64,000 bases of DNA from Eutreptiella sp. 'Long Island Sound 2002' (Eukaryota; Euglenozoa; Euglenophyceae; Eutreptiales; Eutreptiaceae), in NCBI GenBank assembly GCA_964036045.1, contig OZ038383.1:13346430-13410429 (forward strand), written 5' to 3'. This document shows, piece after piece, positions 1 through 64,000 of the stretch. The first letter of the stretch is position 1. Every line of letters begins with the position of its first letter. The position numbers and the translations under genes were made by a program. The notes under the pieces are model-generated. The model had not been told where the DNA came from, did not search any database, and worked only from the letters and a program-made list of their open reading frames with translations.

Positions 1-1950
1 GGCGTCCCCCCCGGGGATGCCCTTCTGCCACCCCCACAGCGAGCAACGCCGGCCCGCAAGGGCGCACGCTGTGGGGCCGGTGCTGGGTCCCCACGCCCGC
101 TCCGACCGCACCCGGGACACACGGGTTGCGGAACCCCGGCTGCCCGCCCCAGAGGACGGGCGGCCGGGGGAGGGACAGCGCCTGACACTAGACGCCCCTC
201 ACAACGGTGGCAGGGCAACCCCCCCGGGGACGGCCCCCCACCAGCCCCGCGGCACGCAGCCCCCACAGGGCGTGCAGGCCAAGGGGACAGTGTTGGGCCC
301 CCACACCCACAGGCCCGTGCCCACAGCACGTGGGTGGCGGACCCCAACAGCCTGCCCAGTGGGCGGGCCGTTCAGGGAGGGGGAGCGCCTGGCCACAGAC
401 GCCCCTCACAACGGTGGAAGGCACCCCCCCGGAGACGCCCTTCCACCACTCCCACAGGGAGCAACGCCGGCCCGCAAGGGCGCACGCTGTGGGGCCGGTG
501 CTGGGTTCCCACGCCCGCAGCGACCGCACCCGGGACACACGGGTCGCGGCATCCCGGCTACCCACCCCAGAGGACGGTCGGCCGGGGGAGGGACAGCGCC
601 TGACACCAGACGCGCCTCACAACGGTGGCAGGCCACCCCCCCTGGGGACGGCCCCCCACCAGCCCCGCGGCACGCAGCCCCCACAGGGCATGCAGGCCAA
701 GGGGACCGTGATGGGCCCCCACACCCACAGACCCGCGCCCACAGCACGTGGGTGGCGGACCCCAACAGCCTGCCCAGTGGGCGGGCAGTCGGGGGAGGGG
801 GAGCGCCTGACCTCAGACGCCCCTCACAACGGTGGAAGGCACCCCCCCCGGGGACACCCTTCCGCCACCCCCACTGCGAGCAACGCCGGCCCGCAAGGGC
901 GCACGCTGTGGGGCCGGTGCTGGGTCCCCACGCCCGCAGCGACCGCACCCGGGACACACGGGTCGCGGCAACCCGGCTACCCACCCCAGAGAACGGTCGG
1001 CCGGGGGAGGGACAGCGCCTGACACCAGACGCCCCTCACAACGGTGGCAGGCCACCCCCCCCGGGGACGGCCCCCCACCAACCCCGCGGCACGCAGCCCC
1101 CAGAGGGCATGCAGGCCAAGGGGACAGTGTTGGGCCCCCACACCCACACACCCGCGCCCACAGCACGTGGCTGGCAGACCCCAACAGCCCGCCCAGTGGG
1201 CGGGCAGTCGGGGGAGGGGGAGCGCCTGACCTCAGACACCCCTCACAACGGTGGAAGGCAGCCCCCCCGGGGACGCCCTTCTGCCACTGCCACAGCACGC
1301 AACGGCGGCCCGCAAGGGCGCACGCTGTGGAACCAGTGCTGGGTCCCCACGCCCGCACTGACCGCACCCGGAACACACGGGTCGCGGTACCCCGGCTGCC
1401 CGCCCCAGAGGACGGGCGGTCGGGGGAGGGACAGCGCCTGACACCAGACGCCCCTCACAACGGTGGCAGACCACCCCCCCCCCCCCGGGGACGGCACCCC
1501 ACTACCCCCGCGGCACGCAGCTTCCACAGGGCGTGCACCTCAGGGGGACAGTGTTGGGCCTCCACAACCACAGAGCCGAGCCCACAGCACGTGGGTAGCG
1601 GACCCCAACAGCCCCCCCAGTAGGCGGGCAGTCGGGGGAGGGAGAGCGCCTGAACTCAGACGCCCCTCGCAACGGTGGAAGGCACCCCCCCCGGGGACGC
1701 CCTTCCGCCACCCCCACAGCGAGCAACGCCGGCCCGCAAGGGCGCACGCTGTGGGGCCAGTGCTGGGTCCAACGCCTGCACCGACCGCACCCGGGACACA
1801 CGGGTCGCGGGACCCCGGCCGCCCGCCCCAGAGGACGGGCGGCAGGGGGAGGGACAGCGCCTGACACCAGACGCCCCTCGCAACGGTGGCAGGCCACCTC
1901 CCCCCCGGGAACGGCCCCCCACCACCCCCGCGGCACGCAGCCCCCACAGG
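1..1950. repeat. GC-rich dimeric satellite (~207 + ~212 bp half-units)
   Basis: The motif CACAACGGTGG (or CGCAACGGTGG) recurs nine times, near 201, 408, 619, 826, 1038, 1245, 1457, 1669 and 1880. The spacings are 207, 211, 207, 212, 207, 212, 212 and 211. The two half-units differ in sequence: one carries GAGCAACGCCGGCCCGCAAG, the other CCCCGCGGCACGCAG. They mostly alternate, giving a dimeric higher-order unit of about 419 bp. The array runs off the left edge of the window and decays after about 1950. Long ORFs on both strands follow the repeat and look like composition artefacts, not genes. Confidence 0.93.
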
Positions 1951-2795
1951 GCGTGCAGGCCAAGCCAGGTAGGGAGGAACCGGGACTGGACCGCCCCCCT
2001 CCAAAGCACGCCAGACGGAGCAAGGGACCGGGGCAGGACACGCGGAGGGGCACGGACCACTTGGAACGGCCCTACCAGCGCCCAGTGCCGGGACCGCGCG
2101 AGGTGCGCACGCCACACCACCCAGGGGCAACGGGACCCAGCTCGCGGAACGCACAGACCGCGTGGAATGGCGTACCAGCGAGCGAGGGTAAGGGACACCC
2201 GGACGGGACGGCCCGCCACAGGCAGCGCGGGACACGCGGGGCGGGAAGGCGGAAACGGGAGAGACACAACACCAGGTACCGGCCCGAGCCCCCCGAACCG
2301 GCCGCGAGCGCCGCGCACACCCGGACGGGGCACTGCACCCGCCAAGGCAGTAGTGGCGCACTGCGCCACGCCCCAACCCCTGGGCAAGGCAGCCCAGGTC
2401 CAGCCCAAGGGGGTCCCACTGGCGACAAGCTAGTAGCACGGGCCCGGCGGCGCCGTTGCCCCGGGCGACCACGCATTAGGGGGGCAACGCGGTGGGTAAG
2501 CGCTCGCAGCCACGGCTGCGATTTGATGAACTGACCGGGGAGTGGCGAAACGGGGAAGCCAGAGACGGAGCCCTGTGAACCCAGGGGACTCCGCCACCAG
2601 GCAGGAGGTGCGTCTTGGAGGGCCCCCCACTAGGACCCGGTGGGGAGGATATCACCTGGCCCGACCAGGTGGCCCCCCGGGGCCGAAAGGCGTCTAGTAC
2701 CCGCAAAATCAAACCTCAAACCTCAAACCGCATCCTGATGCGCTCCTTACGGCTACACCACTACCCTGACACACCTCCGATGCCTGCCTGGCGCC
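1951..2795. other. GC-rich non-coding spacer after the satellite
   Basis: GC-rich sequence without the satellite motif. Open frames exist on both strands but show no recognisable domain or codon bias. The stretch near 2480-2700 has short self-complementary blocks, such as CCTGGCCCGACCAGG. It ends in an AAACCTCAAACCTCAAACC run just before the minisatellite. I recognise no rRNA, tRNA or protein gene here. Confidence 0.6.
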
Positions 2796-3112
2796 ATCCT
2801 GACGCATCCTGACGCCAGCTTGACGCCCTCGTGACGCCATCCTGACGCATCCTGACGTGTTCCTGACGGGATTTGACAATCCTGACGTTCCCTGACGCCA
2901 TCGTGACGCCATCCTGACGCTTTCCTCACACTTTCCTGACGCCATCCTGACGCCATCCTGACGCCATCCTGACGCTACCCTGACGCTTCCTGACGCATAC
3001 GTGAACCATTCCTGACGCCATCCTCACGCCATCCTGACGCCATCCTGAAGCCTTCCTGACGCCACCGTGACGCATCCTCAAGACATCCTGACGCACCCTG
3101 GATCTCATCTAG
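2796..3112. repeat. Degenerate 11/12-bp minisatellite (TGACGCCATCC)
   Basis: About 25 imperfect copies of CCTGACGCCATC and variants (CCTGACGCATCC, CGTGACGCC) fill this stretch. The unit length drifts between 10 and 14 bases. The position, between the GC satellite and a telomere-type tract, fits a subtelomeric minisatellite. Confidence 0.9.
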
Positions 3113-3140
3113 CTAGGGGCCCAAACATAACGCTTGGGTA

Positions 3141-3161
3141 TAACCCTCACCCTAACCCTAG
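3141..3161. repeat. Short telomere-type tract (CCCTAA)n
   Basis: TAACCCTCACCCTAACCCTAG contains three CCCTAA-type units, one with a substitution. This is the C-rich strand of a TTAGGG telomere. It is interstitial here, with the satellite on its left and retroelements on its right. Confidence 0.75.
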
Positions 3162-3409
3162 TTAAATTGTTGCAAGAAATCACTGATTTCGGTGAAAAAA
3201 TCATCTCTTTGCCAACCAAGGAAACTATTCTATTTCTGAAGCTTATCAATCATGTTGCTTTTTTCAGCCCATGCTTTTGCCAATGCAAAATAGGTTGCAA
3301 TCTAAATGCCATACTTCGTCATTTTATGCTTTTTTTTGGGCGCCCTGGATCTTACCAATGCAAAAATAGTTTGAACATACAATCTACCTCTGCCACACTC
3401 AGGAACTCC
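3162..3409. other. AT-rich spacer
   Basis: AT-rich sequence with no recognisable domain. The change from the GC-rich satellite is abrupt at the telomere-type tract. The retroelement copy begins about 3410. Confidence 0.5.
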
Positions 3410-6400
3410 GAAGACTGTTGTACCTGAGGGCCGAAGGTATTGAGCGCCAAGAACGACTTCAATACCTCAGACAGACCTGGAAATCCCCCTTCTGGTCTGA
3501 GGAGGACGATGAGTCCTACACACTACCTGACCCTGAGGTACCCCTAGTGTATTCTCTCCACTATGGGAAACAATGTACCCCTGAATGATATGATAGCTCA
3601 GTACCTGCCGAAACTCCTGATCGGCAGAAAAAGAATGAGCGTGGTAAGAGCAACCTCCATGCTGAGGAGGATTTCCGGCAGAGAATCAAGAGTCTGGACC
3701 TTGATCCCCGACTGAAGAAACTGCTCCTGACCTATGAGGAGGTGTTTGGCGCCTTGCCGCCTCCCCTATCTTGCAAAAAACTGGTCCAAATGGACCTGAA
3801 ACTGAAATCTGAGTTTGAGAAGACACCAGTGAGACGTCGTCCCTATCCCGCTCCTCAGGAACAGGTTGAGGAAATCGAGCGCCAGATCCAGGAATGCATT
3901 GATGCTGGCCTCGTTGAAGAGTATAAGAAAGGGGACTACCCCCATCACTGCAGTCCCTGCTTCCTGGTTGCTAAATGTGGATCGACTGCCCTGCGACTGG
4001 TTGTTGACTATGGTGAAGTCAACAAGAAAACCCCAAACCACTCGGGGAGTATTCCCAACATGGAAAACACCCTGGAGCGTATTGCCAAATGCCGCTACAA
4101 AACCGAAATGGATAAGCGCAGTGGTTTCTGGCAGGTTGACCTAACCGCCGCAGCTCAGGAACTGCTGGCCTTTATAACCCCTAAGGGTCGTGTGTTTGAA
4201 AGGAAGGTCATGCGTTTTGGGGTGGCCAATGCCCCGGCACTCTTGCAAGAACTGATGAACAAAATTTTGTACATACTGGGGCGCAGACCTCTTGAACAGG
4301 AGTTGATTTCCCGAGGGGCAGAAATGGAGGCCCACATTGATGACGTGAGTTTGGGTACCAATACCCAAGAGGACCATGTCCTTCTCCTCCGTGAGCTTTT
4401 TATTCTTTGTCAGGAAAAGCATCTCCAAATCAAACTCAAAAAATGCGAGTTCATGAAGGAGGAGGTGGAGTATTTGGGTTTTGATGTGGGGTATGGCTGG
4501 TGGAAACCAGCTGCGTCTAAGATGCAGCCCCTACAGGACATGCAGATTCGCGATGACCCAAAGAAGGGTCTACACGACGTGCGGAGTTTTATGGGCGCCT
4601 GTAACTTCTATAGGCAACACATCCACAATTTTACTTACTCTTCTGCCCCTGTCACTGACCTAATCAAGAAAACTACTCCTTGGAGGTCGACCGCCAGAGA
4701 GGGAGAGTGTTTCCAGGAGTTGAAGAAGAAAATCGCCTCCTCCAACTGCCTGGGAGTACCTCGCCCTAAGGGTGAGATAGTCCTGATCAGTGATGCCAGT
4801 GATGTAGGGGTGGGTGGAACGATTTATCAATGGCAAGAGCTTAACTCAGCTGAACTAACTCATTGCCATTATCGCGACACAGGACTGAACCGTGATGATT
4901 CCCTGAAGCACAACTATCCCTCCAGTGAGTGGCGACTTGTACCACTTGGTCACTGGAACTGGAAATGGAACCAGGCGTGTTCCAATTACAGCACCTACGA
5001 CCAGGAACTCCTGGCCGGTATGCTGGTGCTCTCATCCCAGTCCCGACTATTTGGATCTAACCCTATTGTCTGGCTCTTTGACCAGGAATCGTTGAAGTCC
5101 TTTCAGAAGGGCCCACCACCAGAGAAAGCGAAACTAAAACGGTGGAGGACTTACCTCAGTCAGTTCAGGCTGACAGTCCATCATATCCCTGATATAAAAA
5201 ATGTACTGTCTGAATATATATCGCGCAACAATTTCGATGCGCTTATTGGTGAGAGCTCTGAGGCTCTTGCCAAAGAGGCTTTCCAGCGTATAGACGTCCA
5301 GCTGGACCTGTCTATGCGCACAGCTGGAATCTTCGAGGGATGGAGTCTAACCGACTATTAGCCAGAATATAACAATATTCTCCAGACCCTCAGCACTGGT
5401 CACGAACCCTGTGTCATTGACGGGCACCAGTGGTATGAAAAAAACCAGTACCTCTTCTACGGGGATCGTATAGTTGTGCCTGAGGCACGACTCGATGGGT
5501 CTCTACAGTGGTCCCATCTCAGCTCAGGTCACACTGGCCCTAATCGCTCAGTGGACTTCTTTCGTGAGTGTTTCTACTCTGATCTAACTCTGACTGAACT
5601 GAGGTCTCGTATGCAGACCATCGTTGATGCTTGTGGCTGTCATGCCAGCAAGCAGACCGATAGTAGGGATAGGGGACTGATTTCCAGCCTACCCATACCC
5701 TATTGTACTAACTCTCTTCTCTCCGTGGATTTCATCCACCGCCTACCTCGCTTCGGTGGCTATGATAGCTGCCTGGTTGTCACCTGTGGCCTGTCCCGCT
5801 TCACCCCTGTGTTTCCTTGCAATAAGAAAATTACAGGTGAGCAGACTGTGAAAATGTTGGTCGAACAATGGTTTGTACCATACGGAGCACCGAAACAGGT
5901 GCACTCTGATGAAGATGTACGCATCCGCACTGACAGAGGATGGTACAAGCAAGTACTGAACGCCCTCAATGTTGAGGTAACCACAGGTGTGCCCTATACC
6001 CACACGTGTAACCCTCTTTGCGAGAGACAAAACCGTTTGGTGGAACAGAACCTGCGAATCCTGATGAAACAGGAGTGTACCAAAGATTCGGTACGCCTAG
6101 TGCCCTGAGCAGTGCTGACCATGAACTCTCAGAGGAGCTCTTCTACAGGTTTCACCCCCCATCAGCTGACTCATGGAGGACGACCTGCTTGGTTCTTCAA
6201 AACCCCCTTTCTTGAGGACTTCAAGAGCCCTGTTGGGGATTGGCTGGAACACAAGCAGTCAATGGCTAACCAGACTGGGACTAACCTTAGACACGTCCCT
6301 GAACGTGAACTGAGCAGACGAAATCGCCTACGGCGACACGGCAGTTGCAAGGTTGGTGACCTTGTTTTGGTTCACCATTCACGACTACCCTCATGGCCTC

Positions 6401-6898
6401 GTAACTGCCTACAGGACCCTTATTTTGGGCCCTATCGTATCATCAGTATAGATGGATCTAGGATCCATGTCAGGTGCAGTCCACGTCTAGGTGGTGAAAT
6501 GCTTTGAGCTCGTAATCAGTTGAGGCACTACCACTCCCCCGATGACTTGTCCTGGGATGAGTGGCACCTAAGCGACAGTGAGGTCGAGCGTATTGACCTG
6601 GAGAACGGTGCCAGCCCTGAGGAGGCAGACAAACTCGAAGAAATGACTGCCGATGAGATGGCAGTCGATGGCTACTACGTTGTTGCAGGTATTGCCCGCC
6701 ACGAGTATAAACAGGGCTAGAAATTCCTTACCCTGTGAAAGGGATATGGGCTATGTGGAGCGACCTGGGAGCCCATGTTCGCCTTTATACAGCCAGATGG
6801 GAGTATCAACCCCATCTTTCGATCCTACCTCGTTGAAAATAACGAGGGACAGTTACTAACCCGTGCCGAGACTCTGTCTCACCGGAAGAAGAAAAACT
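3410..6898 (+). pseudogene. Chromovirus (Ty3/gypsy) pol, 3' half: RT-RNaseH-integrase-chromodomain, with in-frame stops
   Basis: A 5'-truncated copy that aligns with the second pol at 12.7-14.1 kb. It extends further, into integrase and chromodomain. Visible parts in order are the RT with HIDDV at 4333-4347, an RNase H start (LISDASDVG), a zinc-binding-like H/C region, an integrase core with VDFIH, HSDED and CERQNR (the D, D and E of the triad), and a chromodomain-like end with KGYG...ATWEP and GSINPIFRSYL before a stop at about 6898. Everything lies in one frame. Nonsense codons interrupt it at 3586 (TGA), 5359 (TAG), 6106 (TGA), 6505 (TGA), 6718 (TAG) and about 6736 (TGA). No frameshift was found. 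At 3586 the sister copy has TGG; several other stops fall where the family expects tryptophan. Gag and protease are missing. It is a dead copy of a chromodomain-targeted LTR retrotransposon. Confidence 0.9.
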
Positions 6899-7048
6899 AA
6901 TCTCCTTGTGCCTATCTATTTACTGTCTTCTAACCTCCCAGGGGTGGTGAACACTCTTGTGCAGATAGCTAGGCCTACTCAGTGTGTGACAGGACAGGCC
7001 AGGGACCTTGTAGAGCTCCAGTTACGGTTAATGTACTAACTCCCACCC

Positions 7049-9130
7049 TAGAAAGATGTCCTTGCTTTATGCCCTAGATATTTTGATGATGTCCTGCAGG
7101 TTTTGTAGTTGAAAACCCAAACCAAAGCAGCAAGTAGAGCAATAAGAGGATGTGGATCGAATCAATGATTGGTTTTGGAATCCAGTGTAACACAGAAGGG
7201 CTGCAGATAGACAATGCAGGTTTATGCACATAGATTCAATCGCAAGTGGATAATACAAAAGATTTTATATGAAAATTGGTCTGCCTCTTGCCTCAGAGGT
7301 TGCAATAGGCACTTCATGTGCACTCTTTTGGGTGAAATGGTGCTGGTTAGGACTGAGGGGCATAGATGTCAGGACCACACAGAATATGACTTGGCCAAGC
7401 AACTGAATTCAGAAACAGTTACAAAGTAGGACCACAATAAGTGGTAGAAACAATTGAGTATAGGGGTCTTGGGGTGGGAGACCACTTAGGCTTAACCTCC
7501 AAGGCCAACAAGCATGAAATGCCTGATTTATTTTGGTATGTCCTCCATGAAGGAAGGTACCTCCGCTCAGTTGAGTGGTAGGGGTGAACTTCATGGGGGG
7601 GCTAGGGTCACAACCCTAGTTACTTTGAGAAAGTGTACTTTAGGCAACAAAAGAGAGATAAAAACACTTAAGTTTGTCTTAGCATCAACAAAGGGTTTTA
7701 AGGGGGGCTTAGCCTGGATCAAGCCCTCCAAGAAAGACATGGCGGTGACTGTTTCTTACTCCCCCCTGGAGTACTAGTTCATGAAGCTAGTAGGACCAAG
7801 GAAAAAGGCTCAAATATTCCCAAAATTACCTCCAAAAAATGCATTAAAGTTACCAGAAACATCCTCATCACTTCATAGAAGCCTATCACACTGTAGGTAC
7901 CCTTGAAAAACAGTGTAATGTACCGTGAATGATGTCCCTTCGATGGGGCATTCCTCAAAAGTCGCCGGCGTGCGACGAAAACGTTTGGAAAAAGTGTGGG
8001 GGTAGTGGGAATTGAACCCAGGACTCCCTCCCTAGAGCCAATGTGCTTGCCCACTAGGGTACAGTCGAACGCTCTAATGCGGACGGCTATCGCCGTATAA
8101 ACAGCGTTTTAGTATACGTCCTGACCAAGGGCCAGGGCGGAGCAATACTCCCAATGGAGGACACAAACCCCCAGGAGCTGGAAAAAAATAGAAAATGGAA
8201 CCAGCAGGGAGTGATTCCTGCGGTTCAGCGGAAGGGGTTGCGATTTAGCAAGTGAAATCGTTAAAAATCGACGAAACCACGCGGGTAATCGTCATTTTTA
8301 CACATAACTCAAAGTCGCAGTCAAGCGCAAAGGAAGCGGACTCCAAGAAAAGGGTTGCGCAAGCGTAAACGGCTTTTGGAAAAGAAGGTATGAGCCGTAG
8401 TTTTTAAAGTTTTAAAGAAAATTTTTGCACAGTTGCATCAAAATTTTTATAAACTTCAGAGTCAAGTATTCAAATTCAGCCCACACCACAGAGCAGGTCA
8501 ACAACCCATCTCTCAGGTATGTCAGTGTCACCTCACACTCACGCATTGCGTTCGTGTTGGTTGTTCCGTCAAAACGTTAGGGTTGTCAACGCTGTGCTCG
8601 TTGGGGGGTTGGGTCTTCTTCTCTTGTGCTCTGCACAGGTAAAAGCAGGAATGAAAGGTATGTGATGTGAATGGAGCGCGCAGCGCGCACGTAGGGTTAG
8701 AATATGCGCTGTGCTCGCGATGCATGTGCCTAATCGAGGCATCCACACGCTGTGACGCTTTACCTGTATCCGAAATTCACCCTTGTTTTCTTCTTCACAG
8801 GTAAGTACCGAAAGCGTTTGTTCGTGTGCCGCCGCGGCGTTAAAGTTGAGTTGCTTAAAACGCTTAGGTTTGTTTTGTGTTCGTTTCAATTCGGCATTCA
8901 CACGATGCATGGTGAGTAAGGTACGTTAGCCCAGGAGGAGCTCACCTCCTGGTTGAGTCAGTGGTTCAGCCTCCCTTCCCTGCGTGCACATGATGCATTA
9001 AAGGGTAGGCCACGCGAATTGCGCACGGTAAACCTTGTTTAGGTTACCCAGAGGGTCCTCGGTACGTTCTTTAAGAGAACCCGAGGAGTTTCTTAAAGCT
9101 TGCTTGCTTGACAGGGGTAGCTGAATCTTC
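7049..9130 (+). repeat. Left ~2.1-kb inverted-repeat arm (includes R700 copy A, 7049-7727)
   Basis: The outer ~680 bases (R700) have a near-identical direct copy at 14168-14880 and an inverted copy at 20257-20938. The inner part (7728-9130) pairs only with 16010-17589, inverted. Shared landmarks include CTGGAGTACTAGTT, the tRNA-like module near 8000-8072, and CCCAGGAGGAGC near 8931. Short ORFs here are not conserved between the arms, so I see no gene. Confidence 0.8.
8000..8072 (-). other. tRNA-like module in the left arm
   Basis: Read on the minus strand this has an A-box-like block (ACCCTAGTGGGCAAGC) and, about 35 bases later, a perfect B-box-type GGGTTCAATTCC. Size and spacing are tRNA-like, but I could not fold a convincing full cloverleaf. 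Its counterpart in the right arm is at 17244-17316. It resembles the head of a tRNA-derived SINE rather than a working tRNA. Confidence 0.5.
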
Positions 9131-9267
9131 TTTCCGGTAGCAGAGACAGTCCCTTGAGACCTTTTGAACCGACTCTGAGAAGAAGTGCAGCACAAAAGCT
9201 CAACAACAAGTTCACGCTGTCCACGCCAAGTGTCAGGACCTGGCCCATCCGAACTGTCCAAGTGCAA

Positions 9268-10884
9268 ATGGGCAGCATGGTCCACCCAATGAGTGAACCA
9301 CCCTACCGAGCTCCACATCATCTCAGTGGCGCATCTGGGTCCCAAGGAGATCCAGAACGCAGAAGGGCGGAAGAGAATAAAGGCCTTACAACCCAGGCCT
9401 TAGCAGCACACGGTGGAGACAGCTTCAGTCACCTCCGCAGACGTGTGGCTGCTTCAGTATCAAGATCCAATTGTCCAGCTTCATCCTCAACTGCCATTGA
9501 AGGACCTGAGGAGTATGAGGAGTTGAAGCAGAAGATGAATGAGTACATCCTACATCAGGAGTACTACAAATCCATCCGTGGGGAAGACGGAGAGGAGCCA
9601 CTGGCTGTACATGGATCCATACCACGTACAGACCTAGGGTCCTACGCGCACTCGGGTCCTCCGTCCACTGCATCCCTGCCAAGACGACTAAGACCTGAGT
9701 ATCCAAGACCATGTTGTCCAACCCCAAGGGCTCCCGAAGTGGGGCCGACTCGAGTCGAAGAACAACATCATCCGAGGCCAACCTACGGTGCCCTGGATCA
9801 AACGGCCGAGCTGTTGGCCAAATTCCTGTCTGGATCAGAAGATCCAGATGTGACGGCCTTATCGGAGGCCATTAAAGCTAAACTGGGTATAGCAGAACCC
9901 TTACCCAAGCCTGAGTTGCCCTCTCTCTCTCCAGGGCTGAGTACCCTGGCCGAAGATCTCAAGAGATCAAGGGTCTCAAGGCTGTTGCCTAAGGTTACCT
10001 GCCCCAGCCCCTTTCACCCCCGTGCCAGGACTGTGCCTATGGCGGATCTACAGGACGTGCCTGTCACAGAGAGTGAGAGAAGAGGGCTGTCAGCCCTGGC
10101 CCCTCTTGCCGGCGTGTCGCCTTCAGGCCTAACTCCGGGGGGTGGGAAGACGGGCAGACCAATTGCCCAGGCGAACATCCAGCTGGAACTGCCGGAGTTG
10201 GACCCCAAAAATCTGCCTGAATGGGCAGAAGAATTTGCAGAGTTCCTTTTGTTGACTGGCCAATCCCATGTGGATGTGGCCACCAAATGTTCACTGCTAA
10301 AACGCTCATGCAAAAAGAAATTTTTGCAAAAGCAGGTCAAACAGATTGTGAAAACCTGTTCTACTTGGGCAGAGGTACTCCTGAGGTTAGAGAAAACATT
10401 CCCAGTCTATGAGACTGACCTCAGCGTACGCACACAGATCGAGGAGCTACCTATGCTCCCGGAGTTTCCATCCGCTGCGCGAATTTCTGAGTATGTGTGC
10501 GACCTGGAGTACTTATTTTCGAGGATGAACATGGGCTCCTACGGAGCCACTGAGCCCCACCTGTGGCTCATGAGTAAGATCCCCCAGCGTACGTGGGATG
10601 ATTGCCGCTCCACCTCTGACAGGAAGAGCAGGACCCACTCGTACGATACACTGGTGGATCTCTTGATTGAGCTAGCTCTTGAGAGAGAGAATGACTCCCA
10701 CATGGAGAAATTCCTCAAGAAGCATTTGGGACGAGGTGGTACCCCTACCCCCGAACGTGGCGAAGGGAAGGGGCATAAAAATCCCACTAACACCAACCAG
10801 GGAGGTGGTAAAGGGAGGGGCAACCTACGTGCCATGAACGAGGTTCCAACTGATGCAGGCACACCCCCCCTGTTTTACCGCTGA
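9268..10884 (+). CDS. gag: Retrotransposon Gag (capsid region)
   Basis: The frame is open from 9154, but its first ATG is at 9268, which I take as the start. The first ~300 residues are Ser/Pro/Arg-rich with no recognisable fold. About residues 316-480 look like a retrotransposon Gag domain: LPEWAEEFAEFLL, then helical segments, RLEKTFPVYETDL and SKIPQRTWDDC. The frame meets a TGA at 10882-10884. The same frame continues into the zinc knuckle and then protease-RT, so this stop is either a nonsense mutation in this copy or a recoding point. By family function, Gag packages element RNA and forms cytoplasmic particles. Confidence 0.82.
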   Translation: MGSMVHPMSEPPYRAPHHLSGASGSQGDPERRRAEENKGLTTQALAAHGGDSFSHLRRRVAASVSRSNCPASSSTAIEGPEEYEELKQKMNEYILHQEYYKSIRGEDGEEPLAVHGSIPRTDLGSYAHSGPPSTASLPRRLRPEYPRPCCPTPRAPEVGPTRVEEQHHPRPTYGALDQTAELLAKFLSGSEDPDVTALSEAIKAKLGIAEPLPKPELPSLSPGLSTLAEDLKRSRVSRLLPKVTCPSPFHPRARTVPMADLQDVPVTESERRGLSALAPLAGVSPSGLTPGGGKTGRPIAQANIQLELPELDPKNLPEWAEEFAEFLLLTGQSHVDVATKCSLLKRSCKKKFLQKQVKQIVKTCSTWAEVLLRLEKTFPVYETDLSVRTQIEELPMLPEFPSAARISEYVCDLEYLFSRMNMGSYGATEPHLWLMSKIPQRTWDDCRSTSDRKSRTHSYDTLVDLLIELALERENDSHMEKFLKKHLGRGGTPTPERGEGKGHKNPTNTNQGGGKGRGNLRAMNEVPTDAGTPPLFYR

Positions 10885-11409
10885 CCTGTCAATGACAAGG
10901 GGGGACCTTGTCATGCCTCTGACTGCGATCTCCGCAGTGGCTGTATGCTGCAGATCAAACGTCAGCAGCATACTAAAGATGGGAAAACTGTGACCCATCA
11001 GGACCACTTCAGGTGTACCATCACCTGTGGTTACTGTGGCAAACGTCGTCACTATGAGGACGAATGCCACATCAAGAAACGCGAGAGTGACAAACTCAAG
11101 CGTCAGGAGGCGGAGCGCCAGAAGACCCAGACGCCCGCCAGAAACCCCCCGAATGGGGATAAAGGTAAAGGAGGTGGCAAGGGGGGTGGCAAAACTGGAC
11201 CCCCTAACCCCCAGAGGCGCTCATCAGCGCCTGTTGCTACACCCACTCCTGCTGCTACACCCGCTCCTGCCGCAGGTGTCCCCCAGAAGCGCCCCCAAAG
11301 GGATAATGCTACCCCTGAGGGGAATAATTCTAAGAAGAGGCGCTTGGCCTGGATGGCCAAGTCCCTCATGGCTGCAGGGGTGGATGTGAAATTCCCTGAT
11401 GAGGAATAG
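10885..11409 (+). CDS. Gag C-terminus: CCHC zinc knuckle (nucleocapsid)
   Basis: In frame with the upstream Gag. It holds one CCHC knuckle, CGYCGKRRHYEDEC (spacing C-x2-C-x4-H-x4-C), at about 11029-11070. This is followed by a Lys/Arg/Gln-rich segment, a Gly-Lys run and an Ala/Pro/Thr-rich linker. This is the usual nucleic-acid-binding nucleocapsid part of gypsy Gag. It ends with TAG at 11407-11409. That stop separates it from protease-RT without a change of frame. Confidence 0.85.
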   Translation, partial: PVNDKGGPCHASDCDLRSGCMLQIKRQQHTKDGKTVTHQDHFRCTITCGYCGKRRHYEDECHIKKRESDKLKRQEAERQKTQTPARNPPNGDKGKGGGKGGGKTGPPNPQRRSSAPVATPTPAATPAPAAGVPQKRPQRDNATPEGNNSKKRRLAWMAKSLMAAGVDVKFPDEE

Positions 11410-11421
11410 GGAGGCGGCTCC
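11401..11421 (+). promoter_or_regulatory. Candidate gag/pol stop-codon readthrough site
   Basis: Gag and pol share one frame and are separated by a single UAG. The context is GAG GAA TAG GGA GGC. A UAG followed by GGA/GGN is the context used for programmed readthrough at gammaretroviral gag/pol junctions. Whether this one is functional or simply a nonsense mutation cannot be decided from one copy. The element has a second in-frame stop 525 bases upstream, and that weakens the case. Confidence 0.35.
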
Positions 11422-14226
11422 GAAGAGAAGGACTTGGTTTTCTGGATCCTCGTGAAAATCAGGGATCAGGTTTTTCGAGCGGTGCTTGATACCGGTGCAA
11501 CACTTTCCATAGTGGCCTGGCGCCTGCTTAAAACTTTCAGGAAAACTAAGACCGTGGCCATAAGAGTAGCGGATGGGCGTACCATCCACTCCTTGGGGGG
11601 GGTCGATGTGACCATATGTCTGGGCGACGAAACCGTGACCCAACACTGCAGAGTGTTGGAGACTGACGCCTTTGACATCGTCATTGGCACCGACTTTCTA
11701 AGAAGGAACCCCCAGGTAAAAATGCTGTCCCTACAGCGTCCTTACTCTTTGCACTGCGACTTTGGCAGTGGGCTATTCTCCGTTCCTTTGGAGCTGTCAG
11801 GACGAAAAGAGTCTGGGCTGCGCTACGCAGCCAAGACGAACTATCGTACTGAAAACTACCAGCTGGCCCGTAACGTTCTTGAAAATGGACTGGCGGCCCT
11901 ACAGGTAAACCTGGATGAGATCCAGGTGGAATTGTTTGCGAGCCAACAACAGCACATCATGCAGTTGTACTGCTCGAAACAAATGAACAATGCTTTCCGT
12001 TTCTTCTGGAAAGCAATGGGCCTAGCGTATGCTGACCCTCCCTTCTCCCTGCTCGCGAAGGTTCTAACCAAGATCGCTTATGAGGGAGGAAGGGTCGTTA
12101 TGTGCACCCCTGACTGGGGTTGCTCTGGTGAACATGCTTACTGGCGCCGTATGCTTGACCGAATGACCGTGGGAAGAGTGCAACTCCCGGACGGCCCCAT
12201 CTATGTGCCTGAGGACTCAGACACAGCTATGCAGGCCCCTGAGTGGGCCAGTTTCCTGTCCATCATCGATGGATCTCTCAATCCTGTACCCCTGTGTGAC
12301 CTGGACCAGGTGCTACTAAAAGAGGTCATGGCCGAAAATCGTGGCCTGACCCTTTATGATCTCAAAAATCGATCTCCTGAGCACCTATCTGCCACACTTA
12401 CAGGGTGTGAGTCTCCTGATGACTATCTGGAACCTGCAGCTGTAAAAGAGGATGGTGACGACCAACTGTCTGAGATCGCCAGCACTATTCCCTCTGTTGA
12501 TCCCAGCTGTGTTGACCTAAAACATAGTGCTTTCCTGGCCCGGCTGTTGCTAGAGGAGGTAGATCTAGAGTCAACCTCTGAACGCGCTTCCTCTGTTGGG
12601 AAACCAGTGCTACACATGCAGCCTGTGCACACAGGTGAACCCGTGGCCCGGAGTGCTGATGCTCTGGCACGGCCTGCTGCTAATAACATGCCATTGTCTG
12701 AGCATGACACTGAAAAACTCCGACGGCTGTTGTACCTGAAGGCCGAAGGTATTGAGCGCCAAGAGCGGCTGCAATACCTCAGACAGACCTGGAAATACTC
12801 CATCTGGTCTGAGGAGGATGATGAGTCCTATACGCTGCCTGATCCTGAGATACCTCTAGTGTATTCTCTACACTATGGGCAGCAATGTCCCCCTGAGTGG
12901 GACGATGGTACTGTACCTGCCGAAACTGCTGATCGGCATAAAAAGAAAGAACATGGAAAAAGCAACCTCCATGCTGAGGAGGATTTCCTTCAGAAACTCG
13001 AGAGTCTTAACCTTGACCCCCGCCTGAAGAAACTGCTTATAACCTATGAGGAGGTGTTCGGCGCCTTGCCGCCTCCCCTTTCTTGTAAAAAGCTGGTCCA
13101 GATGGACCTGAAATTGAAACCAGAATTTGAAAAGACGCGAGTGAGGCGTCGTCCCTATCCCGCTCCACAGGAACAGGTCGAAGAAATCGAGCGCCAGATC
13201 CAAGAATCCATTGATGCTGGCCTCGTTGAAGAGTATAAACACGGGGACTATCCCCATCACTGCAGTCCCTGTTTCCTTGTTGCCAAACCAGGGTCGACAG
13301 CCCTACGTCTTGTTGTAGACTATGGTGAGGTCAACAAGAAAACCCAGAACCACTCAGGGAGTATTCCTAACATGGAAAACACCCTGGAGCGTATTGCCAA
13401 ATGCAGGTATAAGACCAAAATGGACAAACGCTCTGGTTTCTGGCAGGTTGACCTAACCGCCGCAGCTCAGGAGCTGCTGGCCTTTATAACCCCTAAGGGT
13501 CGTGTCTTCAAGTGGAAGGTTATGCCTTTCGGGGTGGCAAATGCCCCAGCGCTCTTCCAGGAGCTTATGAACAAAATTTTGTACATACTGAGGCGCAGGC
13601 CTCTAGTACAAGATTTGATTTCTCGGGGTGCAGAAATGGAGGCTCACATCGACGACGTCAGTTTAGGTACTAATACCAAAGAGGACCACGTCCTTCTCCT
13701 CCGTGAATTTTTCACTGTCTGTCAAGAAAACCATCTCCGAATCAAACTCGAAAAATGTGAGTTTATGAAAGAGGAGATGGAGTATTTGGGTTTCGACGTG
13801 GGGTATGGCTGGTGGAGACCAGTCGCGTCTAAGATGCAGCCCCTACAGGACATGCAGATTCGCGATGACCCTAAGAAGGGTCTACACGATGTGAGGAGTT
13901 TTGTGGGCGCGTGTAATTTCTATCGGCGTCACATCCACAATTTTACTTACTCCTCTGCACCCCTCACTGACCTGATCAAGAAAACTACTCCCTTGAGGTG
14001 GACCTCCAGAGAGGAAGAGTGTTTCCAGGAGTTGAAGAAAAAGATTGCCTCCTCCAACTGCCTGGGAGTGCCCCGCCCTGAGGGCGAGATAGTCCTGATC
14101 ACTGATGCCAGTGATGTAGGGGGGGGAGGTACGATCTACCAATGGCAGGAGCTTAACCTCTGCTACCAGAAAGATGTCCTTGCTTTATGCCGTAGATATT
14201 TTGATGATGTCCTGCAGGTTTTGTAG
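11410..14226 (+). CDS. pol: Pol: aspartic protease, reverse transcriptase and truncated RNase H
   Basis: Continuous with gag in frame. The protease is marked by LDTGAT (GAT codon at 11488) and VIGTDFLRR. A long linker follows, then an RT of Ty3/gypsy type: SPCFLVAKPGSTALRLVVDY, FWQVDLT, MPFGVANAP and the catalytic HIDDV (13645-13659). The RT thumb/connection has GLHDVRSFVGACNFYRRHI. RNase H starts at LITDASDVGGGGTIYQW but is cut off after WQELN at about 14155. There R700 copy B begins, and it supplies the last ~20 codons and the stop. RNase H active-site residues beyond the first Asp, integrase and chromodomain are therefore missing. The copy cannot be autonomous. Confidence 0.9.
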   Translation, partial: GGGSEEKDLVFWILVKIRDQVFRAVLDTGATLSIVAWRLLKTFRKTKTVAIRVADGRTIHSLGGVDVTICLGDETVTQHCRVLETDAFDIVIGTDFLRRNPQVKMLSLQRPYSLHCDFGSGLFSVPLELSGRKESGLRYAAKTNYRTENYQLARNVLENGLAALQVNLDEIQVELFASQQQHIMQLYCSKQMNNAFRFFWKAMGLAYADPPFSLLAKVLTKIAYEGGRVVMCTPDWGCSGEHAYWRRMLDRMTVGRVQLPDGPIYVPEDSDTAMQAPEWASFLSIIDGSLNPVPLCDLDQVLLKEVMAENRGLTLYDLKNRSPEHLSATLTGCESPDDYLEPAAVKEDGDDQLSEIASTIPSVDPSCVDLKHSAFLARLLLEEVDLESTSERASSVGKPVLHMQPVHTGEPVARSADALARPAANNMPLSEHDTEKLRRLLYLKAEGIERQERLQYLRQTWKYSIWSEEDDESYTLPDPEIPLVYSLHYGQQCPPEWDDGTVPAETADRHKKKEHGKSNLHAEEDFLQKLESLNLDPRLKKLLITYEEVFGALPPPLSCKKLVQMDLKLKPEFEKTRVRRRPYPAPQEQVEEIERQIQESIDAGLVEEYKHGDYPHHCSPCFLVAKPGSTALRLVVDYGEVNKKTQNHSGSIPNMENTLERIAKCRYKTKMDKRSGFWQVDLTAAAQELLAFITPKGRVFKWKVMPFGVANAPALFQELMNKILYILRRRPLVQDLISRGAEMEAHIDDVSLGTNTKEDHVLLLREFFTVCQENHLRIKLEKCEFMKEEMEYLGFDVGYGWWRPVASKMQPLQDMQIRDDPKKGLHDVRSFVGACNFYRRHIHNFTYSSAPLTDLIKKTTPLRWTSREEECFQELKKKIASSNCLGVPRPEGEIVLITDASDVGGGGTIYQWQELNLCYQKDVLALCRRYFDDVLQVL

Positions 14227-14880
14227 TTGAAAACCCAAACCAAAGCAGCAAGTAGAGCAATAAGAGGATGTGGATCGAATCAATGATTGGTTTTGGAATC
14301 CAGTGTAACACAGAAGGGCTGCAGATAGACAATGCAGGTTTATGCACATAGATTCAATCACAAATGGATAATACAAAAGGTTTTATATGAAAATTGGTCT
14401 GACTCTTGCCTCAGAGGTTGCAATAGGCACTTCATGTGCACTCTTTTGGGTGAAATTGTGCTGGTTAGGACTGAGGGGCATAGATGTCAGGACCACACAG
14501 AATATGACTTGGCCAAGCAACTGAATTCAGAAACAGTTACAGAGTAGGACCACAATAAGTGGTAGAAACAATTGAGTATAGGGGTCTTGGGGTGGGAGAC
14601 CACTTAGGCTTAACCTCCAAGGCCAACAAGCATGAAATGCCTGATTTATTTTGGTACGTCCTCCATGAAGGAAGGTACCTCCGCTCAGTTGAGTGGTAGG
14701 GGTGAACTTCATGGGGGGGCTAGGGTCACAACCCTAGTTACTTTGAGAAAGTGTACTTTAGGCAACAAAAGAGAGATAAAAACACTTAAGTTTGTCTTAG
14801 CATCAACAAAGGGTTTTAAGGGGGGCTTAGCCTGGATCAAGCCCTCCAAGAAAGACATGGCAGTGACTTTTTCTTACTAC
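14168..14880 (+). repeat. R700 copy B, truncating pol
   Basis: Nearly identical to 7049-7760, with only scattered substitutions. It is the same orientation as copy A and inverted relative to copy C (20257-20938). It begins AGAAAGATGTCC directly after the truncated RNase H and ends near GTGACTTTTTCTTAC. Because it equals the outer third of the inverted-repeat arm, it looks like an arm fragment moved or recombined into pol. Confidence 0.88.
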
Positions 14881-16009
14881 CCTCAATCGGGTTCGGCGCT
14901 CCAGACATCTACACATCCGCTGCTTGCGCACCCCTGCTCCTGGCCTGGCAGTGCCCTGCAGTCCCATGCCTGTGGTTACCAGCGTGAACAGATTTGTAGC
15001 CACCCAGCGAGTGTGTGCCTTGTTGACCACTTGTTGTATGGGATATGTCCCAATGTTATGACCTTGGGGAGCCAACGAAGAGCGGTGGCTTACTACTCCA
15101 TGGGGGAATGACAAGCAAGGTGCTGTGCAGCAAGGTGTGTCCACCCCCTTGGGGACAAGTGTGCCCACAGTTAGGACCCCTAACTGGTCGAGACCCATGG
15201 GGTTCTACCCTTCTTAGCGGTGTTACCATACCCCTAAGTGTGCCATGTATGTCTGTATGTGTCGCACTTCCCGCGAAACAGGCTTCGCTAACTTCGGACC
15301 GGAGGTCCCAATCAGGTACTATGACCAGTCCTATGGCGCCCAATTTCTGTGCTGGCGCCCATCCCTTGGGGAAGACGGCAAAAGCCCTACCTACCAGGGG
15401 GGAGGGCTGGCCAAGTGTGCTAAGGGCATACAAAACGCCCATTTTTCTAAGGGCCAAAAACTAACGCACTCCCCTGCCCGCGAGGAAAAGCACGCGGAGC
15501 AGGAGACACCAGTACACTACACTCATTAATGCCAGCACCAGCCTTCGAAGGCAGGGTGAGCACAACCGCACTCAGTCCCTGCCAGCCTTGCTGACCCCAA
15601 CCGCTACACACGCTACTGGATGGCCATGGCAAACAAGTCACGAGCCCTATTGGCTCCCCTGTGAGATTACAAGGGAACACAGCGCCGCTTGCCAACTGTG
15701 GCCTGCCAGGGACGCCCTCGCGCTTTTCCCTGACAGGGCTTGGAGCGAAGGAGTGCCGTGTGCACAGCGTGTAGTAATGGTCGTCCCTAAAGAAGTCATT
15801 CACTGACCCATTTGTTTGCATGATCTGCGCCCTTTTTAGCGTGGTCGAAAAATGGAAAGTCGCTGAAGGCAACTGCTGCTGCACCACGTCACCCTTGACC
15901 CTTTCCCACCTGAGAGCAAAGGCGGATGAAGGACGGTTAGCGGCTGAGGAACCTAACTACCTTCGCTGTATTATACAGGTCTTAGGGTAGAAAATAATAC
16001 GCTGTCCTC
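14881..16009 (+). other. Interior sequence without recognisable genes
   Basis: About 1.1 kb between R700 copy B and the right arm. Short ORFs on both strands overlap and have no family signature. No LTR termini or polypurine tract were found. It may be 3' non-coding sequence of the original element or an unrelated insertion. Confidence 0.4.
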
Positions 16010-17589
16010 TAACCGTCCTGCAAGCAAGTAAGCTTAAGGACTCCGCCCGTTCTCTTATAGAACGTAGGGCGGACCCCTGGGTGGCCTAAACAAGGGTTGT
16101 ACGGTGTGCACAGCGTGTGGCCTAAAACCCTTTAATCCATGGTGTGCATGCAGTGGAGGGAGACGATCAGCAACAGCAATTGTTTACCCTAACTTAAACT
16201 CCATTAGACCAATCATCATGAAACTCAACCAGGAGGTGTGCTCCTCCTGGGCTTACCTACCTTACTGACCACCCATCATGTGTATGCTGAAGGGAAAACG
16301 AACGCAAGGACAACCCTAAGTGTTTCAACAACCCTGCGGCGAATTATAAACAAGCCTGAGCGATTAATGCATCGTCTGTGTCATGCATGCCCTTCTTACC
16401 TTGTTTCCTGCAGGAGAAGGAGAGGGAATGGCGAGCAACTGCACAGCGCAAAACGAGCCGAAGCGATTTAAACAACCCTATTTTAACGCTACGGCGACAG
16501 AAGCACGAGCAAGCACTTTCCTTTTTGACCTGTGAAGAGAAGAGAAGGGTGGATGGGTGCACAGGGAAAGCGCCCCAACGTGTGGACGCCTAGATTAGGC
16601 GCATGCATCGCGAGCACAGCGCATACTCTAACCCCACATGCGCGCTGCGTGCTCCATTCGTCTCACATACCTTTCGTTTCTGTTTTGACCTGTGAAGAGC
16701 AAGGGAAGTGAACGCCCGAACCCCCAACGAACGCAACGGTCACAACCCTAGAGTTTTAACGAAACTAACAACACGAACGCAATGCATGCGTGTGACATGA
16801 CACTAACATGCCTGAGAGGTGGGTTGTCCACCTGCTCTGTTGTGTGGGTGTTTGTTCAATACTTTTTCCCAACGTTTATAAAATTTTTGGTGCAACTATG
16901 CAAAAAAAACCTTTTCAAAGCTTTAAAAAGCACGGCCTATACCTTCTTTTCTGCGAGCCGTTTAAGCTTGCGCAACTCTTTTTGGGAGTGCGCTCCTGTT
17001 GCGCTTGTCTGCGACTTCAGGTTTTGGAGTATAAATGACGATTTCCAACGTCTTTTCGTAAATCTTTAGCGATTTCATTTCTCAAATCGCTAACCCACAG
17101 GATTCACTCCCTGCTGGTTCTATTTTCTATTTTTATCAGCTCTTGGAGTTTTGTGCCCTCCATAGGGATTGTTGCTCCGCCCCGGCCCTTGGTCAGGAAG
17201 TTTACTAAAACACTGTTTATACAGCGATAGCCTTCCGCATTAGAGCGTTCGACTGTACCCTAGTGGGCAAGCATGTGTGCCCTAGGGAGGGAGTCCTGAG
17301 TTCAAACCCCACCACCCCCAAATGTTTACCAAAGGTTTTCGCCGTACGCTGGCGACTTTTGAGGAATGCCGCATCGAAGGGACATCATTCACGGTACATT
17401 ACACTGTTTTTCAAGGGTACATACAGTGTGATAAGCTTCTTTGACCTGATGGGTGTGTCATTGGCTGGTTTAATGCATCCTCTGAGGTACTTTTGGGGAA
17501 ATTTGAGCCTTTTTCCTTGGTCCTAATGGTTTGATCAACTAGTACTCCAGGGGGGAGTAAGAAAAAGTCACTACCATGTCTTTCTTGGG
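16010..17589 (-). repeat. Right inverted-repeat arm, inner part
   Basis: Inverted counterpart of 7728-9130. Shared landmarks on the reverse strand include the GAACGGGCGGAGTCC region, CCCAGGAGGAGC, ATGCGCTGTGCTCGCGATGC and the tRNA-like module. It carries extra sequence near 16340-16440 relative to the left arm. The arm resumes at 20257 after the inserted LTR element. Confidence 0.8.
17244..17316 (+). other. tRNA-like module in the right arm
   Basis: Plus-strand counterpart of 8000-8072. It has an A-box-like TACCCTAGTGGGCAAGC and a B-box-like GAGTTCAAACCCC. The variable middle differs from the left copy. The promoter boxes being better kept than the centre fits a SINE-like origin. Confidence 0.45.
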
Positions 17590-17593
17590 GTAC

Positions 17594-18514
17594 TGAAGCG
17601 GTATGGGGTGCCTCACCCATACCCGCTGCCCAGCCTGTGGCGCTCTTCTCATCAGGAATTTTCCTAGGCTGATTTCCAGCCTTATGGCATCCCGAATTCT
17701 GTGGAGTTTCTGTAAAATACCCCAGAAATCGTCATTGTTCGTCATTTTTGGGCTGGCGCCGACCTTCGTCGCCTGCGCGACGCAGCCCCAGATCGAGGTT
17801 TTATTTCTCGATTTCTGAAGATTTTAATCAATTTTATTATTGATTTATCGTTTTTAGAAATATAGGAATATAACGTGACCTTTTTCGCGGCGTTCCGCGA
17901 AGGTCAATTTTTGCGAAATCAGTCACGTTCACGATTTTTTTAAAAAATCCTGAGGCGATCCCAGGAATCAGCCAGGCGCCTATGGGGGGCCCAACAGTGG
18001 CCCTCTTCATATATATTTTGAATTGGGACGGAAACTCGTCGTGTCGGCTACGCGACGCGTTGGGGGGAGACACGCGAAATGAGTGTTTTTGGCTCAAAAA
18101 TCACTATATTTCACTGTTTTTCGCCCAAAAACCACTGTTTGGCCCAGTTTGGGCAGGATCTCAGTGGGGAGTCTGATGGCGAGGACGCGTAGCCGTCATT
18201 TTTTCTGATGGCGGCGACGCAGCCGCGATCATTTCCTCCTCTCTTCTAAGCTATTTCATAGTATAGAAGTGTTACATATTGTTCACATATACATATTACT
18301 TGTCTACATGTTTGCAGTGTCTACATATACCATCATCTCTTTGCCTAGGACGCCAGATTGTGTCACGGCTGAGGCAAGGATCACAGAATTCTTTGGAGAA
18401 ACCCAGACTGATGGGAGATCAGTAAGAATTTCAAGAGGAAGTCTTGGATTTCATGGGATTGGGGTCGTGCATGCCAAGGGAAGCTTGGAGGTTGCCCTCC
18501 CCCCAACCTCTTCA
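17594..18514 (+). repeat. 5' LTR of the non-autonomous element
   Basis: Starts TGAAGCGGTATGGGG and ends AACCTCTTCA. It aligns along its full length with 19342-20252 with few differences. It contains a short hairpin-prone block, CGCGGCGTTCCGCG, near 17886. Confidence 0.85.
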
Positions 18515-19341
18515 AAAGAATTCTGCCGACGCCAAGGCCACGTTCGCGGACAACGACGACGTCGCGCCACAGCAGGTTCTGGTAGTAGCGTCTGCCACCC
18601 TGCAGTGGTCAAGGTCAAGGGCATCAACATGATGAAGGAGGAATTCCTTGATGGTCCTACGATGGGTGGAAGACCCTATGGAGCCCCCAAGTCTACCTCA
18701 GCTCTCGGCGACGACCGCAGGGACGACGACGCCATCTGCGAACCACCACAACCTCTACGAGGTTGCAGGCGCGTTAATTCGTCGCCTTGTGCTGGTAACA
18801 GCCCTAAACAGGCGCGGGTCGCCTTGGGTAGGAAATGACCCTGAATGCAGGCACGTTCATTCGTCGCCTTGGGTTGGTAATCGACCCTAAACAGGCACGA
18901 GTAATTCGTCGCCTTGGGTACGAAATGACCCTAAATTCAGGCACGAGGAATTCGTTGCCTTTGGTTTGACCCTAAATAATTTTTTTTTCCACATTTGAAT
19001 TTATTGAATTATTATGTTTCCTTGCCCATGGAGAAAAAGGGCCAATATGTGCGCCTCAGCGCCATCAGTCAGGTCGGAAGGACCTGCAGCGCCCCTGGTT
19101 TGGTCACCAGAGGCTAAAGGGAGTGCCAGGGACCAGTGTGGTTGCCTGGGGGGCGATTGCCCTATGAATATATGAAAGATTTTTGCAGACCTACATGTGA
19201 GTGGCATGTAAATTACTTACGAAGCCCCAACTCCCCCACTGTCCTGCTGAATCAGTTTTGAAACCAGGGCAGTGCAGGGGTCAGAGCGCCTCCTTGGCCT
19301 TGCCTTCCTTTGGATATAGGCAAGGCTTCTAAGGAGGGGGG
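18515..19341 (+). other. Interior of the non-autonomous LTR element
   Basis: No RT, integrase or protease motif is present. Short plus-strand frames (about 18444-18632 and 18648-18890) could be gag remnants. An Asp/Arg-rich patch comes from GACGAC-type codons. The right end is the polypurine tract. Confidence 0.5.
18765..18985 (+). repeat. Five-copy minisatellite (~40 bp unit)
   Basis: Each unit begins CAGGCRCG, continues with TCGTCGCCTTGGGT and ends near GACCCTAAA. Five imperfect copies are seen, so the family is a local expansion inside the LTR element interior. Confidence 0.8.
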
Positions 19342-20252
19342 TGAAGCGGTATGGGGTGCCTCACCCATACCCGCTGCCCAGCCTGTGGCGCTCTTCTCAT
19401 CAGGAATTTTCCTGGGCTGATTCCCAGCCTTATGGCATCCCGATTTCTGTGGAATTTCTGTAAAATACCCCAGAAATCGTCTTTTTTTGTCATTTTTGGG
19501 CTGGCGCCGACCTTCGTCGCCTGCACGACGCAGCCCCAGATCAAAGTTTATTTCTCGATTTCTGAAGATTTTAATCAATTTTCTTATTGATTTATCATTT
19601 TTAGAAATATAGGAATATAACGTGACCTTTTTCGCGGCGTTCCGCGAAGGTCAATTTTTGCGAAATCAGTCACATTCACGATTTTTTTAAAAAATCCTGA
19701 GGCGATCCCAGGAATCAGCCAGGTGCCCATGGTGTGGCCCAACAGTGGCCCTCTTCATGTATATTTTGAATTGGGACAGAAACGCGTCGTGTCGGCTACG
19801 CGACGTGTTGGGGGGAGACACGCGAAATGAGTGTTTTTGGCTCAAAAATCACTATATTTCACTGTTTTTCGCCCAAAAACCACTGTTTGGCCCAGTTTGG
19901 GCAGGATCTCAGTGGAGATCCTGATGGCGACGACGCGTAGCCGTCAGTTTTTCTGATGGCGGCGCACGCCGCCCCCATAATTTCCTCCTCTCTTCTAAGC
20001 TATTTCATAGTATAGAAGTGTTACATATACATATTACTTGTCTACATGTTTGTATTGTCTACATATACCATCATCTCTTTGCCTAGGACGCCAGATTGTG
20101 TCACGGCTGAGGCAAGGATCGCAGAGTTTTTTGGAGAAACCCAGACTGATGGAAGATCAGTAAGAATTTCAAGAGGAAGTCTTGGATTTCATGGGATTGG
20201 GGTCGTGCATGCCAAGGGAAGCTTGGAGGTTGCCCTCCCCCCAACCTCTTCA
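19342..20252 (+). repeat. 3' LTR of the non-autonomous element
   Basis: Starts TGAAGCGGTATGGGG right after the polypurine tract and ends CCTCTTCA followed by GTAC. Differences from the 5' LTR are scattered substitutions and small indels, so the insertion is not recent. Confidence 0.85.
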
Positions 20253-20256
20253 GTAC

Positions 20257-20938
20257 TTGATCCAGGCCAAGCCCCCCCTAAAACCTTTTGTTGATGTTGA
20301 GACTAACACTTGATCATTTTTATCACTCTTTTGAAGCTTGAAGTACACTTTCTCAAAGTAACTAAGGTTATAAGCCTAGACCCCATGAAGTTCACCCCTA
20401 CCACTCAACTGAGCGGAGGTATCTTCCTTCATGGAGGTAATACTGAAATAAAGTAGGCACTACTTGCCTTGGGCCTTGGAGGTTAAGCCTAGTGGCCTCC
20501 CACCTCAGGACCCCTATACTCAAATGTTTCTATCTTTTATTGTGGTTCTACGTTGTAACTGATTCCGAATTCAGTTGCTTGGCCATGCTGGCCAAGCCAT
20601 ATCCTGTGTCTGGCCCAACTCCTTTGCCCCAGATTCCTAACCAACTGCTTTTTTTCCGGAAGAGTGCACATGAAGTGCCTGGTGCTATCTTGGAGGCCTC
20701 AGTCATGCCAGGTTTCACATAAAAATCATTTGTTTTATTCATTTGTGATTGAATCTTTGTACTTAAGCCTACTTAGTCTATCTGCAGCCCTTCTGTGATA
20801 CACCGGATTTCAAAACTATTCATTGATTCGATCCACATCCTCTTCTTGGTCTACTTGCTGCTCTGGTCCTGTTTTTCAATACCAAAACTTGCAGGATTTC
20901 ATCTGACCATTAGGGCATGAATCAAGGATATCTTTCTA
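20257..20938 (-). repeat. R700 copy C (outer part of the right inverted-repeat arm)
   Basis: Inverted copy of 7049-7727, visibly more diverged than copies A and B are from each other. It ends at TATCTTTCTAG, the complement of the AGAAAGAT start of copy A. Confidence 0.82.
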
Positions 20939-21799
20939 GCCCGAACTCATTCACACCACCCTCGATAGTATCGGATAGACATGCAGTGCAGAGGGGCGGG
21001 GGTTCTGTATTTTTTTTTAGATGCGGACAATTTTTTTGGAGGAAATAGTTTTTCTTAGCTAGAAAAATATTCCGCACTAAAAAAAAAGAATTCTGCACTA
21101 AAAAAAAATGTTGCGCGCTCAAACAAAATACTCAGCCGCTTTTTTTCTGCGCATAGTATTTTTTTTTAGCGCAAATGCCGCAAATTTTAGAAGTGGTAAA
21201 AAAAAGTGTTCTGGGCGATTCCCTAGGCACCTGTGGGGGACGTGGTGTGTGTGGGGACCCCATGACAGCACCGCTGATGAAGCAAGTTTGATTTTGAACA
21301 CCCGCCCCGCCCCCTCAGCTTGGATTTACAGCCTGGCTTGACCCATTTCTACCTTTTTGCGCATTCCTACCACATCCACTCTTTTTCTGGGTTGATTGCT
21401 CCCCACCCACAGGGGACGCTGACCTGTGAGGCTTGCCACCAACCCCTCGCCCACCCCTCTAGACCCCCTCTAGAGCGCCAGATTAGCAAGACAAGGCACT
21501 ATACAAATGTTGTTTGTTGCCGAGACATGTTAAATGCAATCGTCAGCCCGCGGACAAGGGGCCCGTGGCGCGGGACGCTGCCACCCACATTGAGCATTGT
21601 GTCCGATGCATCTACTCCTCAAGCGGAGCTGCTAGCCTTGCTACGCTAGCGGTGCCCCAGTCAGCAATGAGTGTGGGCGCAGCATGCAACCGCGTGACCA
21701 CCAGCGTTTGGTGGCCCGTTGTGGAAACCCGGGAGTTGAATAGCGGTACACAATGTGAAATGTGGGATGTTCCGCTTGTTTGTTTGTTTCACAACCCCA
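20939..21799. other. Non-coding stretch with poly-A/T tracts
   Basis: Contains several runs of 7-10 A or T and short, unsupported ORFs. I see no gene here. Confidence 0.5.
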
Positions 21800-22003
21800 T
21801 ATTGGTCAGTATTGTTGCGCCCCTTGAGTTGGCGTTAGGGATTCACAATCCACGCTTTGTTGCGGGGCCCCTTGAGGTGGGGTTATGGACTCGCAATTCA
21901 CGCTTTGTTGCCTGGCCCCTAGAGCTGGGTTAGAGACTCGTAGTCCGCGTTTTGTTGCCTGGCCCCTTGAGTTGGCGTTAGGGACTCCCAATGCACGTAG
22001 TAC
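21800..22003 (+). repeat. Four-copy ~48-bp tandem repeat
   Basis: Units share TGTTGCCTGGCCCCTTGAG, a GTTAGGGACTC block and CACGCTT. The four copies decay from left to right. Confidence 0.8.
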
Positions 22004-22229
22004 CATGATCAACCGTAGTACCATTTTGGCGTTGCATTGCTTTGTGTTGCCATGTCTGCCGATTGAGATGCAAGGGGTTGGTTTACTGGATTTTACCTTA
22101 GGCTCCTCAACCATAGTTTACCTTACTTTCCTATTTCTCACCCGAGCCTGCCCCGTTTTGACATACAGCTCATGAAACCGTAAAAGGTGCGACAAGTGTG
22201 TTTGTCGGGCAGTTGCCGAGCTACCTATT

Positions 22230-22790
22230 GTAGGGTACTCAACCACCTTGGCCAGAGCCCATGTGCACAGATACATATGCTCATACAACAGAGAGAACAG
22301 CGGTCTTCCTTCGCTGGGGACCTATGCAGAGGGTTCATCGCAGAGGATCACAGGTACTATCTGAATGTTATAAAGTAGGGTACTAAGCCACCTTGGCCAG
22401 AGCCCATGTACACAGATTCATTTGCTCAGAGAACAGGGGTCTTCCTTCACTGGGAGACGTATGCAATGAGTTCATGGCAAAGGATCACAAGTACTATCTG
22501 AATGTTATAAAGTAGGGTACTCAGCCACCTTGGCCAGAGCCCATGTGCATAGATTCATTTGCTCAGAGAACAGGGGCCTTCCTTCACTGGGGGACCTATG
22601 CAGAGAGTTCATCGCAAAGAATCACAGGTACTATCTGAATTTTGTAAAGTAGGGTACTCAGGCACCTTGGCAAGAGCCCATGTGCACACATTCATCTGCT
22701 CAAAGAACAGGGGTCTTCCTTCACTGGGGGACCTAAGCAGAGAGGTCATTTGAACGATTCATACATAATGCCTGAATTTTGTGAAGTACA
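22230..22790 (+). repeat. 137-bp tandem array, left part
   Basis: GTAGGGTACT recurs near 22230, 22375, 22512 and 22649, with spacings of 145, 137 and 137. The next unit would start at 22786, where the LTR element begins. Each unit includes AGAGCCCATGTGCA and CTTCCTTCACTGGGG. Confidence 0.9.
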
Positions 22791-23084
22791 TGTATACCCT
22801 ATGGGGTACTGGACTGATCTCTTTTACGGCGAGCAATTTGCAAAGCACAATACCAACTCCGTTGATCACTCTTTGAAATTGTCGAAATCCTTCATGATCA
22901 GTCCATACAGAGAACCCTGAATGCACAATGCAATAATTCACAATAAAACAATCACAGAGCTTCTGACTCAATACTAAAATCATCATTTCAGATATCCTGA
23001 ATTTCAGCACCGCGCACGATCGCGACCTAAGCCTAAATCTGCCTGCGGCTGCGGGTAACCCAAGGCTGGGCATAACCCGTCACA
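22791..23084 (-). repeat. LTR (downstream copy, minus orientation)
   Basis: 294 bp with TG...CA ends; closely matches 25838-26131. One notable difference is GGTTTACGGCG versus TTTTACGCCG-type variation near 22825. Confidence 0.8.
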
Positions 23085-25534
23085 CCCCCCGCCAAGCCCT
23101 TGCGGCGGCCACTAGGCCACATGCAAGGGCTGACACATACCCAGGGGCATGCACAGCCATATGCAAAATTTTTCAAAATTGATTATCAATCGCGACAGAA
23201 ATGCAAAACTGAGCTGAAAAACCAGAAACAGACTGAGATGCACTGAAATTGACTGAGATAGTATACAATCCCTAACCCCAAGACCTGAAATCCTGAACTA
23301 AGGTCCCTCTACTTTTTGTTTCGGGTATCCTACACACTATCCTCAGTGGGGGGGTCACTGCCACCTAAAAACCCAGCTGACTATGGGAAACAATTCCTGA
23401 GAAAGCACTAAATGTTTTCAAACAGAAATTCACCTAGGCAAAAACCTGCTCAAAACTCCTGGCTTAAAACTCAGGGGGGCAGCTTTCCAAAAAGTGAAAT
23501 CGAAAACAGTTCTACTTGATTCTACTTATCGCCCATGCCATCTGTCTGGTCCGGAAAAAAACATTTTCTTGCACCAAAAAAACCCTGCTCAGAAGTTTGA
23601 AAAAAAAACTGACACCGAGGCACGAAAGCAGCAACAACAAGGCACAAAAAAAGACAGTGAATACAAACTGTGCTGCCCCACAGGGTATAGAGACCCTTAT
23701 TGCTAATATACAAAAAACCTGTGCTGCGGCCTTGTAATATATATAAAATTACATTACTTCTGAGCATTGTTGAAACCCCTTCATCGTTGGCACTTCCATC
23801 ACCTCGCACTGCAGTGGCAGAGGGAGGCAGAAGAAAAGGGAGCGCTGACATGCAACTGAAGGGAGGGGAGGGGCTGGTGCAGATTGACAGAAAAAAAAAA
23901 CAGACCTGAATTGGCTGGGCTCATCCAAAAGTATTTTTGATATGTCGACATCTGACTGAAAATTGATCCTCATCGTATCTCACTGACGTAGAAACAGGGA
24001 AGCAAAGGAGAAAGGGTAAGAAAATCAGTAGGTCAGGGCAAACGAACCTGCATGCATACAATGCAACAAACACATGCGCAAGTGTGCACACGTGCATACA
24101 TTAGCAAAAAATTCCTGAGCGTCCCCAGAAAAAATTATGCAAACAGACAGTACACGGGCCTGCAGCACATATGGTGCTGAGGCCTCGCCCCCCTCCCACT
24201 GTGGGTGTGCTGCCCTCGGGCAAAAAATGCACCCCCGAAAGTCTCTTGTAAAAAAAATAACAAAGCAGAATTTTCCCATACACTCTGGCCTAGAGTGTAT
24301 GTGACCACTGAGGCACTCTCGCCCACAGTGGTTGAGACAAAGAGTCACTGCAGTAGCAGTGGCTCTGCAATAGACATGACTCTGCAGTGGTAGAGCCAGT
24401 GAAGTCCCAAAAGGGGACAGTGAGTGGGCAGGGTACAAAAATATGATAAATTTACCCATAGATTAAATGTGGAAGTGGAGCAGCGGCAGATGCACAGATA
24501 TGCCCCAGCTCCCAAACAGGAACAAAGCGTTAAAAAACAGAAGAGCCACACTGTGACTCTGAAAAAAATTCAGAAGTCTTAAAAAAAATACCTCTCGTCA
24601 GCAAAGCAAGCCACAATTGGGTTCACACCTCACGAGCAAAATGCTCAAAATCAGGCCACCGTACAACTGGGCCTGAAGCCTCAGATTCAAAAAAATGAAG
24701 CAAGGCTGCACATCAAAGTGAGCCACTGAGCACAAAAACAGTGCTTTTTGAGCGCCAAAGGTGCTGGGTGTCAAACCCATTTTTCCCATCTAGCTCATTT
24801 GAGCTTAAATCTAACTCCAAAAAAAAAAAACCTGGCGAAACAAAAAACTCAGCCCTAGACGGACGCGCGCAGCCTTCCTGCCTAAGCGCAAGGCTCAGGG
24901 GAGGCGCGCGTCACCTTAGGTACTCTCAGAGTCAAGGTTCTGAACTGTCTGGTGCTGTGATGGTTCCACAAATGACTGTGGCATCAAATCTGACACGTAC
25001 TGAGGTAGCTGAGTCTGAATCCAGGCTATACAGTGGGAGACTGCCACTGCGGTGGCTCTCCACTGTGCAAGCGCGCACGAACACACGCAACACACACTGA
25101 AAACCTTTAGTCTACCGGACCGTCCTGCTGCTTGACATGCTCAGCTCTTTCGTTGCGCTGCCTTTGGTGCAGTGCTCATCTCCTTCACTCGTGGCCGCGG
25201 GCGTGCGCTCTCTTCAGCGTAACTCGTCAGTGCGCTCTTATTCAACGTGACTGGTCTTCTCACTCGAACTTGTCAGCTGAACTCTCACTCTGCTCGACGC
25301 CAGCACTCCAACGCGCGCTTCATCGAAGACAGGTCCGGGGACAGCTTTGCAAAACCCATTCCTTCAGTAAGAGCACAGCATCATTACAAAAGGGGCGTGG
25401 CCAGGAGCACAGCTTCAACAAGCCTCTTGAGTTTTGCGCCGCCCAGCCCTGCTTCAACGCGGAGGCCGCCAAGGGGACAGGGAGAGCGCAACAGCGCACA
25501 GACTGGCCGCCACCAGTGACACCACCACGGCAAC
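23085..25534. other. LTR-element interior without recognisable pol
   Basis: AT-rich, with poly-A runs and many short ORFs on both strands. No retroelement enzyme motif is visible. The plus-strand frame 25132-25791 is open but overlaps the more plausible minus-strand gag-like frame. Confidence 0.5.
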
Positions 25535-25819
25535 CTCGTCTTCCAAAGGTGAATCAACCCACGTTTCTCTTTTTCGCAACTCGTCACCAACTAAACGTGC
25601 CCGCAGCGTTTCAAAACTTCCATAGCATTCAGTACGCCGTATATTTCGTAACTGATTTTCATCCAATCGCCGTAACGTCTCACATTCTCGACACTGGAGT
25701 TCTTGTTGTAACAGAGGCTTCACAGTTGGACTATTTGAACTCAGTTTTTGCAAACGGCGGACATTTAGCACTGTCAAGCCGGGAACCATGAAACCACTGT
25801 GTCCCCGCGGATCCGCCAT
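25535..25819 (-). CDS. Gag-like first ORF of the minus-strand LTR element
   Basis: A 95-codon stretch from an ATG at 25819, only 19 bases inside the 5' LTR, where gag should start. It is charged and helical, with a CRECETLRRL block, and has no identifiable domain. It can run on to 25454 or stop at a possible donor after 25535 (GAG/gttgcc). The gag assignment rests on position alone. It could instead be a captured host fragment. Confidence 0.4.
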
Positions 25820-25837
25820 CTCGAAGTTCGACAATTT

Positions 25838-26131
25838 TGTATACCCTATGGGGTACTGGACTGATCTCTTTTACGCCGAGCAATTTGCAAAGCACAATAC
25901 CAACTCCGTTGATCACTCTTTGAAATTGTCGAAATCCTTCATGATCAGTCCATACAAAGAACCCTGAATGCACAATGCAATAATTCACAATAAAACAATC
26001 ACGGAGCTTCTGACTCAATACTAAAATCATCATTTCAGAAAGCCTGAATTTCAGCACCGCGCGCGATCGCGACCTAAGCCTAAATCTGCTTGCGGCTGCG
26101 GGTAACCCAAGGCTGGGCATAACCCGTCACA
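25838..26131 (-). repeat. LTR (upstream copy, minus orientation)
   Basis: Second 294-bp LTR, with the same TG...CA ends, followed by resumed 137-bp array sequence. Confidence 0.8.
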
Positions 26132-26440
26132 GCATAGTACTGAGCCACGTTGGCCAGAGCCCATGTGCATAGATTCATTTGCTCAGAGAATAGGGGCCTT
26201 CCTTCACTTGGGGACCTATGCAGAGAGTTCATCGCAAAGGGTCACAGGTACTATCTGAATTTTGTAAAGTAGGGTACTCAGCCACCTTGGCGAGAGCCCA
26301 TGTGCACAGATTCATCCGCTCAAAGAACAGGGGTCTTCCTTCGGTGGGGGACCTATGCAGAGAGGTCATTCGTACGGATCATACATAATGCCCGAATTTT
26401 GTGAAGTAGGGTACCCAGCCACGTTGGCCAGAGCCCAGGG
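26132..26440 (+). repeat. 137-bp tandem array, right part
   Basis: Units resume at 26132 with GTAGGG repeats at 26269 and 26406, spacing 137. The array fades after AGAGCCCAGGG near 26440. Confidence 0.88.
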
Positions 26441-26447
26441 GCACAAT

Positions 26448-26834
26448 TTCAAGGGTTGGGGTAAGGTGCTCGCAGTGGAGGGCTTTGAGTGCACAGTCAA
26501 GTGGCACACAGAAAAGAAAGCCAGTTCCCATTGTATTACAGATGTGTTTCTTACTGCTCTTCATAGCATTCCGAGGTCGGACAGTGCATCAGAGGCCCCT
26601 TTGTATCTGGAGTCTGAGCACGAAGCTACTGACCCCGAAAGGTTTCTACGCCGAGCTACTCAGCAGAATACCCAGACACAGAGTGATCCAGCCAAGCTTT
26701 TTCTGCTCGTTTCTTCTGAAGTACCACGTGTTACTCACGTGGCTGTGCCGCAGTGTCTGCCAGCCATAGTTATCAACTGCTTACAACCCTGCATCCCAGC
26801 ACAAAATTTCGTGCATTTTCTGCGGCTTTCATAG
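26448..26834 (+). CDS. Exon-like ORF, unrecognised
   Basis: An open frame starting inside the last array unit. The part reading GWGKVLAVEGFECTVKWHTE looks like a small beta-barrel (Tudor/SH3-like) segment. A Ser/Glu-rich stretch follows. No start codon of its own or clear splice site was identified. It may be an exon fragment or part of a mobile element. I cannot name it. Confidence 0.25.
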   Translation, partial: FKGWGKVLAVEGFECTVKWHTEKKASSHCITDVFLTALHSIPRSDSASEAPLYLESEHEATDPERFLRRATQQNTQTQSDPAKLFLLVSSEVPRVTHVAVPQCLPAIVINCLQPCIPAQNFVHFLRLS

Positions 26835-27739
26835 TCTGCCCAGTCAGTCCCAAGTTCCAAATTCTTTGCTCATACTCTGAGAGGTGGTGTTCAAGCACTA
26901 CTCAGTCGGTGCACAAGTTTGCCCATAATTGCATGCTCCAGTGTTGCTCTTTCCAAATGTCTTCAGATGATGGGTCAACATAGGCCGACTAGGGTGCACA
27001 CACGGAGGGATGCTGGTTCTGTATTTGTTTGGGTCATGTCCAAGAATTCATGGCACTCCAGCCCTTGTCCACAACGAAGGCGTCTTGTGCATCAGTTGCA
27101 CAGTGACAGGTTCCTATGCCATCAAGTGGGTTGCATTATCCATCATCCTCACGTAATCTAAAGTGTACTGCAACAACACGTTCGGGAAGTGCATCTGGCA
27201 TCAGGCAATCTTGTTGGCAGTGGTGTCATACTGGGTGTCATGTTGTCCCTAGGTGCAATGTAGTGTGAATCAGTGGTTTCTATTGCATGTTGCCAGTAAG
27301 GGCAGGGCAGGTACGTGGGGGTAGCGTTATCCGTTATTTTACTTTTTTTAGATGTGGAATTTTTTCTTATAGGTTGTATTTTTTCTTAGATCTCAAAGTC
27401 TGGTCTTGAAACGTGGTTTTGTTGTTTTTTGGATTTGCAGCGGATTATTTTTTAGAGAGCGCTCTAAAATTTTGGTCACTTTCAACCTTTTTTTCAGATT
27501 TTTTTTGCTCTGTGCCTCCTAGCTATCCGGGTGGGGGCTCCCAGATTTTTTTAGCCGTTTTGTATTAAACTTTAGATGTTTGGTATTTTTTTTCAGAGGT
27601 TCTATTATGTTTTAGCCCATCTAAAAAAAATATTTTCGCATCTAAAAAACAATATTATCTCAGGGGCAAAGCCCTCCAGGTTATTCTCATTTGCATTTGG
27701 GAAGCTGTGTACGGGTTGTTTTGAAAACTAGGAGGCTAC
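26835..27739. other. Non-coding, T-rich stretch
   Basis: Contains long T-rich runs (27340-27650) and no supported gene. Confidence 0.5.
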
Positions 27740-28365
27740 AAACCTTATCCACATATGGCTCGTGTGGCGTGTTTGGTGCTGGCCTTTGTACCTCTGAAGC
27801 GCACATGGTGTGATGTGTGCAGTGTGCTTGTGGCTCTTAGGCCCACTTGTACCGCATTGGTGACCCATATTCCTACGGTCTATGTGGTGGAGCAGAGCTC
27901 GATGGGCACAACCAGCAACGTGGTCCTTTCTACATACCCGCTGGGTTTCGCCTCATTTGTGTCCTTGTTGTCTTTTTTACTCTGTGCGGTGTCTTGTGCA
28001 CGTGGCTCTTAGGCGCACATGGGTGTGGCTCTTAGGCCCACATGCACGCTCCGTGCTAGGTGTCCTAGGACTTAGGCTTGTGCCGGTTACATTCCGACTC
28101 TTTGTACTTGGCGCGCGCCCAAGAGTAAGTGCCCTTACGTCTTCTAGTCACCCTCTACCTACCTACTCACCTCCCTGCGCCCTAGTGTGGGTGCGTGGCC
28201 CCTAGGCTCACATGTTCTGCTGTGTGTTTTGTGGTTGTGACTCTTGGGCCCAGGTGTGGCTCGTGCGGTGTGTGTAGTGCCAGTGTTTGTGGCTCTTGGG
28301 TGCACGCGGCGTGGTGTGTGCGTGTGGCTCTTAGGCCCACATGCACGCCCTGTGTTTGTGACGTA
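27740..28365 (+). repeat. Degenerate GTGTGGCTCTTAGGCCCACATG repeats
   Basis: Variants of TGGCTCTTAGGCCCACATG occur near 27833, 28005, 28020, 28193, 28270 and 28325, at irregular spacing. ORFs here follow the repeat and are rejected. Confidence 0.65.
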
Positions 28366-29113
28366 TTTGCCCAGTATCCACGTCTGAGGCACCGTGCGTA
28401 TTGTTTCCCCCTTGTAATTGCTAGCACACACAATGACAGTCAAGCCACGTAATGCAAATCTGAAGCCAGACATGTAGTTTGTCTAAAATTAGCTGGTCAG
28501 TCTGAAAATGATCAGTCATGTGCTCCTTGCCGTATCCCACATGCCCTTACCTTCGCAATCGTCGGCCCCTCTTCGGGGTTAGGTTTAGGGTTGTCAGACC
28601 TGCACTGCTGCACGACAAATAATAAGGCAGCCACCCTGAGCTGGCACCCAGTTGGCCAAGCGCGTGCCCAACCTGCTAGACAAAGCGACAGCTCCTCAAT
28701 TGTAAGCTGCAAACCTACTAACCAGACAAAACAACCATGCGGCGGGGCACTCAGGATCAAGACCCACACATGCTACAGGACAGGGTGCCTTGGTGGTGTT
28801 TGTGACATGTGGGATCACTGTTACTGGGGAGTGGGGGAGGGGCGGAATGGTGGTCGGGGGCTCCTCTCCCCCCCATCCCTCACCCACATCAAACATTGTT
28901 CCTCAGGAAAAAAAGGAAATCTATCGAAGAGGTCCTAAATTGGAGGCGAATGTTTAGGCGCAATGCGGGGGGGGGGGGGGCGTAGTTTTTTTTTTGGCCT
29001 CTGATACCCCCCGCCCTGACCATGATATGTATATGTAAAACTCACGACTAAGCCGTGGCCCTTGCTACTGACTTTGAGATGCCACCAGGACTACGCTCAA
29101 AATCAAATGCATA
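28366..29113. other. Spacer with a G homopolymer
   Basis: No gene is seen. A run of about 14 G residues lies near 28967-28980, followed by a T run. A short purine/pyrimidine low-complexity patch precedes it. Confidence 0.5.
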
Positions 29114-29430
29114 GTGTTGCAGGAGGGAGCAGCGAACTCAGCCAGCAACAGAGGGGTCCGCACATCAGAGCGGGAGTTGTGCACATGGGCAGCTGTGCAC
29201 ATTGGCAGCATGGCAACGCATTCATGCAGGCAGCAGCAGGGAGATGTGCAACAGGGCAGTGCAGCAGCTAATGGCTTTGCAAATGGGCAGCAGCAGTGCA
29301 TTGTGCATGGGGGCAGTAACAGAGAGCAGTGCCTATGGGCAGCACCAAGGGGCTACACACGTGGGCAGCTGCACAGAATCGTGCACATGGGCAGCAGCGT
29401 GGAGCTCTGCACATGCGCAGCAGCAGGGAT
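29114..29430 (+). repeat. Degenerate GCACATGGGCAGC repeats
   Basis: Many imperfect copies of GTGCACATGGGCAGC and CAGCAGCAG-type blocks. They produce repetitive short ORFs in all frames. Confidence 0.7.
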
Positions 29431-29690
29431 TTTGTTGCCCCAAAACAAACCAAATGCGGTAGTCTTCCTCCAACGACACGCCAACTTGGTTAATCAACCA
29501 TTCAAATAAATTTCTGCTCGACTCACAGGTGGCACAGATATGACAGGAATGGCTTGGGAAGTGGGGTGTGTGCCAGAAGGTTACCTGTCACGCCTGTCAC
29601 GCCTGTCAGCCCCCCCCCACCCCACCCAACGCAACAACTGCCTTGCGCAAGGACTGATGCACACCCCTAACACTTGGCCTGCTGATCCAC

Positions 29691-29692
<2 letters not shown>

Positions 29693-29723
<31 letters not shown>

Positions 29724-29763
29724 CCAACAACAACAACAACAGCAACAACAGCAACAACAACAG
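29693..29763 (+). repeat. (AAC)n trinucleotide repeat
   Basis: About 23 AAC/CAA units with three interruptions (ACC, AGC). Confidence 0.95.
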
Positions 29764-30081
29764 AAAACATGCCGACACAGGGCGCAGCTATTAAGTTGCC
29801 GGGGTAAGTAAAGCAGTGGGGGCAATGCACATTTGAAAACAATCCTGCAACTCTTGTACAAGGGGGAGGGTGGGGTTCGCGAGGGAAAAATTGGTCAGGG
29901 GAAATTGTGGCACCCTTGAAATTCCCAAATCGTAGAATGCAATATGTTCCAACAGGGGAGCCTGGGGTCCCTTCAAACCCGCATAATAGAAAAACATTCC
30001 TTTTGTACGTCATAGGGCTGCAGTAAAGCACTTCAGCTTCTGCAGATGCAAATGTGCAGTTTTGGAATCACAATCACTTAC
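29764..30081 (-). other. Region downstream of the last CCAR1-like exon
   Basis: The donor GTAAGTGA at 30081 implies at least one more exon toward lower coordinates. I could not identify it. An acceptor-like TTTGCATCTGCAG lies near 30040, but the frame that follows is not convincing. Confidence 0.3.
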
Positions 30082-33000
30082 ACAGGTCTGTGTATTCCAC
30101 ATGGCCGCGCTTACAGTAGGAGCTGACGATATCATGCACCATCCTGCAAGGCAGTTCTGCATCAAGGTTGTACATGAGTCTCTCCAGATCGCTGGATTGA
30201 AGGTATCCACGTCCAGGCTTGTCGAAAAATTGGAATGCCTGAATGCAAAGAACATGTCATTGGCAAGCGATGATTGAACGTTTGGTACCAGCACATGTAC
30301 ACATCTGCGAATGCATCATGCACCTTCACATGGATAGCTGTATTTCAACTCATCCCTGTTTTCACTGGCCAGAAAATGAGCAATGAGGTAGCCATTTTCT
30401 TTGCAGTAATGTTCACTGAACACACAGGTGCTTGCTGTACTGTGGGTCTGTGCTTTATTTGTGAACCACGTGGTAGTATTTTGTTGCACATCAATTTAAC
30501 TAGAACACACTTGCTCTGGGAGCAATGCTGGTGATCGCCATGCAAGTTGCAATCTTGCTGGTTGCAGCATCAGCATTGGCGAATTAGATTCTGTCAATCA
30601 CCTTCATCTATTGCATTCGGCGAGGCAGGCCACAAGGCATAGCCTGCTCCTCCGTGTATCCCTGCATGGAAAAGTCAGAGTTGTACACACATATGGACTT
30701 GTGTTGTTTATTGCAGACTGTCGTGTGCAGGCTCAGAAACAGCGCTCCACCACATGCCTTGGGCGCAACTGCAAGAGACTGTGCAATTTCATGGCACCTT
30801 TTTGGCTTCAGCCTTCAGCTTGGCCATCTCTTCTTTTGCAGCCTTCTCTTCTTCTGTTTCCCGAGGCTCCTGCTGGAACTCTTCCTTGGCCTCCTCCTCA
30901 GCCTCTTCCTTGGTTTCCTCCTTGGTCCTCTCCTACCAGACAAGAAACCAGGCACATACAACCCGAAGGGAAAATCCAACTTTCATGGTGGCATGACGCT
31001 GCGCTTCCACGTTTGGCACATTCTGAAGGAAGGGCACACTGGTGGCAAATGGGACCCTAATGGATTGGGGCCTCAGGGATGGGTCTTAATGCATGGGCTC
31101 CAGTGGACGGGCCTTGATAGATGGGGCCCTCATGAATAATGGAGCTCTTCCTCTTGTGTTGGGAACAAGCTATCGGGGTGTTCTTTTGTGATGTGGATCT
31201 GGAGCGACTATGGGAAATGTGGCAAGCAGCAGTACACGCTCACCCTAGAAAAAGACAACGAATCCCATATCCTGGAGCCCAAGCGATGAAAGCGTCCCAC
31301 ATTTATTGCCCTCCCACACACCTGACCACTTTCGGCCCTACGCCTTTTCGACTCCGTCCACTCCTTCCACGTCTGCCGCTTCCCCTTGAGGGTCGCCATT
31401 GCCCTCCGCTCCTTCTGGTGTACCAGGAGAAATTCCAAAATCTTGGAACCAAAATCCCACTCCAGCATCTCATGGAAATTCTCCGCCAACAATGACACCT
31501 GCACAAGCAGAGGGAGAGCATGCCAAACCGAGCAGTCTCCACCTACGTGAAAATGCATCTTACTGTTAAGATGCACAGGCAATATAGGCCCGGGCATGCT
31601 TACGCGTCAATGGACCTGCATCGTCTGTCGTCCTTCTTCGTTGCACAGACGCTGTCCGTGATTTCTAGGAAAATGCCGTATGTGCCAGGCGGTATCTTGT
31701 GGTCCGTGTGGTGAGAGCGCAACAAGGCTTCTTGAAAGCTTCCTGAACCTTAAACATGGTACACCTCAGGGCAGAATTTGAACCGCACCATTCTGAAATT
31801 ACGGCGGGGACTGCAGATGCTCATCATTATATCACGAGACTTTGGTGATGTGCTCGGGGTATGTTTGAAAGCTCTCAAAACAGTGGAGCTGGAAACCTCA
31901 AGACACTGGACTCGCGGGACGCGCAATACGCACAGGACACCACAGCCCAATGGGAAACGTGTCTATGTCCGTCAAGCTGAGGGAAAAAATCGAAATGGAC
32001 CATTCCAGCGGATTCATTGCCCCTTGTATCCGCCATAGCCGCCACTGCTACCGCGCCGGTGACAGAAAGAGGGGGGGTGGGGGGTGAGACCTAATTGAAA
32101 AACAGAAAGAAGCGGGGGGGGGGGGGGAGCTATTTGGTACCACAAATTCCGAAATGTGGTCAGATTGCAACCTTTCTTTGGGGTGGAGACCGCTGCACAC
32201 CTCCTGCCATACCAATCATTAAGAAACACATGCACGCTCCCCGCTAATGCAGGAAATACTGTCCACCAACCCTGAATTTCAGACCAAGCAAACCTCAAAA
32301 GTCTTCTCATCTGTGTCATTGGCATCATAGTCCAGAAGACTAGCCAGTGAAGTAAAAATTGGTTCCATCACTGTGTTCTTCATTCTTTGCCGTTGTTCTT
32401 CTTCTTTCGCCCTCTGCTCTTCTTCCTCATTCCTCCTCTCTTTGTCCTCATTTTCCTTTGCCTTGATCTTCTCTTCTTCTTCCTTTGCCTTCTCCTCCTC
32501 GTCCTTTTCCGTGGCTGTCCGCGCCTTCGTTTCCTCATCCTCTTCCTCCGTCACTTGATCTTCTGCCGACTTACCATCTTTCTTTTCACGTTTGCCCTCC
32601 TCCTTTTCAGCCTCAGCATCGTCCGTCTTTGTGTCTTCCTTGGCTTCCGTTGTTCCAGCAGCATCCTCGTCCCCCTCAATCTTTGCACCATCAGCCTGTC
32701 GCACAAGCAGTAAAAATGACAACAATCTGCCTGCAAACACCAAGACTCCTGGTGAAGTTGAAAAACGCATCTCATCCCCTTCGGGACGACGTGGGGGCTT
32801 AAAGAGCCCAGCTTTCCAATTGAGCGTGCTCCAACCACCTTAGTAACCTTTTGACAGGGCCAAAGGGGGTCACAAAATCCCACTGCGCAATTGAGCCCCT
32901 GCCCCTTTATGGCAAAGCGGTGTATGGGTGGTTGAAATTGGGCAGCACGGCCGACAAAGCCGGAAGACACTTCGAGTCCGAGTAACACTGTTCCCGTCGG

Positions 33001-34068
33001 CTCGAGCAGCCCCCAATAATGCGGCTGGAAAATCTGGGGCATTCTTTACAGCTTGTAACCCCCCATGCACAGTGGCTTTGAATAAGGACGAGAAATCCTC
33101 CGTAGCATCCCGGTTTGCTTATTGTAGACACACCTGGTAGCTCACATCAAACTCAAGGTCAGAATGGTTCCAGCAATCAGGAATGAAAATGACCACACGC
33201 TCCTTCGTTTTTGACGGCCGATGGTACCAAACCTCTATGAACTTGTACCACTGTGTACACATGCTGAGGTCGATTCCAAAGATGGTCTTCAAAGTGCGAC
33301 TGCAGACACCAGCAGAATGATATGGAGGCTTGCACGATGGTCACCTGCTCTTCAATGTGCTGACAAGTACGCAGATCACACATTGCTGACCCCAATGTCA
33401 GGGAAACGGGGGGTGAACCATAAAATCATCAAGAAGAAAGAATCAGTGGGATCACCACCAAGGCACACAAATGCCCCATTCAGTAGCATGGACCCTGAGG
33501 GACCAAGTGGACATACATGGCAGTATTCCGCATTACGGAGTCTTCATATGGGTCCGCCCCATCCACGGTATTCCAGGATCCTCCAGGGCACATCAGCCCC
33601 CTCTCCAGTTTGTAGACCATAAATTTGAGCTGGAGAGTCAGGTGCTGTGAGGGATCTGCACTGTCAACCATGAGCAAAACGATTTTGGCGTTGTGCTTGA
33701 CCCCATCAGAATCGAGGCTTGCAGGCAGATTTTTGGTCACCTGCGAAATTATGTGGTATGAGTCCCAGGGTCCCAACCAATCAATACGTTATGCAATAGT
33801 TTCATCGACGAGGCCTCGCAAAGGCATGTTTTCTTGCCAGGTACATACCGCTATGGCAGATCCCAGGTTTACCTTCGGGGACTCAGCCATCAAGTCACCA
33901 TGGCGAAGGGTCGGGGCCTCAGCCCACCTGCAGATGAGTTTGATGAAATCATTGCCAATATGCAGGTCCTTGTAGCGCCTTTTAATGTCCTGGTACTGCC
34001 GGCTTTGAGACATGACTGACATAGGGCTGATCTTAACCTGTCGCTTGGTCTCTGGTGTCCTTGGTGTC
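30082..34068 (-). CDS. CCAR1/CARP1-like cell-cycle and apoptosis regulator (partial, 7 exons seen)
   Basis: Exons read 34068-33849, 33740-33517, 33299-33134, 32695 (possibly from ~32840)-32294, 31498-31322, 30932-30798 and 30238-30082. All junctions are GT-AG and phase-consistent. The 33517/33299 junction restores an Ile codon inside a conserved block ending GIDLSMCTQWYKF. Domains in order are a pre-NUDIX segment (RRYKDLHI), the inactive NUDIX-like DBC1/CARP1 domain (GGSWNTVDGADPYED, CTQWYKF, VVIFIPDCWN), a possible SAP motif (STSPGVLVFAGRLLSF), a long Lys/Glu coiled coil, the conserved SLASLLDYDANDTDEKTFE + VSLLAENFHEML block, a second charged segment and a degenerate EF-hand (FQFFDKPGRGYLQSSDLE). 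This order is that of animal CCAR1, a nuclear coactivator and splicing-linked protein. The N-terminal S1-like part and last exon were not found, and the function here is inferred. Confidence 0.85.
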
Positions 34069-34084
34069 CTGCAGGGGGAGCGAA

Positions 34085-34131
34085 AAATAGGGCAGTTGGA
34101 GGGAAATGAGCAAAATGCTTGTGTGAAAGGG
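34085..34131 (+). repeat. ~45-bp duplicated segment, copy 1
   Basis: AAAAATAGGGCAGTTGGAGG and following bases recur at 34971-35018 with a few substitutions. This copy lies in the intron directly upstream of the first identified CCAR1-like exon. Confidence 0.75.
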
Positions 34132-34970
34132 CCGCAACCAACCACCACAGGCAGCTGCCAACCGCCACCAGGAGGCAACACAGCAGTCAGCTTCATGCAC
34201 TGACCGCCGGACGCTTGCTTTGCCAAACAATATTCGATTGATTCTGAGGCGATCCGATTACCGGACTGAAGCTGTTGGAGTGCTCATATTTCGTTCGATT
34301 CACGTTGTATGGAGCACAGGAATGCCATGGCCTCATCCTGGCTATGCCACCTACCATCCGTCATGTGCTTTTGTCCTGGTGGGGTCAAGTGGTGCTGTCA
34401 GGGTTCACTGCTGCCACCATCCATGAACAGGATCGCCAACAAATCTGTTTTTGCCTCAATTCAGCGGTGGCCTGCTGTGAGCCCCGGTCTTACTGCACTA
34501 TCTTTCCGAATGCAAAACAGCGCTCATTCGGTAATCATGCACAATGGTACGATATGTCAGAGTGTCGTACGAGGTGTCAGGTGATACGACCCATCGTGCA
34601 TGAGGGGTACTCAGGCTCAGACCCTGACACCAACAACCCCCCTCACCTTTTGGGCCCTGTGGGGGATGGGGGTCCGGGGGGCAGGGGGGTCCTGGGGGGG
34701 CCGCCAGGCTGGGGCCACGGCCCAACATACATATCCCAAAATGATCCCCTTGTCGCACTGATCATTTTGAACAGTCGTATGTGGGAGTTTTGAAAAAAGA
34801 ATTTACCCCTTGGGGGTTCTGGTCTCAGCAGCCAGTTTGGGGCTGGATGGGGGAGGTCAGGTGTCAGAAAAGTTTACATGGTTTGCATACATATTTGGAT
34901 TCCCCATAAAATCATAAGCATTTTGAGATTACACACAGGGAGTTGAAACGAAATTTTTACCCCACACCTA
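34132..34970. other. Gap between the two minus-strand genes
   Basis: Likely contains 5' exons of the CCAR1-like gene, but none could be recognised. G-rich runs occur near 34660-34710. The plus-strand ORF 34275-34793 lacks a recognisable domain. Confidence 0.35.
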
Positions 34971-35018
34971 AAAATAGGGCAGTAGGAGGGAAATGAGCGA
35001 AATGCTAGTGTGAGGCAA
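34971..35018 (+). repeat. ~45-bp duplicated segment, copy 2
   Basis: Second copy of the 34085-34131 segment. It overlaps the stop codon of the phosphatase gene, so that gene's last few residues may come from repeat sequence. Confidence 0.75.
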
Positions 35019-38000
35019 AAACAGACTTGTACTGAACTTGGGCAACGTGCTTCTGGATGTCGTTTGCTGCCGTGCATTCCCTGAGGTATGTGATCAGATG
35101 CAGCAGCTCGGAATCCTTGTTGTACTCATCACTGTTTTTGCACTTGGTGGCGTCGTAAGCGTCGGGGTGGATGGCATTCTGTGGGTGCCGTGATGCCTTT
35201 CTTGGGTCGTCATCCACGAGCAGCGTGTTCTTCGGATTCCAACCGATCCCCAGATTCCTAACACAGGCAATCGGCATGGAGCCAGGCATGCGGGAAGATG
35301 GAATCTGCCGCCCATGGGGCTTTACCACTCGCCCCTGGATCGACGAAGCGGGGAATGGGCCCTTTGGAGAGGGGGAGGGGGGGTGTTGGCACGACGCCTG
35401 GGTGTGTTGTTGTCTTCTACAGCTTGCGGCCCCTATTGGCCGATCGCCATTCGCTGCCCTTCCCTTCCCTTTCCTTGAATGAAGGTCCACCAAGCTGCTG
35501 GTTTTTTTTTTATAGGGGGGGCAGACTTCCTTGTTCGAGGGGGTGGGGGTGGGGACGTTCAGGGTGGGTGGGTGGGTTGGGCCCCCCCAGCCCCCACCCT
35601 GCGGGTGCCGATTTTTTAGGTGCCGAAAATAATTTTTTTGGTGCAATCGTGAGAGCCACCGTGAAAAAAAAAAGATCACCAGCAAACAACAATTGCCACA
35701 CTGAATTCCCCAATGGGGGTTCCAAGCCTTTTTCGAAACTCTGTGAAGGCAAAAAGGCTGCAGCTTTAGCCATGGCATGCAATGGCATTTCTCCAAAGGG
35801 ATGTGAACGTGCGGCAGTGCCATGCATGCTGTCAAAGCTTTGTGGAAGGGCAGCTTCAGGCTTCGTCCACTGCAAGAACATACATGCCATAGCTGTAGTA
35901 TAGGGACCCAAAATGCAACAGGCAGACGGAGGTAACAATGGCAGAACAAAGAATGCAGTGCAGAGTACAAAGCAGGCAACGACATGGATCAATTGCGCCA
36001 AAGCGCCAAAGCAACAATTTGGCCCAATCTTGTAAGAAGGGGGTGGTGGTTTGGGACCCGCCCACACCACCCCCTTGGGGTGCTGAGTTGTCAAGATGAA
36101 CTCTTGAGTGGGGCGGGGAGGGGGGGTACAGCACACCAGCAGGCCCACCCCAAATTGCGCAAGCGACTTCTGGTCACGGAGCACCCTCTATTCCTGACCC
36201 CTCTGGCACAAGACCCGGATATGCGCCGCACCACCAATGCAATTGGTACCACTCTGGGACCCGTTACCAGCCCCCCCCCCCCCCTCCTCCGGGCCCTATG
36301 TGACACCTTCGCACATCAGATGTGGTGATGAGGGGCCCTGCCAAACCTCAGAGTCTTCGGAGTGACGGACGGGCAAGGCTCCTGTTAGTGCAGGCAGGGC
36401 CATGGACTTTGCAGGGGCAGTGATGCTGCAATCCTGAGCACCGGGACAACAGTCCCACTCTCACGCACACAACACTTCACCCCCCCCCCCCCGCCCCAAT
36501 GCTGCGAGTAGCAGAAACAATCCACTATCTGGGGGCATGCCTTCACAAAAAATCCCCAACAATGTGTTCCACTGGAATCATCCACCGTACCACACCTTTG
36601 ATGGTTCAGCCCCCCCCATAGTGGGCCAACCTGATCCCCTCCCTCTCAATCGGTCTTGGTGGTGGTAGTAGTGGGGGGGCAGGGGGGCGGCACTCAATGG
36701 TCTCCCAAGCACTTGGCGAAGTGGGCCCCACAAGGATCGCCCGCCGGAGGAGCAGGGCCCTCTGGCATGTGCTCTCAAAGGAACGCGCAGCACAACGTTG
36801 GGCCCAGACGAATGGGGAGGGGGCCTGTGGTTGGGGGGGGGGGGGGGATGAGACCAAACTAAAAAAAACAGACAAATGCAAACCAGAGGTAATGCACTCC
36901 ACAGAAAGGCATAAGTGCATCTTTATTGTCTATGCCAAACCTGGTTGAACCTCAAGACACACACTGTGTCTGAAACAGAAAAGGTTGGGGGGGGGGGGGT
37001 TGCAAGACCCCCCTCCCCCTCAAAAGCGGCTCTCGTGGCAGACCCTCAAAGTACTTCTGGGGGGGGCGGGGTTCGATGCTGGCCGGTGCAAGCTGGAGAA
37101 GATGGAACTCAGCCCAAAAAATCAGCCTCACCTCCCCAATGCCAGACATGGGGCGTCCATCTCCACCAACACCAACACTGCCCTCATCTGCTGTGTCTCA
37201 TCCACTCATCCAACAACAGTCGGTGAGGCCAACGGAAAAAGCAACCCCCATCCCCTGGGCAAGCGTCAAACACGTGTTTGGCAGTGGTTGGCAGGTGACC
37301 ACCATATTTTTGGCAGGTGGGCTCATTTGTGACCCACTTCCCACGTTGTAGTTCTGAGTGAGTCAACGATATGTTTGAGACATGCCCCTAGCAATGAAAT
37401 GGCGTGTGCCATCCAGAGATAATCCTGCAGATCGTGTCAAAAACTTGCATCTGTTCTCCGAGCGCTTGAAACATGTTCCCCCCAAACAGCTGTCCAGTGA
37501 CTCTTGGAAAAGGCCGTTTGCCCAGTTGAAACAATTTCCATATATCCCCCCCCCCCATCTACCGAGGCCGATTCCCCAATTGGGGAAAATTGTCCTCCGC
37601 GAAAACCCCGTCCCCAGTTCCTGGATTGGGGATTTTTGTCCTCTTGGGACAACCCCCATCCCCGGTTCCCGATCTTGAGTCCTTGTCTACCTAGCGATAT
37701 TTTCCTGCCGGTCGACCACCGCCATGCAGCCCTCGAGACCCGCGTCTGCCCCGCCCCTGACAGCCCCCGAGCCCGTCCCCCATAGGCCCATGCCCCAGGG
37801 CCCGCCGCAGCCGATCCAGGCCTTACAGACGCCAAGGGATGGTCTTGTCAACTCGCAGCCCGCGTCCTCTCGGCCGCCCAATCCCACACCGCTGTTGGTG
37901 CTCACGCCGTACCCGGGGGGCTGGTGCAGTTTGAGCTGCTGCTGCACGTTCTGGTATGTGAGCCCCTTCTGCTTGCCTCTGATATGGCAGCCTCTGATAT

Positions 38001-39833
38001 GGCAGCTGCACTGCATCCTCAACAGCCTCCCGCCGGCAAACCAATCCCTGGCCCTTTTTAGAGAAGTCCGCAGAAACTTGCTTGCTTGCGACACCAAAGC
38101 GGAACGCGCGCGTGCCCGTAAAATGCAGAGGGTGCGTGCCCCCACGTCCAATGGCGTAGGGGCGTAGGAGCGTAGGGGTGGGCTGACATTAGAAGAGAGG
38201 GGGCTAAAAAAAACAGACAAATGCAAACCAGAGGTAATGCACTCCACGTCACATTAGAAGAGAGGGAGGGGGGGGGGGTCTGGGACCCAAAAATGTGTGA
38301 CTCAAAAATGGCCCGATCAGATTTTCCCGATGGTAAATTTCACTTTTCCCACGATGGTCACTTTGGTCTTGGGGGGGGGGGGGTCTCTCCTATTGTTGTC
38401 GGAGCACGGGTGCAGGTTGAGAATGAGGGAAAGCAGTACGACTGGCCCACATCATAGATTGCAGGGTGCTGCGGCAAGCGGAGGCAAAGGTGGAGAAAAT
38501 ACCAGATGTGTGACAGGTCCTTGATGCCCAACGGATACTTCATCTCCGGGATTTTGACCAAATCACAGGCCTCCCTCCCGAGGATGCTCACCTGAGGACA
38601 CGTGACAACAAGGACAGGGGGGCTACAATGACCATGCACACTGCAAACAATCAATATTGTGGTGATTCAGAGATACACATGTCGACATGCTGATGCCCCT
38701 CAATAAGCTTTGGAGCCAGGCGGGTGAGCAGTATGTGCAGTGGATGCTCGCACAAACATACGAAAAGATCGGGTTTGAAATACTTCTGAGCCACGGCTTG
38801 CACGTTTGCAGTCATCGCACTCGACCAAATCATGGGCAAGTAGTGCCCTCTGTTTTCCTATAGGAGAAGATTCCCAATCATTCAAATACGGGAGTCCCCA
38901 CGCCTCAAGCTACACAAGCGCTCGTTGGTAACTGAAATTTTAATTGTAAAATTGCCTTTCAGAAATTGCTTTTGTTCGCTTGCACATGGGAAATTGTGCT
39001 TGCTTATCGGTTTTTTCCCTCAAATGTGTTACATTTTGTCTGCGTAGGTCCCGAGAATGCAGCACAAAAGTTGCTGGTGTTCGACCTGGACGGCATCCTC
39101 TGCGACCGCAGCCTGAAGAAAAAGGCCCATCGGCTGTTGAAGACCTACCGAGATTTTGACGAGCACCCCTTTGTGGCGCGGAGCAGGCCTTATCTTGCCG
39201 CGTTGGTGAAGTTTTTGAAGGTGTCTCAAAACTGTGGGTTTCCCCATGCAATGCTGCCCCTTTTTGCATGCCTTGTGACCTTTTGTGAGGTAGACCAATG
39301 GTTTTTCATTTGGCGTTCGGGTGGTCGGTTTACGCACACCTCAAAGTAAATTTTGCCCGCCCCATGAGAGGGGCGAAGCACATGATCCGGGGAAATTGTC
39401 CTCACCCCCGGGTGTTGCGGGATTCTCCTATCCATGTGGTATTCTCCTATCCAAGGGAAGCAAACGAAAAAGTCAATCGTGCCACAAATTCTCGAATTTT
39501 GTTCAAGATCACGGTATTTTTTGCCGCCAAATATCATTTGAGCTGATGGATAATTGAATAAATATTTGAAGCGTGCATTGGAGTGTGTAAAAAGGTCAAA
39601 GGTCACAAGGCATGCAAAAAGGGGCAGCATTGCATGGGGAAACCCACAGTTTTGAGACACCTTCAAAAACTTCACCAACGCGGCAAGATAAGGCCTGCTC
39701 CGCGCCACAAAGGGGTGCTCGGCAAAATCTCGGTAGGTCTTCAACAGCCGATGGGCCTTTTTCTTCAGGCTGCGGTCGCAGAGGATGCCGTCCAGGTCGA
39801 ACACCAGCAACTTTTGTGCTGCATTCTCGGGAC
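35005..39833 (-). CDS. FCP1/NLI-interacting-factor-like HAD phosphatase, exons 1-4 seen
   Basis: Exons are E1 39833-39661, E2 38857-38762, E3 38591-38503 and E4 35257-35005. Splice phases fit: E1 ends on a full codon, E2 and E3 follow, and the last two bases of E3 plus the first of E4 rebuild a Trp in KDLSHIW. E1 has the HAD motif I, LVFDLDGILCD (DxDG). E2 has MIWSSAMTANVQAVAQ, the FCP1 motif II region. E3 has YPLGIKDLSHIW, where the motif III lysine is expected. E4 has NTLLVDDDPRKASRHPQNAI, the acidic motif IV. The HAD core is thus complete over about 202 codons. E1 needs an upstream exon because it starts mid-codon after an AG. E1 lies in the right arm of a palindrome, with E2 and E3 in the left arm. 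FCP1-type enzymes dephosphorylate Ser/Thr on RNA polymerase II tails or other targets. The substrate here is unknown. Confidence 0.85.
35680..35869 (-). CDS. Putative extra exon inside the phosphatase E3-E4 intron
   Basis: Bounded by TTCTTGCAG on the acceptor side and G/GTGATC on the donor side. One frame reads PLHAMAKAAAFLPSQSFEKG with balanced codon use. Its phase does not fit between E3 and E4 without breaking the restored Trp. It would therefore be an alternative exon or belong to another transcript. No domain was recognised. Confidence 0.3.
35870..37075. other. Intronic/intergenic DNA with C and G homopolymers
   Basis: Several runs of 10 or more C or G (36273-36287, 36480-36493, 36833-36848, 36987-36999). 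The 36861-36901 block around ACAAATGCAAACCAGAGG recurs at 38209-38248, so a short dispersed repeat is present. No supported gene. Confidence 0.5.
37076..37294 (+). CDS. Pro/Ser/Thr-rich exon-like ORF
   Basis: A plus-strand frame including MGRPSPPTPTLPSSAVSHPL and ending HVFGSGWQ at a good donor (CAG/GTGACC). Low-complexity, with no recognised domain. It lies on the opposite strand to the phosphatase, inside one of its introns. Confidence 0.3.
37724..37953 (+). CDS. Pro-rich first-exon candidate
   Basis: Starts with ATG in a favourable context (GCCATGC) and reads MQPSRPASAPPLTAPEPVPH. It ends at a strong donor (TTCTG/GTATGTGAG). It cannot be the first exon of the mirror-image phosphatase copy downstream, because the phases do not match. 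On the minus strand the same stretch is also open after a CAG acceptor, so the strand is uncertain. Confidence 0.35.
38357..39283 (+). repeat. Left arm of a ~927-bp near-perfect inverted repeat
   Basis: Pairs with 39598-40523 with only a few differences. One is an A/C change giving Asp versus Ala in E1 (RDFDEHP versus RDFAEHP); others are near 38364 and in the G-run length near 38371. It contains E3 and E2 on the minus strand and E1 on the plus strand. Confidence 0.95.
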
Positions 39834-40378
39834 CTACGCAGACAAAATGTAACACATTTGAGGGAAAAAACCGATAAGCAAGCACAATTTCCCATGTGCA
39901 AGCGAACAAAAGCAATTTCTGAAAGGCAATTTTACAATTAAAATTTCAGTTACCAACGAGCGCTTGTGTAGCTTGAGGCGTGGGGACTCCCGTATTTGAA
40001 TGATTGGGAATCTTCTCCTATAGGAAAACAGAGGGCACTACTTGCCCATGATTTGGTCGAGTGCGATGACTGCAAACGTGCAAGCCGTGGCTCAGAAGTA
40101 TTTCAAACCCGATCTTTTCGTATGTTTGTGCGAGCATCCACTGCACATACTGCTCACCCGCCTGGCTCCAAAGCTTATTGAGGGGCATCAGCATGTCGAC
40201 ATGTGTATCTCTGAATCACCACAATATTGATTGTTTGCAGTGTGCATGGTCATTGTAGCCCCCCTGTCCTTGTTGTCACGTGTCCTCAGGTGAGCATCCT
40301 CGGGAGGGAGGCCTGTGATTTGGTCAAAATCCCGGAGATGAAGTATCCGTTGGGCATCAAGGACCTGTCACACATCTG
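39048..40378 (+). pseudogene. Mirror copy of phosphatase exons E1-E3 on the plus strand
   Basis: The plus strand reads E1 at 39048-39220, E2 at 40024-40119 and E3 at 40290-40378, with the same AG acceptors, GT donors and phases as the minus-strand gene. No E4 was found downstream on the plus strand, where the CSN7-like gene lies antisense. A full HAD domain cannot be completed, so I call it a pseudogene or antisense transcript source. If expressed, its RNA would be complementary to the phosphatase pre-mRNA and each RNA could fold on itself over the arms. Confidence 0.7.
39284..39597. other. 314-bp loop between the palindrome arms
   Basis: Unique sequence not shared by the arms. It is open on the minus strand as a read-through of E1, but lies in the intron of both mirror gene models. 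It includes the near-repeat GATTCTCCTATCCA / TATTCTCCTATCCA. Confidence 0.8.
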
Positions 40379-40523
40379 GTATTTTCTCCACCTTTGCCTC
40401 CGCTTGCCGCAGCACCCTGCAATCTATGATGTGGGCCAGTCGTACTGCTTTCCCTCATTCTCAACCTGCACCCGTGCTCCGACAACAATAGGAGAGACCC
40501 CCCCCCCCCAAGATCAAAGTGAC
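39598..40523 (-). repeat. Right arm of the inverted repeat
   Basis: Reverse complement of 38357-39283. It holds E1 on the minus strand and E2 and E3 on the plus strand. Coordinates in the two arms sum to about 78881. Confidence 0.95.
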
Positions 40524-40601
40524 ACAAAAGCCACAGAGCAGGACTAGCTGCTGCAGCGAAACCTTGTGCACCATCAGGGGGACTGAGACTCTCAGGCACA
40601 C

Positions 40602-41981
40602 CTTGCAAACCTCGCAGAACCGTGAGCCTCTGCAGTTTGATTTTTTCCGCTACACCCAGCTTCGGGAGATCGTTCTTCTCTGAAGAAGCAATACGAGTAG
40701 GATTCTGCAAGAAGCATTTCAACGCAATCGTCCTTCTTACACACCAATGTTTTCGCCATACATCCATCGGACATCGATAGCAGCATGGCGTCTTGCGACA
40801 GCGAACCTTGGTCAACTAGGCCACCTCAAAACAACACACGTTCCACCCGTTGAACGAATGCCACCCTGTGACCCAAGGCTTCCTAAACCAAATGGAGGCA
40901 TCATTGAATCAAAGTTACTAAATTACACTAAAATCGTTCAGATGGCCTTATCCCATTCTTGGACAAGGGGCAGAAAGGCATTTTGTCTTTGGAAGGCACG
41001 CTCTTCATAAGAACGGCGACCCGCGGCAAAGAGCCGTGTAGGGATCGAGGAAGAGGTGCAATCTGTTGTGCTTGCCCTTTTGTGAGCATAAGTAATTCGA
41101 AGGGTAGGATTTCGAGTGCACAACTGCAATAATACTAGACCCGCGGCGATCAAGCACTGAGAGGATCGCGACACTCCCTTGGGCCCAATGCATCATATGT
41201 GCGTGCTTCAAGAGCCTTGTCCTGCTTTTGGAGGAAAGTGGTGCCATGAGCGCTGGTCACGTTCCACCATGGCTGCGATCCTTCCCTTGGGTGGCGCCAT
41301 CTAGGACCCGCAAAATCGCAGCCTCCCATGGTCATGAAGAGTGTCAAGACATGTACCGCTCCGTCGTATTGAGTAAATGAAGCACTTGGTGGATTATAAG
41401 GCAGGCGCCATATTGCGTGTTTGCTTTTCGTTCAAGTGCTACTTCCCACTTTCCCGAGGAGAAAATTAATGCGGGTTACGTTGCGAAGACATCTCCCACG
41501 GAAGAAATCCTCCGTGCCCACGCACAACAGATGACTTGCAAAGTTTGGGTATTGTGGAGCGGCACCATACCGTTATAGTCGCGCAAAGTACCGTGCGCAA
41601 AAATCCATAAGAGATCGTACCACTTCTTGTGTTCACAAAAATAAGGCTTCGTCGACAACTAATAGAAAAGATGGATAAATGTCGGCATCCGTCCTCAAAA
41701 AATTTTGGACACGAACGGCGCATCTGGAAACAATTGTGTGGTAACCCATACGATGAGAGCCCGTTCGTGACGCCAACATAACGAAGCCCACACACCCACC
41801 GGCACGTAGCCCCATGACCTGGGACGTGGGACGCAGGACCCTCACGTACCTCAATGACGCTGTTCAAATCTAGCAACTTGCCGAAGACGAGAAAACCTGG
41901 TGCTTGAAGTGCTTGTTTAATTATGTGTACTACACCGGCACCACAGGCCGTCGAAGCCGCGGTAACAAGTTGTTCGGCCAT
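40602..41981 (-). CDS. COP9 signalosome subunit 7-like, first three exons
   Basis: Exon 1, 41981-41850, starts MAEQLVTAASTACGAGVVHI and includes QALQAPGFLVFGKLLDLNSV. This fits the CSN7 N-terminus, where a (V/F)FGELLD block is typical. Exon 2, 41625-41571, reads KWYDLLWIFAHGTLRDYN, matching the 'LF-YGTY-DY' helix. Exon 3, 40679-40602, reads NDLPKLGVAEKIKLQRLTVL, matching the 'LP-L...KL--LT' helix. Junctions are GT-AG and in phase. Together they give 88 residues of a protein usually over 200 long. The rest of the PCI domain was not found, and the next sequence downstream is the palindrome. CSN7 is a structural subunit of the complex that removes NEDD8 from cullins. This copy is either truncated, continued by a distant exon, or fused to the phosphatase. 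Confidence 0.75.
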
Positions 41982-42444
41982 GGGAGCTGTAAAGTATTGC
42001 AGTGCAACATAACATGAGAACTGGTCATTTCGATCTTGAGTCCGATGGTTTACGTTGTCTTCCGCGATCGTGGTATTCGCATAGTAGCAGCTTGCACTTT
42101 GAGATTGGGGTCGAACAAAAAGGCACACACTTTTTCAGGGTGTGCGGTCCCTGCCGACTGCACTTGGACCCGCACACCAGTATCCGCAACATCTGCTCAG
42201 CAGTCACCCCCAAAACCGGACAGTGACCCCCGTGGGTGACCAAGGTTACCACCGAAATCTGGTCACACTGAATATGTCTTGCAGACTTTTGTCGATATTT
42301 TCTGCCTTAAAACCAAAGGACCAAAAAATTGAATGCTTAAATTTTTCCCTCAGCATCAAATGCAAAGGTACTTTGGGGCTTCCTCTCAGTGTCCTTTCGG
42401 ATGAAACTATTGAATCAATTATTATTGTATTGATCTGAAGCTCA

Positions 42445-42678
42445 ATGCATCCGACGAAGTTGCTCCAACGTGTTAAAAGAACAAGGACAACATTTTCGTC
42501 TCCAGTGGAGGAAAGCACCATCTTGTCGCGGATTGCAGAAGTGATGGAAATGGAAATGGTGAAAGTGGTCACCGCTCACTCAGCATACACTGCAGCAGCA
42601 GCTCTAGCCAACAAACAAGGCAACCAAGTAGCCTTCCGCTTGGGCTACCAAAGGCAGACACAGCATACAGTCAAATAG
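42445..42678 (+). CDS. Exon-like ORF, unrecognised
   Basis: Plus-strand frame MHPTKLLQRVKRTRTTFSSP followed by an amphipathic stretch (RIAEVMEMEMVKVV) and an Ala-rich end. No domain recognised. It lies upstream of the CSN7-like gene on the opposite strand. Confidence 0.3.
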   Translation: MHPTKLLQRVKRTRTTFSSPVEESTILSRIAEVMEMEMVKVVTAHSAYTAAAALANKQGNQVAFRLGYQRQTQHTVK

Positions 42679-42710
42679 GGAGAAATAGGCTTAGATGTTG
42701 GAGATGGGAG

Positions 42711-43237
42711 AACCTACAACCCGTGAGCACCCGTAGGCCCTCACATGGCTATGACTCTCGAGCCATCCCTTCAACCCGAGCACTGTTCTACCCTACACAG
42801 ATGACCAGACATACAAACAGTCAAAAATCGGAAAATTGTTAAAATCGTTATATCGTGCACGACGAAACGCACAAGGATGTAGCCCTTAATTCAGGGCTAT
42901 TAGAAAAGGTATAACACCGCGTATTCGTTCAACTATAATGTCAGTACTCTGAGCAAAAAATGTGGCAAAATGCCAGTCGTCCACAGCCGGTCTCGAACCC
43001 GTGTTCTGCATACCCCGCTGCATTCGGCGTCCACGATGTTATCCACTGGAGTACAGACGCTGGCCCGACGGCTGTGCATTCCGCGGCAATATGACTTAAT
43101 ATGTGCACGTCCAAAGCGCCTGTGGTTTACTTGTCTGCAGTACTTCGCCGGAGATGTGTGTCATCAGGACTTTCCTGGAATTTTGTGTCATCAGGAATTT
43201 TTTCCACGACGATTTGTGTCAATAGAGTGGCAGCCTA
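42711..43237 (+). repeat. ~530-bp dispersed repeat, copy 1 (interrupted by the pogo-like element)
   Basis: Matches 47026-47546 in direct orientation at high identity. It contains a minus-strand tRNA-like module, with B-box-type GGGTTCGAGACC complement near 42993 and an A-box-like CTCCAGTGGATAACATC. Divergence between copies concentrates in the anticodon-like centre of that module. Its last bases continue at 46942 after the transposon. Confidence 0.85.
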
Positions 43238-43678
43238 GGGTGATTTGCCGAACTCCGAGCATTTTCCGCCCGTGGGTCACAGTCGCGTCGATTTCTCAAT
43301 ATTTTTTGGGGATCTGCTGGATTTTTCTGGATAGATCTACAGATTGAGAGCCAGGCTCTCGATTGATGTAAAAAGATCCAGGATTGGTGCTAAAAATCGG
43401 CAGATCTGCCGCTGGGAACACAGCGCTCTCAGAAAGTGCGCTAAAGGCGGGACTTGCCAAATGGCGAGCATATTCGATGCGGGTCACAGTCACGGCTCGT
43501 TTGCACGCTACATAGCACCAAATCTTATAAATTGTGGTTCTACGGGTACCTACGGACCCAGGCTAGGTAGGAGGGACGGATCCAGGGGTTTTTTCTGGTT
43601 GGGCCCTTTTTTTTTCTTCGGCACTGACGGTACCTCCTGCTTTTCACTACGGTTTTCTTGTTTTTCTCAACGGTGTCC

Positions 43679-45637
43679 ATGGAAAACAGCCACCCTGGTC
43701 TTGATGAAGGACAGTTTTCTTTGTCCTTCAAGTGGACAGATTCCACAAGTCTCCGGTTGGCTCAAAAGGATCCTTTTGCGGCTGCTCTACTCTATGAAAT
43801 AGAGAGTAGTGTGGGTTTGAGCAGGGAGCAGTCGAGCAGTTCAGAGGGACTGCTGTTTTCTGCCAGTGACGTTGAAGAGTCGGATAACGAAGAAGAAACC
43901 GACAAACAAAAGAAAGCAAATCTAGACACGATTCTAGACTTTGTTCCTTGCTCACAACCAGATTCTGATGAGGGGACGAGTCATCATGACCATTCTCCTC
44001 TCAAAAATCTGGAAGATGCATCCGTAAATCGTAGTGGTCGACCGGTGCGGGCTGCCTCACTTGGGGTGGCTCAATACTTGGTGGCAGCCAAGGAGGCTGC
44101 CTCTTCCCGGGCTTGTGTTGAGGCCGGACCAAGGGGTTTGCGGACCAAGAGTCAAAAGAGGACGGTGAGTCAAACGGCAGTGCGCCGATCACAGGCCGAA
44201 TCATGCATGCCGGGATCTGGTGTCGTGCAAACTTCCACCCAACCTGCCCCTCCTCTCACCTCTCGTTCCTTGTTGTTGCCTCAATACGTTGCGGACTTTG
44301 AAAAGTTGCCGTTGAGGTATTTGCAAGGGAAAGATCGTAGGATGAGCAACGTTGATCGTGCCGTTGCGCGAATCTTGATTGGTCAAATCACGATTCATCA
44401 AGTGTTCCGGCATCACACCACTAAATCTGCGGTCCGGGCCAGAATGACAAGGTTGCGGAACGGCCTAAGCACCCCGGGCCGCAAACCATCCTTGCCGAAT
44501 AGTATTGAGAAAGCGTTGTTTGAGTATGTAGATGAGCACGTGAACGCCGGTATGGCTAGATATAGGGATGAGGTGTGGGAGCATGCTGAGACACTGGCGA
44601 GACGGGCCAAAGTGCCTTTCACGGCTTCTTGGTCATGGTGGCGCAGGTATGTGAAACGGTGGCCTAAGGTGGCCTACCGTATGAAAGAGGCCACCAAGCT
44701 TGAGCGGTTGCGTGCGGAGAATCCGGAGAGCGTCAAGCGTTGGTTCGAAAAATACGTAGACACCATAGGGAAATTGGGAATCACATCCAAGGACCAGGTT
44801 GCCATTATCGATGAAGCTGGTACCTTCATCGGTTATGGCAACCGTCGCAAGGTTGTGGGGACCAAGGGGAAGAAGGCCGGGCGGGGGGAGCGGGAGGAGC
44901 GGGAGTGGATCTCCGTGCTGGCTGGTGGTACGGCCGACGGGGTCCAACTGCCACCGTGCTACCTCCTCCGGGGGGGAAACGTGATGGGCAACCTGGGGGA
45001 ACATGGATATGCCATCCGGGTGCCCAAGGCATTCAACACGCACGACGGGTTTCGGGAGTATATGAAGAGTGTCTTGATTCCGTGCTTGCGCCCGACTGCA
45101 GCACGCCCTGTGCTTGTCCTTACGGACGGGCACCGGAGTCGTGTGGACTTGGAGGCAATCCGCTTTGCCCGAGAGCACCACATCCACCTGTTCCTTCTTC
45201 CTCCGCATACGACGCATTTCCTTTGCCCGTTGGACACCCATTGCTTCCGGCCCATGAAACAGGTGTTCGTAAAGGTGTTCGATGGGCATATGAATAGTTA
45301 TAAATCGGACATGGATCGATTCGTGAAGGAGTTTGGTGAGGTATACAACAAAGGGCTTACCGAGAATAACCTTAGGAACGGGTTTGCCGACCTGGGTCTT
45401 TGGCCCCCTGCATGGCCAAAGATTAGCGAAAAGCTGGATGGGTATCGCAACCGCGAGGCCATGCAGAAGGCCGAAGATGATGCACAGTCCGCGTCGTGGT
45501 GGAATGGGACCCCGACATGCCTGCGCCTGTACCTTCCTCTCCCAGCGCCTCTTCGCCCCGTGCCCCTGCCACCCCTGCTGTGTCCAATCGGAGCTCAAGC
45601 GCCAGCACCAGCGTTGGCGCATCGCCACCAGGTATGA
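43679..45637 (+). CDS. Pogo/CENP-B-type DDE transposase (DD35D)
   Basis: The ATG at 43679 gives 652 codons. An acidic Ser-rich N-terminus is followed by a helix-turn-helix DNA-binding region (around KSAVRARMTRLRNGLSTPGR) and a CENP-B-like second helical part (SWWRRYVKRWP). The DDE_1 catalytic core has IIDEAGTF (D378), LVLTDGHRS (D483) and PPHTTHFLCPLDTH (D519). The spacing D-35-D fits pogo-like enzymes. The triad is intact. The last ~50 residues, after DDAQSAS, are low-complexity and probably out of frame, because the sensible continuation is in the next frame (45496-46326). A small indel or recoding event near 45490 would join them. It cuts and pastes the element at TA sites. Confidence 0.92.
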   Translation: MENSHPGLDEGQFSLSFKWTDSTSLRLAQKDPFAAALLYEIESSVGLSREQSSSSEGLLFSASDVEESDNEEETDKQKKANLDTILDFVPCSQPDSDEGTSHHDHSPLKNLEDASVNRSGRPVRAASLGVAQYLVAAKEAASSRACVEAGPRGLRTKSQKRTVSQTAVRRSQAESCMPGSGVVQTSTQPAPPLTSRSLLLPQYVADFEKLPLRYLQGKDRRMSNVDRAVARILIGQITIHQVFRHHTTKSAVRARMTRLRNGLSTPGRKPSLPNSIEKALFEYVDEHVNAGMARYRDEVWEHAETLARRAKVPFTASWSWWRRYVKRWPKVAYRMKEATKLERLRAENPESVKRWFEKYVDTIGKLGITSKDQVAIIDEAGTFIGYGNRRKVVGTKGKKAGRGEREEREWISVLAGGTADGVQLPPCYLLRGGNVMGNLGEHGYAIRVPKAFNTHDGFREYMKSVLIPCLRPTAARPVLVLTDGHRSRVDLEAIRFAREHHIHLFLLPPHTTHFLCPLDTHCFRPMKQVFVKVFDGHMNSYKSDMDRFVKEFGEVYNKGLTENNLRNGFADLGLWPPAWPKISEKLDGYRNREAMQKAEDDAQSASWWNGTPTCLRLYLPLPAPLRPVPLPPLLCPIGAQAPAPALAHRHQV

Positions 45638-46326
45638 CGGCGGCGGGCACTCAGGTATCCCCGGGGTTGAAGGTGCGTCAGCGCCTGTGGAAGAAGAAAC
45701 CGGACGCCCCCGGGTACAAGAAGCCCCGCCGCCTGGACATCGTGCTGGTGCAAGGGGGAGAGCTGACCGGTGATGAGGTTGTGCAGGACCTGCAGGTAGA
45801 GGTGGATGAGAAAGAACAGAAAAAGGTAGACGCGGAGCGACGCAAGAGAGAGCGCGAGCAGAAACGGGACGAAAAGAGGAAAGAGGAGGAGGATAGGAAA
45901 CAGAAACAAGAGGAACGCAAACGGGCCGCAGAGGAAAAGAAACAAAAGGCAGCGGAGGACAAACAGCGACGCGACGCGGAACGTGCGGAGGCGAAGCGGA
46001 AGAAAGAGGAGGAGCGGGCTGCCACGCAGGCATCCCGACCCCGCCGCGGCACCAAGCGGAAGGCGCCCGAGCCCGACATGTGGGATGACGGCACCACGTG
46101 CCCCTGCGGCCAGGATGTGGGCACCGGCAAGACTGAGAATTGGGCCCAGTGTGATGCATGTGACTGCTGGATCCATGATGGTTGCTTTGGGCTCGATTGG
46201 GGGCGTGATGGCCCCTACATCGAGCAGAGCGACAGCCGCTGGCAATGCTCTTTGTGTGCGCCCAGGTCCGATGACGACTCGGATGGTGACTCCCAGCCCA
46301 ATATGGCTGGGAGTGACAGCGAGTAG
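45496..46326 (+). CDS. C-terminal transposon frame: charged coiled coil plus PHD finger
   Basis: Overlaps the end of the transposase frame by 142 bases, shifted by one base, and has no ATG at its start. It is therefore likely the transposase C-terminus. It contains a Ser/Pro linker, a basic patch, a long Glu/Lys/Arg coiled coil (about 45810-46020) and a basic nuclear-localisation-like RRGTKRKAPEP. It ends with a C4HC3 PHD finger: CPCG, CDACDCWIHDGC and WQCSLC. PHD fingers commonly read histone H3 tails. A transposase that carries one could choose target chromatin. An acidic tail ends the protein. Confidence 0.85.
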   Translation: MVEWDPDMPAPVPSSPSASSPRAPATPAVSNRSSSASTSVGASPPGMTAAGTQVSPGLKVRQRLWKKKPDAPGYKKPRRLDIVLVQGGELTGDEVVQDLQVEVDEKEQKKVDAERRKREREQKRDEKRKEEEDRKQKQEERKRAAEEKKQKAAEDKQRRDAERAEAKRKKEEERAATQASRPRRGTKRKAPEPDMWDDGTTCPCGQDVGTGKTENWAQCDACDCWIHDGCFGLDWGRDGPYIEQSDSRWQCSLCAPRSDDDSDGDSQPNMAGSDSE

Positions 46327-46927
46327 CGAGTCGTAGATTGGGGAGGGGGGTGGGGGTCACAAAGGGGTGGGTAGGGGGGCGGGGGACCAAAAAAAGGGGG
46401 TTGGGGGCACCATGGACACCGTTGGGATGACAAAAAGGCCTAGTGAGAGCATGAGCAATGCCCCCATGCGCCGAAGGTATACCCTCCCTCCTTTAGTGTA
46501 GCAGGCCCCATTTGTGGCAGCATGCAGATTTGAGCTACATCTACGTGCGCGCCTCATAGTTTGGGGTAGATATGTCCATTTCATGAAAAATTGGTGTATA
46601 TGAGTAGGGTGGATCGTCCTCTACAAGATGACCAACTTGGTTTTTGCGTGGTGAGCCAATAAACCCTCTCCCGAAGCGCGACCGTGACCGGTACTCAACA
46701 GAAATCAGCAAAAAACTGCAGCTGGGCAGTGAACTCTTGAGCAAAACCCTCTCCCTCCATGGGGTAAATCGTGTCAAAACAAAGCAACGAAGGCATTTCT
46801 GAGTAGCCTGGGTCAAGCCCTACGCGTACATATGTTTAGATTTTGCCAACTCATCGGTGACATCACTCACTAAGCTTGACCGTGACCCGCGCAGTTCTGG
46901 ACACGTCATTTGGCAACTGCTGGCTTA

Positions 46928-46941
46928 TCGGCAAATCACCC
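46928..46941 (-). repeat. Right terminal inverted repeat of the pogo-like element
   Basis: TCGGCAAATCACCC, exact complement of the left end at 43238-43251. Confidence 0.95.
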
Positions 46942-46974
46942 TAACCTCCGCAAGCGGTGCTGGGCTCACTCAGT

Positions 46975-47022
46975 CAAGTCAGTCACGATTTTTTGACTAA
47001 GTCAAGTCAAGTCACGAGTCAC
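46975..47022 (+). repeat. GTCAAGTCA short tandem motif
   Basis: AGTCAAGTCAGTCACG and AAGTCAAGTCAAGTCACGAG lie on either side of a T run, between the transposon and repeat copy 2. Confidence 0.7.
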
Positions 47023-47025
47023 ACC

Positions 47026-47546
47026 TACAACCTGTGAGCACCCGTAGGCCCTCACAGGGCTATGACTCTCGAGCCATCCCTTCAACCCGAGCACTGTTCT
47101 ACCCTACACAGACAAACAGTCAAAAATCGGAAAATTGTTAAAATCGTTATATCGTGCACGACGAAACGCACAAGGATGTAGCCCTTATTCAGGGCTATTA
47201 GAAAAGGTATAACACCGCGTATTCAATCAACTATAATGTCAGTACTCTGAGCAAAAAATGTGGCAAAATGCCAGTCGTCCACAGCCGGTCTCGAACCCGT
47301 GAGCTACATACTGGGTGCACTGCGGCAGCCATGATGTTATCCATTGGAGTACAGACGCTGGCCCGACAGTGGCATGTTACGCGCCCATAATAAGAGAATG
47401 TCCAAAGCGCCTGTGGTTTACTGTCTGCAGTCTGCAGTACTTCGCCGGCGATTTGTGTCATCAGGACTTTCCTGGAATTTTGTGTCATCAGGAATTTTTT
47501 CCACGACGATTTGTGTGAATAGAGTGGCAGCCTAACCTCCGAAGTT
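47026..47546 (+). repeat. ~530-bp dispersed repeat, copy 2 (empty transposon site)
   Basis: Direct copy of 42711-43237. It keeps the uninterrupted GCAGCCTAACCTCCG where copy 1 has the transposon. A tRNA-like module on the minus strand has CTCCAATGGATAACATC and GGGTTCGAGACC. Confidence 0.85.
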
Positions 47547-47712
47547 CCTTCTTCCTCTTATAATCAACGGCCGGAAGTACAACCATTAGGCGCCTTGTCT
47601 TCTGCATCTCAATCTTCACATCGTTCAACCTCTTCTCATACATCTCCAACTCAAGGTTTTTGATACTTGTTTCTTTCAACATCATGTTGCAACGGTCCTC
47701 CATTGCCTTCAA
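47488..47712 (-). CDS. Coiled-coil exon fragment abutting the repeat
   Basis: Reads METs at 47712 and 47703 and then helical charged sequence (NLELEMYEKRLNDVKIEMQK). The last ~19 codons run into the dispersed repeat, so the reading frame beyond about 47547 is chimeric. Such helices end many trihelix/NAM-associated or transposon-encoded proteins. It may be the last exon of the gene at 48330-48667. Confidence 0.4.
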   Translation of the reverse strand: MKAMEDRCNMMLKETSIKNLELEMYEKRLNDVKIEMQKTRRLMVVLPAVDYKRKKELRRLGCHSIHTNRRGKNS

Positions 47713-48329
47713 TGTTCAATGTTCACGTTATGTGTACATACATGCATGTTGTGCCATGACCGGTTTTAAGAGTACGATGAACACGGGTAAGACGAAAGGC
47801 GTATTTGCAATACATGGGACACACGATCTATTTTTTGTTCACACTTTGCAGCCAATGGTTTCAATGCACCACTGATGAGTTTTGCTCGTGCCTGCTTATT
47901 TGTGAACCATCCAAGTCTCCCAAAGACCTTTGCAACCTAAAAGAGGTTGAAAAGCAAGTGTCGGCACCTCAAAAGTGGAGCCGTACTTGGATCGGTAATA
48001 ATTGCCGGCGTCATTTTTGGGTCACCGGCAACCCAAAACACCAACGGGTGCACCGTACTTGACGAAACAACCCTAATCCCAAATGCCCTTTGATCCCTCA
48101 ACTTGTGGTGCCTTTAGTTTTGAAATCCATGAGGATCCACTTTTTGGCGGTATTAGTCAAACCTTGAAAACAAAGCGGCACAAGGCAACACTACAACCTT
48201 GCAAACACGCACAAGCAGTTTGTGGAGGCAACCAACACGGACATGTACCACGATTGCAACATGGTGACAATTGTTAGCCTCAATTGTAAATCAAAGATGT
48301 AATGACCACAATGCAAGTAATCACACCTT

Positions 48330-48667
48330 GAAAGTTTGGGTGTAGACCTCACTCGCAGTTGCCTTTTGAGCCTTGAGCGCGTCCTAGTTGCAACTTGTTG
48401 ACAAAGGCTTTCAAAGGTCTTCTTCTCAAACTTCTCTTGCTTGATTGTGCCCAACCATGCCTTGCCCCTAGTCTTGCAATCACCAAGGTAGCACCATTGT
48501 GGTGTCCTACCATCCTTCAAATGAGGAGGGGGTGGTTGCAATGGTAGCTCGGCCGGCGGCGAACGCCATAGCATCGACACTAGCAAGTCGCCATGGACCC
48601 AACACCACTTTTTTGGCATTAGCAGTGCGCCATCGGGATGCAAAGATCTGAGACATGGAATCGTCAT
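48330..48667 (-). CDS. Exon-like ORF, possibly a trihelix/Myb-like DNA-binding fragment
   Basis: Minus-strand frame with GRTPQWCYLGDCKTRGKAWL, KQEKFEKKTFESLCQQVATR and a basic end. The Trp/Lys spacing suggests a Myb/SANT-type helical domain but is not diagnostic. It could be a host transcription factor or a transposon protein. An upstream proline-rich part contains ELPLQPPPPH. Confidence 0.35.
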
Positions 48668-49589
48668 AGAATTAATAGTTCTAACATCCTATCAAAAAAA
48701 ATTCTTCCATCCTGGTGGCACCCTATGATTTTCCATTCGATTTTGCACTAAAACTGCCCCTTCCGCAGCCGCCGCCGGCCATTGTTAGCTGTCCCGTACC
48801 CGTCCATGGCTATTAGGTAGGAATCCACCCCTAATCCCCATTCCTACCTCCAAAAAGGGGGTTTCACCAAGGTGGGAGGCGGCCCCGGGCCGAAGCGCAC
48901 CGGCGCAATCTGCCGCAAGGTCCTCACAGCCCTTGTCCACCCCTACCACTACACACAGCGGCAGCAAACGCCGATTTGGCCCCAGCGCCTTGCCCTTCGC
49001 GATTTACACAAACAGCGCCATGGCCATGAAGATATGACTCTCCACATGCAATGTGTGCCGGTTGGTCTACCATGCATTGTGTTGAATTTTCATGAATGAA
49101 TAAAACGCTTGGTTTTGGGACGAAAGACACGTTCTTACACCTTCACTCCGCAGTCTATGGGCGTGTGCCAATTTTGTTGTTCCTTTGCATGTTTCCTTTG
49201 CAAGCCGGTGCTTTGTTTTTCCTTCCCACCCAAATTTTCATCTTAGACACATTTGGTCTTTTTGTTCTGTGAACTGCAAGATTATAAGACTATTGCAAGA
49301 CTTGTGTTGAAATCCTCCCCCATGTCGCACACTTTTCAATTGACATGCAAGCATATGTTTCCCAATCTTGAAACCAATTTACCTAAGACCCATTGCCTCT
49401 TTGGTTTTACATTTCTGCTGAGCAACGAAGGACCTCCATCACGTTGAGGGCGCTAATTAAGCTAATTAACATAATAGGTTCATCGACATGGCATGGGCCC
49501 ATTTAGGGATGGGACACAGGGCATGATTTGGGAGCGGCAAGAGACCGAACTAGCCGAGCCAAGGCAAGAACCCCCTGTCTCCTCCTCCC
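48668..49589. other. No gene recognised
   Basis: Mixed sequence with short ORFs on both strands. A GC-rich patch occupies 48760-48960. Nothing supports a gene. Confidence 0.45.
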
Positions 49590-49843
49590 CGTGTGTTCTT
49601 CTGTCGCGTTTCAGAGATAATATATATATAGTGTTCATGAACGTCCTTCAAGAGTTGCTCCCTGTGGTCCGGCGCGGTGTGATGTGTTTTCTGCAGTGCC
49701 TTTACGGCGTTCCCTTGAAGTGGGAACCTACAGAATTGACTGTGTCGTGGGGTGAGTGCTCTTGGCGAGTCCTCCCCCTGGGGTTTTCACTTACCTGGAA
49801 GCATACCATGCAGAGCTCGGGAGTGGACACTGTTGCGCATTGA
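49590..49843 (+). pseudogene. Reverse-transcriptase-like fragment 1 (RFRDNI motif)
   Basis: Contains SRFRDNIYIVF, then CLQCLYGVPLKWEPTE, and a short tail before a stop. The order, an R(Y/F)xD-type block followed by a hydrophobic helix and a (L/M)xW(E) motif, recurs in fragments 2 and 3. In ordinary RTs this block reads xxDD; here the second Asp is Asn. Upstream fingers/palm motifs are absent. A truncated copy of a mobile or domesticated RT-like gene. Confidence 0.45.
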
Positions 49844-50885
49844 TGCTTTCTGTGTGTGTGCGGTGCATGAGTTGAACGACATAATTCAGGTAAGCTTAGT
49901 GAAGAGACGAAAGGCGGACTAGGTAAGAGAAGGGGCGCCGACGGTCACAGCATAGAGCGACAGCCGGAGCCCACACGACGGGAATTGTGGTGCAGGTAGA
50001 CTATGCAGTGCAGCCTGTCAATGTATATTCTTCCCGCGAGCAGTTGTGGTGTCAGGGCCAGGGTGCTTTCCTTGAACGCTGTGTTTTTCTGCACCTTCTC
50101 TCGTACCAGTCTCATGATCATCTGAGGAGTCTTTTCACGTTTTGTGCTTGCCCCTGCAGCAAGGCAATGATGAGCGAGATGAAGGGGCAAAGGATCGGGA
50201 TTGTTGCTCATGCTTAAACATTTCCTCCAGTCCTTGCATGCTCTTTTATATGTTTTGGTTCCCATGGTGAAAAGGTTTCAAATTGAAAGGCATGTACTAC
50301 TTGTGACCCTACTCTGAAAAATGGTTTTTGCTCCCATGATAAAACCTTTGAGGTGAAATACATTTTTCTTCTTTTGAATCCTTGCATGAGATTTCTTTTC
50401 GTTCTCATGTTAAAAGTTAACAGGAGGCGAGTTTTCAGGATGATAATCGTTAGATGAATCTCGCGGTCCATCTAACATTTATCAGCCTAAAAACAGCTTG
50501 TCATTGTTAAATCGCAACAATTATTTTCCTAAAATCATGAAAGCACACAACACCACTCACAATGTTGTTGAAGCATTTGAACCACCTTTGCAACTTCATT
50601 TATAGCCACCATTGTCAACGGCAAGCATGAGCCCACTCAAAAGTAAAGGGCCGTGGTTCCGTTTCCTCAATCCACCTTGTGATACGGTGCAAGTAGGTAA
50701 ATAAGCTAGTTGTGGAATGGCTTTGGCTGATGCCTACAAACCCCCCCCTCTTTGTACCGAAAAATTAATTTTGTGCATGTGCAATTTTTCGTGGCCTTGA
50801 GAACCAAAATGTGTTCTTTAGATCCAAAAGGTAGGGATAAAGTGCAACTTTGTTAGGTGGTGTAATGTGTGGGGATTTGGTGTGA
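49844..50885. other. No gene recognised
   Basis: Mostly AT-rich, with an unsupported short ORF at 49987-50217. Confidence 0.45.
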
Positions 50886-51598
50886 TTGCAATTTTTCCAC
50901 GAAAGCCCTGCGAAAGCTTTGGTTGCCCAGGCCCCAAGACCACGGGGAAGACCACGACGAGGGCTACTTCGTTTTGCAGTGAATCGTATAGATCGCAAGC
51001 TCGATAGAATAGGATCAGGTAGTCCAGATTTGTACCATAACATCGACATTCACCAAGTGCTCCGCTACGTCTATTTTGACATATTCTGTAATGATGCCTT
51101 TGTGTTTTCAAACTGGGTTCTACGTCAAAAACGAGGCCTGGCGATTAGAGGACCCTGCTCCTCACAGCTGGCCAGTGCCAAATGCATGCTTAGTGAGCAC
51201 CTGTATTTTCCACTGTATTTACCCTTTGCACCAGCAGCCCCACACACCACACATCCCTGTCACCTACCTGCCACGCCGGGGCGATTCCGAGATAACATAA
51301 ATGGCATTATGTTTGCTGACACCCCAGTAGATTTGCTGCAGACCACGTTTGAAGGTATCTACAACCTGGACCTCCAGTGGGAGGGGGGGGTGACCACTGG
51401 ATCACCCTGCAGGGCGACATGACCATGGAGCCCCAAAACCCAGCCCACCACCCACCCCGTGTGCGCCTCCGCTTGGCAGACAAAAGCCTGAAACACACAG
51501 CCCCACACCAGTTTTTAATGCGCTACCCTGATGCCCACGCGCCAAAGGCCAAAGGAACGTCGAAATCCCTCGTGCCCACACTGGCAAAAAATTCATGA
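50886..51598 (+). pseudogene. Reverse-transcriptase-like fragment 2 (RFRDNI motif), longer copy
   Basis: The first frame (50886-51422) reads a basic RPRGRPRRGLLRF start, YFDIFCNDAFVFSNWVLRQK, then RGLAIRGPCSSQLASAKCM, which resembles RT motif B (G-P-S-x-x-L). GRFRDNI at the motif C position and YNLDLQWEGG follow. The frame then shifts near 51390. The second frame (51377-51598) continues with a basic region and SKSLVPTLAKNS before TGA, after which YYRDTKADAQKN follows in frame. One frameshift and one stop mark it as decayed. The catalytic second Asp of motif C is Asn, as in fragment 1. Confidence 0.5.
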
Positions 51599-51689
51599 TA
51601 TTACAGAGACACTAAGGCAGATGCACAAAAGAATGTCAACCTCATCACCGCCGACTTAGGAGCGGTTCCGGTCAGTGGGGGGGAGGGGG

Positions 51690-51690
<1 letters not shown>

Positions 51691-51724
<34 letters not shown>
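51691..51724 (+). repeat. 34-base G homopolymer
   Basis: Uninterrupted G run, preceded by further G-rich bases from 51676. Its length may be an assembly estimate. It is an obvious G-quadruplex former. Confidence 0.9.
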
Positions 51725-51727
51725 CTC

Positions 51728-51800
51728 CAGCCGCCCAGCCGCCCAGCCACCCAGCCACCCAGCCGCCTTGTCACCTAGCCACCCAACCGTCTAGCCATAT
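51728..51800 (+). repeat. CCRCCCAG 8-bp tandem repeat
   Basis: About nine units of CCGCCCAG/CCACCCAG with decay toward the right. Confidence 0.85.
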
Positions 51801-51930
51801 TGCGTTGGGCCTTGCACTTTTGCATTTTGCCTCTTTGCCTCTTTGCCTTTGCTCTCAAGATTCCATGATGATGATGTGTCTCTGCGGCAGGTATTGGTAC
51901 AATTTCCATGCACCTACGTTTGTCATGTTT

Positions 51931-51972
51931 GTGTAATTAGGTAATTAGGTAATTAGGTAATTAGGTAATTAG
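51931..51972 (+). repeat. TAATTAGG 8-bp tandem repeat
   Basis: Five perfect units of GTAATTAG, ending in TAGTTGCATT. Confidence 0.92.
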
Positions 51973-52091
51973 TTGCATTATGCATCGGGATGTGGTTATG
52001 GGATGTTTGGTCCAGTTGCACAATCACCAACACAACTGCCGTTGCAGTGTGTTGTAGCGTCCCCGTGTCCAACTAAGGTCGGCGAGCATGC

Positions 52092-52328
52092 ATGGAGCTG
52101 CCCCAGTGCATGTGTTTTTTAGATAGGAAAAAATGTGTGAACTTGTTGGCATCTTTGCACAACAAATTCACATGCGTCGACAGGACCGGGGATGTAGAAT
52201 GGCCGAGCCCCATGGCGCGTTGGGGTTTAAAGACGGGACGCGCCACCATTCGCAAACCAGCCTTACTGGCACTGTATGTACGGTATGGTATAGAGAGGCC
52301 AAAACATTTTTCCACGGTTGGTGCATAA
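52092..52328 (+). CDS. Exon-like ORF, unrecognised
   Basis: Reads NKFTCVDRTGDVEWPSPMAR and RKPALLALYVRYGIERPKHF, with a natural-looking composition, before a stop. It may be a downstream part of the RT-like gene family, given its position between fragments 2 and 3. There is no domain evidence. Confidence 0.3.
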   Translation: MELPQCMCFLDRKKCVNLLASLHNKFTCVDRTGDVEWPSPMARWGLKTGRATIRKPALLALYVRYGIERPKHFSTVGA

Positions 52329-52541
52329 TTAGGCGTTTGTTTCAATTAGGCGTTTGGTTTAATGAGTAGTGCATGCTGCATGCTAACAAGGTCTATTCCG
52401 TGCAATGTCAATTTTTGTGCCGTGTTATCCACCTTTTTCTTAATTTTTTCCACGTCATTTTGATTGGTCCCATTTTAGGTTTTTCTATCTAATGAGTGAT
52501 AATTTGTCATTTGCCCACGTACGTGCAAAAGTGGGTCTGCG

Positions 52542-52730
52542 GTGCTTGAGTGGGATGGAGGTAACATCCTTGTTCCTTATTGTTCGGTTGAAAAGGAAAT
52601 TATCCCCCATTCCATGGATGAGAGAGGGTACTATGTTGTTGATGTTGAGACGTATCAAGAGGTCACTGCTGATGACGAGGGCTCGGTGTATGGAGATGAA
52701 GAGGAGGAGGGCACTGTGGTAGAGGCATAG
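52542..52730 (+). CDS. Acidic C-terminal exon-like ORF
   Basis: Reads LVPYCSVEKEIIPHSMDERG then an acidic tail (GDEEEEGTVVEA) and stop. No family recognised. It could be the last exon of an unseen gene. Confidence 0.3.
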   Translation: MLEWDGGNILVPYCSVEKEIIPHSMDERGYYVVDVETYQEVTADDEGSVYGDEEEEGTVVEA

Positions 52731-53099
52731 CCATAGTCCCATATTTGCACCCTCTTTTGTCACGATATATATTTTTCACCCCAATTTCTCTATTTCACTT
52801 TCGCATGGTAGCCCGTTGTTTGGGGCTCCTCTTCACAACAATGCGATATGAGACATTGATGATTGTCTTTGCATTATGTCTTTGCCACATTGTGTATCTT
52901 CAGCTGCACTTGATATTGAGCATGGGAGGGAGGGTGGTCATTTCGCACTTCAAAAGAGGCCACACAACCTAGTAGCCCCAAATGCAGTAGCACATATAGC
53001 CACAAGTCAAAAGGGGTTGGCTTGCACCCCTAGGGACCCCAAGTGTGGCCGTTTTTTCTTCGTTTTCCTTGATTTTGGCCAAATTTCCCCCCCAGCCAT

Positions 53100-53195
53100 T
53101 TTTGGCCAGCCGTGGCCAGCCACGGGGGGGGAGGGGGGGAGGGGGGGGGGGGGGGAGGGGGGGTCCAACCCCCCCAGCCGCGGCTAGCCGCGGCT
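53100..53195 (+). repeat. G-run with flanking CCGCGGCTAGCCGCGG palindrome
   Basis: G-rich bases 53125-53163, bracketed on the left by TGGCCAGCC repeats and on the right by AGCCGCGGCTAGCCGCGGCT, a perfect palindrome at 53178-53193. Confidence 0.8.
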
Positions 53196-54143
53196 TGGAA
53201 CACCCCCTTAGCTATCAAAGGTTACCCACACTCCTGGTGGACACCCCTGCTACACAAAAGCCTGCGCAAGTGGGGACTGTCACCGAGCACGTAACAATGA
53301 AGTGAAGGTCGAATTGTGTGCATGCATACAATGACAAACTGAGACACAGCACTACAGTGCACAGTCACATTCTGCAGACTGATTTTGCTGTTTGCCCACT
53401 TGCACTGAACCCGCACTGCACCACACAGCAGGGCAGAGTTCACAGCAGTGACCCCAGTGTACTGAAAGTTGATCCCACACTGTTTCACCGCAGAGAAATG
53501 GATCCTATGGCCTACCAGGCGCTTTGTGCTGTGCTTGTGTGCCACTGAAGAGGACACTGGGTTTGCAGACAAACAAGACAGGAGTAGTTGCCCCCCCCTG
53601 TCGTGCACGAAAGGGGATTTTCCTACCAATCCTAGCACAATAGAGGGGTTTTCGATGACAAAAGGGGTGCAATGGGGGAAGTAAAAAGTAGAGCCGCAAT
53701 TTGGTGGTGGGTTGCGGTCAATCAATATGGACTATGAACATCCACGTGCTGTGGTCGCTAGTGCTACAACTTCAACGCGCGCCGCTGCAGGTCCTACTTT
53801 TCTTTTCGTTCTCATGTTGACTTTGCAGTGTCAATGAGTGTACACACATGCTCTCATATTTGCTATTTCATTTCCGCAAACCTGCTCCTGCCGGGTGGTT
53901 GGTGACGGATACTGTTGCATGTGGGCATTTTGGCTTCTCTTCTGTTTCTTAAGTGTTGAGTTTGTTTGCCCCTCCAATGGATATTGCTCCTTTGGTATGT
54001 TTGTTTTTTTTGTACACTTTTGAGTCAAAGGGTTGCGACGGTCGGTTGAAGCCAAAAGTTTCAACACACGATTAAAAAAAGAGAGAGAATAAATGCATTT
54101 TTGATGCATTTTGATGAAGGGGTGAAACACAAGAATAAATGGA
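53196..54143. other. No gene recognised
   Basis: Only short overlapping ORFs. No motif is evident. Confidence 0.45.
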
Positions 54144-54650
54144 TTGGCACCTCAAGGGCAGAGGCATCCTTACGCTGTGAACAATAAGAATTGCCCTATG
54201 CTGAAATTCGTCGAAATCTTGCACCAGACTGTGTATAATATCAAAATGAAGTGGGAAACCACGGGAGTACACACTGATTGGTGCGCTGCCCGCCTATCCA
54301 GCCTACCCCAGCCTAACCTTACAGTGAAGGGGGTGCCTTGCACCCCCGGCAGCACGCCGGCCACATCTCTGTGGGACCGGTGGCCCGACCGCTGGTCACC
54401 AAACTGCCCTACTGTGCTGGGCTCTATGATCCCAGCGCTCACAGGGAAGAGTATGACCCTGGCAGGGGACAGGCATGCCATCAGTTGCAATGTGCGCACC
54501 ATTGTGCAGGGATGTGGATACAAGCACTACCAATGGAAATGGTGGTGGCAACACATCCGTGTGCGTTTCAAACACAGGGGCCTTGTACATTTGATTCCCT
54601 TATCCAAAGTCAAGGAATGGTACGCACAAAGACGCACGTGGGCAGGATAG
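54144..54650 (+). pseudogene. Reverse-transcriptase-like fragment 3 (C-terminal part)
   Basis: Reads LKFVEILHQTVYNIKMKWET, aligning with LLQTTFEGIYNLDLQWEG of fragment 2. SMIPALTGKSMTLAG follows, aligning with SLVPTLAKNS, and then an extra basic C-terminus rich in Trp/His. The block corresponding to RFRDNI is degenerate (HPYAVNN). Same strand as fragments 1 and 2. Confidence 0.4.
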
Positions 54651-54736
54651 AGGAGGGATGCACACCACAGCGTAGAAACCAACGAATGTGCATTTCAAAA
54701 CTCTGAGCCTGAGGCGAAAATCAAGTGAACAAATCC

Positions 54737-54832
54737 TATGCTGTGATTTCACATAGCCTGCTTTGTCACACAGATTTTGATGTCCTATTGACACTGTTGA
54801 GCCCTTGCTCTTTTGCTTTGCATTGTGTACAC
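54737..54832 (+). repeat. ~95-bp dispersed repeat, copy 1
   Basis: Shares TTGAGCCCTTGCTCTTTTGC-type sequence and TTTGCATTGTGTACAC with 56893-56986. Confidence 0.85.
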
Positions 54833-55244
54833 TATGATCATAGTGGCACAACACCCTACCCCACATTGCCCATGGGGGGAGGTCCAAAAACATCAAACAT
54901 AGAAAAGAGTGCCTCCTAAAGTACTTGTGCCCATGAATTGTACACGCCTACAACAGCCACATACACGCCATTCGACCATTACTGCACAAGGGGCACCCTC
55001 GGTGACAAGTGTTCTATCCCCCATCTCTACATTTTTCCTTTGTTCCCAGGCTGTGGTTGCGCATGCTGTGTGCGACCAAAAGCCCCTCTTTCCAAGTACC
55101 CGCACAAACACCCAAATTATACCATTTGTTCTCGATTGAGTTAATTAATAGTGTTGAGTGTCGAGTTTTTTCCCTGCATTGTTATTCCACCTCCGATGCT
55201 TTGATTTGTACTGCCGCCACCATTGAAGGACCTTGGTTAAAAAG

Positions 55245-55436
55245 TCATCGATGACGTTTGGAAGTGCATAGGAGGAGTGCCACTTGGTGTGCCGAATGCC
55301 AATGCGTTGCGTGGTCAATACCCCATGATGCGGCATGCACATGAGAAGGTTCATTGGAGATAGACAGGACAAGAAGGACAAAGACTACGAGCCACGCAAC
55401 GGGTCCGGGGATAGTGAAAGCGACGGCAGTAGCCAT
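55245..55436 (-). CDS. Short ORF with a signal-anchor-like N-terminus
   Basis: From ATG at 55436: a hydrophobic run (GPVAWLVVFVLLVLSI) then a short polar tail. It looks like a signal peptide or single membrane helix and could be a first exon. No homology recognised. Confidence 0.3.
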   Translation of the reverse strand: MATAVAFTIPGPVAWLVVFVLLVLSISNEPSHVHAASWGIDHATHWHSAHQVALLLCTSKRHR

Positions 55437-55629
55437 CACATGGTGCCCATTTCCGTGATGTAGGTGTTTCGCTTCCCCCTTTTTTTTTTTTTGCGATGTT
55501 TCACATTTAGAGTCGTTTTGCGTTTCAAGTTGCTGTGTGCTCTTGTAAGTTGGCCTTGCCTGCCGTCACCCCACTAGCTACCGCTTCTTGGCCTTCCCAC
55601 GTTGGGAAGTTGCTACCCACTTCTTGCCC

Positions 55630-55815
55630 TTGCTGGGAACTCTAGTGTCTTGCTATTGCTGTTGCTGCCGCTAGCGCTGCCCTAGGAAGCTGCTGCTCGC
55701 TTTGTGCCCTTCTTGGCTACTACCTTCTTTTTGGCTTGGTTTTTGTTGCTACCGCTGTTGCTGCTGCTGCTTGTAGTGTTGCCTATACTGCTGCCGCTGC
55801 TGCTACTACCAACAT
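55630..55815 (+). repeat. Imperfect (CTG)n / TTGCTGCCGCTGC low-complexity tract
   Basis: Repeated TTGCTGCYGCTGCTRCT-like blocks interleaved with CTTGGC and CCCTTC. It has no conserved frame. Confidence 0.7.
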
Positions 55816-55940
55816 TTGTGTTCAATGTTTGTAGATTATGGTGGAGGTCATAGTGGACTCCTGTGACTGTATTCCCCCTTTAATGAGCAAGCAAAAAGCG
55901 AGACAAAGGCAAACACAAGGCAAACACTGCTCACTGGACC

Positions 55941-56261
55941 ATGGCCAAGTATTTGCAACGAGATATTCCTTTGGTTGTTGCTGGCTCTAAGAGCTGTTTA
56001 GCGTCTTGGATTGGTACCTTGTCCCACGAGACCCCCCGAATAACTGCCCTGGCTGCTGACTTTTTATCTGTACCTGGTTTGGCTGCCCAAATGTATCGTT
56101 CTATGATTGAGTCTGTTTCCTTGTCTGTATGCTACACTGGCCTTGTAATTGCATTTAACTCGTTTACGCAAACAGTTTCTGAATTTGTGAAAGACGCTGG
56201 CAGTTTGTACATCGTTGATTGGGAGCTGTGGGGCCCCCCTGTGGAACACTTGCATTACTGA
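55941..56261 (+). CDS. Possible hAT-type transposase C-terminal (dimerisation-like) fragment
   Basis: Reads ETPRITALAADFLSVPGLAA, similar in pattern to the 'P-L--LA--YL-IPA-S---ER' region of hAT transposases. It lacks the ER and the downstream FS motif. The next frame (56275-56520) has an acidic run and a Lys/Ala/Pro-rich stretch. Only a weak assignment is justified. Confidence 0.25.
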   Translation: MAKYLQRDIPLVVAGSKSCLASWIGTLSHETPRITALAADFLSVPGLAAQMYRSMIESVSLSVCYTGLVIAFNSFTQTVSEFVKDAGSLYIVDWELWGPPVEHLHY

Positions 56262-56274
56262 AGGCAGTTTGCTA

Positions 56275-56520
56275 TCGGTGTTGAGGGGTGAGGCTTATAA
56301 CCAGGATGAGGATGAAGATGAGATTCAGGCTATTGGTGAGCCTTTTGTGACCCCTGCAAAAAAAAAGTCCCGTTCCGCAGCTCCTTTCACACCAATGGAC
56401 ACTTCTGCGTCCAAGAAGGGTGGCAAACCCAAGGCAGCCCCGATGCCCTCTCTGCCCAGGCTCACAAGGCAAAGAAGGGTGCAAACGGAAAGGCCTCATG
56501 TATTTGGGTCCATTTCTATG
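56275..56520 (+). CDS. Acidic/basic exon-like ORF
   Basis: Reads EDEDEIQAIGEPFVTPAKKK then Ser/Pro/Lys-rich sequence. A nuclear-localisation-like cluster is visible. It may be a continuation of the frame at 55941-56261. Confidence 0.3.
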
Positions 56521-56892
56521 GTGTATATGCACATTTTTTTGTCAAAAGAACGATCTGCAGACTTTTCTTTTGACGGAAACAAGCCATACTGCTTGGTTGT
56601 GGGCACTTTTTTGCTTCATTTGCTCAACAGCACACAATACTGTCGTAATCCTGATTCTTCACTCTATTGAGCATTGATTTATTTTTTCATTGGTTGTTGA
56701 GGTGTGAGTGTGATAAGCAGACTGTTGATGATGTTGATTTTCGGTTTGTGGGTGAAACTGCGCCCCACATACCTCCAACGGTTCCTAACCCAACGTCCCA
56801 TAGACTGGCACAAATCCAACACTCACATTGCTACAAAATGGAGGTCAAACGTCGTTTTTGGCTGTCACGGCAGTCCTTAAGTTTCGCTAAAT

Positions 56893-56984
56893 ACACGCTG
56901 TGAATTCTCATAGCCTGCTTGTCACACAGATTCTGATGTTCTATTGACACAGCTGAGCCCTTGCTCTTTTGCTTTGCATTGTGT

Positions 56985-56986
<2 letters not shown>
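56893..56986 (+). repeat. ~95-bp dispersed repeat, copy 2
   Basis: Second copy of 54737-54832, followed directly by an (AC)n run. Confidence 0.85.
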
Positions 56987-57015
<29 letters not shown>

Positions 57016-57024
57016 CACACACAA
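56983..57024 (+). repeat. (AC)n microsatellite
   Basis: About 20 AC units with TC interruptions. Confidence 0.95.
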
Positions 57025-58399
57025 CCATGGTACAACGAAGTACTTAGCCATTGTGTGACATGTTGTTGCTTGATCCAAGGGGTATGGGGAAAGAAGTAGT
57101 ATCGGGGCTCTGCTACTTCTGACCAAGGGAGTCACGCCCCTCCTCCTTGACCACAGTTGAAGGGTGGGATTCCCTACCACGATTTGCACGTTGAGCCGGG
57201 ACCGTAGTCTTCACATTGATGGAGCGATGGTGTCAAAAGATCATCGTGCACCGTTTGTCCCGTGTCGATTCTCCTATGCAGCCTATGATGCATCACTGAA
57301 GATTCTACTTTGCTTCGTGCGCGCTTGCCTGATGACATTCGTCATGTTTGTTTTCTATGTAATAAACCAACCATTCACCTTGGAATCTCCGTGTTTCATG
57401 AAAATTTTGGATATATGTGTAAGGAAAAATCTTTCATGCCCCCCCCCCCCTCCCGGTGGTTGCCTGCGAAAATGACGCTGTATGCCGTAACCAGGAATTT
57501 TTTTATCCCCCCCCCCCGTGTCATCCCGCAGCTTGTCATGTTCCCACCCGTATTCCCACCTGAGTTACTTGAAAAAATACACTCCATGTGTGCAATTTTT
57601 TTGGAACAATTGGGTGTGAAAAAAGCAAAAAGGATACACATACCTCCACACATCACTGTGAAGAACACACATCGTACTCACAACATGGCATAATCCATTC
57701 CAACCCTGTGCCAACGCCACAGTGCAAGGCAGTGCATGTCCACGGGGCTCAGCAGCCATCTACTGCTGTGTCAGATGGCACGCTGCTGCTGCATTCGGCG
57801 TAGCTCATCACAGCTGCATCTGGTTATGTCGTGATGCCGCCGCTGCTACCCTGGTAGCATTGGCGTTGCACCTGCATTTGACCAGCGCACCGACTAACGG
57901 GTTCTCACGGCAGCAGGCACAGCGACCAAAATACAAACACACGGGCTCCATGCGGGGCTCCCTACAGCTAAGGAGTTGTGACCAGTTGCAGCAACATGGC
58001 TTATATGCAGTAATCACTACACACACTCTGTGTTTCTGTGTTGCGAGGCTGCCAACGATGCGTGTCCAAGAAGTGGCAGTGGCCTAGGCTGCTGGAGAGC
58101 AAGATGTAGCCAGCTGCAACAAGGAAGGAGCACTGACAGCAACGTGTTGCGCCGCGCAGTGCGGTTTCCAGAGGGCCTGGTGAATTATCTGTAAGTCTAC
58201 AAGGGCCGCGGTGGATATCAGATTGCACAGCAAAGCACAGCCACAAGAGGCCACACAGTGGTCTCTGCTGTGGCAGCACAGGGCGGGATGCGCCCTGCTC
58301 CATAATTGCATGTGGGCTACAGCATGTTAGTAGGTACCACAGCTCCTAGCATCAAGTCTCCCCACTTTCTCCCATTTTTTCTAGTTCCCCATTTCCCCC
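57025..58399. other. No gene recognised
   Basis: Short frames, including 57310-57693 with a CFLCNK block, and C runs near 57440 and 57510. CTG/CAG-rich sequence fills 57720-58160. None is convincing. Confidence 0.4.
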
Positions 58400-58779
58400 A
58401 TTTTTCTTCGGGAACGGTGTCACAACCTTATCGCCAGTTCGGCCCGAAACTTCTGGTGCTTTATAATGATGAAACACCTCTGGTTTTCTTGGCACAGATC
58501 GGACGTCCAACACAGCTTCAGGTCAAATTGGTGTACATGTGGCAACAAGAGGTAAGCCGGTTGCAACATTTATTCGGTGTGAAACATACATCAAGTGATA
58601 CCAAAATCAATTGTCATCTCGGTGGAGTCTACCGGGTGGGGGAAGCACAAAAACAATACCCTTTTCCCCGGTGCACACACAAGCAACTGTGCATTTTCCT
58701 GGTTCCAAGCCAGCCAGCAGGAATGTGCAAATACTGGTTTAAGATGGATTATGTCAGGCAAAGGTGGGGGTTGGGGTAA
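58400..58779 (+). CDS. Exon-like ORF, unrecognised
   Basis: Reads KLLVLYNDETPLVFLAQIGR and YMWQQEVSRLQHLFGVKHTS, continuing to KYWFKMDYVRQRWGLG and a stop. The composition is protein-like and unusually free of repeats for this region. No domain recognised. Splice limits are not determined. Confidence 0.35.
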
Positions 58780-59127
58780 CTACCTAGGTGAAGCGATTGC
58801 TGTCATGGTGGCTGCATATGGTTCAGATTGATTGTGGCTTGTATCTTTTGAACCCTCCTGCCTTTGTTTCACTCCCACCTTGATGTGAATTCTGCTTTCA
58901 TCGTTTTTGGTGCCTGCTTTTGTGGCAAAATGGAACACCATCTGTGTTAAGCTGTGGAGTCTCTGCTGTGCATGCTTGCATTGTGTTTGATGCACATTTG
59001 ATGTGCACAGTGCAAATCATTCCCCACAAGGCACAAGTGGAGCCTTATTTGCATGGCACTGTGTGTGGACGCTGTGCATGACATTGGATGGAATAGTATT
59101 GCCAATTTGTGATGTTCAGCTGCAATT

Positions 59128-59373
59128 TTGGAACTGTGCATGCTGGATCTTGAGTGGTGGGGTGATTTTGAGTTTAGTTTTGATGAAGTCACCCCAATAC
59201 CAGATGCTATGCACGCCCTGTGCACAGGCTGCACGCAGAATTTTGCACAGGCACAAACTCCTGCAAATGCCAGAAGAGAACACTTCAAGGCGAAAAATGT
59301 GTTCTATGTGCGATGTTTGGTCATCATTCCTGAGAGCACAGTGAATTGTTCACAAGGAGAAGGAGGCTTTTGA
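59128..59373 (+). CDS. Exon-like ORF, unrecognised
   Basis: Reads MELCMLDLEWWGDFEFSFDE and a Cys/His/Gln-rich middle. No family recognised. Confidence 0.25.
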   Translation: MELCMLDLEWWGDFEFSFDEVTPIPDAMHALCTGCTQNFAQAQTPANARREHFKAKNVFYVRCLVIIPESTVNCSQGEGGF

Positions 59374-60885
59374 CAGTGAAGCCCCCCCCCAAGAAAATTG
59401 AGGGCTGAAACAAGAGTGTTTTTCAACACTAACCCCCCCCCCCCCTTGCAATCTCTCCCCCCCCCGGGGGGGACCGTCACTTGGCCCAAAAAGCACAGAA
59501 AATACTAGGCGCCAAAGGCGCCAAAGACAATTTTTACAAGGTGCCAAAGGCGCCGAAGCTGATTTACACTGTGATACTATGGTGCAGTTTTGTGGTGCAA
59601 TTCCCCTGCCCCTCCCCCCCAGGGAAAAAACCGTCATTTCATGAGTCCCCCCCCCCCCCTGGGGCCTGCCAAAAGGGGGGTGATTGCAAGGGGGGGGATA
59701 CCCAACAGAATTCTGGATGGGTTTCCTATTCTTGGCTACGCACCTTGGGCACAAGCCATCCCCCCCCCCCCAGCCTCGCCCCCAAAGATGCAATTTTGTG
59801 GTGTCAACGGTGTGTTGGGGCAAGGAATGGTCACCAACAAGGCAAAATGTGGGCTGGATTTGAGGGCTCACCTGGGATGCATTTTGGGAGAGGAGCTATT
59901 TTGAGGCTGTCCTTGGGAAGTATGTTTTTGCAGTAGTTGGCCCAGTACAAGGTGCTGCCAGTGGGCTGCACCATGCGTCTAGTTTGCACGTTGCAGCCAA
60001 AAATTTGGTCGTACTTTTTTGGAATCTGCTGCCCTCAGCTGCTCATATCCATTAGGGCATGAGTCCCATTGGGCATGAAATCCCCTGCAATTTTCGGCGA
60101 CATAGATGTACCAGGGGTTAGATAATGGAAGATCCGTCAATGATGGTGTAACAAAGGTGAAAATTGTCCCTTGAGCAAATTTAAGTTCAAGGTCCACATT
60201 GACTGTGTGGGTTGCATCCTTTGGTTGAGCTGGATGGCCTGCTCTGTGAGCCAAGAAGTCCATGTGCATGAGGAGATGGAGGAGTGTGGGAACAAGTAGA
60301 GGGGCCACGAATCCACAATATCAGTAGGAGTACAGTGCTAATAGGAGTACAGTGCTAGAGACACGAGCTGGTCCCTCTTTGGACCGTTCAAAGGCATAGC
60401 TGCTTGTGGGATTCAAGCTCGAGCTTTCACAGCCATGAAAGGTTCTCGGGTTTTCAGATTCCTCGGAAACCAAGATGCTTGATGCGGATGTGGTGGCAAC
60501 GCTCAATAGGTGCACCGTAAGGCTTTGTTGAGCCCATCACTCCCCTTCAATTGTACTCTGAGTCTGTCTGGTGCATGATCGCCCAATGTGAACGACTTTC
60601 TCCCTTTTTCGTATTGATGCGGTTGCGTGACAAGTACACAACGAATGGAACTTGGGTGGGACATTCTTGCCCTTCCCCCCCTCAAGCAGCCCACCCATGC
60701 GGCACAACAGAACGGAGTAGCTAAGTACTTGGTGGGAACGGGGGCACCTCGTGCCTTTTACCAAGGGAGGCTGTTGACGCAGGGCTGTCAGGTTCTTCTG
60801 GCCCTTAAGCCTCTCTGTTTACAACCTGAAGCACATTCATCATCAGTAATCCCTGCATAGGGCCACACTCTGCGCCCCTGCATGC
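59374..60885. other. C/G homopolymer-rich spacer
   Basis: Runs of 8-14 C near 59385, 59433, 59650 and 59760. No supported gene. Confidence 0.5.
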
Positions 60886-61110
60886 ATGGTGAGAAGAGCC
60901 CTTTGGGGTCAGCTAGGCTGCTGCAACTCACTCTTCAGATCAGCACCCATGTCTCTCCCACGGATGCTTTTCCGCGCCCTTTTGCGCCAGCACTCGCAGC
61001 AGAACTTGCCGAGGCTGGTGCATGGCAGCTCGCTACAGTGTCTTCGATCTGCGTTTCAATCACCACCACCAACTGCCAAAGTGGAGGATGAAATTAAAAA
61101 GGGATTTCAG
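60886..61110 (+). CDS. First-exon candidate with a mitochondrial presequence
   Basis: ATG at 60886 starts a 75-codon stretch whose first ~55 residues are Arg/Leu/Ser-rich with almost no acidic residues (MVRRALWGQLGCCNSLFRSA). The pattern is typical of a mitochondrial targeting peptide. It continues KVEDEIKKGFQ and meets a good donor (CAG/GTGTGT) on a codon boundary. The mature protein lies in exons I could not find. Function unknown. Confidence 0.45.
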
Positions 61111-61979
61111 GTGTGTGCTCCGTTTTTGTATTGTGTACACGCGTCAGTCTTGATGGGCATGCGTGGGTCTGATAGGGGCCTGGATCAGGCCTTGGTGGGT
61201 TCTGATGGTCAGCACGACCGCCTCAGCCCACTCATATGCACCCCATATACCCTGTCTGCAGTAAATCTGACTGCAATTTTTTCCCATAAACTCATTTTTT
61301 AGTCAGTTTTAAAACGCAACTTTTGGTCATATTTTGCTCAACTTTGCTATACCTTGGGGTTTTTATTCAGTTCCAAAGCTGAAAAAAAGATTTTTTTCTC
61401 AATTTCTGAATTAAAAAGATTTCAAAAAAAGTTTTTAATCAGTTTTGTAGAGAGTAACAACAATGAGATTACGTGAGGTTACGGCAGCGTGCTGAGATTG
61501 TGGTATATTACTGGTGCCAAGACATCTTTCAATGCAGATTGGTACATAATGGGTGTGGCATGGGTTGTGCATGATTCATTTTGGAATGTGTCGTTTGGAA
61601 ACAGGAAGGTAGACATGAGTTGGGTGGCTCATGGGTGCACCGCACTTTGCAAGCAGCCCCCTTGACATGGCTTTTGTACCACCCTTGATTGTGGCACAAG
61701 TATGTATATACTTTCTACTATTCACACTGGGTGCTCAAGGGGGTTTGACTCAAGACTCAAGACTCAACACTCAAGAGGGTTTGCACAATGGGGTGACAAC
61801 CGTGCAACCACCCAAAGCACAAGTGTGGTCTAGATGTGGTGGAGGCACTTGGAACTACTGCAGTGCAAAGTAGCCAATGCCATTTCACACAACAGCAGTA
61901 ATCCATCCTTTGGTAGTTGCATGTTGCCATTGACAATGTGTCTAGACAAGGCACCAGGCAACAGTAAAATAGAGGGTGG
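61111..61979. other. No gene recognised
   Basis: Intronic or intergenic. T/A-rich with a poly-A/T patch at 61370-61440 and a CAAGACTCAA repeat at 61745-61775. Confidence 0.45.
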
Positions 61980-62243
61980 ATGGCAGTGCGCAAACTTTTT
62001 GCTTTATGTAGGTTGTGTAAAGGGGTGTTGTCGCAAGACTGCCAAAAGCACCTGAAATCTTCTCCCATTTCCGTTGCTTGCGTTGAATGCTTCTTGCTGT
62101 GCAATCAACTCCACAAACGGCCAACTCCTCAATATTGGTACCAATTGTGTGTGGATTGTCACACCCTACACGCTGTGCCTTGGATGTTTTTTTCTTCATT
62201 CTGCCCTCCATGCTTCCAGTTTGTGTCCATTGGAGATGTGTAA
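61980..62243 (+). CDS. Cys-rich exon-like ORF
   Basis: Contains ALCRLCKGVL, CVECFLLC, LCVDCHTLH and FCPPC, a series of paired cysteines like a zinc-binding module. Spacing does not match a family I know. The ORF may be fortuitous. Confidence 0.25.
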   Translation: MAVRKLFALCRLCKGVLSQDCQKHLKSSPISVACVECFLLCNQLHKRPTPQYWYQLCVDCHTLHAVPWMFFSSFCPPCFQFVSIGDV

Positions 62244-62784
62244 GATTTTGATAATGTGCAGTGCAAATATCAGCAACAATTGCATTGGCGGCATTGGCTG
62301 CAGCGTGGTAGAACCGTCAACAACAATTGGCAAGCCCCCTTCTATCAATGAGGTCCGGCCAACATTGTTGATTCATGGTAAGGAATCACCTCGAAGAGAG
62401 GTTGTTAGATCAAGCGCAGGCGCGGGCGTCATATACCCCCCTTTTTTGGGGTCATTCGCGTAGCATACCCCAAGGCATGATATTGGATGTCCAACCCCTT
62501 GTAAAATCATTATTTTGCCCAATAAGACCATCCCCCAGTGGATTTTGCACGCACTGACGTGATGAACTTATGGATGTACGACAGGCGGTGGTGGACGTCT
62601 GTACGTTTCAGCAAACCACCTTTATGGCCAATGGATTTTTTGATTCTGAGGCCTCTATCCCCTAAAACTGGATATCACTTTTTTGGGGTGTGGGGGTGTG
62701 GGGGGGGGGGTGTTGGGGGGGGGGGGGTCAAAAGTTTTTGCTGAGAAGGCTCCAAGCAGTGGGGAAGCATATTGTTAATACACA

Positions 62785-62856
62785 ACTGCTGGTCGAATGG
62801 TAACACAGCAGACTGCAGAAAGCATGGTCAGCGGTTCGAATCCTGGTCGGCCCACT
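62785..62856 (+). other. tRNA-like sequence (plus strand)
   Basis: Has A-box-like TGGTCGAATGGTAACAC, a centre with CAGACTGCAGA (tRNA-Cys GCA anticodon-loop type) and a perfect B box GGTTCGAATCC. Arm pairings are poor by hand, so it is likely a tRNA pseudogene or SINE head. Confidence 0.5.
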
Positions 62857-62879
62857 TTTTGCGGCGGCGACGGCGGCAT

Positions 62880-62965
62880 ATTCACCGGGCCGGGGTTCGG
62901 ACCGCCGACCAAAAAGTCTGCAGTCAGCTGCATTACCTTTCGGCCACTGCTTCAATACTAAGACA
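62880..62965 (-). other. tRNA-like sequence (minus strand), convergent with the previous one
   Basis: On the minus strand: GTGGCCGAAAGGTAATGCAG, then GACTGCAGAC and GGTCCGAACCCC. It shares layout and about two thirds of its bases with the plus-strand copy, giving an inverted pair. Confidence 0.45.
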
Positions 62966-63510
62966 AAGGAGTCCCCACTGTCTGGGGCCGTGTCTGCCAC
63001 TGACAAAAAACCCAAACTGTGTGTTTCTGTCTGACTGACTGCTGGCCTGGCTCAGGGACTGCTTGGCTGACTGTCAACCTCTCTTCGAGGTGCACTGCCG
63101 AAGGCAATAAAATTTCTTCCCAAGTACGCTGCTGGTAGAGTGGAGTATGACAAAAAGATGACTGCGCACCAAGACAGAATGTTCACACGTGTTCTTCGCA
63201 ACATTTGTGAAACTAATCTGTGCAATCTGTGCAATCTGTGCAACCCCACCCCAAAGAGACAAGGGCGGATCTCATCTACAAGTGTGTGGTTTGTAATTTC
63301 ATGTAAAGCACACATGTGCCCACACCTGCTGCATGATGGGGTGCTCTTTACGATCCCAAAACTGGGCTACTAAAGCAGTGCCCTCTGCGGTGGACAGAAT
63401 TTGGTGTTCCTCGTGGGAGCATGCAGGTTGCTGCGAACCGGCTGTGCGAGGCTGGCTTGGTAGGATGCCGAGCCACACGCATCCACTGAGCACCCCTAGA
63501 GCGAGCCCTT

Positions 63511-63843
63511 TTGCGAACCAAAGGTTTCTTGGGTGCATCAGAGGGTGTTGAGGATTTTTTGGGGGCCAATGTGCCTGCTCGCATAGCTGTGCAGCAGGGG
63601 GTTGTGCAAGCTGTACATGCTTCAATTCATGCAGCCAACCGCCCTGCCCCCGTTGGGAATGCCCTTCTTGCAAAGCCACCCCCGCAGTCCCGTGCAAGAG
63701 CACCCCAGAAGGTACGACACCGGGTAGCCTCTTGTGCCTCAGCTTGTGACAACATTGCTGTTGACTCTCGTGACAGTGACCCAAACATTGATTGTGATGC
63801 CGACAGTGTTGCCTCATTAGAAGGCTGGGCATGTTGGTGTTGA
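63511..63843 (+). CDS. Exon-like ORF near the right edge
   Basis: Reads EDFLGANVPARIAVQQGVVQ, a basic Ala/Pro/Arg middle and an acidic Asp/Ser end (NIDCDADSVASLEG) before a stop. No recognised domain. The minus-strand frame over the same bases is richer in His and Cys and less plausible. Confidence 0.3.
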   Translation: MRTKGFLGASEGVEDFLGANVPARIAVQQGVVQAVHASIHAANRPAPVGNALLAKPPPQSRARAPQKVRHRVASCASACDNIAVDSRDSDPNIDCDADSVASLEGWACWC

Positions 63844-64000
63844 TATAGATGACTCGGACTGATTTGTGTCTTGAAGCAAGTGGCGTGTGCTTGTTATAGG
63901 GTCTGTTGCGCATTGCCATTGTGTTTTGGTGTGTCTGTACAAGGTTTCGTCATCTTGCTGGCCGAAATTTTGCCCGGAACATCCCTGTGTACATACAATG

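Follow-up and report, generated by a model that had tools for sequence, protein, structure and literature searches.

A palindrome carrying sense and antisense copies of phosphatase exons, probably a single gene beside which its own exons have been copied in inverted orientation

Geometry of the palindrome

The stretch of DNA that was analyzed, hereafter the window, is 64,000 nt long and contains a large palindrome made up of the following parts.

38357..39283, no strand: left arm (core 38372-39283)
39284..39597, no strand: loop, 314 nt, one copy in the window, within intron B of the gene described below
39598..40523, no strand: right arm (core 39598-40509)

Each core arm (38372-39283 and 39598-40509) spans 912 nt, and the two are complementary at 911 of these positions. 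At the single mismatch, an A at 39159 stands against a C (in the sense reading) at 39722, so that exon E1 encodes Asp or Ala, the same difference between the arms that had been described previously. In our alignment, the homologues carry other residues at this site. Extending the arms outward to 38357 and 40523 adds one substitution and a 1-nt difference in the length of a G run. At the outer border of the palindrome, GTCACTTTG is common to both sides and lies beside a run of 12-13 G, which may be a fragile site.

The loop occurs as a single copy in the 64-kb window, and self-comparison of the window (E 1e-10) revealed no further copy of either arm or of the loop. When the loop and an arm were compared with the window by short words, the arm matches listed included G-run and 13-nt matches. 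The inverted repeat is thereby confirmed; it lies far beyond chance expectation and is unusual. Each arm carries E1 of a phosphatase gene on one strand and E2 and E3 on the opposite strand. This opposed layout, claimed in the preliminary description, was borne out both by self-comparison and by tblastn searches with homologous proteins. The sequence comparisons show the palindrome, the order of the exons, and the homology of E1 to E4.

The phosphatase gene on the minus strand

Among 722 candidate proteins, five were homologous at an E value of ≤0.01, all of them at ≤3.4e-38 and with 41-46% identity. The named one of the five stems from transcriptome data for the euglenid Eutreptiella gymnastica. 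A narrower search, the length range of which excluded longer proteins, returned none of 80 candidates, and none of 59 pattern matches among viral contigs was confirmed as a homologue. When the five homologues were compared with the window by tblastn, each matched E1 and E2 in both arms and each matched E4 at 35.0-35.3 kb on the minus strand (E ≤ 5.6e-13). E3 alone was unmatched by the homologues in the same search at an E value of 1.

The minus strand carries one collinear NIF-type phosphatase gene, with E1 taken from the right arm, E2 and E3 from the left arm, and E4 following. Its features, including a putative first exon considered below, are as follows.

40602..40767, minus strand: putative E0, including a start codon; its donor, AAG|GTGTGC, is in phase with E1; unproved
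39661..39833, minus strand: E1, sense, right arm, with HAD motif I (DLDGI); homologue matches and spliced alignment
38762..38857, minus strand: E2, sense, left arm, with the IWSSA motif; homologue matches and spliced alignment
38503..38591, minus strand: E3, sense, left arm (GREACD ... KDLSHIW); spliced alignment to homologues, unmatched alone
35005..35257, minus strand: E4 and stop codon, with the LVDDDP motif and the C-terminus; matched by all five homologues

The exons themselves were found as previously described, but their borders had to be corrected with the aid of the homologues, to 39833-39661 for E1, 38857-38762 for E2, 38591-38503 for E3, and 35257-35005 for E4. An earlier set of borders (E1 to 39648, E2 from 38847, and E3 to 38443) was dropped because it produced insertions relative to the homologues, of 1 residue at the E1/E2 join and 20 residues at the E3/E4 join. 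With the corrected borders, all four proposed introns are of the GT-AG type: the four donors, that of E0 included, begin with GT, and the four acceptors end in AG followed by G. The reading frames of E1 to E4 join without a stop.

The spliced product matched the Pfam NIF domain (PF03031) over positions 1-159 of 160 with a score of 72.5 bits, compared to the curated cut-off of 21.8 bits. Before splicing, the open reading frames of E1 and E4 scored 13.6 and 29.9 bits, respectively, when taken alone. The first set of borders gave 61.7 bits, which rose to 72.5 bits with the corrected borders and E0; the match begins at residue 63 of the product, past E0. The product could be aligned with all five homologues (E ≤ 8e-55), and the E1/E2, E2/E3, and E3/E4 joins were ungapped in at least four of the homologue alignments. 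Relative to the homologues, the product is missing 18 residues in the region of E3, and so the gene could be decaying. An exact 44-nt direct repeat (36859-36902 and 38204-38247) lies near long G runs, with both copies within the E3-E4 intron.

NIF/FCP-type HAD phosphatases carry a DxDx(T/V) motif I and an acidic DD motif close to the end of the domain. In E1, motif I reads FDLDGIL, with both Asp residues present and Ile at the fifth place. The five homologues all have Val at that place, and two of them have Asn for the second Asp. The DDDP of E4 is invariant in the alignment of six rows. A profile search of the PDB with the product yielded one match, UBLCP1 (3shq; E 4.3e-05 for the whole sequence), and a single-sequence search of the PDB yielded none. 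With a full-length domain above the cut-off, the predicted product of the locus falls within the NIF/FCP-type HAD family and is a putative phosphatase.

A putative upstream exon

E1 is devoid of an in-frame ATG on either strand, and an upstream coding exon is therefore needed. The best-scoring candidate on the minus strand is E0 (40767-40602), with a donor score of 3.7 at 40601. A donor of fitting phase is also found on the plus strand, at 37317, where it scores 4.1, higher than the one on the minus strand. Thus, the upstream exon does not discriminate between the strands; E4 does. Comparison of E0 with four homologues gave equal or better scores for 1,483, 754, 728, and 1,471 of 2,000 shuffled sequences. 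In a local test, null peptides scored as high in 102, 3,183, 3,183, and 678 of 3,906 cases for the homologues P0011, P0012, P0013, and P0015, respectively. These tests being weak or negative, E0 is kept as a putative exon.

Reading of the plus strand

The second copies of E1 to E3 lie in antisense orientation to the minus-strand gene.

39048..39220, plus strand: inverted E1 copy, antisense within intron B of the minus-strand gene; homologue matches
40024..40119, plus strand: inverted E2 copy, antisense, upstream of E1; homologue matches
40290..40378, plus strand: inverted E3 copy, antisense, upstream of E1

By their coordinates, both antisense blocks fall outside E1 to E4 and outside the putative E0. 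The two exon arrangements given in the preliminary description were confirmed, namely E1(left)-E2(right)-E3(right) on the plus strand and E1(right)-E2(left)-E3(left) on the minus strand. The splice sites and phases of E1 to E3 are likewise kept on both strands, as had been stated, owing to the identity of the arms, and on the plus strand the three exons join in frame to give a product that covers positions 1-102 of the 160 of NIF (35 bits).

Where the two strands part is E4, and the claim that it exists on the minus strand only was upheld. All five homologues placed it there, and when the plus strand was searched with the C-termini of the five homologues and with the E4 of the gene itself, no E4 bearing the invariant DDD came to light. 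The product of the plus strand therefore ends at position 102 of NIF. Where an E4 of that strand would be expected, at 40799-40873, there is a weak match to the C-termini of homologues P0013 (E 0.057) and P0012 (E 0.072), interrupted by a stop and lacking DDD, which is probably due to chance. The gene's own E4 matched the plus strand at 63658-63780 (E 0.005), 23 kb away and again without DDD, and this match is also taken as chance. At the DNA level, E4 had no match beyond chance in 40379-42500 of the plus strand, since 142 of 200 shuffled sequences did as well.

The central claim of the preliminary description, that the same gene can be spliced from both strands, is thus unsupported: the plus strand has no DDD-bearing E4, its product stops at NIF 102, and E1 offers no in-frame ATG. 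We rejected the two-strand gene as the main reading on the first two of these grounds. With a complete phosphatase on the minus strand and none on the plus strand, the locus is likely to hold a single gene accompanied by antisense copies of three of its exons.

Predicted folding of the unspliced RNA

The unspliced RNA from 40767 to 38357 (2,411 nt) has a predicted folding energy of -2121.6 kcal/mol, or -0.88 per nt, with a longest uninterrupted helix of 775 bp. Controls, four stretches of equal length, ranged from -704.7 to -889.1 kcal/mol (-0.29 to -0.37 per nt). In the predicted fold, each of the six E1-E3 splice sites takes part in pairing between the two arms. The prediction agrees with the earlier claim that the pre-mRNA would fold on itself but not with the claim that folding would place E1 next to E2: the E1 donor at 39660 is paired to 39221, whereas the E2 acceptor at 38858, paired to 40023, lies some 360 bp farther along the stem, and the splice sites would be buried.

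We also folded the RNA with introns removed, a series in which removal of the intron preceding E1 depends on the putative E0. Without that intron, the predicted energy was -0.516 per nt, the longest helix was 124 bp, and the sites of E2 and E3 were out of the duplex between the arms. With intron B removed as well, the values were -0.302 per nt and 11 bp. The unspliced RNA could form a hairpin of about 912 bp; if the intron preceding E1 were spliced first, the partner of E2-E3 would be gone, and splicing of intron B would remove the partner of E1. Given this predicted loss of structure, whether mRNA or hairpin results would depend on the order in which the introns are spliced. The window contains no Rfam matches at the gathering score and no tRNA genes.

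Other features of the window

Two direct repeats of 715 nt (7050-7764 and 14168-14882) are 98.5% identical. They flank an open reading frame (11434-14226) that has an aspartyl protease, a reverse transcriptase, and an RNase H-like domain, preceded by one (9154-10884) that may be gag, by position only and without Pfam support. The whole of 7050-14882 resembles a young LTR retrotransposon, and 3395-4845 is 87% identical to part of it. A second mobile element is represented at 43658-46326, where there is a DDE_1 transposase open reading frame to which three ENA proteins (P0001, P0002, and P0005) are 98-100% identical over 21-92% of it. It is followed by a weak PHD-like open reading frame (45496-46326) that scores below the Pfam cut-off. 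In P0003 and P0004, a similar PHD-like sequence appears by eye to be fused to parts of the transposase, and the transposase encoded by the DDE_1 element may therefore end in a PHD-like tail. The window also holds a tandem array at 6-1964 (4.7 copies of a 419-bp unit, about 75% G+C, open on several frames) and 137-bp tandem units in two separate places, 22230-22788 and 26137-26451.

Origin of the layout

To describe the layout, we denote E1 as X, E2-E3 as Y, the loop as L, and the flanks as U and D, with a prime marking inversion. The minus strand then reads U Y' X L X' Y D. Judging from the order of residues in the homologues, the ancestral order would have been U X L Y D. We searched for paths between the two in which any series of consecutive blocks could be inverted, deleted, or copied directly or in inverted orientation; U and D stayed in place, and the loop was accepted in either orientation. 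Within this restricted search, no single step produced the layout, in keeping with the earlier statement that it is hard to obtain by simple inverted duplication, and three paths of two steps did. In two of the three, X and Y are copied in inverted orientation beside the exons, and the gene is readable throughout. In the third, X L is inverted and an inverted copy of X' Y follows, which breaks the gene midway; this path accounts for the identical X'|Y junction of both arms without homology-guided extension. As the gene is still complete, the paths that preserve it are preferred.

We consider it probable that the locus is one minus-strand gene to which two local rearrangements added inverted copies of its own exons, the exons on the plus strand being a by-product. 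On this reading, the minus strand bears just one gene for a NIF/FCP-type HAD phosphatase, E1-E2-E3-E4, preceded by a coding exon that is unproved. The locus would have been rearranged locally in two events, most probably template switching during replication or repair by fold-back, in an order that we can only infer. One would have put an inverted E1 copy into intron B and the other an inverted copy of E2-E3 upstream of E1, inside the preceding intron if E0 is right. Since the junction within each arm is identical, the second copy was probably a homology-guided extension of the first palindrome. Microhomology at the loop border amounts to 0 nt, which does not favor fold-back. If the gene is expressed, its mature mRNA would be free of all inverted copies, and the E1-E2-E3 of the plus strand would be incidental.

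Alternative explanations

It is unlikely, in our estimation, that the palindrome is an artifact of assembly or amplification, in which case the true locus would be a plain E1-E2-E3-E4 gene and the inverted copies would stem from chimeric palindromic molecules. A fold-back during sequencing is expected to leave little or no loop, whereas a 314-nt loop is present here. The arms continue into different flanks, and there are three differences between them, namely one substitution in the coding sequence, one at the edge, and the length of a G run; by the block order, three new joins would be needed as opposed to one in a fold-back read. The arms are nevertheless almost identical, and palindromic chimeras, according to the excerpted report, are common after whole-genome amplification and have reached a published long-read assembly (PMC6218980). 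The gene would also be intact without both copies, and its integrity is thus no proof of the palindrome. Quite unlikely is a dedicated hairpin-RNA gene, the predicted double-stranded RNA of which would be diced into siRNAs repressing this phosphatase or its paralogues. The predicted 775-bp helix in the unspliced 2,411-nt RNA is consistent with such a gene, as is a Drosophila hairpin RNA that arose from an inverted piece of an exon at a distance of one gene from its parent, in the excerpt of PMC10317233, but the exons here remain whole and in line with E4, for which a dedicated hairpin RNA would have no use. We regard as more doubtful still a gene that silences itself through its splicing. Its antisense copies of its own exons would sit in the flanking introns; fast splicing would give clean mRNA, while slow splicing would leave the 912-bp hairpin to be diced, silencing the gene and its relatives, so that the locus would read out the speed of splicing.

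A true two-way gene, with both strands transcribed and spliced into E1-E2-E3 proteins, is highly improbable. All splice sites of E1 to E3 are retained on both strands, the plus strand has an upstream donor of fitting phase that scores slightly above that of the minus strand, and a weak C-terminal match lies downstream at 40799-40873. That match, however, is interrupted by a stop and lacks DDD, 142 of 200 shuffled sequences matched the strand downstream of E3 as well as the E4 DNA did, the product reaches no further than NIF 1-102 of 160, and E1 has no in-frame ATG. The least probable reading is that a fold-back transposon captured exons and that the arms are its terminal inverted repeats. Long arms, a short loop, and open reading frames of mobile elements within the window would suit it; against it stand the single occurrence of arms and loop in the 64-kb window, the absence by eye of a target duplication at the edges of the palindrome, and the fact that the arms hold the gene's own E1 to E3 in usable order.

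Comparison with known systems

A literature search for a palindromic gene or one with exons on two strands gave no match; the library was partial and the terms were narrow, which makes this weak evidence of novelty. If real, the locus is an inverted duplication of a gene's own exons in which all antisense pieces fall outside the coding exons and the coding sequence is thereby left intact. Such a locus would offer a natural test of whether co-transcriptional splicing can outpace a near-perfect 0.9-kb RNA hairpin, and it would perhaps show a hairpin RNA soon after it began to emerge from a parent gene. There is a caution as well, as palindromic exons may mimic a gene readable both ways.

Fold-back inverted duplications, known from humans (PMC3907307) and yeast (PMC10622511), consist of inverted copies around a unique spacer, as here. 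In the human cases covered by the excerpt, the spacers were 766-70,466 bp, the duplications shown were megabases long, and 13 of 21 sequenced junctions had 2-8 bp of microhomology (PMC3907307). Our locus differs from them in its 0.9-kb arms, its 314-nt spacer, the return of both ends to other sequence, and the need for a second step. A unique spacer is present at our locus, and short inverted homology at its border is not (0 nt). Palindromic amplification artifacts (PMC6218980, in excerpt) likewise contain near-identical inverted copies; the loop, the three joins, and the differences between the arms fit them poorly.

Nonconventional introns of euglenids, the group to which the named homologue also belongs, contain inverted repeats that form a stable structure, according to the excerpted account (PMC6221363). 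These introns have unconventional borders and pair their own ends, whereas all four proposed introns here are GT-AG and the pairing is between intron and exon. Drosophila hairpin RNAs (PMC10317233, in excerpt) share with our locus an inverted repeat of an exon of a coding gene and a long predicted double-stranded RNA; at our locus, a long near-perfect hairpin is predicted by folding. In the same excerpt, the Drosophila hairpin RNAs are separate loci near or far from their targets, whereas here the repeat lies inside the gene itself, with its antisense parts outside the coding exons.
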